A stretch of 46,280 nucleotides of DNA from a virus, in the IMG/VR virus record IMGVR_UViG_3300042549_000870, positions 1-46,280 of that record; one strand, 5' to 3'. The notes below the pieces were generated by a model that was not told the origin of the DNA, searched no databases, and saw only the letters and a list, made by a program, of their open reading frames with translations. Both the position numbers and the translations under genes were made by a program. This document shows, piece after piece, positions 1 through 46,280 of the stretch. Every line of letters begins with the position of its first letter. The first letter of the stretch is position 1.

Positions 1-1
1 C

Positions 2-301
2 AAGAACACGCTGATCCTTGGTCCCACCCCGGACAGCAACTATCAGGTCGAACTGCATTACTACTACTATCCGGAATCCATCGTCACCGCTACCACCTCG
101 TGGCTGGGTGACAACTTCGAAACCGTCCTTCTGTACGGAACCCTGAGAGAGGCTTACCTCTACATGAAGGGTGAACAGGACATCATCACCTACTATGAAC
201 AGAAGTATCAGGAATCGTTGGGTCTCCTGAAACTCCTTGGCGAAGGTAAGGATCGTCGTGATGCCTTCCGGTCTGGCCTCAATAGGATTCCGGTCACATG
301 A
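2..301 (+). CDS. Head-tail adaptor-like protein (C-terminal part)
   Basis: The frame is open from the window edge to a TGA at 299-301, giving the last 99 residues of a protein whose start lies outside the window. The visible part has a PTPDSNYQVELHYYY strand, a TSWL helix start, LLYGTLREAYLYMKGEQD and a basic tail (KDRRDAFRSGL). This resembles the phage adaptor proteins that join the portal to the tail in podovirus-like phages (T7 gp11/P22 gp4 role). The stop overlaps the next ATG by 4 bp (ATGA), so the two are probably translated together. The family call is from remembered sequence style, not a search. Confidence 0.6.
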   Translation, partial: KNTLILGPTPDSNYQVELHYYYYPESIVTATTSWLGDNFETVLLYGTLREAYLYMKGEQDIITYYEQKYQESLGLLKLLGEGKDRRDAFRSGLNRIPVT

Positions 302-711
302 TCTTTCAGACACAGACCGTCAGTTTCCGCGAGGAGTTGCTCAAGGGTATCCACGACCTACAGACGGACACCATCAAGTTCGCGCTCTATACCAGCATTG
401 CGACTCTGAACGAGGACACAACGGTATACAGCACCACCAACGAGGTGGTCGGATCGGGTTACAGCGCAGGAGGCGTGGTGCTGACGGGAGTCACCATCAA
501 CAACTCCAACGGTGTCGTGTATGTCAATTTCAACAACGCTGCGTGGAACCCGGCGAGTTTCACCTCTGCTGGTGGATTGATCTACAACTTCAGCAAAGCG
601 AACCGTTCCATCGCTGTAATCAGTTTCGGAAACGACAAAACAGCAACCAATACATTCACTGTGCAGATGCCCACCAACACCTACACCTCGGCACTACTGC
701 GTTTCAATTAG
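298..711 (+). CDS. Decoration/structural protein of about 137 residues
   Basis: The protein has 137 residues and a Thr/Asn/Val-rich beta composition with no membrane segment. The N-terminus reads FREELLKGIHDLQTDTIKFA followed by LYTS. This layout is common in a family of small phage virion proteins located between the adaptor and tail genes. It starts inside the adaptor stop (ATGA overlap) and ends 9 bp before the next gene. A capsid-decoration or tail-accessory role is inferred from position and composition only. An overlapping open frame at 237-749 is judged a shadow because its translation is rich in His, Gln and Cys. Confidence 0.65.
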   Translation: MIFQTQTVSFREELLKGIHDLQTDTIKFALYTSIATLNEDTTVYSTTNEVVGSGYSAGGVVLTGVTINNSNGVVYVNFNNAAWNPASFTSAGGLIYNFSKANRSIAVISFGNDKTATNTFTVQMPTNTYTSALLRFN

Positions 712-720
712 GAGAATCAC

Positions 721-1302
721 ATGTTCATCAACAAGGCCAAGTCCTTTGACAATGTCGGTGCCGATGTCGCAAAGGGCGGCGGTGCAAACGCTCGTCTCAA
801 GGGAGGCGGCATCTTCACGGTCCGTTGCCGTGACAAGGAAGGCAACCTGAAGTGGGAGCAGAAGTCCCACAACCTCGTGGTCAATGTCGGTCTTGCCGAC
901 ATGAACACCAAGTACTTCAAGGGTTCCGGGTACACCGCTGCGTGGTATCTCGGTATCTACGGACCTGCCTCTTCGAACAACCCGTCTTCGACCGACACCA
1001 TGGCAAGCCATGCCGGTTGGACTGAGGTGACGGCTTATAGCAACGCGACCCGTCCTGCTGCGACCTTTGGCGCTGCCACCACGGCAGATCCTTCGGTCAT
1101 CGCGAACTCTGCTTCTCCGGCACAGTTTCTGGTCAACGCCTCTGCCAATGTCGGTGGCGCGTTCCTGACAAGCGGAGACCTCCCCGGTGGTTCGTCTGGA
1201 ACCTTGTTCTCTGCCTCTGACTTCGCAGCCCCCGGAGATCGCACAGTCCAAAACGGCGATGTCCTGTCTGTCACCTACACCTTCAGCCTTGACGCTGCAT
1301 AA
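721..1302 (+). CDS. Phage structural protein, 193 residues
   Basis: The ATG at 721 follows an AGGAGAATC ribosome site. The protein is Ala/Ser/Thr/Gly-rich: an N-terminal helical part (FINKAKSFDNVGADVAKGGG), a beta segment with the phrase WEQKSHNLVVNVGLADMN, a glycine-aromatic core (AAWYLGIYGPAS) and a C-terminal strand ending VTYTFSLDAA. The NLVVN.GL phrase and terminal TYTF strand recall a common family of small phage virion proteins. It lies between another structural gene and a small DUF2158-like gene. A virion role is likely; the exact position in the particle is unknown. Confidence 0.6.
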   Translation: MFINKAKSFDNVGADVAKGGGANARLKGGGIFTVRCRDKEGNLKWEQKSHNLVVNVGLADMNTKYFKGSGYTAAWYLGIYGPASSNNPSSTDTMASHAGWTEVTAYSNATRPAATFGAATTADPSVIANSASPAQFLVNASANVGGAFLTSGDLPGGSSGTLFSASDFAAPGDRTVQNGDVLSVTYTFSLDAA

Positions 1303-1318
1303 GGAGTTTAAACATGGC
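1302..1318 (+). repeat. Duplicated ribosome-site leader, copy 1
   Basis: The 17-mer AGGAGTTTAAACATGGC covers the Shine-Dalgarno site, an 8-bp GTTTAAAC palindrome and the start codon of the 58-residue gene. It recurs exactly at 2281-2297 in front of the tail fibre. Confidence 0.8.
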
Positions 1319-1490
1319 TAAGTTTGCAAAGGGCGAGAAGGTCAAGTTGGTAGTAATTGTTCCCGAAGGCCCGGTAGAGAAGTTCATGATGACCGAAGAC
1401 GGTGTGATCATGTGTCTTATCTCTTGGGTCGATGTGAACGGTCAGAACCAGTCCCGTTGGTTTTCGGAAGACGAACTCGTCAAGGCGTAG
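1314..1490 (+). CDS. Small DUF2158/YodC-like protein, 58 residues
   Basis: The ATG at 1314 sits 6-7 bases after a strong GGAG and the TAG is at 1488-1490, giving 58 residues. The protein begins AKFAKGEKVKLVV and ends SRWFSEDELVKA, with a short central beta stretch (VIMCLISWVDVNGQ). This matches the general plan of the small SH3-like YodC/DUF2158 proteins (start FKxGDxV, a middle CxWFD strand, end with an acidic-Leu helix). The function of that family is not established. The next gene starts 3 bp after the stop. Confidence 0.6.
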   Translation: MAKFAKGEKVKLVVIVPEGPVEKFMMTEDGVIMCLISWVDVNGQNQSRWFSEDELVKA

Positions 1491-1493
1491 TCT

Positions 1494-2282
1494 GTGGCTG
1501 AGGGCGGCTGGGGATCAGGCACTTGGGGTCAAGCAGGTTGGGGGATGTCGGTCTATGACCGTTCCTCTGAAGACACCGCTGTCGCCAACGATGCCAATAC
1601 CGGTGCCGGAACGCAGTTCAATGCGCCGGTCACGGAATCCTCTGTTGCCTCAGACACCGTCTCGTCTATCTACAGTCTAGGCTCCAGCGTCTCAGAGACG
1701 ACTACAGGGACGGACTCTGTACTGGCTAATGCCGACTTCAAGGCTATGGTCAGCGAGGCTGCAATAGCCTCTGACGCGGTCCTATCCACCCCTGATTACA
1801 AGACCATGGTGGATGAGTCGGCGGTGGCCTCTGATGCGGTTCTGGCAGGTCAGAACTTCAACTCACAGGCATCTGAGACGGCGACCGGGCAAGACGAGTC
1901 TTACTCAGTGTTCTCATTCCCGGTGGTCATAAACGAGTCTGTGACGGCTTCTGATGACCCCTCGTCCTTGGTCGCCCTTGGCAGCAGCGTCTCTGAGACA
2001 GCCTCTGCGTCTGACATAGATGCGGGATTGGTTGACTTCAAGGCCATGATCAACGAGATCCTGAGTGCGGTTGATATCGCCTCAGGCGGGGTGACCTTCG
2101 AAGCGGATGTGTCTGAGTCCATAACCGTCTCGGATATCACCTCAGGGGCGTACCTTTGGAATCCAGTTGATGACGACCAGACCGCAAACTGGCAGAATTT
2201 AAACGACGACCAGACACCGGGATGGTCCGATGTCGATGACTCGCAAACAACGACTTGGGCTAACATCCCCACGGTGAATTAG
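1494..2282 (+). CDS. Repeat-containing tail protein with SETxxASD and DDxQTxxW repeats
   Basis: The GTG at 1494 is chosen because no ATG lies near the beginning of the frame and the first residues form a Gly/Trp motif (GGWGSGTWGQAGWG). The 262-residue protein is then built of about nine imperfect repeats of roughly 20-26 residues with the core S-E-(S/T)-x-x-A-S-D, for example VTESSVASD, VSEAAIASD, VDESAVASD and VSESITVSD. The C-terminus has three shorter repeats of the type DDDQTANW, NDDQTPGW and DDSQTTTW. Such repeats are typical of elongated phage tail or fibre-associated proteins. It precedes the S74 fibre and its stop overlaps that gene's duplicated ribosome-site leader. Confidence 0.65.
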   Translation: MAEGGWGSGTWGQAGWGMSVYDRSSEDTAVANDANTGAGTQFNAPVTESSVASDTVSSIYSLGSSVSETTTGTDSVLANADFKAMVSEAAIASDAVLSTPDYKTMVDESAVASDAVLAGQNFNSQASETATGQDESYSVFSFPVVINESVTASDDPSSLVALGSSVSETASASDIDAGLVDFKAMINEILSAVDIASGGVTFEADVSESITVSDITSGAYLWNPVDDDQTANWQNLNDDQTPGWSDVDDSQTTTWANIPTVN

Positions 2283-2297
2283 GAGTTTAAACATGGC
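2281..2297 (+). repeat. Duplicated ribosome-site leader, copy 2
   Basis: This is the second exact copy of AGGAGTTTAAACATGGC. It includes the last two bases of the upstream TAG stop and the ATG of the S74 tail fibre at 2293. Confidence 0.8.
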
Positions 2298-4500
2298 CTC
2301 AACCTTCTCCCCGAATCTTTCCATCGAACTCATCGGTACTGGCGACCAAGCCGGTACTTGGGGTACGACCACCAATTCCAATCTCGGTACTCTTATCGAG
2401 CAGGCCATCTCTGGCTATGTGACTCAGGCGGTTGTAACTGGCACTGACACGACGATCACCATCCCAAATGGTTCGACCGGCGTTGCCCGGAACATGTACA
2501 TCGAGTTGACCGGTACGGGTGGTACCAACACCAACCTGATCGTCCCTGCCAATAAGAAACTCTACTTCATCTTCAACAACTCGACCGGCGCTGTAACGGT
2601 GAAGGTGTCGGGTCAGACGGGTGTATCGGTACCGACTGGCAAGAAGATGGTCCTTGTCTCAAACGGCACGGACATCGTCAACGGTTTGAACTACATCGCG
2701 GATTTTGCTTCTAACTCTGCGACCATCACGCACCTGTCAGCGACCTCTGCCAGCATCACCAATCTGACGCTGACCAGCCTTGTCATCAGCAATCTGAGCA
2801 TTGCCTCAGCCAACATCACTACGCTCACGGGATCTACGCAGACCCTCTCCGGCAACCTCACGCTCAACGGCGGCACCGCCAACGGCGTGTTGTACTTGAA
2901 CGGCAGCAAGGTGGCGACGAGTGGGACGGCGCTGGTGTTTGATGGGACGAATCTTGGTATTGGAGGCTCGCCAAGTTTCTACCAAGGGTCGGGGCTTCTG
3001 ATTTCTCGCAGTGGTTACGCAACGATTCGTCTTAATGATTCTTCTGGTGGCGGCACGGCTGCGGAAATTAAGCAGTCGGACAGCGCAGGATTGATTCTTG
3101 AGTCCATCAGCAACCGACCAATCCAATTTAATGTCAACGCCTCCGAACAGATGCGCCTCACCTCGACGGGCCTCGGCATCGGGACGAGTTCGCCGGGTGC
3201 AAAACTTGATGTAACCGGAACCTTTAACGGCACACAGGCTGTTTTCGGTAATACCTCTGGTCGTGGCTTGTTGATTGGCACGGCGCTTAACGGTGGCGTA
3301 AACGAAGGCTCGTCGGTGCTTAATTCGCGTGGCGCGGGTAACGGTCAGTTTCTGTTCCAAACGGACGGGACTACGCGGATGACCTTGACCGACACCGGCA
3401 ACCTCGGTCTGGGCGTGACGCCGAGTGCGGTTTCTGTTGGCGACCGAGTTGTTCAGGTTCGCAATTTTTTGTTTAACGACAACACCAACGGCTACGGCAT
3501 TCTTCGGTACAACAATTTCTTTAACGGCACAAACGATGTTTATCTAAATACCGGCGCTGTCTCTGCGTTCCAAATGCAGGGCAACGCATTCAAGTGGTAT
3601 CAAGCAGCCTCCGGCACCGCAGGCAACACCATCACTTTCACGCAGGCGATGACGCTGGATGCGAGTGGGAATTTGGCGCTTGGCAATACCTCTGCTAGTG
3701 GAATGAGACTTCTCGTCTCTGGATATTCGCCTGAATTGTATGACCCCACCACAGCCAGCGCAAAGTTTGCGTTTTTGCCAAAAGGTTCTCAAGAGATATT
3801 TGATATAAGTACTGGCGCAACACTAAAAGCAGGGTACGCAAACTTAATTAATATTTCTGTTAACGACAACAATGGCGGTGATGGTATTTATTACGGCGCT
3901 GTTGCCCAGTCAGCAGGAAACTCTGGTTCAAACTTTGTGTTTGGCCGAAGAACAGGCGCGACATCTTGGGCTGAAAGCGCCCGCATCACGAGCGGGGGAG
4001 ATTTGCTGGTGGCAAAGACGGCTGCATCTGACTCTACGCTTGGCGTGGAAATTCAGGCGGCAGGCACTGTTGTTTCTACAAGGTCTGGTTCTACAAACTC
4101 ACAGTCAACATTGATTGTCTATTCAACTGGAGCCACCGCGTATCGTTTTTATGTTGGAATGGATGGAACGGTAAACGCCACAAACACCACAATCAGCGCA
4201 GTCTCTGACCAGCGCCTGAAGGAAAACATCCAAGACCTTGATGTCGGCCTTAACAAAATCATGGCTCTCAAGCCGCGCAAGTTTGACTGGAAGGCTGGCA
4301 AGGGCAAGGACATTAAGGGCGACCGTGGCTGGATTGCTCAGGAGTTTGAGCAGGTCTTCCCCGACATGATTGACACATGGAAAGACCCTGCTCCTGAAGG
4401 CGAGGAGCCTTACAAGTCAGTTCGCGCTGACCTGATTCCTGTACTGGTCAAAGCCATTCAAGAACTTACTGCGCGTGTCGCACAACTGGAGAGCAAATAA
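2293..4500 (+). CDS. Tail fibre with C-terminal S74 intramolecular chaperone
   Basis: The 735-residue protein has three visible parts. The N-terminus (about 1-135) is a beta-rich attachment-like domain starting ASTFSPNLSIELIGTGDQAG. The middle has a Ser/Thr/Ile/Leu repeat segment (SATITHLSATSASITNLTL and on), as in trimeric fibre shafts, followed by receptor-type beta modules (TSTGLGIGTSSPGAKLDVTG). The last about 100 residues match the peptidase S74/endosialidase chaperone: SDQRLKENIQDL, LKPRKFDW, GWIAQEFEQVFPDMI and a final coiled coil. In this family the chaperone trimerises and cleaves itself off in front of the conserved Ser, here Ser638 at about base 4204. It is the probable host-recognition fibre. 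Confidence 0.92.
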   Translation: MASTFSPNLSIELIGTGDQAGTWGTTTNSNLGTLIEQAISGYVTQAVVTGTDTTITIPNGSTGVARNMYIELTGTGGTNTNLIVPANKKLYFIFNNSTGAVTVKVSGQTGVSVPTGKKMVLVSNGTDIVNGLNYIADFASNSATITHLSATSASITNLTLTSLVISNLSIASANITTLTGSTQTLSGNLTLNGGTANGVLYLNGSKVATSGTALVFDGTNLGIGGSPSFYQGSGLLISRSGYATIRLNDSSGGGTAAEIKQSDSAGLILESISNRPIQFNVNASEQMRLTSTGLGIGTSSPGAKLDVTGTFNGTQAVFGNTSGRGLLIGTALNGGVNEGSSVLNSRGAGNGQFLFQTDGTTRMTLTDTGNLGLGVTPSAVSVGDRVVQVRNFLFNDNTNGYGILRYNNFFNGTNDVYLNTGAVSAFQMQGNAFKWYQAASGTAGNTITFTQAMTLDASGNLALGNTSASGMRLLVSGYSPELYDPTTASAKFAFLPKGSQEIFDISTGATLKAGYANLINISVNDNNGGDGIYYGAVAQSAGNSGSNFVFGRRTGATSWAESARITSGGDLLVAKTAASDSTLGVEIQAAGTVVSTRSGSTNSQSTLIVYSTGATAYRFYVGMDGTVNATNTTISAVSDQRLKENIQDLDVGLNKIMALKPRKFDWKAGKGKDIKGDRGWIAQEFEQVFPDMIDTWKDPAPEGEEPYKSVRADLIPVLVKAIQELTARVAQLESK

Positions 4501-4823
4501 TGGCTACTGAAATTACATGGCTCGTGGGCCAACTTGACTGTGTCCCGCAGACTGCCGAAGGTGCAGATTTTGTCGTCACCGTGCATTGGTCTTGCAATGG
4601 CGTAGATGGCGCTTACACGGGGCAGGTCTACTCGACCACCTCGTTTGCCGTAGTCGAGGGCGAAGCCTTCACCCCCTACGCTGACCTCACGCAAGCGCAG
4701 GTACTTGGCTGGATATGGGCCAACGGCGTGGATAAGGCGGCAACCGAGGCTGCGGTGGAGGGCCAGATTGAGGCCCAGAAGAACCCGCCGGTCGTCTCGC
4801 CGCCGCTGCCGTGGAGCGTCTAA
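4500..4823 (+). CDS. Small fibre-associated protein, 107 residues
   Basis: The ATG shares one base with the fibre stop (TAATG at 4498-4502), so it is very probably coupled to fibre translation. The protein starts MATEITWLVGQLDC, has a beta region (ADFVVTVHWSCNGVDGAYTG), then an acidic helix (VLGWIWANGVDKAATEAAVE) and a Pro-rich end (PPVVSPPLPWSV). Genes of this size and ending often follow S74 fibres in environmental phages; their role is unknown and fibre assembly is only an inference. No membrane segment is evident. Confidence 0.6.
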   Translation: MATEITWLVGQLDCVPQTAEGADFVVTVHWSCNGVDGAYTGQVYSTTSFAVVEGEAFTPYADLTQAQVLGWIWANGVDKAATEAAVEGQIEAQKNPPVVSPPLPWSV

Positions 4824-4972
4824 TGGAAGCCAAACTTGAAGTGACTTTGGAAGAAGCCGTCGCCATCGTGAACCTGCTGGGTTCGCTCCCGACGAGTCAA
4901 GGCGGGTATCCGCTCTGGCAGAAACTGAAGGCGCAGGTGGAGGCGCAGGTGCCGAAGGACGGGGAGCCGTGA
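4823..4972 (+). CDS. Very small protein, 49 residues
   Basis: The ATG at 4823 overlaps the preceding TAA by one base and the frame runs to a TGA at 4970-4972. The product begins MEAKLEVTLEEAVAIVNLLG and continues through SQGGYPLWQKLKAQVEAQV, so it is a soluble, mostly helical peptide. The tight overlaps on both sides (TAATG before, GTGA after) argue that it is real despite its length. Function unknown. It sits between the fibre-associated gene and the first lysis-cassette membrane protein. Confidence 0.6.
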   Translation: MEAKLEVTLEEAVAIVNLLGSLPTSQGGYPLWQKLKAQVEAQVPKDGEP

Positions 4973-5160
4973 CCACGGTACAAGACCTTGAGGTGACTGT
5001 GACGAGTCACATCGATGTTTGCGCGGTGCGCTACGAAGCCATCCATGCGCGGCTAAAGCGTCTGGAGAACCTTCTGATGCGTGTTGGCGGGGCGATTATC
5101 GTCATCCTGCTGACCGCGTTTGGCACGGTGACGATGATGTTTCTGGAGTCCATCAAATGA
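4969..5160 (+). CDS. Single-span membrane protein of the lysis cassette, 63 residues
   Basis: The start is a GTG at 4969 overlapping the previous TGA (GTGA). Residues 1-35 are hydrophilic and helical (HIDVCAVRYEAIHARLKRLE). Residues 38-59 form one transmembrane helix (VGGAIIVILLTAFGTVTMMF), ending in a three-residue tail. The size and topology fit a small holin, antiholin or i-spanin-like partner. The next gene overlaps by 4 bp and also encodes a membrane protein. The exact lysis role cannot be told from sequence alone. Confidence 0.65.
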   Translation: MTTVQDLEVTVTSHIDVCAVRYEAIHARLKRLENLLMRVGGAIIVILLTAFGTVTMMFLESIK

Positions 5161-5564
5161 GTGAAGATATTGACTTGCTGAAGGTTCAAATCGAAGCCGA
5201 GATGAGACGGCTTGAGGCTAACAGCACCGCAAAGGATGTTGCTGGTAAAGCCATCGGCAAGGATGGCCTCAAGTACATCACGGTCATCGTCATCATCGGC
5301 GTACTGTCCAGCCTTGCGCTGGAGGCCGACAAGATTGCTGCGGTGATGGGCCTGTTGGGTGCCTCGCTGACCGCGCTCATCTCCATGCTCAACGGCATCG
5401 CCGGTGCTACGGTCAAGGAAGAGAAACCGGAGTTTGCGGTCATCAAGGAACTCATCGGCAAGTTGGACAAACTCGACCGTAAGGAACAGCCCATGCGGGT
5501 TGATGTCGAGGGCGACCATGTGACCGTGACCAAGGGCGATGATGTTGTGAGGGCGAAGAAATGA
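5157..5564 (+). CDS. Holin-like protein with two membrane spans, 135 residues
   Basis: The ATG at 5157 overlaps the previous TGA (ATGA); the longer open frame upstream is out-of-frame shadow of that gene. The N-terminus is a charged helix (KVQIEAEMRRLEANSTAKD). Two hydrophobic segments follow at about residues 40-58 (YITVIVIIGVLSSLALEA) and 61-85 (AAVMGLLGASLTALISMLNG). The C-terminal half is charged and soluble (KLDKLDRKEQ, VEGDHVTVTKGDDV). The gene lies directly before a second holin-like gene and an endopeptidase, so a membrane-permeabilising or lysis-timing role is likely. Confidence 0.65.
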   Translation: MSEDIDLLKVQIEAEMRRLEANSTAKDVAGKAIGKDGLKYITVIVIIGVLSSLALEADKIAAVMGLLGASLTALISMLNGIAGATVKEEKPEFAVIKELIGKLDKLDRKEQPMRVDVEGDHVTVTKGDDVVRAKK

Positions 5565-6103
5565 TTCCAGCAGCACTACAAGCCATCCTTACACCCCTCC
5601 TTGGTAACGGGTTGAACCTCGTCGCCAACGCTGTCATGGCGAAGGGTAAGGATTTCGTAGAGAAGAAGTTGGGCGTGGAACTCAAGCCCGATATGTCGCC
5701 AGAGGACTTGGCGAAGATTCAGATTGCCCAGATGGAGCATGAGGAAGAACTGCTCAAGTTGCGTCTGGAAGAAGACAAACTCGACCTTGCGGAGTTGGAA
5801 CTCCGTCTCAAGGACACAGATTCAGCGCGGGATCGGGAGGTACAGATCTCCACATCTGACAAAGCCCCCTTGCTTAATAAGATCGTGACCCCCGTTCTCG
5901 CGCTGTCTATTTTGCTGCTGACCTTCGTGCTGTTCGGTGTGGTCATGTTCGACGATACCCCGGTCGAGGCAAGCCGCAAGGACATCCTCATCTACATCTT
6001 GGGTGTGCTGTCTGCCATCGCCAGCCAAATCGTTAGTTACTACTTTGGTTCCAGCCAGAGCAGCAAGGACAAGACCGACGCACTCAAGGAGGCCATCAAG
6101 TGA
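5561..6103 (+). CDS. Holin of the GTA_holin_3TM type, 180 residues
   Basis: An amphipathic N-terminus (IPAALQAILTPLLGNGLNL) is followed by a long charged coiled coil (QMEHEEELLKLRLEEDKLD). Two strong membrane spans come next: TPVLALSILLLTFVLFGVVM, and the IYILGVLSAIASQIVSYYFG segment. It ends with SSQSSKDKTDALKEAIK. The YYFGSS ending with a Ser/Lys tail is characteristic of the three-span holins of gene-transfer agents and related phages. It overlaps both neighbours by 4 bp and precedes the endopeptidase, matching a holin-endolysin pair. Having two adjacent holin-like genes suggests holin/antiholin control of lysis timing. Confidence 0.75.
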   Translation: MIPAALQAILTPLLGNGLNLVANAVMAKGKDFVEKKLGVELKPDMSPEDLAKIQIAQMEHEEELLKLRLEEDKLDLAELELRLKDTDSARDREVQISTSDKAPLLNKIVTPVLALSILLLTFVLFGVVMFDDTPVEASRKDILIYILGVLSAIASQIVSYYFGSSQSSKDKTDALKEAIK

Positions 6104-6438
6104 GTCTCGTAGCAGAACAGGCGGCGTTCCTGCTGGATGTCGCCAAACTCATCAACAAGGCGACGGAGTTGGGCTTTGTGGTGACGGGCGGTGAACTTGC
6201 CCGTACCCCGGAACAGCAAGCCATCTATGTCAAGACGGGTCGCTCCAAGACGATGAACAGCATTCACCTCAAGCGATGCGCCATTGACTTGAATTTCTTC
6301 CGCGACGGCAAGTTGACATACGACATCCCGGCTCTTACGCCGGTTGGTGAGTACTGGCAGAGCCTGAATGAGAAGAACCAATGGGGCGGGTTCTGGAAGT
6401 CGTTCAAGGATGTTCCTCATTTTGAACGCAAGGTATAA
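6100..6438 (+). CDS. M15-type peptidoglycan endopeptidase (endolysin), 112 residues
   Basis: The start is GTG at 6100, overlapping the upstream TGA. The protein shows the VanY/L-alanyl-D-glutamate peptidase (M15) plan: GGELARTPEQQ near residue 30, a zinc-site segment with S-x-H-x7-D (NSIHLKRCAIDLNFF), and the closing motif GGFWKSFKDVPHFE with the last zinc His. The enzyme cuts peptide cross-links or stem peptides of the cell wall. It has no signal peptide, so it needs the adjacent holin to cross the inner membrane. Length is normal for minimal phage M15 lysins. Confidence 0.85.
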   Translation: MSLVAEQAAFLLDVAKLINKATELGFVVTGGELARTPEQQAIYVKTGRSKTMNSIHLKRCAIDLNFFRDGKLTYDIPALTPVGEYWQSLNEKNQWGGFWKSFKDVPHFERKV

Positions 6439-6440
6439 CG

Positions 6441-8732
6441 ATGCCTTTGCAAAAACTGGAACTTCGACCCGGCGTTAATCGTGAGTCAACTTCGTATGCC
6501 AACGAGGGCGGCTTTTTTGCTGGTGATAAGATCCGGTTCCGTTCTGGCTACGCTGAAAAGATAGGTGGCTGGCAGAACATCAATGTCAATGGTAGTACGT
6601 TCAAGGGCGTCTGCCGTATGTTGTGGAATTGGATCAGCACGCTTGGTCAGAACCTCGTCGGTCTGGGAACAAGTCAAAAGGTCTACATTGAGCAAGGCGG
6701 CACCTACCATGACATTACCCCGCTTGGTAACTCGCTAACCCTTTCGCAGAATCCGTTCTCAACAACGTCGGGCAGTCGGCTTGTCACGGTTACAGCCTCG
6801 GCGCACTTGTCTTCTATTGGCACCTACGTCAACTTCTCTGGAGCCACTGCGGTGGCTAGCCTAACGTTGGACGGTCAGTATGAGATTCAAGCCGTTCCAA
6901 ATGCCAATACGTTCACCATCTATGCTTCTGCTACGGCAAGTTCCACGACGACTGGCGGCGGCTCGCTGGTCATTGCCAAGTTTGATATTGATGCAGGCAA
7001 CGCTGTCTATAGTTCGGGCGTTGGCTGGGGTGGCCCTCCTTGGGGATCGGGCGGGTGGGGTTCCTCCACAGGTGCCGGTGTGGAGATGCGTCTCTGGTCG
7101 ATGTTCAACTACGGCGATGATTTGATCTTCGCTGAGCGTAGTGGCGAGATTTATTTCTGGACGATAGACACCTCTATGTGGCCCCGTGCAGTTACGCTTG
7201 AAGAAAAAGCCAACACGGTCAATAAAGGCTTGACTTTTGGCGCGTTTGCTTCGGGTGTTACCACTATCGTTCTGGACGACACGACTGGGTTGGATACGGG
7301 CGCGGTACTGTCAGGTAGTGGCATCGTTACCGGTACATACGTCACAGAAGCATGGGACTTCAGTAACTCAGTCACAATCTCGCAGGCAACGAACGCCTCG
7401 GCTACGCTTTCGGCTATCTCGTTCAGTTACGCTGGTCGGCACGTGCCGAATGAAGTCAACACGATCATTAGTTCACCGGTCAGTGACTTCGTTATATCTT
7501 GCGGTTCTACCCCATACGATCCGACTAGTTTTGTTACAACGTTTGACCCACTTCTCGTGCGCTGGTCTGACCAAGGTGTGCCGTACGAATGGGTTCCTGC
7601 AGTGACTAACCAGTCAGGCGAACAGCGTTTGTCGAGTGGTTCGTACATTGTCACAGCCAATAATACCCGTCAGGAAGTTTTGGTCTGGACGGACACAGCC
7701 CTCTTCTCCATGCAGTACGTCGGGCCTCCGTTCGTGTGGTCGTTCACGCTGCTGGATCAAGACACTACTATCGCATCGCAGAACTCGGTGCTTACCGTGA
7801 ACAACGTGGTCTACTGGATGGGCCGCGATAAGTTCTTCATGTATTCGGGGCGCGTTGAGACGCTGCCTTGCACCCTTCGTCAGTTTGTCTATAACGACAT
7901 CAACTATGACCAGTTAAGTCAGGTTGCGGCAGGGGCCAACGAGGGCTACAACGAGATCTGGTGGTTCTATCCTTCTGCTAACAGCACCATTAATGACCGA
8001 TATGTCGTTTATAACTACCTTGAACGAATTTGGTACTACGGCAATTTGAACCGCACGTTCTGGGTACAGCACACGCAACGTACGTACCCGTTTGCGTCAT
8101 TCAACGTGCAGCAGGCATACCTTGCCACGAGCATCAACTCGTCGGTCACCACGATTGCCTTGACCGACACTTCGACCTTCCCGATGACTGGGACAATTAC
8201 GGTGGACTCGGAGAATATTTTCTACGCTGCCAAAGACGGCAACACCCTGACTAATTGTGTTCGTGGGTATGACGGCACGACGGCGGCATCGCATGGTCTT
8301 TATGCTTACGTAACTTACACCGTCGCTAACCAAATCATGCTGCACGAGGTGGGTAACGATGATCAGTCGGTCAGCCCTGCCCTGCCAATTGAGGCATACG
8401 TAGAGTCGTCTGACTTTGACATCCAAGACGGGCAGAGTTTTGGTTACGTCTGGCGCATCATCCCTGACCTTAATTTCACGGGGTCTACGGGTACAAGCCC
8501 GACTGTGACCCTCACGGTACGCCCTCGCCAGAACTCAGGTTCTAACTACACGAGCGCAGACAGCCCGACTGTAACGCGCACTTCAACGGTGCCGATCCAA
8601 CAGTACACGGGTCAGGTCTACACGCGAGTGCGGGGTCGTCAAATGGCCTTCAAAGTGTCTTCGGCTGATTTAGGCGTGGCGTGGCAGATGGGTGTTATGC
8701 GTATCGACGTTCGACCGGATGGACGCCGATGA
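6441..8732 (+). CDS. Tail nozzle / packaged-DNA stabilisation-like protein (P22 gp10/T7 gp12-like)
   Basis: The 763-residue protein opens with PLQKLELRPGVNRESTSYAN, then GGFFAGDKIRFRSGYAEKIGGW. This start is typical of P22 gp10-like stabilisation/tail-hub proteins of many podoviruses. Repeating beta strands follow, with phrases such as YGDDLIFAERSGEIYFW, LVWTDTALFSMQYVGPP and VVYWMGRDKFFMYSG, in keeping with a beta-propeller nozzle. It ends RVRGRQMAFKVSSADLGVAW. An internal Gly/Trp stretch (GWGGPPWGSGGWG, about base 7023-7060) resembles the N-terminus of the 1494-2282 product. It overlaps the next gene by 4 bp (ATGA). Confidence 0.7.
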   Translation: MPLQKLELRPGVNRESTSYANEGGFFAGDKIRFRSGYAEKIGGWQNINVNGSTFKGVCRMLWNWISTLGQNLVGLGTSQKVYIEQGGTYHDITPLGNSLTLSQNPFSTTSGSRLVTVTASAHLSSIGTYVNFSGATAVASLTLDGQYEIQAVPNANTFTIYASATASSTTTGGGSLVIAKFDIDAGNAVYSSGVGWGGPPWGSGGWGSSTGAGVEMRLWSMFNYGDDLIFAERSGEIYFWTIDTSMWPRAVTLEEKANTVNKGLTFGAFASGVTTIVLDDTTGLDTGAVLSGSGIVTGTYVTEAWDFSNSVTISQATNASATLSAISFSYAGRHVPNEVNTIISSPVSDFVISCGSTPYDPTSFVTTFDPLLVRWSDQGVPYEWVPAVTNQSGEQRLSSGSYIVTANNTRQEVLVWTDTALFSMQYVGPPFVWSFTLLDQDTTIASQNSVLTVNNVVYWMGRDKFFMYSGRVETLPCTLRQFVYNDINYDQLSQVAAGANEGYNEIWWFYPSANSTINDRYVVYNYLERIWYYGNLNRTFWVQHTQRTYPFASFNVQQAYLATSINSSVTTIALTDTSTFPMTGTITVDSENIFYAAKDGNTLTNCVRGYDGTTAASHGLYAYVTYTVANQIMLHEVGNDDQSVSPALPIEAYVESSDFDIQDGQSFGYVWRIIPDLNFTGSTGTSPTVTLTVRPRQNSGSNYTSADSPTVTRTSTVPIQQYTGQVYTRVRGRQMAFKVSSADLGVAWQMGVMRIDVRPDGRR

Positions 8733-9325
8733 CCGTCGCACGTGGCATATCTACGCCGAATTTGCCGGTTGCTCCGATTCAATACGAGCAGCGGTTTCAA
8801 GATCAATTTAGCAACGTCTTGCGGCTTTTCTTTAGGCAGGTAGCCAATCGGGTTAATTCACCGACCGCACACGGTTCGTATTTTGATACGACGACGCAGA
8901 CAAATCCGGTTGCGAATGCCGTTAATTTGTTTACTTACAATTCAGTAGTTACCCAGCAGGCTGTTACACGCGGTAACCCAACATCCAAAATCTACGTTGC
9001 TCAGACTGGGATTTATAACTTTCAGTTTTCTGCCCAGTTGGATAAAACGGGCGGTTCGGCAAGTGCCGTATATATCTGGCCTCGTATTAACGGGGTAAAC
9101 CTGCCGGACTCGGCTACCAAGATCGTTATCGACGGCCCCAACAACGAGATTGTGGCAGCGTGGAACTTTGTGCTTGTGCTGCAGGCAAACGACTATTTTG
9201 AGTTGGCTTGGGAGTCTCCTGACACCAATGTGGTCATTCCGTATGTTGCTGCGACAGGCAACATCCCAGCGATCCCCTCCATCATCTTGACGGTGGTTTG
9301 GGTATCAAATTACGAGGCTAACTAA
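8729..9325 (+). CDS. Jelly-roll (C1q/TNF-like) virion protein, 198 residues
   Basis: The ATG at 8729 is chosen because it overlaps the nozzle stop (ATGA); the in-frame extension upstream to 8681 is nozzle shadow. The N-terminus (ISTPNLPVAPIQYEQRFQDQ, then FSNVLRLFFRQ) is a short helix that often anchors phage proteins. The remainder is a beta domain with IYVAQTGIYNFQFSAQLDKT and NFVLVLQANDYFELAWES. This is the strand pattern of C1q/TNF-like jelly rolls used in phage fibres or head decorations. It lies next to the nozzle gene, so a tail-tip or fibre role is likely. Confidence 0.6.
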   Translation: MTVARGISTPNLPVAPIQYEQRFQDQFSNVLRLFFRQVANRVNSPTAHGSYFDTTTQTNPVANAVNLFTYNSVVTQQAVTRGNPTSKIYVAQTGIYNFQFSAQLDKTGGSASAVYIWPRINGVNLPDSATKIVIDGPNNEIVAAWNFVLVLQANDYFELAWESPDTNVVIPYVAATGNIPAIPSIILTVVWVSNYEAN

Positions 9326-9362
9326 TGATACTATCCATCAAACTTGACCCCGTGAGGGAGTT

Positions 9363-11996
9363 ATGAATCAGAGTCAGTCCATGGCGGGTCTCGCCTCCCT
9401 CGTGCAGTCACGGGGCCGGAACGGCGATTCCATGCTTGTCCACATGACCCCCGGCGAAGTGAAGGGTTTACATGCGCTGGCACTGGCCCACGGCGGTAGC
9501 CTGACCATCAACCCAGATACAGGGCTGGTAGAGGCAAACTTCCTTAAAAAACTACTGCCGACTGTCCTTGGGTTTGGGCTTAACTTTCTTTTCCCCGGCC
9601 TTGGTGCGTTGGGTAGTGCGGCCCTTGTAGGTGCGGGTGAAACCATCCGAACAAAGGGTGACCTTGGCAAGGGTTTGATGGCTGGCCTTGGCGCGTTTGG
9701 TGGTGCCAGTCTTGGTGCGGGACTTAGTGCGGCTGCGGGTACTGCGGGCGCTACGGGCGCTGGTGCTAGTAGCACTGGGGCTTTGACTGCCGAACAAATT
9801 GCTCAGAAAGCCATCACAGATGCTGGTCAGTTCGGGTACGCAAACGCAGTTCCTGCTGCTCAAACGGCTATGACAACTGCGGCTCCTGCTTCTGCGACGG
9901 CACCCGGCTTCTTCAATCAGATGGGTCAAGGTATCTCGGCTCTTGCTAATCCTGCTGGTCGTACCGCGTTCATGAATGCTGTGCCCGGTGGCATGATGGG
10001 TATTGCGGCTGGTGGTGTGGGCATCGCTGATGCACTATCTCCCGACTACAAGATGCCGACCGGCGGGAACATGGAGATTGACCAGTCCTACTACGAAGGT
10101 GGCGACTACGACCCTGTGACCGGGACATTCCGGCAGGGGCAGTGGCGTAAGGGCTATCCCGGCTTCCCTCCGCCGGGCATGGCAGGAGGCGGCGTAATTC
10201 CAGCCCCAAATGGTAATTATCCGTTGGCTAGGCCATCTAATTCCGTAGGTGGATATGGGCCAGACATCGACCCATATACGGGCGAAGAGCGGTTTGCCGC
10301 TGGTGGAGCGGCAGTGGGCCGACGAAGTTACGAAGAGATGCCGATAGACCCAGAGTTGGCTCGACCCAACTCAGCCAAGGCTGGTTGGATGCAGTACATG
10401 CAGCAGAACCCGGCAGAGCAACAGCGGTTTATTGATTCGGGTTATCCAGCAGAGTTTTTCCAACAAAATCCTGCAACTTTCACTGGCAATCGCCCGTTTG
10501 TTCCCGGTAAAGATGAAGCGGTTAGAGCCTCTGAACAAGCGCGGTTAGCGCAGCAGGGTATTACCTCTCCGTCTGCGATGCCGCAGTACCAGTCTGCTCC
10601 TCAAAGCGCAGACTCTTTTGCTTCTTATTTGCAGAACCTTAACCAGTACGTCACTTCGCCTGTCGCTGCTCCCACACCTCCCGCGCAGCAGCCTCCTCCT
10701 GCTAGGGTAACCCCTCCGGGCGCTGGTGGTAGATTGGTTGCTGGTGGTAGTTACTCTGGCGATGGCAGGATGCGTTGGGATTCGACTCAAGGCCGCTTCG
10801 TTACTGATGCTCCGCAAGGTCGTTTCGGCGGCACTGACCCGTTCTCGGATATTGGCAACATAGATTTGTCCAACTTTGGCAACATAGATTTTTCTAGGTT
10901 GCAAGAACTTATGGGCGGAATGAGTGGGGCCAGAGGCGGTAATACCCCCGGCCCAAGGGATAGGAACATGTACGACCAGTTTACTGGTGACATGGGCGAC
11001 GATATGGGTGACATGGGTAGTAGAGGTGTTCCCCCAACAACTTCGATGGGAGGCGGGATGTATGGCCCAACTACCGGCAATCAGCAGATAGAAATGGGTG
11101 ACATGGGCGATGTTGCCTACGCTGGCGGTACACCCGGCTTTGATATGACTGGCGGTATGGGCGGTATGGGTAACATGAGCGATCCTCGTGATATGCAGGA
11201 CAATCCGTATCAGCCCTCGTCACCGTTCAGCGAACCTGAGCGTGAGTACATCCCCACTCCGTTCAGTGAGCCTGAGCCGGTAAGATCGGGTGGGAATGGT
11301 CCGGGCACACCTCCCGGTTTTAAGGTTAATTCAAATTACGGACAGCCCGGACAGGACTATTACATTCAAGACCCCTCGTCACCGTTCAGCGAACCTGAGC
11401 GTAATTACATGCCCGAGCCTTATATGTCAGAAATGCAAGGAGGGTTCGGAAGTATGGGTGATATGCAGCAACCGGCTCCGCAACCCGTATCTGATATGGG
11501 CGGCTTCGGTATGTTTGGCGGTGGCGATGGTGGGCTGGGCTTTAGTGGTATGGGGCAACCGGCTCCGCAGCAGCCTGCTCCCTCGTTTGATATGAGCGGC
11601 TTTGGTGGGTTTGGCGGAATGCCACAGCAGCCTGCTCCCTCGTTTGATATGAACGGTATGAGCGGGGGCATGGATTTCGGTGGCGGTATGGACTATAGCG
11701 ACGGAGGCTTTGCTAGCGGTGGCGCGATCCAATACGCTGCGGGTGGTAAGTTCCTGCGCGGCCCCGGCGATGGCATGTCGGATGACATCAAGGCCAACAT
11801 CAACGGTGAGCAAGAAGCCCGGCTGGCTGATGGCGAGTTCGTCATCCCTGCCGATGTGGTTTCTCATATCGGTAACGGCTCAAGCGAAGCCGGTGCTGAT
11901 CGGCTCTACAAGATGATGGCCGATGTGCGTCGGGCAAGAACGGGTAAGCGTAAACAAGCCCCGGCAATTAAGGCTGGGAAGTACGTTCCAAAATGA
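9363..11996 (+). CDS. Gly/Met/Pro-rich virion protein, 877 residues
   Basis: The ATG at 9363 follows GAGGGAGTT. The N-terminus carries VHMTPGEVKGLHALALAHGG and an Ala/Gly hydrophobic region (GFGLNFLFPGLGALGSAALV) that may contact membranes. The middle is low complexity: Pro/Gln/Gly/Met-rich, with repeats SPFSEPER (twice at DNA level), QQPAPSFDM and MGDMGD. The last about 120 residues form a globular tail (FASGGAIQYAAGGKFLRGPG, then NGEQEARLADGEFVIPADVV), a motif seen at the ends of many large phage virion proteins. Position before the internal-protein genes suggests an internal or tail-associated virion component. Overlaps the acetyltransferase by 4 bp. Confidence 0.55.
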   Translation: MNQSQSMAGLASLVQSRGRNGDSMLVHMTPGEVKGLHALALAHGGSLTINPDTGLVEANFLKKLLPTVLGFGLNFLFPGLGALGSAALVGAGETIRTKGDLGKGLMAGLGAFGGASLGAGLSAAAGTAGATGAGASSTGALTAEQIAQKAITDAGQFGYANAVPAAQTAMTTAAPASATAPGFFNQMGQGISALANPAGRTAFMNAVPGGMMGIAAGGVGIADALSPDYKMPTGGNMEIDQSYYEGGDYDPVTGTFRQGQWRKGYPGFPPPGMAGGGVIPAPNGNYPLARPSNSVGGYGPDIDPYTGEERFAAGGAAVGRRSYEEMPIDPELARPNSAKAGWMQYMQQNPAEQQRFIDSGYPAEFFQQNPATFTGNRPFVPGKDEAVRASEQARLAQQGITSPSAMPQYQSAPQSADSFASYLQNLNQYVTSPVAAPTPPAQQPPPARVTPPGAGGRLVAGGSYSGDGRMRWDSTQGRFVTDAPQGRFGGTDPFSDIGNIDLSNFGNIDFSRLQELMGGMSGARGGNTPGPRDRNMYDQFTGDMGDDMGDMGSRGVPPTTSMGGGMYGPTTGNQQIEMGDMGDVAYAGGTPGFDMTGGMGGMGNMSDPRDMQDNPYQPSSPFSEPEREYIPTPFSEPEPVRSGGNGPGTPPGFKVNSNYGQPGQDYYIQDPSSPFSEPERNYMPEPYMSEMQGGFGSMGDMQQPAPQPVSDMGGFGMFGGGDGGLGFSGMGQPAPQQPAPSFDMSGFGGFGGMPQQPAPSFDMNGMSGGMDFGGGMDYSDGGFASGGAIQYAAGGKFLRGPGDGMSDDIKANINGEQEARLADGEFVIPADVVSHIGNGSSEAGADRLYKMMADVRRARTGKRKQAPAIKAGKYVPK

Positions 11997-12448
11997 TTGT
12001 ACGCCAAATTAAAAACGAAGATAGCGACTTGAAGAAGGTAATTGAACTTCTTGCAGGGCATTTTGTGCCGGAGCACAAGATGGGGCCATTGAGCGCGATT
12101 AACGTAAATCTTGAGAAAGGTATTAAGTGGGTTATTTATAATGTTAATGAGGCGGCGTTTGGCGTAGAAGAAGGTGGTAAACTTGTAGGTTCACTCGGCC
12201 TTCACCGTACGTCGCCTTGGTATTCTGATTCCGGGTATTTAGCAGACGGCTGGTTTTATGTTCTGCCTGAATACCGCAAAACCGGAGTGGGCAAAATGCT
12301 AATTGATGCGGCCAAACACCACGCCGAAGAGGCAAAAGTCCCACTCATTATAGGGGTCTTCACCAGCGAAGATGCGGGTACTAAAGCGCAGGTCATGCAG
12401 AAACTTGGCCTGACCATGGTCGGCGGTTTGTTCGCCGCAGGAGTTTAA
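11993..12448 (+). CDS. GNAT-family N-acetyltransferase, 151 residues
   Basis: The protein has the GNAT fold signature: an N-terminal MIVRQIKNEDSDLKKVIELL, a beta-hairpin centre (GGKLVGSLGL), then beta4-alpha3 with the acetyl-CoA motif A, FYVLPEYRKTGVGKMLIDAA, in which RKTGVG is the pyrophosphate-binding R/Q-x-x-G-x-G/A. The end (QVMQKLGLTMVGGLFAAGV) is the usual beta6-beta7 part. It would transfer an acetyl group from acetyl-CoA to an unknown amine. It is embedded between two structural genes (ATGA overlap upstream, 2-bp gap downstream). This suggests late expression, with either modification of a virion protein or packaging. Confidence 0.85.
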   Translation: MIVRQIKNEDSDLKKVIELLAGHFVPEHKMGPLSAINVNLEKGIKWVIYNVNEAAFGVEEGGKLVGSLGLHRTSPWYSDSGYLADGWFYVLPEYRKTGVGKMLIDAAKHHAEEAKVPLIIGVFTSEDAGTKAQVMQKLGLTMVGGLFAAGV

Positions 12449-12450
12449 CT

Positions 12451-14097
12451 ATGTGTGGCGGTGGCGGCGGTTCATCACAACCAACTAGTCAAACAGTTAC
12501 TCAGGTCACAATACCGCCTGAGTTGATGCCGTATGCCAAGAAAGCACTTGGCACTGCGGAAAGTCTTGTCTACAACAAGCCCTATGAAACCTTTGGCGGT
12601 CAGCGTTTTGCGGGGCTTAACCCGCTTCAGATGCAGGCCATGCAGCAGGTGCAGCAACAACAAGTTGCACCTCAATTAAGTTCAGCCACGGGTTTTGCAG
12701 GCCTTGCAGGTCTTCAAGCGCAACAACTGGGACAGTACGCCCCGTCGCAGTATCAAGGGTTAGACGTTAGTTATCTTGGCGCTCAGGCTCCTAACTTGCA
12801 GCAGTATCAAATGGGGCCAGCGGAGCGCGTTGGTGCTGATACCGTTTCTGCACAGAACTTGCAGCAGTACCAGATGGAGGGGCCGGAAAGCGTTGCGGCT
12901 CAAACTGATTTTGGTGCTGTCTCTGCGCCCGGCCTTCGCGACATTCAGATGGGTGGGCCGCAGCAGGTGCAGGCTGAGAAGTTTGGGCTGTCCTCGCTTC
13001 AGCCATACATGTCTCCGTACATGCAGGATGTCGTGGAGACCCAGAAGCGCGAGGCGATGCGCGATGTGGCCCGTCAGATTCCCGGTATGGGCGCTGCCGC
13101 TGCTCGTGCAGGTGGTCGTGGTGGTAGCCGTGAAGCATTGCTTCAGTCAGAGTCTCGCCGCAACCTTGCTAATCAGTTGCAGGGCATTCAGGCCACGGGT
13201 ACGCAGCAGGCGTTCCAGCAGGCTCAGCAGCAGTATGGCGTTGACCGTGCTCAAGCGTTGCAGGCGGCGCTGGCTAACCAGCAGGCTGGGCTTACTGCCG
13301 GTCAAGCCAATCTGCAAGCCGCACTCCAAACACAAGGGCTTGGCGCACAGCAGGGTATGCAGGCTGCGTTGGCTAACCAGCAGGCGCGTATTACTGGGGG
13401 CCAGATGGGCCTCCAAGCGTCGTTGGCTAATCAGCAGGCTCGACAGAGAGCGGCTGAGCAGAACCTTCAGGCTAGACTCGGCGTTCAGCAGTTGGGGGCA
13501 CAGCAGGGTCTACAGGCAGGACTCGCTAATCAGCAGGCTAGAATGCAGGCTGCACTTGCCAACCAGCAGGCGGGTCTGACCACTGGTCAGCAGAATCTTG
13601 CCGCCAAACTCGGTGTTCAGCAGTTGGGAGCGCAGCAGGGATTGCAGGCGCAGTTGGCTAATCAACAGTCCCAACTTCAGGCTCAGCAGCAGGCACTTGG
13701 TCAGCGTCAATTTGGTACTCAGTTTGGCGAACAGTCGCGGCAGTTCGGTGCCAATCTTGGACTGCAGGGTATCCAGCAACAGTTGGCTGCGGCGGGTATG
13801 CTTGGCAACCTTGGACAACAGCAGTTCGGTCAGCAGTCTGCAATCAATCAAGCGCAAGCGGCGGCGGGGCAGCAGTTGCAGGCGCAGGAGCAGCAGAGAC
13901 TTCAGGCTTCGTACGAAGACTTCCTTGCCCGTCAGCGTTACCCGTACACGCAACTTGGTTTCATGTCTGACCTCATCCGTGGTACGCCCACGGCTGGTGG
14001 TATCCAGACCATGTATCAAACGCCGCCTAGTATGCTGAGTCAAGTTGCTGGCGCGGGTCTTGGGTTAGCCGGTCTCTACGGCGCGGGTAGGGGTTAA
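12451..14097 (+). CDS. Gln-rich internal virion protein (T7 gp14-like position), 548 residues
   Basis: The protein starts MCGGGGGSSQPTSQTVTQ, a Gly/Ser start shared with many short-tailed-phage internal core proteins. It then has a Gln/Ala/Leu-rich body. At about 13250-13700 there are at least six copies of LANQQ within repeats such as GLQAALANQQARITGGQMGL and LGVQQLGAQQGLQ, which would form long amphipathic helices. It ends with an Ala/Gly hydrophobic tail (VAGAGLGLAGLYGAGRG). Together with the next two genes it resembles the gp14-gp15-gp16 ejection-protein set that builds a channel across the envelope. No enzymatic motif was seen. Confidence 0.6.
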   Translation: MCGGGGGSSQPTSQTVTQVTIPPELMPYAKKALGTAESLVYNKPYETFGGQRFAGLNPLQMQAMQQVQQQQVAPQLSSATGFAGLAGLQAQQLGQYAPSQYQGLDVSYLGAQAPNLQQYQMGPAERVGADTVSAQNLQQYQMEGPESVAAQTDFGAVSAPGLRDIQMGGPQQVQAEKFGLSSLQPYMSPYMQDVVETQKREAMRDVARQIPGMGAAAARAGGRGGSREALLQSESRRNLANQLQGIQATGTQQAFQQAQQQYGVDRAQALQAALANQQAGLTAGQANLQAALQTQGLGAQQGMQAALANQQARITGGQMGLQASLANQQARQRAAEQNLQARLGVQQLGAQQGLQAGLANQQARMQAALANQQAGLTTGQQNLAAKLGVQQLGAQQGLQAQLANQQSQLQAQQQALGQRQFGTQFGEQSRQFGANLGLQGIQQQLAAAGMLGNLGQQQFGQQSAINQAQAAAGQQLQAQEQQRLQASYEDFLARQRYPYTQLGFMSDLIRGTPTAGGIQTMYQTPPSMLSQVAGAGLGLAGLYGAGRG

Positions 14098-14108
14098 GGA
14101 GAACAAAC

Positions 14109-16088
14109 ATGATTGACAAAAACTACAACCCGCTTAACCCGATGGTTGATCAGGTCAAGAAGTTTCTTGACCAGAAGAAAGTCCCGCAGGAACAGGTCGT
14201 GCCGTTCCTGATGTCGCTGGGCTACCGTGGTTTAGCCGGTGCCGTGGCAGGGCGTATGCGGCTTGAGAAGGCTAGCGAGGGCATAAAGGCTCTTCAACAA
14301 GCGCAGGGTCAAGCCCCAGCCCCGCCGAATGTTATCCAAGAAAATGCTATGCAGGCTCAGCAGATGCAGCAGGGCATTCAGCAAGCGTTGGCTTCGCGGC
14401 GACCCCAGATGCCGCCTCAACAGGCTCAACCTCCCGGCATGGCGGGTGGGGGTATCGTTGCATTTCAAACGGGTGGCGCAACAGCCGGAGACGTATTTGA
14501 TTGGGATTCGTGGAACACCCAATACAGAGAAGCCCAACGAGTTGGCGATACCACTAGGATGGAACAACTCAAGGCTATAGCAAAAAAGATATTTCCTAAT
14601 TTTTCTGACCCAAAAAAGTTAAAGGAAGGGTTAAAGTCGTTAATCCCCGAATCAGGCGGTACGGTATCTAAAAACGTTGGGAGATATTACAAGTATGCTG
14701 CTCCGGCTCTTTCTAGTCTTAATGTTATGCGAGCCGATCCAGCACTTTTGGCTGAAGAGTATGGTTACGATCCAAGAAGTCTTGCAGGACAACTTGGCGC
14801 ACAAACCCAAGCATATTTTGGAGATGTGATTGAGAATCTTAGTTTTGGGTTAATGGGTGGAAATGAAAAATTAAATCGCGCAATAGAGCGTGAAAGTAAG
14901 ATTGACAAAGACAGATTACAAACAAATCTTCCTTCTGACCAAACAGCCATTGCTCAAAACTACATGGCGATTGTTCGTCAGTACGGTGCCAATTCACCCG
15001 AAGCCAGAGAGTTTGAAAAACAATATCGCGAGACCATGGGCCGCGCTGCGCCGGAAGCCGAAGACGCTTTGGCACAATATATGGCTCAGTCTGCGGCTGG
15101 TGGACGAGGAGCGGGTGGTGGACAAGGAGCGGCTGGTGGACGAGGAGCGGGTGGTGGACAAGGAGCGGGTGGTGGACAAGGTGCAGGTGGTGGGCCTCGT
15201 TTGCCTAGCGTTTCTACTACAGCACAAGAGACCAAAACATTATCTGATTTGCGTGAACGGCTAAAAGGCATGGAAGATGTATCCAAGCCCGAAGCGCGTG
15301 AAACAGCGATTGACAGAGAGATTGCTGCCCGTATGAAGCGTTACACCGATATGGGCATCATGAAGCCGTTTGACGATGCCAAGGCTAACGTGCAAGGGCG
15401 TTTGAAAGAACTTGACGGCATCAAGGATAAGAACTTCTACAAGGCTATGGCTATGATGGGTTTCACCATGGCAGGAACCCGTGGGTCGTTCTTCCAAGCC
15501 CTTGCAGCCGGTGGCGCAGCGGGACTGTCAGCCTACGAGACATTTGAAGAACGGCGTCAGGCTACGCTTGATAAGTTGCAAGACCGCATGATGAATATTG
15601 ACATGGGTATTGCGAACATAAAGGAGAGGGCTGGCGCTGGCGCAGAAACGCGGGTAGACAAACTTGAGTCTGAACGCAACCGAGTTCAGGATCAAATTAC
15701 TAATTTGCAATCGGCCCAAGAGACACTTGCTCAAACGCAGTCATTCCAACTGGCTTTGGCTGACCGCCAAATTGCCGCCGATGCTGCACGAGACGATTCT
15801 CGATATGGCGGCTTGGGCAAGGAAATTGAACAAGAAATTAGTCGGTTTCGTCAGATTGCTCAAGATCCGAAAGCCCCAGCAAACGTGCGTGAAGCAGCGC
15901 GTAAACGTGTGGAAGAACTGTATAAAGAGCGTGAACGTGCTACACAAGTCGGTAGCGGGGGATATCAGTCGGCTCTTGCAAGGCTCGCGGGTAATCAAAT
16001 CCTCGGATACAATTACCCTCAAATCGGGGCTGAAGGCCAAGGTGGCGAGACCGGGGTTGAAGACTTGTTAGCCAAATACGGGCAGTAA
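14109..16088 (+). CDS. Second internal virion protein (T7 gp15-like position), 659 residues
   Basis: The ATG at 14109 follows AAGGAGAACAAAC. The N-terminus (FLDQKKVPQEQVVPFLMSLG) is helical. A region of Ala/Gln/Pro follows, then a folded part, then six tandem 6-residue units (AAGGRG/AGGGQG, encoded at 15093-15200). The C-terminal half is mostly charged coiled coil (RERLKGMEDVSKPEARETAI; VDKLESERNRVQDQITNLQ). A short hydrophobic stretch (KAMAMMGFTMAGTRGSFFQA) lies within it. The gene order between the Gln-rich protein and the giant ejected protein supports a role in the internal core or ejection complex. Two bases separate it from the next ATG. Confidence 0.55.
   Translation: MIDKNYNPLNPMVDQVKKFLDQKKVPQEQVVPFLMSLGYRGLAGAVAGRMRLEKASEGIKALQQAQGQAPAPPNVIQENAMQAQQMQQGIQQALASRRPQMPPQQAQPPGMAGGGIVAFQTGGATAGDVFDWDSWNTQYREAQRVGDTTRMEQLKAIAKKIFPNFSDPKKLKEGLKSLIPESGGTVSKNVGRYYKYAAPALSSLNVMRADPALLAEEYGYDPRSLAGQLGAQTQAYFGDVIENLSFGLMGGNEKLNRAIERESKIDKDRLQTNLPSDQTAIAQNYMAIVRQYGANSPEAREFEKQYRETMGRAAPEAEDALAQYMAQSAAGGRGAGGGQGAAGGRGAGGGQGAGGGQGAGGGPRLPSVSTTAQETKTLSDLRERLKGMEDVSKPEARETAIDREIAARMKRYTDMGIMKPFDDAKANVQGRLKELDGIKDKNFYKAMAMMGFTMAGTRGSFFQALAAGGAAGLSAYETFEERRQATLDKLQDRMMNIDMGIANIKERAGAGAETRVDKLESERNRVQDQITNLQSAQETLAQTQSFQLALADRQIAADAARDDSRYGGLGKEIEQEISRFRQIAQDPKAPANVREAARKRVEELYKERERATQVGSGGYQSALARLAGNQILGYNYPQIGAEGQGGETGVEDLLAKYGQ
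15093..15200 (+). repeat. In-frame 18-bp tandem repeat, six units
   Basis: Six consecutive 18-bp units encode AAGGRG, AGGGQG, AAGGRG, AGGGQG, AGGGQG and AGGGPR. The unit consensus is GCGGGTGGTGGACAAGGA with a GCT or CGA variant in alternate copies. The near-identity of units at DNA level points to slippage or recent expansion inside the internal-protein gene. Confidence 0.85.
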
Positions 16089-16089
16089 A

Positions 16090-19000
16090 ATGGCAACGCT
16101 TGAACAGATCGCCGCTGCTTTACGTAGAGCAGATCAGGCTGGAGACGTTGAGGCTGCTCGACGGTTGGCCGCTGCATACCGTGCGTTACAAGGAAAAAGT
16201 CGTACTGAACAAGCCGGGTTCCTTGAGTCTTTCCGTGAGTCTGCACTTGGTCTAACCAAAGCGCCGGAAGCGGCGATGTTTGCGCTGGCAGAACAGGATA
16301 AAGACGCGGCGCGTAAAGCCTTCCTTGAGGCGAATCGTCCCAAGAAAGAAACAACTAGTTTTGAGGAAGTCAAAGACCTCTCCTCGCTTGTTGACTGGGC
16401 TAAGCAAACCGCCGGTACTTCGACGGGTTATCTCGTTGCTCCTGCCGCTGCCGCTACGGTCGGCAAAATGCTTACCAAAGCCCCCGGTGCTGCCAAGGCT
16501 CTAGGTTACGGCACGCTCGGAGCGCAGTACCTCATCGATAATCTAAGTCGTCAAGCCGCGACACAGGAAGAACAAATACAACGTGGCGAAGGCCCATCTG
16601 AGACCTCGTTGGCTAAAGCAGGTGCTGCAGCAGTTGGACAAACCGCGTTGGACGCGGTGGGTATCAGATTCTTCAAACCGTTGTTTGGGCAATTCCCGAT
16701 CCTTCGCAATCTGCTAGGTGAGTCTGGTGAGAAGGCTGCGAAGGAGGCTGAAGACGCGCTGCTTGAGTCCGTACGTAATGGTACGTTGACTCGCGGTAGG
16801 GGAATCGTATCTGGCGCTGTCAAAGGTGCGGCGTTTGAACTTCCGCAAGAAATTGCTCAAACCGTTCTTGAACGTGCTCAAGCCGGTTTGTCTCTGACAG
16901 ATCGTGAAGCGCGGCGCGAATACACGGAGGCTGCAGCAGGTGCGGTGCTGTTGGGTTCGCCGTTGGGCGGTGCTTCGCAGTACTACCAGAACAAGGAAAA
17001 GATTGAAGAAGCGCAGCAGATTCAGTTTGCACGCGAGATTGAGCGAGAAGAGGCGCGGCAGAAAACAGAAGCGGCTAGAAAAGAAGCCGCCGAAGCCGAG
17101 CGTGAGACAGAAAAGGGTGTCAAGAAAGAGACCCGTGAAGCCAAGATTAGCGAACAACTCGACGCTGCCCGTAACGTTCTTTTTAACCTGACCAACCCTG
17201 ACGGTACTCCGATTACGGTGGAGGCCGAACCGGGACAGTTTGAACGTGCATTGATTGGCTCAGGCATTCCGGCAAGGGACGCTAACAGGTTGCTTGGACG
17301 GCTCAAAAGAGAGTCTGTCATCACCGAGCGTAACCCTGTCACGGGCATTCGTAGCATCATTCCTGAAGCCAAGCAATATGATTTGACGAAGGGGACAGAA
17401 GAAGTTACCACTGCTGCGGCTCCACCTGCTTCTGCACTGGCTGCGGCTCAAGTTACAACTGCGGCTGCCCCGGCCCCGGTTGCCGCTGAACCGGATAGAG
17501 GTACGACTGATGAATCAACAAGAATTGTGGCTCCAGCAGCAGGTATTGCAGAAACTGACACTGGAGCAATTCGAGCAGGCGTTGCACAGCCTGTACAAGA
17601 ACGAAGAGCCACACGACCCCCTGCTACAGAGGTTGCAGATACCGGAGTGGTTAGCGTTGATGAAACTGCTGGGCAACCTGTTAATCGAGAAGAACCAGTC
17701 AAGCCTGCACTAAGTGATCTAAAACTTGAGACTTGGCAGCAGCGATTTGAACAAACGAAATCCCGATTTGATGAGGCTGATCCCGAGTCGCCCATCAATC
17801 TGCTTACTCGCATCAATCAACTGAAGCAAAAACTACCGGATGGCGAGGGCGTAAAGTACTTAAACGACATCGAAAACATCGTTTCGTACCTCCGTAAAGG
17901 TGCGGATGTTGAGACTATTGCAGACAAGTTGGGCATGGATCTGCCCGAAATTGAGTCCTATCTGGACGATTTGCGGAATCCTGAAGCCGAAGGGCTTCCT
18001 CCTATCATCGACGCAAATAACAAGCCGATACCTGAAGCGTTTGTAGAACAGAAAACTACTACCAAAGAAGGTCAAAAGGGTCGCACTATTGAGTCGGTAT
18101 ACAACCGTTTTTTGACGGCTAACGAAACGCCGTTGATAACAGCAGCACGTTCACTTGATAGTCTGATCGACAAGTACGATGCGGATGACGTAATCAAAAA
18201 CACTGGTGAATTGCGTGCGCGTCTCAACGAACGACTCAGCGAAATTGAAAAAGACCTAGCCGACCAAAAGGCTCTTCGCGCTGCACAGCGTGCTGCTAAA
18301 ACAGAACGTGTCGGTGGGGAGACTGAAACCGAACTTGAGCAAAGAGAGGTTGCTGCCAGTCAACGCGCTCAAGCAAAAATTGAATCAGCAAACCAAACGG
18401 CAGGCATGGGGCCGGTTGTTAGCACGGAGTTGGCTAAAGCAAATGTAAACCTGCCCGACGTAGATCAGCAGGTCAAAGACGCCGTTGCTCAGAAAGACGC
18501 AAACAAGATTCTTGACGTTCTGTATGGGCTAAACGAAGAACTTGGCAACGCAATTCCCGTAGGTGAAGCCCCTACTCCGCAGGTCGAGCGCGTCAAGCGA
18601 ACGCCAAAGGAAATGACAAAGGGTCAACGAGCCAAGTTGATCCGCAGCATTTTTGAAAAATCTATACCCACTGCTGAAAGCACCTCAAATCTGTTCGGTG
18701 AGCGTCCTGCTGTCGCCGTATCTGAGCGTGGCGCTGCCAAGCGTAGGATTGACGTAACCAAGTCTCTAATTGATACGCTAAGAAAAGTTGATCTTAGCGA
18801 CCTTGGATTTGAACTTGAAGGCGATACCGAAGCCGATGCGGACGCTTTTGAGCGTATGCGTAAGCAGAACCGCCTTGCTGAATACGACCCCAAAACCAAC
18901 ATCATCCGTCTGCGTGCTGAAGGTGTAAAGCAGAAAACACTGCTGCACGAAATAGTTCACGCCGTCACTGTAAAAGTGCTGCGGCAGTATGAGACCGACC

Positions 19001-22000
19001 CGAATTCGTTGCCAGACAGTCAGCGCGAAGCAGCCGAACATATCAACAAGATATATGGTTTGGCTAGCAAGAAACTCAAGACGCGGTACCCAAATGCGTT
19101 TGAGAGCGTGTACGAGTTTGTTTCGTATGCAATGACTGAGAACGCTTTCCAAAAAGATCTGTCCGAGTTGCGATCACCCAATCTGGCGAAGTACGCGACA
19201 AAGGCTGTCAAGGATTTCTGGACGCAGTTTGTAGAAGCGTTGATGCACATGTTTGACCTGTATCCGCTTGGGGGCCGCGAAGCCCTGTTTCAAGCAGAGA
19301 AAGCCATCAAACTTGAGCGTGATATCAACGATCCAAACACATCTGAAGCAAAAAAGAATTTGCTACGGCAACAGTTGGCCCGTATCCGTAAAGAGCGTAT
19401 TCAGACCAGAGCGGGGAACTACCTGCTTGAGACTGCAGGAGCGTTTGAAGAGATACTGTCACCGCCACAAAAGGGCGTAGACGTTGCTCCGCTTGCTGCC
19501 AAGGCCGCACCTCCTGCAGAAGAACGTGATGTAAGTAAGATCAAAGCCGAGTATCGCCGCAAACTTGAGAAAAAGCATCCTACGGAACCCGCCGTTCGTG
19601 GTGCCGTCAAGTTCCTCAAGACCCATGAAGGGTCAGAGTGGCTGATTCGCAAGTTCCAGAACGACCGTCGCCCACTCAAAGTGCTGCAGGACATCCTCGT
19701 TCGAGCAGGCAAGTTGATCGTAGGCGAGGAGAACTTTAACAACCTGTATAGCCTCATCTCACTGTCGTCTGGCAATGCATTCCATGTCATGACACAGTAT
19801 TTCCAGAAGGACATGCACGATGTCCACGAGGCTGTGGAAGCCTACGCCAAGGCTCGCAATTTAAATTTGATGGATGCCTTGAGCGACTTGAATCTTTACA
19901 TGGTTGCCCGGCACGAACCAGAACGCAGGCTCATCAAATTCTTGCGTAACGTACCACTTGATAACACCAAGTTGATTACGTTCGGTGGCGTAAGTAGAAC
20001 TGCTGCCGAGCACCGTCGTGAGATTTTCAATCTGCTGCGTACTAACGTTGCCTTGACCAAGGGCCAAGCCACGGCGTTGCGTAACTTCGTTGAAGGTCTT
20101 GCCGGATACAAGAACGGCAAAAAAGTTGGCATTGGGTCTATTGATGTGAGGGCGGGCAAGTCCATGGATGCCCGTGCTAAACCCGGTAAATACACTGACG
20201 ATATCAACGATGGCGTATACAACGTAGCCGGTGAGTTCACACCCAGCGAGTTGGAAAAGTTACGCAGTGCGTATCAGGTTGACCCACAGAAGGCGCTTGT
20301 TGATCGCATAACTGCGTCTATGAAGCGTATTCAAGACAATACTATTGAACGCGACAAGCAGGCTAACTACTGGTCGCAGCCTGTTGAAAACATCGTCAAC
20401 TTCTACAACTTCCAGAACTACGTCCCGCTCAAGGGTAAGCCGGGGCAGGGTGAGACGGAAGATGAAAGCGAGTACAACTACACCGGCAGACGGCTGAGTG
20501 GTGAGTTGGCTGAGACTACGCAATCGTTTGAGGGTCGTATCTCTGATGCCGATAACGTCATCATGCAGACGCTCGTTGACGGAGCCAAGTCTGCAATGCG
20601 TGCTGGCCGCAAAGATGTGACTCAAGCCATTAAGAACTTAATTGAGCAAGGCTATATCGATGGCGTAAATTTGAATGGCGGCAGGAAGAACAAACCAATC
20701 CCGTTCCAAGACCGTGAAAGTCAACTTGAGTTGTCGAAATACAAAGGCGACGACAAGATCTATCACTACAACCCAGATGGGTCGGTTGAAGTTCTCAAAA
20801 TCAACGATAAGCGTATGCTTGAGTCCATACGCCGTGTATACCGCGAGAAGTCGCCGTTCATTGATATGGCTAACCGCATAACCAGCGGCATCGGTCAGTC
20901 TCACACCCGATACAACCCGGCCTTCCATCCGTACAACTTTGTCCGTGACGTACTGACCAACGCCTTCACGATGGGTGCAGAGCGTGGCCCCGAGTGGACA
21001 CAGCGTTTCCTCAACAACGTAACGACCCGCGTAGCCGAAGGCGGCATGAAAAAGGCGGGTACCGTTTCAAAACTGTACGCTGAAGGCGAGGTTGGCAAAA
21101 TACAAGAACTTGCCAAGAAAGACTCCTTCACTGCCAGCATACTTGAGTACCTGCAAGAAGGCGGTCGCGTCTCCTATGTGCAGGGTCTAGCCATTCAAGG
21201 TCAGATTGACGAACTTGTCAAAGATATCAACCGTGGAAAATGGGTTCGCGGTAAGGAAAAGATAGACAAGTGGGTCGATATCTGGACGGACACGTTTGAA
21301 TTGACGAGTCGTGCTGCTGCCTACGAGACGGCGAAAACCGAAGCATTGGCACGGGGGATGTCAGAGAGAGCAGCAAGACAGGAAGCGGCGGCGTACGCCA
21401 AGAACCTCGCCAACTTTGAGCAGGTTGGTGAGTGGGGTCGCCAAGCCGGTGCGTTGTACATGTTCTTCCGGCCTGCTGCGACTGGTGCTGTTCGTGCGAT
21501 TGATGCACTGATTCCAGCAATTCAAGATGTGCAGACAGCCGTTGATAGACTGCCAGAGTCAATTCGGAAAGATTCTGCGGCAGTTAATCGGTTCCGCGCC
21601 AATTTCATGAAAGAGAAAAAGAGTGCTCAAGCGATGGCGCTTGGTCTTCTTGGAGCCGGGTTTACGTTGTACGTCATGGCGTTCATGGCTGCTGACGATG
21701 ATGAGTTGGGTCGCAATGTAGTTTCTACGGAAGACATGTCGCTTTGGACACGTAATCTCCGTCTGCCGCTCGGCTTCTTGGGTATTGAACGCTTAAAGGA
21801 CAGTTTCCTGCAGTTGCCGTGGGGCTTTGGTCTTGGCGCGTTTGGAGCCATGGGAGCGCAGGTTGCCGGTATGGCGATGGGTAGAGCGTCTCTGGCTGAC
21901 GGCCTTGCCAATGCTACGACGATTGCTCTGGACTCCTTCATCCCCCTGCCGGTTGCCCGGTTCAACCCGACTGACAATTTCCCAGCATGGATGCTTGACT

Positions 22001-22686
22001 CACTTGCTCCTAGCCTTGCGCGTCCGTTCCTTGAGTACACCATGAACGTAGACACGTTTGGTCGTGAGATATACAACAACCGCATGAGTCGATATGGCGA
22101 TGCATTCACGGGCGGTAGGCACGTGCCAGAGTTGTACAACCAAGCAGCCCGTAAGTTGTTTGAAGTGAGCAACGCACAAGTCGATGTCTCGCCCAACACA
22201 ATGTACTTCTTTGCCAACAACTACGTCGATGGTTTGAGCCGCATAATCCACAACGGGCATGGCATGTTCTTCACGCTGTTTGGGCAAAAAGAGTTTGACC
22301 CCAAACGAGACCTTATCTTCATGGACAGTTTCTTCGGCAGGAAGTCGAGCGTGGACGCCCGTGAGTTTGCTCAAATTGAGAAACGCATCCAAGAGAAAGA
22401 GCAGCGGCTGCGTACGGTCAAAGACAGACCTGAACTGATGCAGCGGTACTTGGAGTCAAACCCGAACGATCCTGCGCTTGTGTATATCTACAACAAGTTG
22501 AAGAATCAGCAGTTGAAGCGTGTCCGAGAAGAGATGAACAAGGTCAAGGCGGCGGACATCGGGCCAGACAAGGAAATCAAGTCTGTTAAGGATCGGCAAG
22601 AACGACTGCGTGACCTTGAGCGGATACGTGATATGACGATGCGTAGCATTATCGATACGTTTGAACAGTACGGGCTAGAACCCTAA
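16090..22686 (+). CDS. Giant ejected virion protein with zincin motif and LPD38-like C-terminus, 2198 residues
   Basis: N-terminal helices (LEQIAAALRRADQAGDVEAA) are followed by a hydrophobic Ala-rich stretch near residue 115 and a long Glu/Arg/Lys coiled coil (about 300-360). An Ala/Pro linker follows at about 440-530. A metallopeptidase segment KTLLHEIVHAVTVKVL has HExxH at H953-H957, and a plausible third zinc ligand is E1009 in SVYEFVSYAMTENAFQ. The region after about residue 1600 (RYNPAFHPYNFVRDVLTN; EWGRQAGALYMFFRPAATGA; then a hydrophobic ALGLLGAGFTLYVMAFMAAD) resembles large-polyvalent-protein domain LPD38. In related podoviruses such proteins sit in the internal core and enter the cell with the DNA. 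The protease could act on phage or host proteins at entry. It is by far the longest gene and ends head-on against the leftward block. Confidence 0.75.
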   Translation: MATLEQIAAALRRADQAGDVEAARRLAAAYRALQGKSRTEQAGFLESFRESALGLTKAPEAAMFALAEQDKDAARKAFLEANRPKKETTSFEEVKDLSSLVDWAKQTAGTSTGYLVAPAAAATVGKMLTKAPGAAKALGYGTLGAQYLIDNLSRQAATQEEQIQRGEGPSETSLAKAGAAAVGQTALDAVGIRFFKPLFGQFPILRNLLGESGEKAAKEAEDALLESVRNGTLTRGRGIVSGAVKGAAFELPQEIAQTVLERAQAGLSLTDREARREYTEAAAGAVLLGSPLGGASQYYQNKEKIEEAQQIQFAREIEREEARQKTEAARKEAAEAERETEKGVKKETREAKISEQLDAARNVLFNLTNPDGTPITVEAEPGQFERALIGSGIPARDANRLLGRLKRESVITERNPVTGIRSIIPEAKQYDLTKGTEEVTTAAAPPASALAAAQVTTAAAPAPVAAEPDRGTTDESTRIVAPAAGIAETDTGAIRAGVAQPVQERRATRPPATEVADTGVVSVDETAGQPVNREEPVKPALSDLKLETWQQRFEQTKSRFDEADPESPINLLTRINQLKQKLPDGEGVKYLNDIENIVSYLRKGADVETIADKLGMDLPEIESYLDDLRNPEAEGLPPIIDANNKPIPEAFVEQKTTTKEGQKGRTIESVYNRFLTANETPLITAARSLDSLIDKYDADDVIKNTGELRARLNERLSEIEKDLADQKALRAAQRAAKTERVGGETETELEQREVAASQRAQAKIESANQTAGMGPVVSTELAKANVNLPDVDQQVKDAVAQKDANKILDVLYGLNEELGNAIPVGEAPTPQVERVKRTPKEMTKGQRAKLIRSIFEKSIPTAESTSNLFGERPAVAVSERGAAKRRIDVTKSLIDTLRKVDLSDLGFELEGDTEADADAFERMRKQNRLAEYDPKTNIIRLRAEGVKQKTLLHEIVHAVTVKVLRQYETDPNSLPDSQREAAEHINKIYGLASKKLKTRYPNAFESVYEFVSYAMTENAFQKDLSELRSPNLAKYATKAVKDFWTQFVEALMHMFDLYPLGGREALFQAEKAIKLERDINDPNTSEAKKNLLRQQLARIRKERIQTRAGNYLLETAGAFEEILSPPQKGVDVAPLAAKAAPPAEERDVSKIKAEYRRKLEKKHPTEPAVRGAVKFLKTHEGSEWLIRKFQNDRRPLKVLQDILVRAGKLIVGEENFNNLYSLISLSSGNAFHVMTQYFQKDMHDVHEAVEAYAKARNLNLMDALSDLNLYMVARHEPERRLIKFLRNVPLDNTKLITFGGVSRTAAEHRREIFNLLRTNVALTKGQATALRNFVEGLAGYKNGKKVGIGSIDVRAGKSMDARAKPGKYTDDINDGVYNVAGEFTPSELEKLRSAYQVDPQKALVDRITASMKRIQDNTIERDKQANYWSQPVENIVNFYNFQNYVPLKGKPGQGETEDESEYNYTGRRLSGELAETTQSFEGRISDADNVIMQTLVDGAKSAMRAGRKDVTQAIKNLIEQGYIDGVNLNGGRKNKPIPFQDRESQLELSKYKGDDKIYHYNPDGSVEVLKINDKRMLESIRRVYREKSPFIDMANRITSGIGQSHTRYNPAFHPYNFVRDVLTNAFTMGAERGPEWTQRFLNNVTTRVAEGGMKKAGTVSKLYAEGEVGKIQELAKKDSFTASILEYLQEGGRVSYVQGLAIQGQIDELVKDINRGKWVRGKEKIDKWVDIWTDTFELTSRAAAYETAKTEALARGMSERAARQEAAAYAKNLANFEQVGEWGRQAGALYMFFRPAATGAVRAIDALIPAIQDVQTAVDRLPESIRKDSAAVNRFRANFMKEKKSAQAMALGLLGAGFTLYVMAFMAADDDELGRNVVSTEDMSLWTRNLRLPLGFLGIERLKDSFLQLPWGFGLGAFGAMGAQVAGMAMGRASLADGLANATTIALDSFIPLPVARFNPTDNFPAWMLDSLAPSLARPFLEYTMNVDTFGREIYNNRMSRYGDAFTGGRHVPELYNQAARKLFEVSNAQVDVSPNTMYFFANNYVDGLSRIIHNGHGMFFTLFGQKEFDPKRDLIFMDSFFGRKSSVDAREFAQIEKRIQEKEQRLRTVKDRPELMQRYLESNPNDPALVYIYNKLKNQQLKRVREEMNKVKAADIGPDKEIKSVKDRQERLRDLERIRDMTMRSIIDTFEQYGLEP

Positions 22687-22877
22687 CGTACCCGCCACAC
22701 GCGCACTCCAAGGTGCCCATCCTTGGACGAGGTATATGATTTGACCCGTATACCTGCTGCCTTGGAGCGCGAGTCTATAACGTAGTGCATCTCTGCCGGT
22801 TTGAGCGTTGGCACGAAGAAACTATCGCCAACTTTCATGAACTCAAACGGGAAGAGCCATTCAGGTTCCTTTATCAT
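22683..22877 (-). CDS. Small conserved phage protein, 64 residues
   Basis: The ATG at 22877 gives MIKEPEWLFPFEFMKVGDSF and a C-terminus SSKDGHLGVRVWRVR; an in-frame longer start at 22913 would run further into the upstream primase gene. The KVGDSFFVP phrase and GVRVWRV ending recur in small phage proteins near replication genes, whose function is not known. It overlaps the upstream PrimPol stop by 17 bp. Its TAG stop overlaps the TAA of the rightward 2198-residue gene by 3 bp (convergent), and it is the last leftward gene. Confidence 0.6.
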   Translation of the reverse strand: MIKEPEWLFPFEFMKVGDSFFVPTLKPAEMHYVIDSRSKAAGIRVKSYTSSKDGHLGVRVWRVR

Positions 22878-25704
22878 CAAAGAAGTTTTCTGGCAGTTCT
22901 GACTTAAAGACATAGCAAGACACGGCTGACATGTGTGTGCCTTGCTTCCATCCTGTAGTCAAACGTTGCTTTTTCTGGTCAACGAGGATGCCAGACTTCC
23001 GCCACTCTTCCTCTGCTGCACGGGCGCTGACTTGCAGTCCCGGCTGCGCCAAAAACTTACGCATCTCGCTCTTGGAGATGTAGTGCAGGTTCTTGTCTGC
23101 TTCAATACGCCCCACGATGATGTTGCCGTACGGCTCAGCAATCACCTTGTCTTCGTTGAAGATGAGGTAGTTCTTGTGATTGTTATTGAAGAATAGTCCG
23201 AACAGTTCCTTGTAGTCGGTGCTGTTGAGACTAAAGATCGTACGGCGAGACTTGTTCATCTCCTCCATCACGACATCAAATATACGTTGCAAATCTAAGT
23301 TGACAATACCCGCAGCAACGGCGATTTCGCCACCAGCAAATGAGGTGGCTATTGTATTCTCGTAGAACCTGTAGGCTTCATCGGCCCCGTAACTAGCGCG
23401 GAACTTGTCTGACCAGTCGCTGATCACTTCGCGCACTCGCGGCAAGCCAAGTTTGTATACAGTACGGATAAAATCTGGCCCGGCGTGTCCGTAGTTGTGG
23501 TTGAACGGATCAACGATCTTCTTGGAGATAGTCGGGTCTTCGCTGAACCATTGCGGCTTCTGCAGTCGGAACTCGATGATACGAGCCATCTCGCCGTCTG
23601 GACTGTTCTTCAACCCAGACAACTTGTCATAGAGCGACTGGTTCGTGGTCATGACCGCAATCAATGACGCTGCAAACTCAATCTCACGTTCAGCATTGAC
23701 GCTCGACTGCATACGTAACTTGGCACGACCTTGCGAAATGCGGTGAATGAGCCGTGCCAGAAGTTCGTTGGGGATGTTCGTAGCCTCATCAAGCCCAAAC
23801 AACATGTTCTTGAGAGACAGGTAACGACCGAGCAGAGCATTGTCTGTAGCATTACCTTCAGACAGGCTCAGGTAAAACGGGTTACCGAATATGCTAACAC
23901 CTGCATACATGGAGCCGGTCTTACCCACACCAGATTCCGGTGACATATACGAAATAGTGCAGCCGGGGGTGTTGGTCAAGGCCATGAGCGGTGAGCCGAA
24001 CCCTGCCAAAAGTCCTATAGCGTGTAGTTCCAACCCTACATGATTGAACGCATTGGCTGACTTCTTCCAGATCTCATAGTCGCCTTCGGGTTTAATGAAC
24101 TTGGATACGTTTTTGGCAAGCGGGGACGTTGCTGCAGGTTGCGTGTCTCCGTTGATCAGTATCTCTGTCATGCCAGCAACAAAGCCTTCGTTGTTCTCTG
24201 TCCAACCCATCTGCTGCCGCATGACTTCAGCCGCTTTCTGTAACTGCATATATTCGTCCCATTTGATGATGTATTCGGAAACAAACTTCGCCATAGATGG
24301 CATGAAGTTCACGCTGTTAGAACTCAGCAGTTCTTTCATCTTATCCAGCGCGTAAGCGTACTTGACTGGAAAAATAAACTCTTTCAACGGGTCTTTCGGC
24401 ATGATGTGTCGCATCAGAAGGCATTCGCCATCCGTAGGGCTGAACATCCGCTTGACCGGAAAGAAATCGTGCGTCGTGATACGCAGTAGTTCATCGGGTT
24501 CTTTCTCACCCGACTCGTTTATTTTCCCACGTTGGAGGAAGAAGACTCCTCCGTTTCGTCCTCGTACATAGGGGAGGATGGCTGAAGGAAATAACGGAAT
24601 TTCTTCGGAATTCTCTTGGCCCCGAACTGCGTCCTCCGAACTAACTTCTTCAAGCGTTGGAGCCGGTCTGAATTCCCGTCCAAGTTCGATAGGGCCGTAG
24701 ATTTTTCCTCTGTGGGGACATCCATCGCAGACTCCGGGGTTTAATTGATTGAACGCTTCGCAACCGTAGGCACTTGTCGCCTTGAGTGTTGATTGTGCTT
24801 TTGCTTCGGTCAGTTTCGGGCTGTACTCGGGATGCCCTTTGGACATCGTATGGATGGCCTCGCCCCCGTCCACGCACCGTATGGCAACGGATAGCCCTGC
24901 TCTCCACAAAGGTTCAGCAAGCGTTGCCGCATTGACCAATACATGTTTTATCTGAGCGCAGCCCTCATTACTCTGCAAACTTTTGATTGCAATCGGCTTG
25001 AACGTGTATTCGTAGTTATCGAACTTGGCAAGTTTGGCGATGATCTCAGTGTCGCTATCTAGCCCCTTGGCAATACCAGACAGTACCGATTCCGTCGTCT
25101 GCTCAACCGGCCCCATAAACTCCTTGAACCTATCCCACGAATAGACATTGATAAGTTCATCTAAAATACGAGTTTGAGTCCCTTGAGTTTTCTTGTAGTT
25201 CGTAGTATTGGGGCAACGCATGACCCGCGCCGTGTCGCCCATGACGGCAGGGTCAATCTTGATGTAGTCAAGGCAGAACTTCTTGAACGCCAAGGAGTAC
25301 TCTTTCCACTCGACGCTCGGGATGTCTTGATCAAAAACCCAATAGGCGTGGACACCTCCACCGGAGTCCAACCGGACGGGCGGGGGCAGTTTTGATATCT
25401 TGATGAAGTCATCTAACGCGGCTAGTGCTTCATCTTTGGTGGTGTACTTTTTGCTATCTTCACCAACGTCTAGGTCGATGAACAACGTCCTGCAGTATTC
25501 GGCGTTGTCTGCCTTTCGGCTGTAGTTCTGGTAAGTGTTGGGTGCAAAAAATACGTTTGATTCAGACTGTTTGAGTTCATCGATGATCTCAAGCATGTCG
25601 CCAAGTGTTTCAGCAAACCGATTGATGGCCTTGCCATCCTTGATTCCGGTAACACAGTAAACACCCTGCGACGGTAATGCTTTCTCATAAAATTGTTGTG
25701 TCAT
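22861..25704 (-). CDS. PrimPol-type primase fused to DUF927-like helicase
   Basis: The ATG at 25704 is preferred over an upstream in-frame TTG at 25722 because it has GGAAACGGTC just before it; length 947 residues. The N-terminal primase has FIDLDV with D77/D79 (metal ligands), SGGGVHAYW with H119, and the third-motif region GDTARVMRCPN, all features of archaeo-eukaryotic primases. A Cys cluster (NPGVCDGCPHRG) lies in the linker. The C-terminal ATPase has Walker A ESGVGKTG near residue 592 and a Walker B-like MLFGLDEATN. It should unwind DNA and lay primers or extend them at the phage fork with the family A polymerase. A strong terminator stands 17 bp upstream of its start, so expression probably depends on readthrough. 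Confidence 0.85.
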   Translation of the reverse strand: MTQQFYEKALPSQGVYCVTGIKDGKAINRFAETLGDMLEIIDELKQSESNVFFAPNTYQNYSRKADNAEYCRTLFIDLDVGEDSKKYTTKDEALAALDDFIKISKLPPPVRLDSGGGVHAYWVFDQDIPSVEWKEYSLAFKKFCLDYIKIDPAVMGDTARVMRCPNTTNYKKTQGTQTRILDELINVYSWDRFKEFMGPVEQTTESVLSGIAKGLDSDTEIIAKLAKFDNYEYTFKPIAIKSLQSNEGCAQIKHVLVNAATLAEPLWRAGLSVAIRCVDGGEAIHTMSKGHPEYSPKLTEAKAQSTLKATSAYGCEAFNQLNPGVCDGCPHRGKIYGPIELGREFRPAPTLEEVSSEDAVRGQENSEEIPLFPSAILPYVRGRNGGVFFLQRGKINESGEKEPDELLRITTHDFFPVKRMFSPTDGECLLMRHIMPKDPLKEFIFPVKYAYALDKMKELLSSNSVNFMPSMAKFVSEYIIKWDEYMQLQKAAEVMRQQMGWTENNEGFVAGMTEILINGDTQPAATSPLAKNVSKFIKPEGDYEIWKKSANAFNHVGLELHAIGLLAGFGSPLMALTNTPGCTISYMSPESGVGKTGSMYAGVSIFGNPFYLSLSEGNATDNALLGRYLSLKNMLFGLDEATNIPNELLARLIHRISQGRAKLRMQSSVNAEREIEFAASLIAVMTTNQSLYDKLSGLKNSPDGEMARIIEFRLQKPQWFSEDPTISKKIVDPFNHNYGHAGPDFIRTVYKLGLPRVREVISDWSDKFRASYGADEAYRFYENTIATSFAGGEIAVAAGIVNLDLQRIFDVVMEEMNKSRRTIFSLNSTDYKELFGLFFNNNHKNYLIFNEDKVIAEPYGNIIVGRIEADKNLHYISKSEMRKFLAQPGLQVSARAAEEEWRKSGILVDQKKQRLTTGWKQGTHMSAVSCYVFKSELPENFFDDKGT

Positions 25705-25720
25705 GACCGTTTCCGCAGAC

Positions 25721-25746
25721 AAAAAAGGCGGGGTCGAACCCCCGCC
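25721..25746 (-). terminator. Intrinsic terminator upstream of PrimPol gene
   Basis: On the - strand the sequence reads GGCGGGG-GTTCGA-CCCCGCC followed by six T. This is a 7-bp all-GC-type stem with a 6-base loop and U-tract. It ends transcripts from the HTH gene, or acts as an attenuator, because the PrimPol ATG is only 17 bp beyond the U-tract and no promoter fits in between. Confidence 0.85.
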
Positions 25747-25765
25747 AACATAAAAACCTATGATG

Positions 25766-26077
25766 TCAGATTGTGATGCCTACCATTTCCTCTATGTACC
25801 TCTTTGCATTGAACAAAGTCGGGGCCGGTAAAAGCCCCTTCTCCATGTCTTGCTTGACCAAATCCATGAAGACTTCAACTGTCTTGCGCTTGTTCTCTCG
25901 CACACCACGACCTCTGAACCACTTGTACACGGTCATGCGTGAAGTCTCCAAAGCACGGGCTACATAGGCGGCAGGAAGGTTTGCCTCGACGCACAGCCTA
26001 CCTAGTTGCACCCCAAGACGAGTTGGGTCTGCACGTTGTAAATCAAGTAAAAATTCTTCGCTGTACGAACGTGGCAC
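25766..26077 (-). CDS. HTH DNA-binding protein, 103 residues
   Basis: The start is a GTG at 26077 preceded by GAGGTTGTT. The centre contains a helix-turn-helix: GRLCVEANLPAAYVARALET then SRMTVYKWFRGRGV, in which the recognition helix is SRMTVYKWFRG. The remaining C-terminus is helical and charged (ENKRKTVEVFMDLVKQDMEK). This is the size of phage Cro/regulator-like or origin-binding proteins. It lies between the probable ssDNA-binding gene and a terminator in front of PrimPol, so it could regulate that readthrough or the right-end control sites. Target unknown. Confidence 0.7.
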   Translation of the reverse strand: MPRSYSEEFLLDLQRADPTRLGVQLGRLCVEANLPAAYVARALETSRMTVYKWFRGRGVRENKRKTVEVFMDLVKQDMEKGLLPAPTLFNAKRYIEEMVGITI

Positions 26078-26084
26078 AACAACC

Positions 26085-26927
26085 TCACTTACTAGTCCAT
26101 TCCTTGATTACGTCAGACACATCCGCTGCCGGAGCAGCAGTCTGTTTCTTGGTCTCACGCAACTTCGGTTCCTTGGCGGGAGCAGGGGCTGCTGCAGCAG
26201 CGACCTCTGTTTCATCGTTCTGATAGACCGTCAGTTTGATAGACGCTTCAGCAGTAGCACTCTTGCTCTGACTGGTCAGCGTATCAAGGTCATTCGGATT
26301 GATGCCCGACACAGGCGAGAACACCACGCGAGGCACAGGCGACTTGGTGTCGAACTGCATCTTGGTGATGACCCGACCCGCTGCGATGTTGTGATTGGCA
26401 AGCATCTTCACGTATTCACGGAAGGGCCACTTTCCGTTCTCTTCCTTACCAAACACCGACGTAGCGGGGAGAACCAACTGCATGATGTCGCCACCGGGAT
26501 CACCCGGCAACACAACTGCCGTACGCCAAGACAGACGGCAAGCCGTACCGTTACCGCCCTGTCCCGAACCCTTGACCGACATAGGGCAGGACTCACAACG
26601 TGCTGCAAGAGGATTCTTTACCTCTGCATCGGGAGTCTCAGAATTGCTTGACCAACAGACCGGCGCGACCTTCTCACCTTCACGGTACGTGCCGCTGTAG
26701 TAAGTACGGCTCGGCTTGTGAGACATCTTCACAAAGATGATGTTCATGTGCCGATCTTCGATGGAGCCGATCTCCTTGCCACCGGTCATCTTGCGGAACA
26801 CGCCACCCTTGATGGAGATGCGCTTGTTACCGCCAAGTGAACCACCGGCAATAGCCTTGGTGTCTTCATCCAAGCCGCCAATGAGGGCAAGATCGTTCTT
26901 CAAACTGGCAATGATATCTGTACTCAT
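26085..26927 (-). CDS. Probable single-stranded DNA-binding protein, 280 residues
   Basis: The ATG at 26927 follows GTAGGAGTCAGTT. The product has a Gly-rich N-terminal part (AIAGGSLGGNKRISIKGGVF), a beta-rich core with a three-Cys cluster (ARCESCPMSVKGSG, then NGTACRLSW) that could bind zinc, and an Ala/Pro linker (VAAAAAPAPAKEP). It ends in a short terminal tail SDVIKEWTSK, the kind of separate tip used by phage SSBs to recruit partners. It sits between the helicase operon and PrimPol. An OB-fold SSB role is inferred from layout and context, not from a strict motif. Confidence 0.5.
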   Translation of the reverse strand: MSTDIIASLKNDLALIGGLDEDTKAIAGGSLGGNKRISIKGGVFRKMTGGKEIGSIEDRHMNIIFVKMSHKPSRTYYSGTYREGEKVAPVCWSSNSETPDAEVKNPLAARCESCPMSVKGSGQGGNGTACRLSWRTAVVLPGDPGGDIMQLVLPATSVFGKEENGKWPFREYVKMLANHNIAAGRVITKMQFDTKSPVPRVVFSPVSGINPNDLDTLTSQSKSATAEASIKLTVYQNDETEVAAAAAPAPAKEPKLRETKKQTAAPAADVSDVIKEWTSK

Positions 26928-26952
26928 AACTGACTCCTACTAAATAACTGTG

Positions 26953-27354
26953 TTAACTGACTTTACGAACAGTGATGCCGAACTCGCGCATCACACTCAC
27001 ACCGGGAGGCAACCCGTCATTAGTCCGGTCGGACAAATGCTGCTTGAAGTTGCTCTGGTGTATACGGCGCTCAAGAAGTTCCACAGCCTCGTTCTCAAGC
27101 ACGTACTTTCTAAAATTGTCCCAATCGTTGCAGTAGAACCGCTCACTCAACTTACGGATCACCGTACCGTAAGTCGTCTTGATGCTATCCGCGTTGATGT
27201 CATTGCACACGCTAAGAAGCGCGGCCTCAATCTTCGCCATATCTTCCTTAAATCGTGCGTCTTGCGCTTCGTATTCACGCAGAATTTTTTCGCGTTGACC
27301 GCGAATGGCAAGATACGCATCTACCATCTGCTCTGTGTTCACCGACATGTTCAT
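26953..27354 (-). CDS. Helical protein coupled to the SNF2 helicase, 133 residues
   Basis: The ATG at 27354 overlaps the helicase TGA (ATGA). The N-terminal half is a long coiled coil (AIRGQREKILREYEAQDARF). The C-terminal half is a small mixed domain (TVIRKLSERFYCNDWDNFRK; NFKQHLSDRTNDGLPPGVSV) ending GITVRKVS. The layout recalls Gp157/Gam-like phage proteins that sit next to helicase or recombination genes, but no diagnostic motif is visible. A role in replication or recombination is inferred from tight linkage to helicase and SSB-like genes. Confidence 0.55.
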   Translation of the reverse strand: MNMSVNTEQMVDAYLAIRGQREKILREYEAQDARFKEDMAKIEAALLSVCNDINADSIKTTYGTVIRKLSERFYCNDWDNFRKYVLENEAVELLERRIHQSNFKQHLSDRTNDGLPPGVSVMREFGITVRKVS

Positions 27355-28928
27355 TCCTCCAGTTCTTGTTTATACAAATCCACCAACTTTTGGTGGCTAT
27401 CCACTTTGCCCTGCAGCATGTTGTACATTTTATTCTCGACATCGGAGCCTTGGAGATGAACCACCGTCATCTTGTTGACTTGTCCGACGCGATCAATACG
27501 CGCAACACATTGCAAGTACGTCTCAACACTCATCACGGGCGACCAAAAGACGACAGTATCTGCAGCCGTCAGCGTAATACCATGTGACGCTGACTGTGGT
27601 TGGATGATAAGAATCTTTGGATCGTTTTGTTTCTGAAATCTGCCAATGATTGCAGTGCGTTCTTTAGGAGATACGGAGCCTTTGATGACTTCGACCGTGT
27701 AGTTTTCTCCAAGCAAGAACTTCTCTACAACATCAATAGTGTGTATGTACGGTACGAATACTACTACCTTGTTATACGTTTCATCAAGCACTTCTTTGAG
27801 CGTGTTGAGTCGCGGTGAAATGTCGAACTCAACCACTTCGCGTGTGTCGGTGTAGACCGCACCACCAGATATCTGTAATAACTTGTTTAGACTAGCCGCT
27901 GCATTGACTGCCGAGATCTGTTCTCCGGCGGCTTCAATCAAGAGTTGACGCTTTAAGTCTTTATAGTAACGCTCGACTTGTGTCGTAAGTGGCACATCGC
28001 GTGTCTGATACACAACATCTGGTAGGTCTAAGCATTCGCTTTTGGTAAAACGAATTGCAGGTTGCAGTGCTTTGTAGACTTCATCCCGCGCATTGAATTT
28101 GGGCGACCACTTGAAGCGGCTGATTTGCGTCATCACACGGTCGCGCCATGCAGTACTATACTTCGGAACGCGCCACGGTGAGATAAGTTTGGCTAGACCA
28201 AACGCATCAGTAGGTGACTGAGCCGCAGGCGTGCCGGTCATCATCCATAGTCTAGTATTTGGTGTAACCAACTTGGCAAGGGTGCGCCACCGCCGAGTCT
28301 GTGTAGATTTGTATGCATTAGCCTCGTCAACAATGATCAGGTCGAACGCTGCCTTTTCTAGTGCATCGAATACGGTATGCACACCATCGAAGTTGATGAT
28401 AACGAAGTCGTACTCTGAGTCGATAACCTTCTTACGCTTGGACGTATCGCCGTGGGCTACGCCGCACGTTCTGTGCATCGCGGTTTTGAAGATGTCGGCT
28501 TGCCATGCCGAATACATAATGGACAACGGGCAGATGACCAGCACACGTTTAATCTGACCTATGTTCATCAGATAGTCAACGGCCCAGATGGCAGCGGATG
28601 TCTTACCTGTTCCTGCCTCGTTGAAGCAGAAAGCGCGGGGGCGCAGACTCAAGAAACTTGCCGTAGTTATTTGATGGCTGAACGGGCGATAGATACCGGG
28701 CCACTTATAGTCTCGCGTCATCGGGGAAGGGAACTGTATCGGTGTCACAGATGCCACATCGGAATAGGTGGCTAACTTGACCATCTCATCATAGTCCCAA
28801 TACACCACAATCTCTTTCGTGTACTCATTTTCACCAACCAACTTGCTGCGTTCAACCGTATCTAATACTTGATCAGCGGCTTGATTAGGCAGTACAACCC
28901 TCACTGCTGCGTCTTGAATTATCTGCAT
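27351..28928 (-). CDS. SNF2-family DEAD/DEAH-type helicase/translocase, 525 residues
   Basis: Superfamily 2 motifs are in order: Q-like KWPGIYRPFSHQ, motif I FNEAGTGKTS (residues 102-111), motif II LIIVDEAN (D201/E202), motif III MMTGTPAAQSP, motif V ASHGITLTAADTVVFWSP and motif VI CVARIDRVGQ. The RIDRVGQ form is typical of the SNF2 branch. It should use ATP to translocate on or remodel DNA during replication, repair or recombination. It lies upstream of the coiled-coil, SSB-like and PrimPol genes. The start codon is preceded by an intrinsic terminator and the leader GGAAACGGAC, matching the arrangement at PrimPol. Confidence 0.9.
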   Translation of the reverse strand: MQIIQDAAVRVVLPNQAADQVLDTVERSKLVGENEYTKEIVVYWDYDEMVKLATYSDVASVTPIQFPSPMTRDYKWPGIYRPFSHQITTASFLSLRPRAFCFNEAGTGKTSAAIWAVDYLMNIGQIKRVLVICPLSIMYSAWQADIFKTAMHRTCGVAHGDTSKRKKVIDSEYDFVIINFDGVHTVFDALEKAAFDLIIVDEANAYKSTQTRRWRTLAKLVTPNTRLWMMTGTPAAQSPTDAFGLAKLISPWRVPKYSTAWRDRVMTQISRFKWSPKFNARDEVYKALQPAIRFTKSECLDLPDVVYQTRDVPLTTQVERYYKDLKRQLLIEAAGEQISAVNAAASLNKLLQISGGAVYTDTREVVEFDISPRLNTLKEVLDETYNKVVVFVPYIHTIDVVEKFLLGENYTVEVIKGSVSPKERTAIIGRFQKQNDPKILIIQPQSASHGITLTAADTVVFWSPVMSVETYLQCVARIDRVGQVNKMTVVHLQGSDVENKMYNMLQGKVDSHQKLVDLYKQELEE

Positions 28929-28949
28929 GTCCGTTTCCTGTTAGTTATT

Positions 28950-28969
28950 AAAAGCCCCTTACGGGGGCC
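28950..28969 (-). terminator. Intrinsic terminator upstream of the helicase gene
   Basis: On the - strand GGCCCCCGTAAGGGGCTTTT forms a 5-bp GCCCC/GGGGC stem with a five-base loop and a T-tract. It lies 21 bp upstream of the helicase ATG at 28928 and 140 bp after the HNH-like gene, so it either ends that transcript or attenuates the helicase operon. Confidence 0.75.
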
Positions 28970-29110
28970 AGTCGTCTGAATCACCGTCTGGAAACACGAG
29001 GTGCGAGAGACGGCTTCAGATGGCATGGTTACGCGCCATGTCTATTAACGCGAGAGGGGGAAGTGGGTGGAAACCCCTCCTACTCCTGCACACTCATGCC
29101 TTGTGCGGAA
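28970..29110 (-). ncRNA. Candidate structured leader RNA upstream of helicase
   Basis: This gene-free interval can fold. CCGTCT (28984-28989) pairs with AGACGG (29008-29013) around an 18-base loop, and CATGG (29024-29028) pairs with CCATG (29036-29040). The terminator hairpin follows at 28950-28969. On the - strand the order is hairpin, hairpin, terminator, start codon, which is the order expected of an attenuator or riboregulator. No known riboswitch consensus is recognised. Confidence 0.3.
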
Positions 29111-29368
29111 TTATTTCATCGCTCCAGTCGATTTGCGACGGAACGAACGATTCTTGGCGGGTGGCTCTAGCCTAGTGCCATCTTTGTTAGTACCGCCTTT
29201 CGACAAGGCTTTCACGTGAGCAACGTCTTTACCTTTGCGGTTCACGCCTTTCTTGTCGTATGACCGACGCGCTCGTTGACGCTCCATACGGTCGCCGTGT
29301 TCGTCACGCTCAACTTGTTGCTTGTACTCTTTTTTGTATGGTCTTGCTTTATTAACGTAAGGCATCAT
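29111..29368 (-). CDS. HNH-like small basic protein, 85 residues
   Basis: The ATG at 29368 overlaps the nuclease stop (ATGATG). The protein is strongly basic (KKEYKQQVERDEHGDRMERQ, then RARRSYDKKGVNRKG). Near the end it has VAHVKALSKGGTNKDGTRLE and KNRSFRRK, close to the HNH pattern (D/V-x-H, S/A-K-G-G-T-N, N-R-S). The first HNH Asp/His is present as AHV and the final His is not obvious, so it may be a degenerate or minimal HNH nuclease or just a basic nucleic acid-binding protein. It is downstream of the Cas4-like nuclease in one transcript. Confidence 0.6.
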   Translation of the reverse strand: MMPYVNKARPYKKEYKQQVERDEHGDRMERQRARRSYDKKGVNRKGKDVAHVKALSKGGTNKDGTRLEPPAKNRSFRRKSTGAMK

Positions 29369-30021
29369 CGTTCTCCATTAAATCTGCATGTTGTTACTGG
29401 ACACCATCTGCGGCACAAAAAACCGGGGTTCTCGGGCCACATGTTATTGGCGTACGCCATTTGCAAACGGTCCAAGTCTGGTGTGAATGTTTCCCACAAC
29501 TTTTGTTGATCTTCTCGCTTGTACTCTTCAAACACCAACGTATTGTGAGCGACAAACATGAGACTAGCCTTGATAGTTTTAAGGTCGGGGAAGTGGGAAT
29601 AAGCCATCAACGCCATCAACTTCAACTGATTCGGGTCGGGGTTCCGTGCGCTACCTGTCTTGTAGTCCACGATGAACGCATGGTCATTGTCTACGATCAT
29701 CAAGTCTACGATACCGCGTACCCAATACTCAGAGGCATCAAATGCACAGGGTTGCTTGTTCTGATCCAACGCCATCTGATACTCAGCGTAACGTTCGCCA
29801 GCGACAGTAAGCAGCGGGTCAACGAATTTCTTGTATTGTTGATAGTTTTTTGGCAGAGGACTGCCGTCTCTTACGTAGTCTTCCAACGCCTTGTGTACAG
29901 CAGTGCCATAGGTCATCTGCTCAGACACACGCTTGGTATAGTTTTGTGCAATCTTGACTTCATAGAACTGCCGTGGGCAGTTGATGAAATCCTTCAACCC
30001 GCTGAATGACCACTTAATCAT
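29365..30021 (-). CDS. Cas4/RecB-like PD-(D/E)XK nuclease with Fe-S type cysteines
   Basis: The ATG at 30021 is used; the frame also has a TTG one codon upstream. The N-terminus WSFSGLKDFINCPRQFYE carries a lone Cys followed by Pro-Arg. The nuclease core has VRGIVDLMIVDN (catalytic Asp), AFIVDYKTG (D-x-K) and a Gln helix (NQLKLMALMAY). The C-terminus has three more Cys in CRRWCPVTTC. A Cys before the core and three after it is the layout of the Cas4/AddB 4Fe-4S nucleases. It probably resects or processes DNA ends for recombination. It overlaps the Zn-ribbon protein gene by 8 bp and the HNH-like gene by 4 bp. Confidence 0.85.
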   Translation of the reverse strand: MIKWSFSGLKDFINCPRQFYEVKIAQNYTKRVSEQMTYGTAVHKALEDYVRDGSPLPKNYQQYKKFVDPLLTVAGERYAEYQMALDQNKQPCAFDASEYWVRGIVDLMIVDNDHAFIVDYKTGSARNPDPNQLKLMALMAYSHFPDLKTIKASLMFVAHNTLVFEEYKREDQQKLWETFTPDLDRLQMAYANNMWPENPGFLCRRWCPVTTCRFNGER

Positions 30022-30499
30022 CAAACCTACCTGCCATCACTTCGTTGTAGTCGAACAATTTATCAAAGCATTCGTCTATGCGTATGACTTCTTCGCTGTA
30101 ACCTTCAACTATGTTGTTGTAGGTAAACGCCTTTTGGGGGACCTTGATCCCGCCACGATAGAAATCCCAACCCTTTGCAGTCGGCCTCCACAGGCCGCTA
30201 TATTTTGCGCCACCTTCATTGGGATTCTTGGGGCAACGTTCGACAAGTCCCCAAGATGTTAAAATAGGAAGTTGATTGCTGCGAATGACAAATCGTGGGC
30301 CTGTGTTCGGCACATCGATCCAATCGTTGCCTGTCCGTGCCTTCTCTCGGCACAACCAGATCAACGACTTCGCCATCGTCTTGTTCAAGATACGAGCGTA
30401 GACCTTGCCCCACCGATCACAGACAGGGCAGTGGCCCCCGTCCTTTTCAGTCATCCCTCTCCACCTTTTTCGCAGCGTATGCACTGTGTCCAAAAACAT
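30014..30499 (-). CDS. Zn-ribbon/winged-helix phage protein, 161 residues
   Basis: The ATG at 30499 is chosen over the upstream TTG at 30526 because it directly follows the polymerase TGA with GGAGAG 7 bases before it. An N-terminal zinc-finger half (HCPVCDRWGKVYARILN) leads into a helical wing region (AKSLIWLCREKARTGNDWID; LPILTSWGLVERCPKNPNEG). The end is IVEGYSEEVIRIDECFDKLF. Proteins of this plan are common in phages near polymerase genes and are probably DNA-binding. The precise role is unknown. Confidence 0.6.
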   Translation of the reverse strand: MFLDTVHTLRKRWRGMTEKDGGHCPVCDRWGKVYARILNKTMAKSLIWLCREKARTGNDWIDVPNTGPRFVIRSNQLPILTSWGLVERCPKNPNEGGAKYSGLWRPTAKGWDFYRGGIKVPQKAFTYNNIVEGYSEEVIRIDECFDKLFDYNEVMAGRFDD

Positions 30500-30500
30500 G

Positions 30501-32360
30501 TCAGCACTCTCCGTAGGATTGTCCAAACTTGGCCTCGCAAGCCACCGGTAGCCCCGCCGCCCAAGCCGGGGGCGTAGACATAATACTAGTAATGTATACT
30601 AATGCGTCCTGTAATTCACTAGTGGGTACAACACAAACTGCGGCATCGTGGACGGTCAAGACGGGTCGGTACCGCTTATTTATCTGAAGCATCTGTTCAC
30701 CCACGATGATACGGGCCAGCGCCTGAACGATGTTTTCTACCATCGCGCCGCCCCAGATACTTACCTTGCCCTTCCGAGATTCGTAAAAGTACTGCCGGTT
30801 TTCTAACGTTAACTTGGGATAACGTATGTACAACCCATTTGGTAGCCGGATACCGTGTGCGCTAACCCACACAGCGTTATGTCCGCCAAGGGTGTACTCC
30901 TGCGAACCCGTAGGCCATGCCGCCAAATGCCCCAAAGCGTTATCACACTCGCGCCAAAGGGCGGGAATTTTATCGTTCTCCTGCCGGTAAAGATCTACGA
31001 TACGCTTTGCTTCATCCTCGCTGACAACAGCGCCGGGCGGCTGCGTCTTCAAAGTATGTCTTAATTTCGCTGCGCCAGTGCCATACCCTAGTCCGAGGAT
31101 ACAAGTCTTGCCGACAAAGCGTTCGACCGGATTGGCCTTGCTGATGGGCTGCTTATAGATCTTGGACGCGAAGACGCTATACACATCCTCACCGTTGGCG
31201 AACTGCTTGACCACATCGTCCTGTCCTGCAAGCCACGCCAAGACCCGCGCCTCGATCTGTGATGAGTCGCAGTTGATGACGTAGTGACCTGCCGGGGCCA
31301 TGATGGCGTTCTTCAACGCCTTCTTTTTCTTGTCACGGCTAGGCAGGTTCTGCAGGTTCACGGAGTCAAGCCCAGACCACCGACCTGTGTGTGCGCCGTA
31401 ATACTTCAGCGGGATGGGCAGCAGCCCCTTGTTCCTAGCACCGATGCCGATGAACCGCTCGACACGCGACTCCTCGATGGTGGACTTAGTACCCAGACGC
31501 ACCGCGCAAAGGTGTTGGACAACGGGGTCATCGTGTTCTTGAAGTGTGATGAAGCCTTCATCGTTCTTGGCGAGAGCATAGGTCTCCTTGCCCGTGGTCA
31601 GGCTCGTCTTCATGGGCGGCTCGATACCGAACGAGCGCAGCACCTCAGCAAACTGCGGGTTGCTTGCCAACTTGGCGCGGACTTCTTCCTCTGTACCAAC
31701 CTTCAGCACGTCCATGAGGCTACGCAAGAGCGCGGCCTTCTCTTGTCTAATCTCATCTAAGCGATCTACAAGCAGCGCGTCGTTGATACGCAGCACGGGT
31801 TGGGTGTACATACGCAGCGTCATGTCGATCAGATGCAACTCGGATGTAGGGAAACCTTCAGCCAGAAGTGCGTTGAACAACTTGAACGTAAGTTGAGTAT
31901 CGTTGATGCAGTATGCGCCGTAACGCGCTAAGTCTTCTGGCGTGAAGTCTTTGCGGTACTTGCCCAGAGCGTTGATGACCTCGGTACCCTTCTCGCCCAA
32001 CTGATACCGCTCAGCCAGAGCCTTGAGAGAGCCACCCGCATCCACGCCATGAATGGCACGAGCCATGCACAGCGTATCGAAATACTTAGCCGGGATGATG
32101 CCGTACGTGAACGCCAAGATAGCCCCATCAAAGAGCATGTTATGACAGAGCAGTGCGCTGTTTGCCCAGTCGATCTTGTCGAGATACGCCTTGACCTCGG
32201 CCTTGGTACCGCTGAACCACTCAGGTTCACCATCGTCAATCTTTACGCTGACACCGATGACCTCAAAGCGCGGGTCGCGGATGTACTCCTCCGTTGTCAT
32301 ACGAGACAGGGAGAAGTCCTTGGCGTAGTACGTCTCGAAATCAAGCGTAACAAAACTCAT
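30501..32360 (-). CDS. Family A DNA polymerase with 3'-5' exonuclease (T7 gp5-like)
   Basis: The 619-residue replicative polymerase has exonuclease motifs LDFETYY (D7/E9), CHNMLFDGA and YCINDTQLTF (ND). Polymerase motif A is NCDSSQIEARVLAWL (catalytic D365). Motif B is VERFVGKTCILGLGYGTG with the R-x3-K...YG pattern, and motif C is LTVHDAAV (D572). Most relatives have HDE at motif C; here the residue after the Asp is Ala. It should replicate the phage genome with the PrimPol-helicase, the SNF2 helicase and the SSB-like protein. It overlaps the upstream 180-residue gene by 4 bp. Confidence 0.93.
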   Translation of the reverse strand: MSFVTLDFETYYAKDFSLSRMTTEEYIRDPRFEVIGVSVKIDDGEPEWFSGTKAEVKAYLDKIDWANSALLCHNMLFDGAILAFTYGIIPAKYFDTLCMARAIHGVDAGGSLKALAERYQLGEKGTEVINALGKYRKDFTPEDLARYGAYCINDTQLTFKLFNALLAEGFPTSELHLIDMTLRMYTQPVLRINDALLVDRLDEIRQEKAALLRSLMDVLKVGTEEEVRAKLASNPQFAEVLRSFGIEPPMKTSLTTGKETYALAKNDEGFITLQEHDDPVVQHLCAVRLGTKSTIEESRVERFIGIGARNKGLLPIPLKYYGAHTGRWSGLDSVNLQNLPSRDKKKKALKNAIMAPAGHYVINCDSSQIEARVLAWLAGQDDVVKQFANGEDVYSVFASKIYKQPISKANPVERFVGKTCILGLGYGTGAAKLRHTLKTQPPGAVVSEDEAKRIVDLYRQENDKIPALWRECDNALGHLAAWPTGSQEYTLGGHNAVWVSAHGIRLPNGLYIRYPKLTLENRQYFYESRKGKVSIWGGAMVENIVQALARIIVGEQMLQINKRYRPVLTVHDAAVCVVPTSELQDALVYITSIMSTPPAWAAGLPVACEAKFGQSYGEC

Positions 32361-32899
32361 GGGTCAACGCTCCATGTCTCCGTCTGCCGTTGCAACTTAG
32401 GCCACGCAACCTCGGTCGTGAAAGACTTATCCTTCACAAGAACATGGTTTGTTGGCTGCGCTGTGAATCTGCCGTTGTCTAACTTGACGAAATAAAACTC
32501 TTTGGATTGCTCTGGCTCTAGGCTGAACCCATCAAGCATAGGTACCGCCGTGAACATATACCGACCTTCATGCTCTGTCTTGTCTCGTAATTTTACTCGC
32601 ATCGGCACGGCTTCAAGAAACGGATACTCCACTACACTGAATTGATGCCCGTAGCAGTCCCAAGTTTGAGCGTCCCACGGTTCCCACCCTACGTCGTTGA
32701 CCCTGTGCGCCATGTGATGAAGCGGTACGTTACGATATACCGCTCCGCACTCCAACATGACGTGACACCCCCACGTTCTGCCGGGATGACTGACCAGACC
32801 AAACCACGCCACACGCTCCCAATCATCGTTGCCAAAAACGTTTGGTTCTACGTAGCAATATGTATGTCGGGGTAACGGCCCCGCCCCTGAGTAAATCAT
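32357..32899 (-). CDS. Unknown phage protein coupled to DNA polymerase, 180 residues
   Basis: Its stop overlaps the polymerase ATG by 4 bp, so it is translationally coupled to it. The protein is beta-rich with many aromatics (ERVAWFGLVSHPGRTWGCHV; HRVNDVGWEPWDAQTWDCYG) and has a C-terminal half with EPEQSKEFYFVKLDNGRF. Several His and Cys are scattered but do not form a familiar metal motif. I do not recognise the family; a link to replication is suggested only by position. The ribosome site before 32899 is weak. Confidence 0.55.
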   Translation of the reverse strand: MIYSGAGPLPRHTYCYVEPNVFGNDDWERVAWFGLVSHPGRTWGCHVMLECGAVYRNVPLHHMAHRVNDVGWEPWDAQTWDCYGHQFSVVEYPFLEAVPMRVKLRDKTEHEGRYMFTAVPMLDGFSLEPEQSKEFYFVKLDNGRFTAQPTNHVLVKDKSFTTEVAWPKLQRQTETWSVDP

Positions 32900-32920
32900 T
32901 TTGACATCACCGCATTATCC

Positions 32921-33121
32921 TCAACGGACTTTGCTTTGAGCCTTACTGCCTTTGCCATTTTCCAACTCCCTCACTCGTCTACGTAAATAAACAATCTCAT
33001 CACGGCACGCCCAGAGCACGCTGCCTACGGTCAAGAACTTCATCTCTGTCGTGGTAGAGAAGTCGTTCAGTTCATCAGGCAAGACGCGGATCAGATCAAG
33101 TATGTCTTCTTCAGTCCCCAC
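32921..33121 (-). CDS. Small helical protein, 66 residues
   Basis: The start is GTG at 33121, overlapping the previous gene by 11 bp. The protein is helical (EEDILDLIRVLPDELNDFST) and ends in a basic stretch (RRRVRELENGKGSKAQSKVR). No domain is recognised. It belongs to the run of small accessory genes between the modification cluster and the polymerase. Confidence 0.5.
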   Translation of the reverse strand: MGTEEDILDLIRVLPDELNDFSTTTEMKFLTVGSVLWACRDEIVYLRRRVRELENGKGSKAQSKVR

Positions 33122-33359
33122 TGTCTTCCCCTATCAAGAATATCGGCGTGTACTCACCGACATATGAGCCGACCACGTTGTACTCCATCCACTCGATAGC
33201 CTCTTCGTGCGTCATCTCTTCGCGTGTCATCAGTATCTCTACGCACTTTTTGTAGTCGTAAACGGCTAGCAGTTTGGTGTGTTGCCACCCAAGACCGATC
33301 AATGCGTCCTCAAAGCCGTCAGCGTACAGCGTGTTCGGGTCAAGTGGTTCGTCGGTCAT
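33111..33359 (-). CDS. Small acidic protein, 82 residues
   Basis: The ATG at 33359 follows GGGGGAGCAA and overlaps the upstream TGA (ATGA); an in-frame start further up lies inside the neighbour. The sequence has DGFEDALIGLGWQHTKLLAV and EMTHEEAIEWMEYNVVGSYV. The latter EEAIEWMEYNVVGSY phrase is common in small phage proteins of unknown function. Soluble, no membrane segment. Confidence 0.55.
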   Translation of the reverse strand: MTDEPLDPNTLYADGFEDALIGLGWQHTKLLAVYDYKKCVEILMTREEMTHEEAIEWMEYNVVGSYVGEYTPIFLIGEDSGD

Positions 33360-33691
33360 TTGCTCCCCCTTGCCCGGATGGCGGCGGCGCATCTATCCCC
33401 ATCGGCGTGTGTCCAACCATCGCACAACTTCGCACACGCCTCACGCTCTCGCTCGGCAACCTGCCACTCCATCTCTTTAAGCAAGTCTTCAATGGTGTCG
33501 CCGTGGCCTGTAGCGAAAGCGCGAGAATTCATATATTCCACGACTTTCTGCTTCTCTGCTGTAGCAACGAGGGCGGCGAAGCGAACATTAAAGACTTCCA
33601 ACCATCCGGGGTGATACTCGCCTTTTTGATAAATGGTATCAACGTAATCCTCCGCCTCCCGCGCCATCCTGATGATGTCCTCGCGTGTCAT
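33356..33691 (-). CDS. Hypothetical phage protein with CAAAIRARG ending, 111 residues
   Basis: The ATG at 33691 overlaps the previous gene by 4 bp. The N-terminus is a charged helix (TREDIIRMAREAEDYVDTIY), the middle has FAALVATAEKQKVVEY, and the end reads REREACAKLCDGWTHADGDR followed by CAAAIRARG. That REREACAKLC...CAAAIRARG signature is widespread in phages and prophages of proteobacteria. Its function is unknown. Two conserved Cys about 15 residues apart may bind metal. Confidence 0.6.
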   Translation of the reverse strand: MTREDIIRMAREAEDYVDTIYQKGEYHPGWLEVFNVRFAALVATAEKQKVVEYMNSRAFATGHGDTIEDLLKEMEWQVAEREREACAKLCDGWTHADGDRCAAAIRARGSK

Positions 33692-34128
33692 GTCTCGTCC
33701 TCCTTCATGATCCCGTGGAACCGCTCGGCGGCGCGGAAGCCGTCGCGAAAATCAAGCAGGTACTCATTGTCAACGACCGCACACTCGCCGCCCGCTTTGA
33801 CAATCTGCTCATCCGTCGCAGGCTCCCGCTTGGCGTCCGGCTTCGGTGGTGCGAGGTACAGCGGCTCGGCGTCCTTGTGTCGTCTCTGCCAATCGCTGCC
33901 ACTGCCGGAATCGATATACAGATATCCGTAGCCGTCGCCGTCATAGCGCATCGCAACAGGCTCGTTCAGCAGAGCCTCGTCCTCCTGCGCTTCAAGCGCG
34001 GCGTCAAGGGCGGCAATTTCACTGTGGAAGTCATACTCCCAATCAGTTTCCGTAACCGCACCGTGAACTAATTTCAACGCCTCCCGCACCTGCTCAACCA
34101 CATCGCGGGGCAAAGTGATGTTGCTCAT
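33688..34128 (-). CDS. Hypothetical phage protein with linker and LYLAPP motif, 146 residues
   Basis: The ATG at 34128 overlaps the upstream stop (ATGA). The sequence has an N-terminal helix (LPRDVVEQVREALKLVHGAV), an acidic repeat (AALDAALEAQEDEALLNEPV), a segment with DAEPLYLAPPKPDAKREP, and a C-terminal helix (YLLDFRDGFRAAERFHGIMK). The LYLAPPKP motif and the arrangement before it recur in many phage genes close to CAAAIRARG genes, as here. No activity is known. Confidence 0.55.
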   Translation of the reverse strand: MSNITLPRDVVEQVREALKLVHGAVTETDWEYDFHSEIAALDAALEAQEDEALLNEPVAMRYDGDGYGYLYIDSGSGSDWQRRHKDAEPLYLAPPKPDAKREPATDEQIVKAGGECAVVDNEYLLDFRDGFRAAERFHGIMKEDET

Positions 34129-34316
34129 CGCTGCCTCTCCATCCGTTCCATCTCGCTGCTCAGGGCTTCCAAGTCAGCGCGAAGTCCTTCCAACTCCTTG
34201 GCGTACTTGTAGCACCGCTCACGCAGTTGACGAATCTCCCTGCGGTACTCATCCGGAGTGTGTGCCAGTTTGTCCCACTCATCGTCGAACATATCGGCTT
34301 GATAATGTAAAGGCAT
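34125..34316 (-). CDS. Coiled-coil small protein, 63 residues
   Basis: The ATG at 34316 has a strong GGAGGTGAAGCC in front of it and is preferred to the far upstream in-frame start. The product is hydrophilic and mostly coiled coil (RQLRERCYKYAKELEGLRAD followed by LEALSSEMERMERQR). It starts 4 bp after the stop of the membrane protein gene and overlaps the next gene by 4 bp. Function unknown. Confidence 0.6.
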   Translation of the reverse strand: MPLHYQADMFDDEWDKLAHTPDEYRREIRQLRERCYKYAKELEGLRADLEALSSEMERMERQR

Positions 34317-34320
34317 GGCT

Positions 34321-34554
34321 TCACCTCCACCATTGCACAGTGAACAACAACACAGCAATGAACATGAGAAGCACAACTCCAAGCATGATGCTGAGAACAT
34401 TGATCGTGCTGTCGGCTTCCGTCAGTTTGTCTTGAAGGGCAGTGGCTTCTTTGTCCTTAATAAACAGCGAATTCTTGAGCAGCGAGTTCTCGCGCAGCAA
34501 GCCCCGTATCTCTTGGTTCAGCCTGTCCTTGTTGTACTGCATCTCTTGTTGCAT
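34321..34554 (-). CDS. C-terminally anchored membrane protein with coiled coil, 77 residues
   Basis: A coiled coil (MQYNKDRLNQEIRGLLREN; IKDKEATALQDKLTEADST) is followed by one membrane span near the C-terminus (INVLSIMLGVVLLMFIAVLL) and a short FTVQWWR end. The ATG at 34554 is preceded by GAGGTGAGTT. The topology, a soluble N-terminal coil with a single C-terminal anchor, could fit an inner-membrane adaptor for the neighbouring glycan-type enzymes or an early host-takeover peptide. Both are speculative. Confidence 0.6.
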   Translation of the reverse strand: MQQEMQYNKDRLNQEIRGLLRENSLLKNSLFIKDKEATALQDKLTEADSTINVLSIMLGVVLLMFIAVLLFTVQWWR

Positions 34555-34557
34555 AAC

Positions 34558-35265
34558 TCACCTCTTTTTGATCACAAGTATCTGTGGGTAGTAGCGTATC
34601 TCTGCAATAGACCCTCTTGCATCTACTTCCATCAGCATCTGATCAATCAGCGAAACGATACGACCCCTGTCATTCACAGCGTCTTTTCTGAAATGTTCAC
34701 GGAACTGCTTTGTGTATGCATGATTGTACGTGCAGCCCATATCTTCGATGACGTAATAGCCACCCTCTGCTACGTTTTTGAAGCAATTTCCAAACATATC
34801 CATCATGTCTTCAGTGATATGCGATGCATCATCTACGAACAGATCGACCTCTTCTGCTAGACCTTTTTTACACAAGTCGTCTATGCGGATCTCAACGTTC
34901 ATCATGTCTTCGCATAACTTGGAACACTCTGGACGGATGTCGTAGCCAATGATCTGTGATGCAGGGAGATAGTTACCCCACATACGGAGTGACGCGCCAC
35001 ACGCCACACCTGCTTCCACAATAGACAAAGACGCAGACTTACGATGCAAACCGCCGTACGCTGTGTCCAAAATGTCTTGGATGATGTGCTCGTAATGCTT
35101 TGTGTAATTATGCTTGATCGTACCTTTGTCGCTGCCGTAAAGGTCAGCAAGCCCCGTCAATGACAGTTCGGTAAGGTCTACCTCGCCGGTACTAGGTTTG
35201 TACTCTTCGGGGTTGACCGTATCCAAATAACGGCGAACACCACCCCGTGCGTTGGAATCGTTCAT
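34558..35265 (-). CDS. Class I SAM-dependent methyltransferase, 235 residues
   Basis: The Rossmann signature is LSIVEAGVACGASLRMWGNY (motif I, E-x-G-x-x-x-G), then IIGYDIRPE (motif II acidic residue) and VDLFVDDASHITEDMMDMF (motif IV/post region). The DDASHI phrase and the N-terminal GLADLYGSDKGTIKHNYTKH resemble macrolide/sugar O-methyltransferases of the MycE/TylE type. It should transfer a methyl group from SAM, most likely to a sugar hydroxyl. It is in the same transcript as two glycosyltransferase genes and a second methyltransferase, indicating a glycan or sugar modification pathway. Confidence 0.8.
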   Translation of the reverse strand: MNDSNARGGVRRYLDTVNPEEYKPSTGEVDLTELSLTGLADLYGSDKGTIKHNYTKHYEHIIQDILDTAYGGLHRKSASLSIVEAGVACGASLRMWGNYLPASQIIGYDIRPECSKLCEDMMNVEIRIDDLCKKGLAEEVDLFVDDASHITEDMMDMFGNCFKNVAEGGYYVIEDMGCTYNHAYTKQFREHFRKDAVNDRGRIVSLIDQMLMEVDARGSIAEIRYYPQILVIKKR

Positions 35266-35552
35266 ACATTCTCCTGTTTAGACAGTACCAAATCTCGCTT
35301 CACTTGCTCCCGCACTAGTACAAGCAACTTACAAATCACATGCGTCTGTGACTTGTTCTTACCGTTGCGATTCAGTGAGTCAAACTCTGCGGCGTACATC
35401 TCAATGATGTCCCATCGCAGCACCTCTAACTTTCCATCATCGTCAATCTTCGCCCATACCGTTTCGGGCATGGCGACTTTCTTCACATGTTCTTCTGGGA
35501 CAATCAAATACGCCTCGTCGTCTTCCAGAATCTCTTTGTTAATCTCACTCAT
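35262..35552 (-). CDS. Small protein between methyltransferase and glycosyltransferase, 96 residues
   Basis: The ATG at 35552 follows GAGGTGACCT. The protein is acidic at the start (EINKEILEDDEAYLIVPEEH), has a beta segment (VWAKIDDDGKLEVLRWDIIE), and ends with a helical basic part (VREQVKRDLVLSKQENV). It overlaps the methyltransferase start by 4 bp and the glycosyltransferase stop by 8 bp, so it belongs to the modification operon. No family recognised. Confidence 0.5.
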   Translation of the reverse strand: MSEINKEILEDDEAYLIVPEEHVKKVAMPETVWAKIDDDGKLEVLRWDIIEMYAAEFDSLNRNGKNKSQTHVICKLLVLVREQVKRDLVLSKQENV

Positions 35553-36225
35553 AGGTCACCTCTTTGGCTACGTTCATCCACTCTTTACCGTATTCAACGT
35601 CAGTCCAGTCCTTGAACCATGGCCCACCTCGCGTGAAATGTACCGCTTGCGGATTCGAGCAGTCTTCGCGGGTGTGCCATCCTTCCAGATAGTTGTAGGC
35701 AATCGGCAGATCGCCTATACAAGCGTCCCACAAGAACCTCAACTGATGTAAGTACATACCAGACTCACGGTTCACAATCTCGGGGGTCAGCGCCTTCACG
35801 TGCAGGTGCTCACAGTTCCACAAAATCATGCTCGACCAATTCTTGCGCGGATACTGGTGCTGAAACTTGCCATCCATCTTGGTGGCTTCTTTCGGCTTGT
35901 AGTCATGCTTGACTACAACTGCACCATAGTACGGGTTCATGTAGTCCTGCAGCGCAGCGACATCACCTCGCCACAAGAAGTCGCAGTCCATGAACACCGC
36001 CCACCCTTTGTACCCTGCAAGATGCGGCACCAAGAAGCGTGTGAAGGAGAACTCCGTGGACGAAAGCGGGTCATGCTCACGCCAGTACAAGTTCTTCTCA
36101 CGCATCTCCTGTTGTTTGATTGGCTGAATGTCGAGCGGCACAGACGTGTGCTTCTCCAACGACCGTTTGCAAGCACGATACGCAACGTCCTCGCGGCTAT
36201 CCCAACCAATAAAGATTTTCATCAT
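35545..36225 (-). CDS. Glycosyltransferase (GT-A, GT8-like), 226 residues
   Basis: The N-terminus KIFIGWDSREDVAYRACKRS is the nucleotide-sugar binding beginning typical of GT8-type and related small transferases. A WAVFMDCDFLWRGDV segment supplies the metal-binding D-x-D (DCD). Later motifs LPIAYNYLEGWHTREDC and PQAVHFTRGGPWFKDW fit an acceptor-site His. It should transfer a sugar from a nucleotide-sugar to an unknown acceptor. Its start overlaps the stop of the larger glycosyltransferase gene (ATGA). Confidence 0.8.
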   Translation of the reverse strand: MMKIFIGWDSREDVAYRACKRSLEKHTSVPLDIQPIKQQEMREKNLYWREHDPLSSTEFSFTRFLVPHLAGYKGWAVFMDCDFLWRGDVAALQDYMNPYYGAVVVKHDYKPKEATKMDGKFQHQYPRKNWSSMILWNCEHLHVKALTPEIVNRESGMYLHQLRFLWDACIGDLPIAYNYLEGWHTREDCSNPQAVHFTRGGPWFKDWTDVEYGKEWMNVAKEVTYE

Positions 36226-38084
36226 ATTGCCTCAAACAGTTGCTTACGGCTCGGCCCCTTGTAGTGCAGTATTTTCGCATCGTCTGTCTTGTGTTCGGGT
36301 AGACACGCATATACTGACTCGTCGAACTCGGCACAGCCGTACTTCTCGGCGTAGATGCGTAACACTTCTTGATCACCGTACCACTTGCGGTACTTCGGAT
36401 GCAGTTCCTCGTAGATTTTTAACATCTCTACCCACACTTGCGAGTCCTTGACCGCCACAGCGCAGCCCACATACGGGTACAGTTCTCCCATAGTTTTACC
36501 CTTGTGCTCATCAAACGTCAGCCCACGCTGCTCGATGTTGAACTCCGTGTCGATGTTGAATGACCTCTTACAGAACGCAATCTCTGTGCCGCTCAACATC
36601 TCTTCGATATCAACCCAACTCTGCACGATCATATCGGTGTCCAGATAGAGTGCAGGGCCATTGATGTCGAGCCGTGCATACGCCTTGGCTCTTGAGTACA
36701 TCAAGTTGTTTGGGTCTACTTCTATCTCAAACCTGTCAGTCACGCCCATCACATCGGGTGTCGCGCTGTCCGTACACATGATGATGTCAGCACTTGGGTT
36801 GTACCGCAGCAGGGACTTGACCATCTTCTGTGGATAAGAAATGTCTTTGCCCACGTGGAAGAAAACGAAAGTCTGCCGTTGTCGTTGGCGTTCACCCAAC
36901 ATCACTTCAAGTTCTTCTTGGACTTGACTCAACTGCAAATCCCACGGCGCGTTCATGTTCTCGCGCTGATAAACCCTCACGCCGCTGTACCACAGACTCT
37001 GGTTGCCGACTCGGTTGTTCCAGTACCAGAGTTTGTTGGCATCAAGTAATAAAACATCCTTGCCCATCGCCCCTGCCAGATGCACGGTCGTACAGGATGG
37101 CGAGATGACCACACTGCATATCTCCATGAGTGCAGCCACGTTCTCCAAATCAAAGAACGTATCAATATGCGTAGTGATTAGGTTCGGATGGAAGTCCCGG
37201 CCTTGCTCTTGAACCTCACCAAACTGAAGGTTGATGAACTTCAAGTTCGGCTTATCCAGAATCGAACGGAACGCCTCCAACGGCACAGACTTGTGCTGCC
37301 CGATCACAGGTGCGGTACTTGTCCAAGAAAGTCCTACTACAAAGTCATCCTCATGCAGCCCGTACTCTTTGCGGAGCATGGCTACGCGCTCTGGGTCAGC
37401 CTTGAGATAACGGAACGACACGCTCGGTGCTATATCACGCACTGAGTTGATGAAGTATTTACCCAAGGACGCAATCGGTATGTGCGAATCATGCTCACTC
37501 ATCTTGACCCGTGCATTGTGCGATAGGAACTTGACGTTCTTCGCCCTGCATCCACGTTGAAAGAGATTTGCCATACGCAGGTCAACCATGACGGTGACCT
37601 CATCGACCTCCCGTGCCAACGCTTCGATCAGCGAACCATACAAAATCTGATCACCAATGCCTTGCTCACACCAGACAATCGGACGGCGCAGTCCCTTGCC
37701 ACGCTCCCACTGCGGGTGCTTGGTGTGCAACTTCGGAGACTTGAAAGACTTACTTCCCCATCGCCGCTCGTAACCTTCCCAACCCTTCTTGAAGTCGCCC
37801 ATTTGAAGAGCAAGAAGACCCACAGTCCATCCTGCATCGTCGTTGTGCGGCTCTAGTTGGGCAGCAATCTCAAAGTGCTGTCGTGCAAGATTCCAACGGT
37901 GCATCTCCCAGTGGCATCGTCCAATCTGCAATTCGACTGCCGTCATGATTGGCAACGCAACGTGTACGTTACTCAAGATGCCGATAGCCTCGTCGTAGTT
38001 ACCGCTTTCAGCCGCTTCGACGCCCATCTTGTAGATGGCCTGTGCAAACTCAGCAAGACTTTTCTGCTTGGGTTCTCCGCTCAC
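36222..38084 (-). CDS. TPR-GT9-like-GT8-like fusion glycosyltransferase, 620 residues
   Basis: The GTG at 38084 is chosen because it overlaps the TGA of the 42-residue gene upstream (GTGA) and has AGGGGG 8 bases earlier. Residues about 10-110 are TPR-like helices (AESGNYDEAIGILSNVHVAL; LQIGRCHWEMHRWNLARQHF). A middle domain (IVWCEQGIGDQILYGSLIEA; VISPSCTTVHLAGAMGKDVL) resembles GT9 heptosyltransferases and O-GlcNAc-type GT-B folds. The C-terminal about 200 residues (FVFFHVGKDISYPQ; ALYLDTDMIVQ with a D-x-D near residue 480; YGDQEVLRIYAEKYG) are a GT-A transferase. Two catalytic domains on one chain imply two successive sugar transfers. Confidence 0.78.
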   Translation of the reverse strand: MSGEPKQKSLAEFAQAIYKMGVEAAESGNYDEAIGILSNVHVALPIMTAVELQIGRCHWEMHRWNLARQHFEIAAQLEPHNDDAGWTVGLLALQMGDFKKGWEGYERRWGSKSFKSPKLHTKHPQWERGKGLRRPIVWCEQGIGDQILYGSLIEALAREVDEVTVMVDLRMANLFQRGCRAKNVKFLSHNARVKMSEHDSHIPIASLGKYFINSVRDIAPSVSFRYLKADPERVAMLRKEYGLHEDDFVVGLSWTSTAPVIGQHKSVPLEAFRSILDKPNLKFINLQFGEVQEQGRDFHPNLITTHIDTFFDLENVAALMEICSVVISPSCTTVHLAGAMGKDVLLLDANKLWYWNNRVGNQSLWYSGVRVYQRENMNAPWDLQLSQVQEELEVMLGERQRQRQTFVFFHVGKDISYPQKMVKSLLRYNPSADIIMCTDSATPDVMGVTDRFEIEVDPNNLMYSRAKAYARLDINGPALYLDTDMIVQSWVDIEEMLSGTEIAFCKRSFNIDTEFNIEQRGLTFDEHKGKTMGELYPYVGCAVAVKDSQVWVEMLKIYEELHPKYRKWYGDQEVLRIYAEKYGCAEFDESVYACLPEHKTDDAKILHYKGPSRKQLFEAI

Positions 38085-38209
38085 CAGTAGTTTCCCCCTC
38101 GTCCGATACTGCCCCGACTGCACCGCCAATTAGGTGGCGGCACCTTGCACCATGCGTAGTGAGCCTCGTACTCACGACGCTTCCACCAGTTGATCAATGT
38201 ACGGATCAT
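38081..38209 (-). CDS. 42-residue basic peptide in the modification operon
   Basis: The ATG at 38209 has a perfect AGGAGG 6 bases upstream and overlaps the methyltransferase stop (ATGA). The frame ends at a TGA that overlaps the next gene's GTG (GTGA). The product starts MIRTLINWWKRREYEAHYAW and is rich in Arg and Trp. The double overlap and ribosome site make it a credible small gene; it may be a translational coupler, an adaptor or an antibacterial-like peptide. Function unknown. Confidence 0.6.
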   Translation of the reverse strand: MIRTLINWWKRREYEAHYAWCKVPPPNWRCSRGSIGRGGNYW

Positions 38210-38862
38210 ACGGCCTCCTGTGCTACGACTTGTAGCAGGGACAACGGGATGGACATAGCAGTCTTCCCGCCATAATGGCGCGGATAGATGAGCACACGCC
38301 CCGGTGACTCCAACATCATCGCGTTGGCGACACCCTTCTCGATACCCTCAAAGTCATCAAGCACAAAGACCGTGTGCGGAGCCAAGATTTTGTTGAGCGG
38401 CTCTTCATCCTGCTGACTCAAGCGACCGTCGAGATAGACCAGATCAGCCTTCAATCCTTCCTCTGCCATGTCAGCAAACATTTCATGAGAAGGTGTGTGA
38501 AAATACTGCTCAATCAGTTTGGCTTGTTCTGGATACAGAGCAAGATCAATCCTATTTGATACGTCACACGTGCGAATCTGCGCGGTAGTTCCTGTCGCCA
38601 AATCCATCACCAAAGTAGATACACCAATGAATGTACCTACCTCGGCAATGACCTCGGGCTGAAAGAACTTGACTATCTTGTACAAGTCCCCCGCATCGTT
38701 CTCACCCAACGACCCTGTGTTGTAGTCAGCCTGTTCCCTGAGATGTTGCTGCCCCTGCACGATGTCTTGGATTTTGCTCCAGTCCATATCGACCTTCTCG
38801 TCGATGATTTGCCAGACTATCTCGCTCAAGCGACGGCGACTTAACTGGATGGGGCGGATCAT
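38206..38862 (-). CDS. Class I SAM-dependent O-methyltransferase, 218 residues
   Basis: The Rossmann motif is PEVIAEVGTFIGVSTLVMDL (E-x-G-x-x-x-G-x-S), with IRTCDVSN as motif II. ADLVYLDGRLSQQDEEPLNK and HTVFVLDDFEGIEKG cover the later Asp motifs. These match the AviT/catechol-type O-methyltransferase and CmcI-like groups. It overlaps the DUF3310 gene by 4 bp upstream and the 42-residue gene by 4 bp downstream. Together with the glycosyltransferases it probably methylates a phage-directed glycan; the acceptor is not visible. Confidence 0.8.
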   Translation of the reverse strand: MIRPIQLSRRRLSEIVWQIIDEKVDMDWSKIQDIVQGQQHLREQADYNTGSLGENDAGDLYKIVKFFQPEVIAEVGTFIGVSTLVMDLATGTTAQIRTCDVSNRIDLALYPEQAKLIEQYFHTPSHEMFADMAEEGLKADLVYLDGRLSQQDEEPLNKILAPHTVFVLDDFEGIEKGVANAMMLESPGRVLIYPRHYGGKTAMSIPLSLLQVVAQEAV

Positions 38863-39341
38863 GCTCCCTTCCTCACGTCGATCTCACGCTTGAGATAGAA
38901 CAACGCCTTCTCCAAGTCCTGCACGGGGTCGGAGTCCTTCTTACCCGCACGGCTCACATACTTCACCACGTTACCCAAACGATAGTTCAAGTCCTTCGCT
39001 TCGATGAAGTCGATGGTCTCGATACCACCGTCACGATAGTGCGGGGGATGGTTCACCATGTCGGGAGGGGAAATCACTTCCAACGCTTTTTTGGCTTGAA
39101 AGACTTCTTGGATGAGCCTCGACCGTGGGCTTTTGAATGCTGCCTTGACCTTCTTGATGTATTTCTTTTCAGCCTTCACGACCTTCGGATTGTGACTGCG
39201 TTCGGGCTGCGCTTGTTTATTCTTCGCCGCTTGCCACTTGACTTGATGCACCAAATTAACGGAAAACTTCGTTTGCTTGACGATTTCTTTGACACTCAAA
39301 CCACGCGCCAATAAACGGCGAATCTTTTCAGACTTACTCAT
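38859..39341 (-). CDS. HTH-DUF3310 protein, 160 residues
   Basis: The N-terminus KIRRLLARGLSVKEIVKQTK and FSVNLVHQVKWQAAK is a helix-turn-helix. A basic linker (KAEKKYIKKVKAAFKSPRSR) leads to a DUF3310 domain: MVNHPPHYRDGGIETIDFIE, then YRLGNVVKYVSRAGKK and DLEKALFYLKREID. DUF3310 is a small phage domain sometimes labelled a nucleotide kinase-like or SaV protein, with no proven function. Here it is fused to a DNA-binding unit, so a regulatory role is possible. It overlaps its upstream neighbour by 8 bp. Confidence 0.85.
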   Translation of the reverse strand: MSKSEKIRRLLARGLSVKEIVKQTKFSVNLVHQVKWQAAKNKQAQPERSHNPKVVKAEKKYIKKVKAAFKSPRSRLIQEVFQAKKALEVISPPDMVNHPPHYRDGGIETIDFIEAKDLNYRLGNVVKYVSRAGKKDSDPVQDLEKALFYLKREIDVRKGA

Positions 39342-39618
39342 GACTAAACTCCTTGCGTAGGGTTTCTACGTTTGTTTCATCTATCAACAATGCGATGCCA
39401 CCTGTTTTGCGGATGTCATCGAGATGCTTCAATTGAAGCGCGGTGGGCTTGCCACCGTTGGCTTTACACTCTATACCATAAAATTTTCCGCGTAAACAAA
39501 CTAAAAAATCGGGAACCCCGGCGTTCCCGAAACCAGTTCCTACCGGCATGGCGTAGTACGCTCCCACCTCCAATAAGATTTGCTTAACACGTTTTTTAAC
39601 TTTTGCTTCTGGGGTCAT
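39334..39618 (-). CDS. VRR-NUC domain nuclease, 94 residues
   Basis: A minimal VRR-NUC nuclease: TPEAKVKKRVKQILLEVGAY, then GVPDFLVCLRGKFYGIECKA, giving the G-x-P-D ... E-C-K catalytic pattern (PD-(D/E)XK). The helix PTALQLKHLDDIRKTGG completes the domain. Phage VRR-NUC enzymes cut branched DNA, nick or resolve junctions. It overlaps the 346-residue gene's stop by 4 bp and its own stop overlaps the DUF3310 gene by 8 bp. Confidence 0.9.
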   Translation of the reverse strand: MTPEAKVKKRVKQILLEVGAYYAMPVGTGFGNAGVPDFLVCLRGKFYGIECKANGGKPTALQLKHLDDIRKTGGIALLIDETNVETLRKEFSHE

Positions 39619-40655
39619 ATTCTATCCACCAACATCCAGTAAGCGCCCATCCCATGCACACTGTCTGAGCAAGAATTTGCATCAATCGACAAAGTAAGCG
39701 ATGACGGGATCAGTCGTTCGGGATCGTAGTAGTCCACTCTGTTCGTACCGCCTTCAAGATACATCTTCGTCATGGCGACAGAGGCAAGCAAACTCTTGCG
39801 TATGTCTTCGGGAATATCTTGAAATGTGCGGTAGTACTCAATCGGCATCGTCATGTCGCAGCCATTTGTATCGTCAGCGATAGAGTGGACACTATCGATA
39901 TGTGAGTAGTTGTCGAATGTATGTTTGAAATGCGCTGCACCAATAAAGTAGCCGACATCTTTGCCGTAGCCAAACATCCACTTCTCACGATCAAAGAACT
40001 CACCAAGTTTTACAACGTTCGAGGAGTGATTAGAGCGAGATGCTGTTATGGCAGAGTGCGCTTTGTTAATCGCATCACGTATGCGCGAGGGGATATCTGC
40101 TTCGGCAACATCGTTGAAGTAACGCTTGATCAACCAAGTCGCTGACTCGCTGTTGATGTCCGACATCACGGAATAACTAGCAGGAAACTTCTCCCGCAAG
40201 TGATTGGTCACGGCTCGTCCCATGTTGTTGGCAATATGGTTGTGGTAGTTCAACGCTGTGGACAGCGCACGATCAAATGTCGCCCCGGCAGAATTTGCAG
40301 AGTTGAGTATGCGATTGACCAGATACATACACTTCTCAGAGTTACCCAAGTGCGTCGAGAATCGCGGCAGTGCGTCGGGAGTGTCGTATGAACAAATACG
40401 GAAGTTCCCGCCAGACATCCCTATGTAAGCCACACGTAAGTTGTTGGGCAGACCAAGGTGTACGGTAATCTGCGAATTATCTCGGTCGTTATTGTGTGTT
40501 ATTTCCACACAACGCAGTTTGGTCTTGGAATACACTTTCAAAAACGGGAGATACAACGGCGACTGCTTCAGTGCATTCTGTGCCGTTACCGGAACCCATG
40601 GCGCGAAAAGGTCAGTCGCGTTTAGGGCAAATGATTTGCTGATTCTTTTAGACAT
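39615..40655 (-). CDS. Unknown 346-residue phage protein
   Basis: The ATG at 40655 follows the TGA of the preceding small gene by one base. The sequence is mixed alpha/beta: LPFLKVYSKTKLRCVEITHN, YIGMSGGNFRICSYDTP, SATWLIKRYFNDVAEADIPS, VKLGEFFDREKWMFGYGKDV and LSIDANSCSDSVHGMGAYWM. I see no nucleotide, metal or nuclease motif. Its position between nuclease genes and a Zn-finger gene is the only functional clue. Length and good codon continuity argue strongly that it is expressed. Confidence 0.6.
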   Translation of the reverse strand: MSKRISKSFALNATDLFAPWVPVTAQNALKQSPLYLPFLKVYSKTKLRCVEITHNNDRDNSQITVHLGLPNNLRVAYIGMSGGNFRICSYDTPDALPRFSTHLGNSEKCMYLVNRILNSANSAGATFDRALSTALNYHNHIANNMGRAVTNHLREKFPASYSVMSDINSESATWLIKRYFNDVAEADIPSRIRDAINKAHSAITASRSNHSSNVVKLGEFFDREKWMFGYGKDVGYFIGAAHFKHTFDNYSHIDSVHSIADDTNGCDMTMPIEYYRTFQDIPEDIRKSLLASVAMTKMYLEGGTNRVDYYDPERLIPSSLTLSIDANSCSDSVHGMGAYWMLVDRI

Positions 40656-40656
40656 C

Positions 40657-40827
40657 TCACATCTCCCTCAAAAAGTATTTGCGGCCTTTGCTGTCCTCAA
40701 GCAGGTCAGCCTCGTCGTACCAATCGGTGTCGTAGTCCCAGATTTCGACATCGACATTATCCGGTGCCTCGATGACTTCGGGGATACCACCTTCGATGGT
40801 GATGATTACTCGTTTCTTGTCGCTCAT
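40657..40827 (-). CDS. Small acidic protein, 56 residues
   Basis: The ATG at 40827 overlaps the previous TGA (ATGA) and the frame ends one base before the next ATG. The product begins MSDKKRVIITIEGGIPEVIE, has an Asp/Trp/Tyr-rich centre (VDVEIWDYDTDWYDEADLL) and ends KGRKYFLREM. It is highly acidic and could mimic DNA or bind a basic partner, although this is inference. Coupling to both neighbours supports it as a gene. Confidence 0.65.
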   Translation of the reverse strand: MSDKKRVIITIEGGIPEVIEAPDNVDVEIWDYDTDWYDEADLLEDSKGRKYFLREM

Positions 40828-41252
40828 GCCTTGTCCTCCTCTTTAATCTGCACATCGCAGGTCACAGTCCAGTTGACGAACTCATACTTGTCGGGGTCAA
40901 CGAACCATCGTCGGCGCAGGTCCTCCGCAAGCAACTTGGTGACTTTCTCCTCATCGACCTTGCCCGTCGAGTCCACAACATCCGCCAACTCGACGCTAAC
41001 CTTGTTCGGAGCAGGGTCATCCTCGTCCACCATGTACTCGTCCGGGTCTTCGTCCCATGTCGTCCAGTAAGAATCGCTAGGCTCAAGCGCATCGTCATCG
41101 TCGCTGCACAACTCCTCCCATTCCTCGGGAGTGAAGTGCTTATGCAAGCACTCGTCGCTGCAGTAGTAAGCCCTGCCGCCATCAAAGCAGTACCCCTCAT
41201 TCATGCCCTTGCCGCACTCGTCGCATTCACGGGCGTATTTCTTGTAAGCCAT
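40824..41252 (-). CDS. Zn-finger acidic protein, 142 residues
   Basis: The N-terminus has four Cys in a treble-clef-like arrangement (ARECDECGKGMNEGYCFDGG and AYYCSDECLHKHF). An acidic middle (SDDDDALEPSDSYW; DEDPDEYMVDEDDPAP) follows, with a C-terminal beta region (WFVDPDKYEFVNWTVTCDVQ). The zinc part resembles MYND/HIT-like or transcription-factor fingers, but no exact match is claimed. It is the first gene after the VWA-metallopeptidase gene and may belong to that module. Confidence 0.6.
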   Translation of the reverse strand: MAYKKYARECDECGKGMNEGYCFDGGRAYYCSDECLHKHFTPEEWEELCSDDDDALEPSDSYWTTWDEDPDEYMVDEDDPAPNKVSVELADVVDSTGKVDEEKVTKLLAEDLRRRWFVDPDKYEFVNWTVTCDVQIKEEDKA

Positions 41253-41253
41253 G

Positions 41254-42429
41254 TCACACCTCCACTTTTACTGTTTTGCCACCGTTCGGCGGCACAAAGT
41301 CACGCTTGCTTGTCACAAGCCACAATGTCGGACACATCACATCCCATTTGATATCGCTCTCAACGTAACCATCGGTGAACACCAACACACAGTCGGCTTT
41401 GTAGTTACGCTTGAGCATATGTTCGCTCACGCACGATACATGCGTGCCACCTCCGCCCGTGGGTTTCAACAACTTGGATATATCGTTGAACCCGTCTGGT
41501 GTGAACACCTGCTCGCTACTGACCGTCGTATCCCACCACATGACGCGCAGTGCATCGGGGTGTACTTGCTCACAGATAGACTGCAACTCAGCGGCGAACT
41601 CGTTAATCATCGCAGCATTGATGCTGCCAGACGTATCGATGGCGACCACGATGTCGCCCACCTTCTCGCTGATGACTCCCGGCTGAATGATGTCATCCAG
41701 AATCATCCGTTTGTCGAACTTGCGATAGGTATGCTCATCGTTGCCTTGAGCAACGCTTGAAACGAACTCACGCAAGGCAGTCGCCCAATCGACCTGCGGC
41801 TGCAACGTCTCGGTGACCGACCTTGGCAACTTCTGACCAAACCGCCCTGCCAACAACCCACCTTGGTGGATGGCTTCGTTGACTTGCTCGACATACTCCT
41901 TCATCTCCTTTGCCGACATCTGCTCAGCATTGCTCATGTCATGTTCATCAAGCGGCTGGCCCGCACCGTTGCTTTGCCCGCCCTGTCCACCGCCTTGTTC
42001 TTCCTCCTTCTCCAAGTGTCGGTAGATTTCGGGGTAAGACCATCCGTGGAACTTGGGGTCATACAAGCCACCGTCCGGTAACTTGATGAACGCCTTGTCC
42101 TTGATGTTCATGATTACATCATTGACTACATAGTCAGCCGCCATGTTCGCCAACTTGGAGTTCTTCTTCCAATACGGCAAGCCACGCACCGTGTGCTTGA
42201 ACACTTTGTGTAGACCTTCGTGCAACTTCAAGCCGCGCACCTCGGGTAACATGAGTTTGTTGAGGAACGCCTCGCCATACTTCTCGTTGACACCATCCGT
42301 ACAAGCGGTTGGTACGTTGTCCACGACAGTTGTCTTGCCCATCACCAACACACCGGCATACGCCGCCGTCTCGGGGTGACGCAACAGGTCAACCGTTGCT
42401 TTCTCCAGTTTTTTGATCGCTTCTTGCAT
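41254..42429 (-). CDS. VWA-domain protein with N-terminal HExxH metallopeptidase (DUF2201-like)
   Basis: The 391-residue protein has an N-terminal zincin-like part with VRGLKLHEGLHKVFKH (H70-E71-x-x-H74), a Gln/Gly-rich linker (about 145-158) and a C-terminal von Willebrand A domain. That domain has a full MIDAS start, DIVVAIDTSGSIN (D265-x-S267-x-S269), with later GGGGTHVS and LVFTDGYVES motifs. This is the two-part layout of DUF2201 proteins, which in bacteria and some phages pair with MoxR-family AAA+ ATPases. The ATPase gene is 15 bp upstream in the same transcript. It probably acts as the substrate-recruiting or proteolytic half of an ATP-driven complex. Confidence 0.85.
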   Translation of the reverse strand: MQEAIKKLEKATVDLLRHPETAAYAGVLVMGKTTVVDNVPTACTDGVNEKYGEAFLNKLMLPEVRGLKLHEGLHKVFKHTVRGLPYWKKNSKLANMAADYVVNDVIMNIKDKAFIKLPDGGLYDPKFHGWSYPEIYRHLEKEEEQGGGQGGQSNGAGQPLDEHDMSNAEQMSAKEMKEYVEQVNEAIHQGGLLAGRFGQKLPRSVTETLQPQVDWATALREFVSSVAQGNDEHTYRKFDKRMILDDIIQPGVISEKVGDIVVAIDTSGSINAAMINEFAAELQSICEQVHPDALRVMWWDTTVSSEQVFTPDGFNDISKLLKPTGGGGTHVSCVSEHMLKRNYKADCVLVFTDGYVESDIKWDVMCPTLWLVTSKRDFVPPNGGKTVKVEV

Positions 42430-42444
42430 GATGCACCTCGTTAG

Positions 42445-43563
42445 TTAGACCAACAGTTCCGGGTTGTCCTTTACAAACTGCGACACCGCCGCATTGTTCT
42501 TGGCGAGTTTGTGTAACTTCGGAGCGTAGACCATCGATACAAAGATGGACTGCAACTCCTTCGTCGTGGCTCGTTTGATGAACATCATCGCGCTCGTCAT
42601 CTCGTCGTTCGTACTGATGGCATCCACCAGATTGAACATCGTCATGAACAGTGCAGCGGTTTTCTCTGGCAAGCGAACGCTCTCGGGGTTGGTGAAGATG
42701 TCGTTCGGTTTGATCAAATCACTGTTCATCTTGAAGAAGTTCGCCATGGACTCGGCTGCTGCTTGACCCACGATGCCGCACATTGCAGCAAGTGATACAT
42801 CAAACCCAAGCACCTCCCACAACTTGACCACAGAGTCGTTCTTCTCAAGCGAACGGGGTGATACGAACGACACATTGGTCGAGCGTGGGCTGAACACGTA
42901 CGGATTGCCCGACACATCCCCGTCTTTGTATGACGCAAACGCAGAGTCATTGAGCGACACCCAAGCGCGGGTCAGCGCACTGATGTTGTTCTCACCCGCC
43001 CACGCTGCCCACTGCCTTGAACTTGGCCCACGCATGTTGAGCAAGCCAATGCGATTGCCAACGTGTGCTTCGATGTTGTCGTTCACACCGTCTGACGAAT
43101 AGTTAGATGTGCCGAACACCCTGCTGCCATCCGGCAATCTACGGTCACCGATGTACCGCTCAAGAATCAAGCGAGTGACCAGCGGTTTCAACAACTTCGG
43201 CAGTTTGAGTATCTCGTCAATCATCACCACCTTCGGTCGCGGGTCAGTGAAGTCAATCAGCCCACTGACATACTGCTCGATAGTCTTCGTCTCGCGGTCT
43301 GGCATATACATTGACAGGTCGTTCTCGCGCAGCGTACCGCCGTCGATATAGACATACTGATATTTGTCAGTCGGGAAGTTATCCCCCGGCTTGCGCCACT
43401 TGTCACCGTTGCGTTGGGCAAGCAACTTCAAGATGGAAGTCTTGCCTTGACCCGGTGATGACTGGATGACATAAGTCACGCTCTCGCCAGTCAACTCAAT
43501 GAGTCGGGCGGCCTCGTTGATGTCAACGGATGGCGCAGTGTTGATGGTTGTAGATTTAGACAT
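42445..43563 (-). CDS. MoxR/CobS-like AAA+ ATPase, 372 residues
   Basis: Walker A is IQSSPGQGKTSILK (K41), Walker B VVMIDEILKLP (D116/E117), and the sensor-1 segment RVFGTSNYSSDG. A MoxR-type helix-2 insert region follows the Walker A strand (GGTLRENDLSMYMPD). Such ATPases remodel protein complexes and typically work with VWA partners. It lies between a DUF3150-like gene and the VWA-metallopeptidase gene. An 18-bp perfect palindrome stands 20 bases upstream of its start, before the GAGGAG ribosome site. Confidence 0.88.
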   Translation of the reverse strand: MSKSTTINTAPSVDINEAARLIELTGESVTYVIQSSPGQGKTSILKLLAQRNGDKWRKPGDNFPTDKYQYVYIDGGTLRENDLSMYMPDRETKTIEQYVSGLIDFTDPRPKVVMIDEILKLPKLLKPLVTRLILERYIGDRRLPDGSRVFGTSNYSSDGVNDNIEAHVGNRIGLLNMRGPSSRQWAAWAGENNISALTRAWVSLNDSAFASYKDGDVSGNPYVFSPRSTNVSFVSPRSLEKNDSVVKLWEVLGFDVSLAAMCGIVGQAAAESMANFFKMNSDLIKPNDIFTNPESVRLPEKTAALFMTMFNLVDAISTNDEMTSAMMFIKRATTKELQSIFVSMVYAPKLHKLAKNNAAVSQFVKDNPELLV

Positions 43564-43582
43564 GTGTTTCTCCTCGTTGTGA

Positions 43583-43600
43583 TTCCACCCATGGGTGGAA
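43583..43600. promoter_or_regulatory. 18-bp palindrome, copy 1 (AAA+ gene leader)
   Basis: TTCCACCCATGGGTGGAA is a perfect inverted repeat in the 41-bp gap between the DUF3150-like and AAA+ genes, 20 bases before the ATG. No promoter is apparent between the two genes here, so it would be present in the mRNA as well as in DNA. It could act as an operator or as a 7-bp RNA hairpin with a CAUG loop. Confidence 0.8.
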
Positions 43601-43604
43601 GTGA

Positions 43605-44513
43605 TTAATTGCCAAACCCAAACTTCGACAGGATGTCATCGACCTCTGCCTTGACGTAGGCGCGGGTCGAGTCGTTCTTCTTCAACTCGTCCATGTCCAC
43701 GCCAGTCAGCACCCGCTCCAGTTCAATGCGTATGGCATCCAACCGTGTGTCCCCGGCAGGGTTGAACTTCTTGAAGGTGTCGCAGAAAGCCAATGCTTTC
43801 TTGAGTGTTTCAGTATGCAAGCGACCGCGAGTGACCTTGAGTGAACCATCTTCACGCTCGACCACATTCTCGCCACATGTGTGGGATATCGACTGCATGA
43901 CCTCGACCAACTGATTGACCTGTTGATTGAGCATGTTGTCGATGGTGGACTGCGCTTGCTTGTTGAAATGATTGGTCAAGTCCTCGGCAAGGTCGTGGGC
44001 AATCTGCACACGGAAGTCACCCTGCGGTACTTCGGCGGTATACAGCCGCATGGTGAATTTGTTGCGTAGTTCTTCCACCGTGGGGTAGTCTTCGCGCCGA
44101 AACATCCCGTTCAACTTGAACGCCATGTCGCTCACCTTGTTGGGATATGCATTGAGGAAGTCCTCGCGCAACTCAATCAGTTTGGCTTCGAGTGCCTTGT
44201 ACTCTTCGTTGAATGCGGGGTAGTTCACAATCGGCAAGATTCCCCACTGCCCTGCCCATGAATATGTTCGACGCTTGAACCAATTGCGTACGGTCTGGCG
44301 ATGGTTCACCAACTTCTTGTGCTGCGGGTCACCGGCAAGCAAGTGTTTAGCAAACTTACCGGCATCACGGTCAGTGTTCTTGAGCGCGGTAATCTCGTCG
44401 CTCACCTCGTCGTCGGTCTGTGTGCCAGTCCACACGGTCGTGCGGACATTGACCAGAATCGCAGATGTAGACAGATCGATCAGACTCTTCGGCTTTGTCA
44501 ATTGGATAGACAT
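43605..44513 (-). CDS. DUF3150-like protein of the AAA+/VWA module, 302 residues
   Basis: The protein starts SIQLTKPKSLIDLSTSAILV and has NVRTTVWTGTQTDDEVSDEI, then YSWAGQWGILPIVNYPAFNE. A long helical half follows (LIELREDFLNAYPNKVSDMA; AQSTIDNMLNQQVNQLVEVM). The length, the V-W-T-G-like start, the middle Trp-Gly-x-x-P-x-x-N-Y part and the genomic place beside a MoxR ATPase and a VWA protein match the DUF3150 type of mobile elements and phages. The function is unknown; it is plausibly the third, scaffold or target-binding component. It starts 20 bases after a diverged palindrome copy and has its own promoter at 44601-44629. Confidence 0.65.
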   Translation of the reverse strand: MSIQLTKPKSLIDLSTSAILVNVRTTVWTGTQTDDEVSDEITALKNTDRDAGKFAKHLLAGDPQHKKLVNHRQTVRNWFKRRTYSWAGQWGILPIVNYPAFNEEYKALEAKLIELREDFLNAYPNKVSDMAFKLNGMFRREDYPTVEELRNKFTMRLYTAEVPQGDFRVQIAHDLAEDLTNHFNKQAQSTIDNMLNQQVNQLVEVMQSISHTCGENVVEREDGSLKVTRGRLHTETLKKALAFCDTFKKFNPAGDTRLDAIRIELERVLTGVDMDELKKNDSTRAYVKAEVDDILSKFGFGN

Positions 44514-44533
44514 TTGTTTGCTCCTTTGTAGAA

Positions 44534-44551
44534 TTCCACTCTTGGGTGGAA
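44534..44551. promoter_or_regulatory. 18-bp palindrome, diverged copy 2 (DUF3150-like gene leader)
   Basis: TTCCACTCTTGGGTGGAA differs from the consensus at two central positions. On the - strand the left half (TTCCACCCA) is intact and the right half is changed, so the outer six-base arms still pair. It lies 20 bases upstream of the start codon, between promoter and AAGGAG ribosome site. Confidence 0.75.
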
Positions 44552-44600
44552 AATTAATTACTTGATATCGGCCAAAAGTTTACGCTCTACCAGTATGAAT

Positions 44601-44629
44601 AGTATATCAAAAGTGTACATATAAGTCAA
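44601..44629 (-). promoter_or_regulatory. Sigma70-type promoter for the AAA+/VWA module
   Basis: On the - strand TTGACT (44629-44624) and TATACT (44606-44601) are separated by exactly 17 bases. The spacer begins TATATGT and contains AC-TTTTG, nearly identical to the promoter at 45555-45583. A start near 44594 would give a roughly 80-base leader containing palindrome copy 2. Confidence 0.85.
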
Positions 44630-45015
44630 GCAACCATCGAACGATTGTTCGGCATGAGCGGCACGTCGTTCATGGTCAGCCAGTCGTGCAGCACATGGAC
44701 TGCATCACTGCTGTGTCCACCGACATGCCACACCTCGTTGAACTCGGGTTCAATGCCCTCCTCTGGGCCACAATAAGACGGGCCAACCTTCCAGTCGTAG
44801 ATGGTCACGATGATGTATCGGTGTGCGTTGTAGTCGTGGAAGCGCAACACCCACTCGGCTTCAGTCTTGTAGGCATCTCCCGGCAGTGGCTGACCAAACA
44901 GTCGCACTAGGTCGCCGTACCGGACATTGATTACGCCTTGGTAGCATGTGCCACTTATTGCGTGGGGGTAGTCTTGGAACGCTTCGACTGATAACACTCT
45001 GTTCTGTAATGACAT
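44626..45015 (-). CDS. Hypothetical early protein with WHVGG motif, 129 residues
   Basis: The ATG at 45015 has AGGAGACCTAATC before it. The sequence is beta-rich with a Tyr/Trp-rich middle (AEWVLRFHDYNAHRYIIVTI; YDWKVGPSYCGPEEGIEPEF) and WHVGGHSSDAVHVLHDWLTM near the end. Proteins with the YDWK and WHVGG phrases occur in phage and prophage early regions, but the role is unknown to me. Its stop overlaps the -35 box of the module promoter. Confidence 0.6.
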   Translation of the reverse strand: MSLQNRVLSVEAFQDYPHAISGTCYQGVINVRYGDLVRLFGQPLPGDAYKTEAEWVLRFHDYNAHRYIIVTIYDWKVGPSYCGPEEGIEPEFNEVWHVGGHSSDAVHVLHDWLTMNDVPLMPNNRSMVA

Positions 45016-45052
45016 GATTAGGTCTCCTTCTATTAATTAAGTGATAGGCACG

Positions 45053-45067
45053 GCCAACTTGGTTGGC
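45053..45067 (-). other. Intergenic hairpin after the 67-residue gene
   Basis: GCCAAC and GTTGGC form a 6-bp stem around a 3-base loop directly after the stop codon at 45068. No T-tract follows on the - strand, so it is more likely an mRNA processing or stability hairpin than a terminator. Confidence 0.35.
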
Positions 45068-45271
45068 TCAAAACGGATGGACAGGGCGTGGCTGTGGCGG
45101 CTCGTCGAGCGGCAGTTCCATCTGCTCCCAACGCTCGTTGAGTTCGCGCCCAAACTGGCGCATGGCGTCTTCAATGGTTTCGTAGTGCATCTGCTCCATC
45201 TGCCGTTGCCATGCCTCGTCGCTGTCCTGTGCAACCCACCAATCGGCGGGAATGTCTCGCGGGGTAGTCAT
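45068..45271 (-). CDS. Small acidic early protein, 67 residues
   Basis: The ATG at 45271 overlaps the stop of the upstream zinc-finger gene by 4 bp. The sequence (DIPADWWVAQDSDEAWQRQM; YETIEDAMRQFGRELNERWE; LDEPPQPRPVHPF) is hydrophilic, Trp-rich and helical with a Pro-rich end. No domain is recognised; early placement suggests a host-takeover or regulatory peptide. Confidence 0.5.
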   Translation of the reverse strand: MTTPRDIPADWWVAQDSDEAWQRQMEQMHYETIEDAMRQFGRELNERWEQMELPLDEPPQPRPVHPF

Positions 45272-45531
45272 CGGTAAAATCCTCCTTTGTTGTTGATGCC
45301 TTTCAAGTCTTCCAAATCAGTGACCAGTATGTAGTTTGATTTGTGTAGGGGAACTACACACCGTACTACCTGCTGGGCATTCGCTTCGCCACACGGCATA
45401 CACAGGTAGATGCCAAGCGCCCATCGCCTAGCATCTACCGCTTCGCCGCACTTCACACACAAGTCACTTGTCTCGTCAGATTCCGTTTTCCACCCATGGG
45501 TGGAAACATAATTAAGCGTTGCTCGCGTCAT
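45268..45531 (-). CDS. Zn-finger early protein, 87 residues
   Basis: The ATG at 45531 follows GGGGAG and lies about 17 bases after the predicted transcript start, so it is preferred to the in-frame start at 45564 that would lie in the promoter. A zinc-ribbon has CVKCGEAVDARRWALGIYLC followed by MPCG (two Cys pairs). The end is VVPLHKSNYILVTDLEDLKG. The palindrome copy at 45488-45505 falls within codons 9-14. It is the first gene of the leftward block and is similar in plan to small early phage zinc proteins. Confidence 0.65.
   Translation of the reverse strand: MTRATLNYVSTHGWKTESDETSDLCVKCGEAVDARRWALGIYLCMPCGEANAQQVVRCVVPLHKSNYILVTDLEDLKGINNKGGFYR
45488..45505. promoter_or_regulatory. 18-bp palindrome, copy 3 (inside first early gene)
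   Basis: An exact TTCCACCCATGGGTGGAA, about 45-60 bases downstream of the predicted start of the 45.56-kb promoter and inside the coding start of the zinc-finger gene. It is in the same kind of place, relative to the promoter, as copy 2. Confidence 0.8.
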
Positions 45532-45554
45532 GATTTTCTCCCCATTTCCCATAT

Positions 45555-45583
45555 AGTATACCAAAGGTAGACATATAAGTCAA
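45555..45583 (-). promoter_or_regulatory. Sigma70-type early promoter
   Basis: On the - strand TTGACT (45583-45578) and TATACT (45560-45555) are spaced by 17 bases, with a spacer starting TATATGT and containing ACCTTTG. It closely matches the promoter at 44601-44629 and drives the first leftward gene with a short leader carrying GGGGAG. Confidence 0.88.
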
Positions 45584-45591
45584 TACTTCAA

Positions 45592-46020
45592 AGAACGAAA
45601 GTTGTGGAACGCGGATCGAGTTTGTTCCAGTTGTTCCAGTCTTGTTCCAGTTTTTTGTTTACATATGCGACAGAGTTTGGAAAACGGAGCGGGAGTGAGA
45701 GAAGTGTAAGTGATTGAATTTATTAGATAGAATAAAATTAAATTTATATATAGTAGTAGAAAGTAGTGAAAAATGGTGCCTTTGTTCCGTTGTTCCAGTG
45801 TTTTAGGGGGAGAGCGGTTGGCAAAATGATAAGTTGATTCACCGCGCTGCAAACTTTCTCGCGCACGATTTTAAAATGCTTTCCCCCGCCCTATCCCGAA
45901 AAAACTGGAACAGTGGAACAAACCCGTTTTTTCTTAATGTAATCAAGCACTTGCGTGTTCCAGTCGATTTTGGAAACTGGAACAAAACTGGAACAAACAC
46001 CTAAAAACTGGAACAAAACA
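45592..46020. other. Candidate replication origin: TGGAACA repeats around an AT-rich core
   Basis: About twelve copies of (C)TGGAACA(A) or its complement occur here: 45605, 45622, 45631, 45641, 45782, 45790, 45905, 45913, 45956, 45977, 45988 and 46008. After the first degenerate copy, those left of the centre read mainly TTGTTCCAG and those on the right mainly CTGGAACAA, so the arms point towards each other. Between them 45700-45780 is strongly AT-rich. A 90-codon open frame on the - strand at 45580-45852 has a composition unlike its neighbours and is not counted as a gene. The layout fits an iteron-type origin or master regulatory region. Confidence 0.5.
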
Positions 46021-46021
46021 T

Positions 46022-46186
46022 GATTGATTATATAATTAATCAATTTCAACCCAATTTATAGGTTAATTACGTAATCAATCAATTTTGACCCCATCTAAAA
46101 TGGCTAATTACGGCGAAATCTCAATTTGATTTTCCACCCATGGGTGGAATGGCCTGAATGGTGCGGCGGTTGATTGATTACATAAT
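46022..46186. repeat. Three GATTGATTA-NN-TAAT repeats
   Basis: GATTGATTATATAAT at 46022-46036, its complement ATTACGTAATCAATC at 46066-46080 and GATTGATTACATAAT at 46172-46186 share 13 of 15 positions. The first is part of a larger inverted repeat (ATTGATTA/TAATCAAT, 46023-46044). They follow the TGGAACA cluster and flank palindrome copy 4. Possible binding sites of a phage regulator or initiator. Confidence 0.6.
46132..46149. promoter_or_regulatory. 18-bp palindrome, copy 4 (intergenic control region)
   Basis: The third exact copy of TTCCACCCATGGGTGGAA, here without an adjacent gene, between repeats two and three of the GATTGATTA set. Its presence away from a leader favours a DNA-binding site over a purely RNA role. 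Confidence 0.8.
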
Positions 46187-46189
46187 CAG

Positions 46190-46280
46190 CCACGCGATGT
46201 CGCGCAGCCTCGCACGCTCACACAAACAAGGAACTGGCATCGAAGATGCGCCCTGCAAAACGCAGGGCAAAAAAAAGCCC
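46190..46280. other. Right window end with hairpin and A-tract
   Basis: No gene is apparent. GCCCTGC (46250-46256) and GCAGGGC (46262-46268) form a 7-bp stem with a 5-base loop, followed by eight A and GCCC at the window edge. The A-tract would be a U-tract for a leftward transcript entering from outside, so a terminator cut by the window end is possible. Confidence 0.4.

Follow-up and report, generated by a model that had tools for sequence, protein, structure and literature searches.

In the MoxR-VWA family, the ATPase forms a ring, the MIDAS of the VWA protein docks to an acidic side chain, and ATP hydrolysis pulls the client. Genes gp24 and gp25 of phage N4 belong to 14 core genes without known function; they are core in 25 N4-like phages and are middle transcripts (PMC4193335). 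A role in conjugative transfer was suggested for the pCAR1 operon by its authors, who describe the region as conserved in R478, Rts1, SXT and R391 (PMC2642839). The published ternary conflict systems have other third components, and their VWA and third parts are fast-evolving (PMC7159879). No paper on DUF3150 turned up in the literature collection searched. Here we describe a DUF3150-MoxR-VWA trio in a phage sequence of 46,280 nucleotides (IMG/VR record IMGVR_UViG_3300042549_000870, positions 1 to 46,280; hereafter the window). The same trio also occurs on numerous large plasmids of bacteria, which suggests a little-studied device with which mobile elements reshape proteins.

Gene layout and upstream sites

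The original prediction had placed a DUF3150-like protein, a MoxR-type ATPase and a metallopeptidase-VWA protein in a row at 41254-44513, led by a sigma70-type promoter and palindromic sites. All three open reading frames were found at these coordinates on the minus strand, and both the promoter and the palindromes are supported. The features, in the order of leftward reading, are:

46132..46149, unstranded: palindrome copy, farther upstream, past small ORFs
45488..45505, unstranded: palindrome copy, 49 bases past the promoter at 45583-45555, within the start of a small Cys-rich ORF
44601..44629, minus strand: candidate sigma70-like promoter TTGACT-17-TATACT, upstream of P1
44534..44551, unstranded: palindromic site TTCCACCCAAGAGTGGAA, 20 bases upstream of the P1 start codon and 49 bases past the -10 hexamer
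43605..44513, minus strand: P1, 302 aa, remote DUF3150 family member, proposed adaptor subunit
43583..43600, unstranded: palindromic site TTCCACCCATGGGTGGAA in the P1-P2 gap, 19 bases upstream of the P2 start codon
42445..43563, minus strand: P2, 372 aa, AAA+ ATPase, probably MoxR-type, phrog_1297, N4 gp24-like
41254..42429, minus strand: P3, 391 aa, DUF2201 protein with a metallopeptidase-like domain and a VWA domain, N4 gp25-like

The trio is a tight tandem close to the head of the replication arm, with intergenic gaps of 41 bases (P1-P2) and 15 bases (P2-P3). It runs leftward on the strand of the replication genes; the structural genes are rightward and lie elsewhere in the window. One base past the P3 stop codon begins a Zn-finger ORF (40824-41252), which had been put forward as a fourth member. 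Its conservation in relatives does not bear this out: it adjoins P3 only in contigs L001, L002 and L014 (and duplicates) and is absent beside P3 in the related contigs L004, L005, L006, L008 and L009, while L003 and L007 stop short of its position.

The promoter scan as a whole was not above chance (5 sites versus 6.7 expected), so the promoter call rests on match quality, repetition and occurrence in relatives. A second copy with the same two hexamers and the same spacing lies at 45583-45555, and the promoter precedes P1 in eight of nine relatives examined, the ninth (L006) starting just 83 bases upstream of P1. The 18-base palindrome has four copies in the window, three exact and one variant, all within 43583-46149. 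With up to 3 mismatches it gave 16 strand-wise matches versus 4.5 expected, a count reached by none of 100 shuffles; eight of the 16 are the four sites, each tallied on both strands.

Family membership of the three proteins

The guess that P1 belongs to DUF3150 proved right, but by remote homology only, through profiles, intermediate sequences and fold search. Searched directly with the Pfam model PF11348, P1 gave no match at E <= 1, and neither did the whole record at E <= 10. The same model matched 12 of the 36 sequences aligned as the P1 family (E <= 0.01; best 2e-12). A profile of these 36 sequences matched the pCAR1 DUF3150 protein at 32 bits (hhalign Prob 94, E 1.2e-7), and hhalign of the P1 alignment against that of the plasmid/MinM2 clade gave Prob 99.7 and E 4.6e-26. 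When P1 was searched against the phage collection with tblastn, no match was found at E <= 1; a plasmid homologue of P1 used as the query recovered three full-length records. Two leads were discarded: 58 genome-contig stretches matching a phage-only P1 alignment were pattern matches that included no relatives, and in pRA1, considered as a possible DUF3150 source, the candidate gene had no match.

P1 has an alpha/beta part at the N-terminus followed by long helices. An AF2 model built from the 36 sequences reached a mean pLDDT of 78.9; an earlier model from six near-identical sequences was poor (pLDDT 47.8) and was set aside. A Foldseek search of BFVD with the P1 model gave 419 matches, the top one being a phage "DUF3150 domain-containing protein" (E 9e-18, TM 0.67/0.69), a match that is not fully independent because the AF2 input alignment held DUF3150 relatives. 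Eight BFVD matches had E <= 0.001, and the other seven carry no DUF3150 name. Comparison of the second P1 model with PDB folds gave none at E <= 0.001, and matches from VIA-align (Z up to 8.2) were mostly helical bundles, for which we do not claim kinship.

P2 matched the PHROG ATPase family phrog_1297 (E 2e-36), had midasin as its best PDB profile match and scored slightly below the cut-off of the Pfam AAA model. The MoxR AAA+ features (Walker A, Walker B, sensor 1 Asn and sensor 2 Arg) are all present. The Walker A motif (SSPGQGKT) had been placed at residues 36-43; the motif is there, off by one, at residues 35-42. Walker B is D116/E117 as claimed. K41, N154 and R237 are invariant in 25 of 25 aligned proteins, the window protein included, and we take N154 to be the sensor 1 Asn and R237 the sensor 2 Arg.

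P3 is a putative metallopeptidase fused to a VWA domain with a complete MIDAS, and its matches exceed the Pfam curated cut-offs for DUF2201_N (PF13203, E 2e-21) and DUF2201 (PF09967, E 3e-19). The predicted HExxH (H70/E71/H74) was found, and the MIDAS, expected at D265-S269, extends to the full set D265, S267, S269, T329 and D353. These five residues are kept in all 26 aligned P3-type proteins and HExxH in 24, being broken in two (window protein counted in both). The DUF2201 VWA match spans residues 260-388 of 391, which leaves no space behind it for an effector domain, and Pfam models detected none downstream of the VWA domain.

Conservation of the neighbourhood and selection

Related phages had been expected to keep the genes together, and in all nine viral contigs in which P1 was found the ATPase gene adjoins it; in seven of them the VWA gene comes next, and the remaining two end before it. 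This outcome, together with the kinship of P1 to DUF3150, favours the original prediction. In bacterial genomes, 58 of the 77 loci found belong to the trio class, with the ATPase in 56 and the VWA gene in 57. A second class of DUF3150 loci has an AAA+ ATPase in 15 of 19 cases, the four misses being contigs that start at most 329 bases from the P1 homologue. Because an ATPase also accompanies it in this second class and in pCAR1, DUF3150 behaves as a partner of AAA+ proteins.

The ATPase-VWA pair by itself is common in phages, mostly without a detectable DUF3150 protein, and a profile search for a hidden DUF3150 in 11 pair-only loci (ORFs of at least 100 aa, stretches of about 12-17 kb) gave a best E of 1.6. 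The prevalence of such phages among those found would suit a reading in which P1 is an unrelated neighbour and the pair alone is the functional unit. We consider this very improbable, given that an AAA+ ATPase gene neighbours the P1 homologues of phages, of plasmids and of genome contigs alike, with gene orders and partner sets that vary. In trees with flagged long branches, the AU test rejected all trio-bearing proteins as one clade (p 0.0095 for VWA, 0.002 for ATPase), and likewise the window group plus all pair-only proteins (p 0.016 for VWA, 0.006 for ATPase). Since the pair often stands alone and monophyly of the trio is rejected, DUF3150 seems to be gained or lost rather than strictly required.

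In all 11 distinct annotated phages viewed, a replication, helicase or DNA-repair gene lies within the displayed stretch. Eight plasmids with the trio were viewed, of which four are typed conjugative. In a search of 65 loci, homologues of a T4SS ATPase and VirB4 were found in 37 of the 51 that are at least 12.3 kb long; in these 37, mostly from one bacterial family, the T4SS ATPase starts 0.3-2.1 kb past the VWA match on the same strand. No virion genes are annotated near the plasmid trios within the stretches viewed, which are parts of the plasmids.

These neighbourhoods bear on the possibility that the trio is a virion-assembly chaperone with a peptidase, in which the ATPase and VWA protein would aid capsid or tail assembly and the HExxH domain would trim structural proteins. 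For an ATPase-metallopeptidase-VWA pair of jumbo phages in group 2.2, such an assembly role has been proposed in print, the precedent being a MoxR-vWA system of an archaeal virus (PMC7824862), and in roseophage RPP1 virion proteins are encoded near the gp24/gp25 homologues (PMC4193335). We nevertheless regard it as unlikely: in the window the trio is on the leftward strand, apart from the structural genes, N4 gp24/gp25 are middle transcripts, and the trio also occurs on plasmids in stretches free of annotated virion genes.

The trio is under purifying selection that is ordinary for this phage. Its dN/dS against contigs L005 and L008 is 0.10-0.17, values from few genes and a measure distinct from the sequence entropy used for conflict systems in PMC7159879. 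Against L005, P1, P2 and P3 lie below 7, 4 and 8, respectively, of 13 other compared genes; against L008, P1 and P3 have 0.11-0.12 versus 0.06-0.34 for the 12 other genes with a value.

A machine for host takeover or counter-defence, one that dismantles or cleaves a complex of the host (for instance an assembly for defence or replication), would fit carriers that are phages and plasmids, both exposed to host defences, as well as the early-operon-like position behind sigma70-like promoters. MoxR-VWA proteins with a third component are proposed bacterial conflict systems, and the VMAP order is the same as here (PMC7159879). Yet the trio shows no elevated dN/dS relative to the other compared genes, P3 lacks an effector domain behind its VWA domain, PADLOC gave no match for the trio except one at E 0.011, and N4-like phages have the pair among their core genes (PMC4193335). 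A conflict or anti-defence role is weakened because selection is purifying and ordinary and the trio lies in the replication arm, and we rate it rather unlikely. Of the earlier interpretation, the trio, its neighbours, the promoter and the palindromes thus stand, the Zn-finger member falls away, and the conflict reading loses ground.

Proposed function and comparison with known systems

We propose, with a probability of about 0.48, that the trio is an ATP-driven protein-remodelling and processing machine in which DUF3150 serves as an adaptor, a reading drawn from sequence. By analogy with the MoxR-VWA family, P2 would form a ring, the MIDAS of P3 would dock the VWA protein to an acidic side chain of the client or the ring, and ATP hydrolysis by P2 would exert a pull on the client. 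We further infer that P1 may be the adaptor or regulator that chooses the client and that the HExxH domain of P3 may cut or mature it. Neighbouring genes do not prove what the client is, but they make a protein complex with which the element handles its own DNA, in replication, transcription or transfer, the most likely candidate: in phages the pair adjoins replication or repair genes, and on plasmids transfer genes often lie next to the trio. This reading is close to the earlier suggestions that the set matures a phage enzyme or remodels a complex.

More broadly, DUF3150 might mark a separate class of ternary MoxR-VWA machines that are the property of mobile elements and not of hosts, common to phages and conjugative elements, and that unfold or process DNA-entry or early-replication proteins, possibly giant proteins travelling with the DNA, a proposal we hold to be doubtful. 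The proximity of type IV secretion genes to 37 of the 51 long plasmid-class loci would suit it. The window phage and MinM2 each encode an LPD38 polyvalent-protein domain within a protein of >2000 aa, and ORFs of >1700 aa are present in RHph_TM3_14A, phiFa and Vibrio D520. LPD38 was found in just 3 of 12 records searched, the largest ORF of CRP-7 has just 1371 aa, and the L042 contig has none of at least 900 aa; owing to this patchy occurrence the giant-protein link stays speculative. Because this kind of ATPase-VWA pair is accompanied by DUF3150 both in phages and on conjugative plasmids, three families listed as "unknown" can be treated as a single machine open to experiment, for which phage N4 and pCAR1 offer laboratory models.

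The ternary conflict systems (VMAP, iSTAND, FtsH, beta-propeller) resemble the window in joining MoxR, VWA and a third component, and the VMAP systems share its third-MoxR-VWA order (PMC7159879). They differ in that their VWA protein carries a variable effector domain, and P1, which has no match to their third components as represented by Pfam models, groups with DUF3150. The jumbo-phage pair likewise combines a MoxR ATPase with a metallopeptidase-VWA protein (PMC7824862). N4 gp24/gp25 (Schitoviridae) are a MoxR ATPase and a DUF2201 metallopeptidase-VWA protein beside replication genes, as in the window, whereas a DUF3150 gene corresponding to P1 was not found in the Schitoviridae stretches searched.

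In Synechococcus phage MinM2 and Planktothrix phage Pra-JY27, MoxR, DUF3150 and VWA-like genes are also clustered, but in the order MoxR-DUF3150-VWA, with small genes in between and with proteins distant from those of the window. Pag-Yong1 also matches (the neighbourhood was viewed for the other two); the three records, of equal length and with identical matches, were counted as one. Burkholderiales plasmids keep the MoxR, DUF3150 and DUF2201 VWA families close together, again in the order MoxR-DUF3150-VWA, with about 22-29% identity to the window proteins and with a Walker B that is often DD in place of D116/E117. The plasmid-type trio was also seen in the alphaproteobacterium Rhodovastum. 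Finally, pCAR1 ORF100-103 likewise bring adjacent MoxR (MoxR/CbbQ), DUF3150 and VWA genes together on a mobile element, with ORF102 read as the DUF3150 gene from gene order. The pCAR1 DUF3150 protein matches PF11348 at E 8e-92, unlike P1; its VWA partner, 604 aa long, is NorD-like and does not match DUF2201, whereas P3 is a DUF2201 protein; and its order, MoxR-DUF3150-VWA, differs from the DUF3150-MoxR-VWA order of the window.

Layout and motifs of the gene trio

The window, an IMG/VR virus record of 46,280 bases, has structural genes running rightward through its left half; leftward genes for replication, including those for a primase/helicase, a helicase and a DNA polymerase, lie at 22861-32360. 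The trio is found at the right end as a tight tandem on the leftward strand. The features discussed are:

44513-41254, leftward: P1 (302 aa), P2 (372 aa, MoxR-type AAA+ ATPase) and P3 (391 aa, DUF2201 protein)
40824-41252: acidic, Zn-finger-like open reading frame
45583 and 44629: two units, each with promoter TTGACT-17-TATACT and an 18-base palindrome 49 bases on
43583-43600, 44534-44551, 45488-45505, 46132-46149: palindrome TTCCACCCATGGGTGGAA or a near variant, in the early region, its places conserved in the relatives L001-L009
45580-46100: AT-rich, with repeated CTGGAAC/GTTCCAG, iteron-like by eye
16090-22686: 2198-aa protein with an LPD38 polyvalent-protein domain, also seen in a 2804-aa open frame of Synechococcus phage MinM2
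38859-39341: DUF3310 domain protein (Pfam E 7e-18)

P2 matched phrog_1297 (E 2e-36), and P3 exceeded the cut-offs for both of its Pfam halves. For motif comparison we picked proteins from phages, plasmids and genomes and aligned 25 ATPases and 26 VWA proteins, counting those of the window. Walker A keeps its lysine throughout (25/25); the motif lies one residue away from the position proposed. The Walker B glutamate is replaced by aspartate (DD) in seven ATPases (L029, L031, L037, L039, L040, L043 and L076), all of them trio members from plasmids or genome contigs. All 26 VWA proteins keep the five MIDAS residues and 24 keep HExxH; since those of Littlefix and Variovorax (L016 and L039) have lost HExxH and retain MIDAS, some of these proteins may do without the peptidase. 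Many phage records, including RefSeq ones, give N4 gp25-like proteins of the DUF2201 metallopeptidase-VWA type the name "HNH endonuclease", which is how PHROG labels phrog_1314. Window P3 had no Pfam match to HNH, and the label looks like a propagated misannotation.

The promoter and palindromes claimed for the trio are present in duplicate as promoter-palindrome units, with another palindrome 19 bases ahead of P2, and their positions are repeated in relatives. Exact palindrome copies were found in 12 IMG/VR stretches on 10 contigs, namely the nine bearing P1 and a 4.2-kb contig (L128). The palindrome is possibly the operator of a dimeric regulator and possibly an mRNA hairpin; the region 45580-46100 could be an origin or a regulatory region.

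P1 as a divergent DUF3150 relative

The Pfam model PF11348 (DUF3150) had no direct match to P1. P1 does match plasmid proteins (36 records at E <= 10, the best at E 2e-15), and some of their relatives carry the DUF3150 annotation: a Manganitrophus relative scores above the Pfam cut-off (E 1e-8) and one from Cupriavidus basilensis slightly below it (E 1e-4). The MinM2 protein annotated as DUF3150 lacks a Pfam match. The P1 phage clade aligned with a nine-member plasmid and MinM2 clade over 278 columns (99.7% probability), and 12 of the 36 P1 family members scanned matched PF11348. An AlphaFold2 model built from those 36 sequences (pLDDT 78.9) gave a phage DUF3150 protein as its top viral structure match (E 9e-18); no solved structure matched at E <= 0.001. 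From the clade alignment, the PF11348 matches and the viral structure match we conclude that P1 is a divergent DUF3150 relative, so the original assignment holds, remotely.

Conserved neighbours and alternative partners

The ATPase gene is adjacent to P1 in all nine viral loci found, four with P1 99-100% identical to that of the window and five 80-84% identical. The VWA gene comes next in seven; the other two contigs stop before its place. Of two further viral contigs with distant relatives, L042 carries the whole trio ordered as in the window, and L041 has the ATPase followed by DUF3150 before the contig stops. Patterns derived from four Burkholderiales proteins picked out 77 loci in genome contigs, and these were classed by tblastn. 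The trio class (58 loci, mainly Burkholderiaceae and not independent) has the ATPase in 56, about 5 kb distant in one, and the VWA gene in 57; the two loci missing the ATPase are on contigs that begin 137 bases upstream of P1, and P1 is broken in the one missing VWA. The trio was recognised correctly in the original reading save for the proposed fourth member, the Zn-finger frame, which varies between relatives and is missing beside the trio in several.

The other 19 loci have a 480-aa AAA ATPase instead (15/19; the four misses are cut contigs), with DUF1257 in 11 and no DUF2201 protein by tblastn. This kind of neighbourhood, seen in L100-L117, L119 and L036 (the last also with DUF2997), occurs among others in Planctomycetes, Deltaproteobacteria, a Bacteroidota MAG and a Nitrospirota plasmid. 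A third arrangement, MoxR-DUF3150-NorD-like VWA, is that of conjugative plasmid pCAR1. Taken together, these arrangements show that DUF3150 accompanies AAA+ ATPases in general.

Among 50,697 phage records (RefSeq duplicates counted), tblastn found the VWA protein in 621, the ATPase in 106 and window P1 in none; a plasmid P1 homologue as query gave three full-length matches (records of 65,014 bases each) and one weak partial match. The window VWA lies near those of Schitoviridae (93/92, not starred), and the window ATPase groups with that of Rhizobium phage RHph_TM3_14A (97/93; long branches flagged), which also has the nearest DNA polymerase (37%). The trees reject both a single clade of all trio-bearing proteins and one that unites the window group with every pair-only row, so the ATPase-VWA pair seems to gain or lose DUF3150 over time.

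Genomic context and possible role

All 11 distinct annotated phage stretches displayed (flanks 6-10 kb; chosen from search matches rather than at random, at least five Schitoviridae) contain a replication, helicase or DNA-repair gene. Of 65 plasmid-class loci searched, 51 were at least 12.3 kb long; in 37 of these, homologues of a T4SS ATPase and of VirB4 are present, the T4SS ATPase lying on the strand of the VWA match and beginning 0.3-2.1 kb past it. We infer that the trio would be a machine for protein remodelling and processing whose targets are DNA-transaction complexes of the element itself and whose adaptor is DUF3150. A role in virion assembly is also possible, as put forward for a jumbo-phage ATPase-VWA pair in PMC7824862.

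Counter-defence is another possible role of the trio. Compared with two contigs (trio identity 82-85%), the window trio has dN/dS of 0.10-0.17. Portal and terminases have 0.03-0.08, P0, P5 and g160 have 0.19-0.34, and the remaining genes compared have 0.07-0.29; all these values are rough because synonymous sites are close to saturation in several pairs. Falling between other genes, the trio is constrained and mid-range: no sign of an arms race, yet no proof against one.

The observation is real and conserved. No description of the DUF3150 link in a phage, or of DUF3150's several partner sets, was found in the open-licence literature searched. The ATPase-VWA pair is already known. N4 gp24/gp25 are core genes on middle transcripts, according to PMC4193335. 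PMC2642839 already notes the MoxR-VWA neighbourhood on conjugative elements, describes host-dependent transcription of the pCAR1 operon and suggests that it takes part in transfer.
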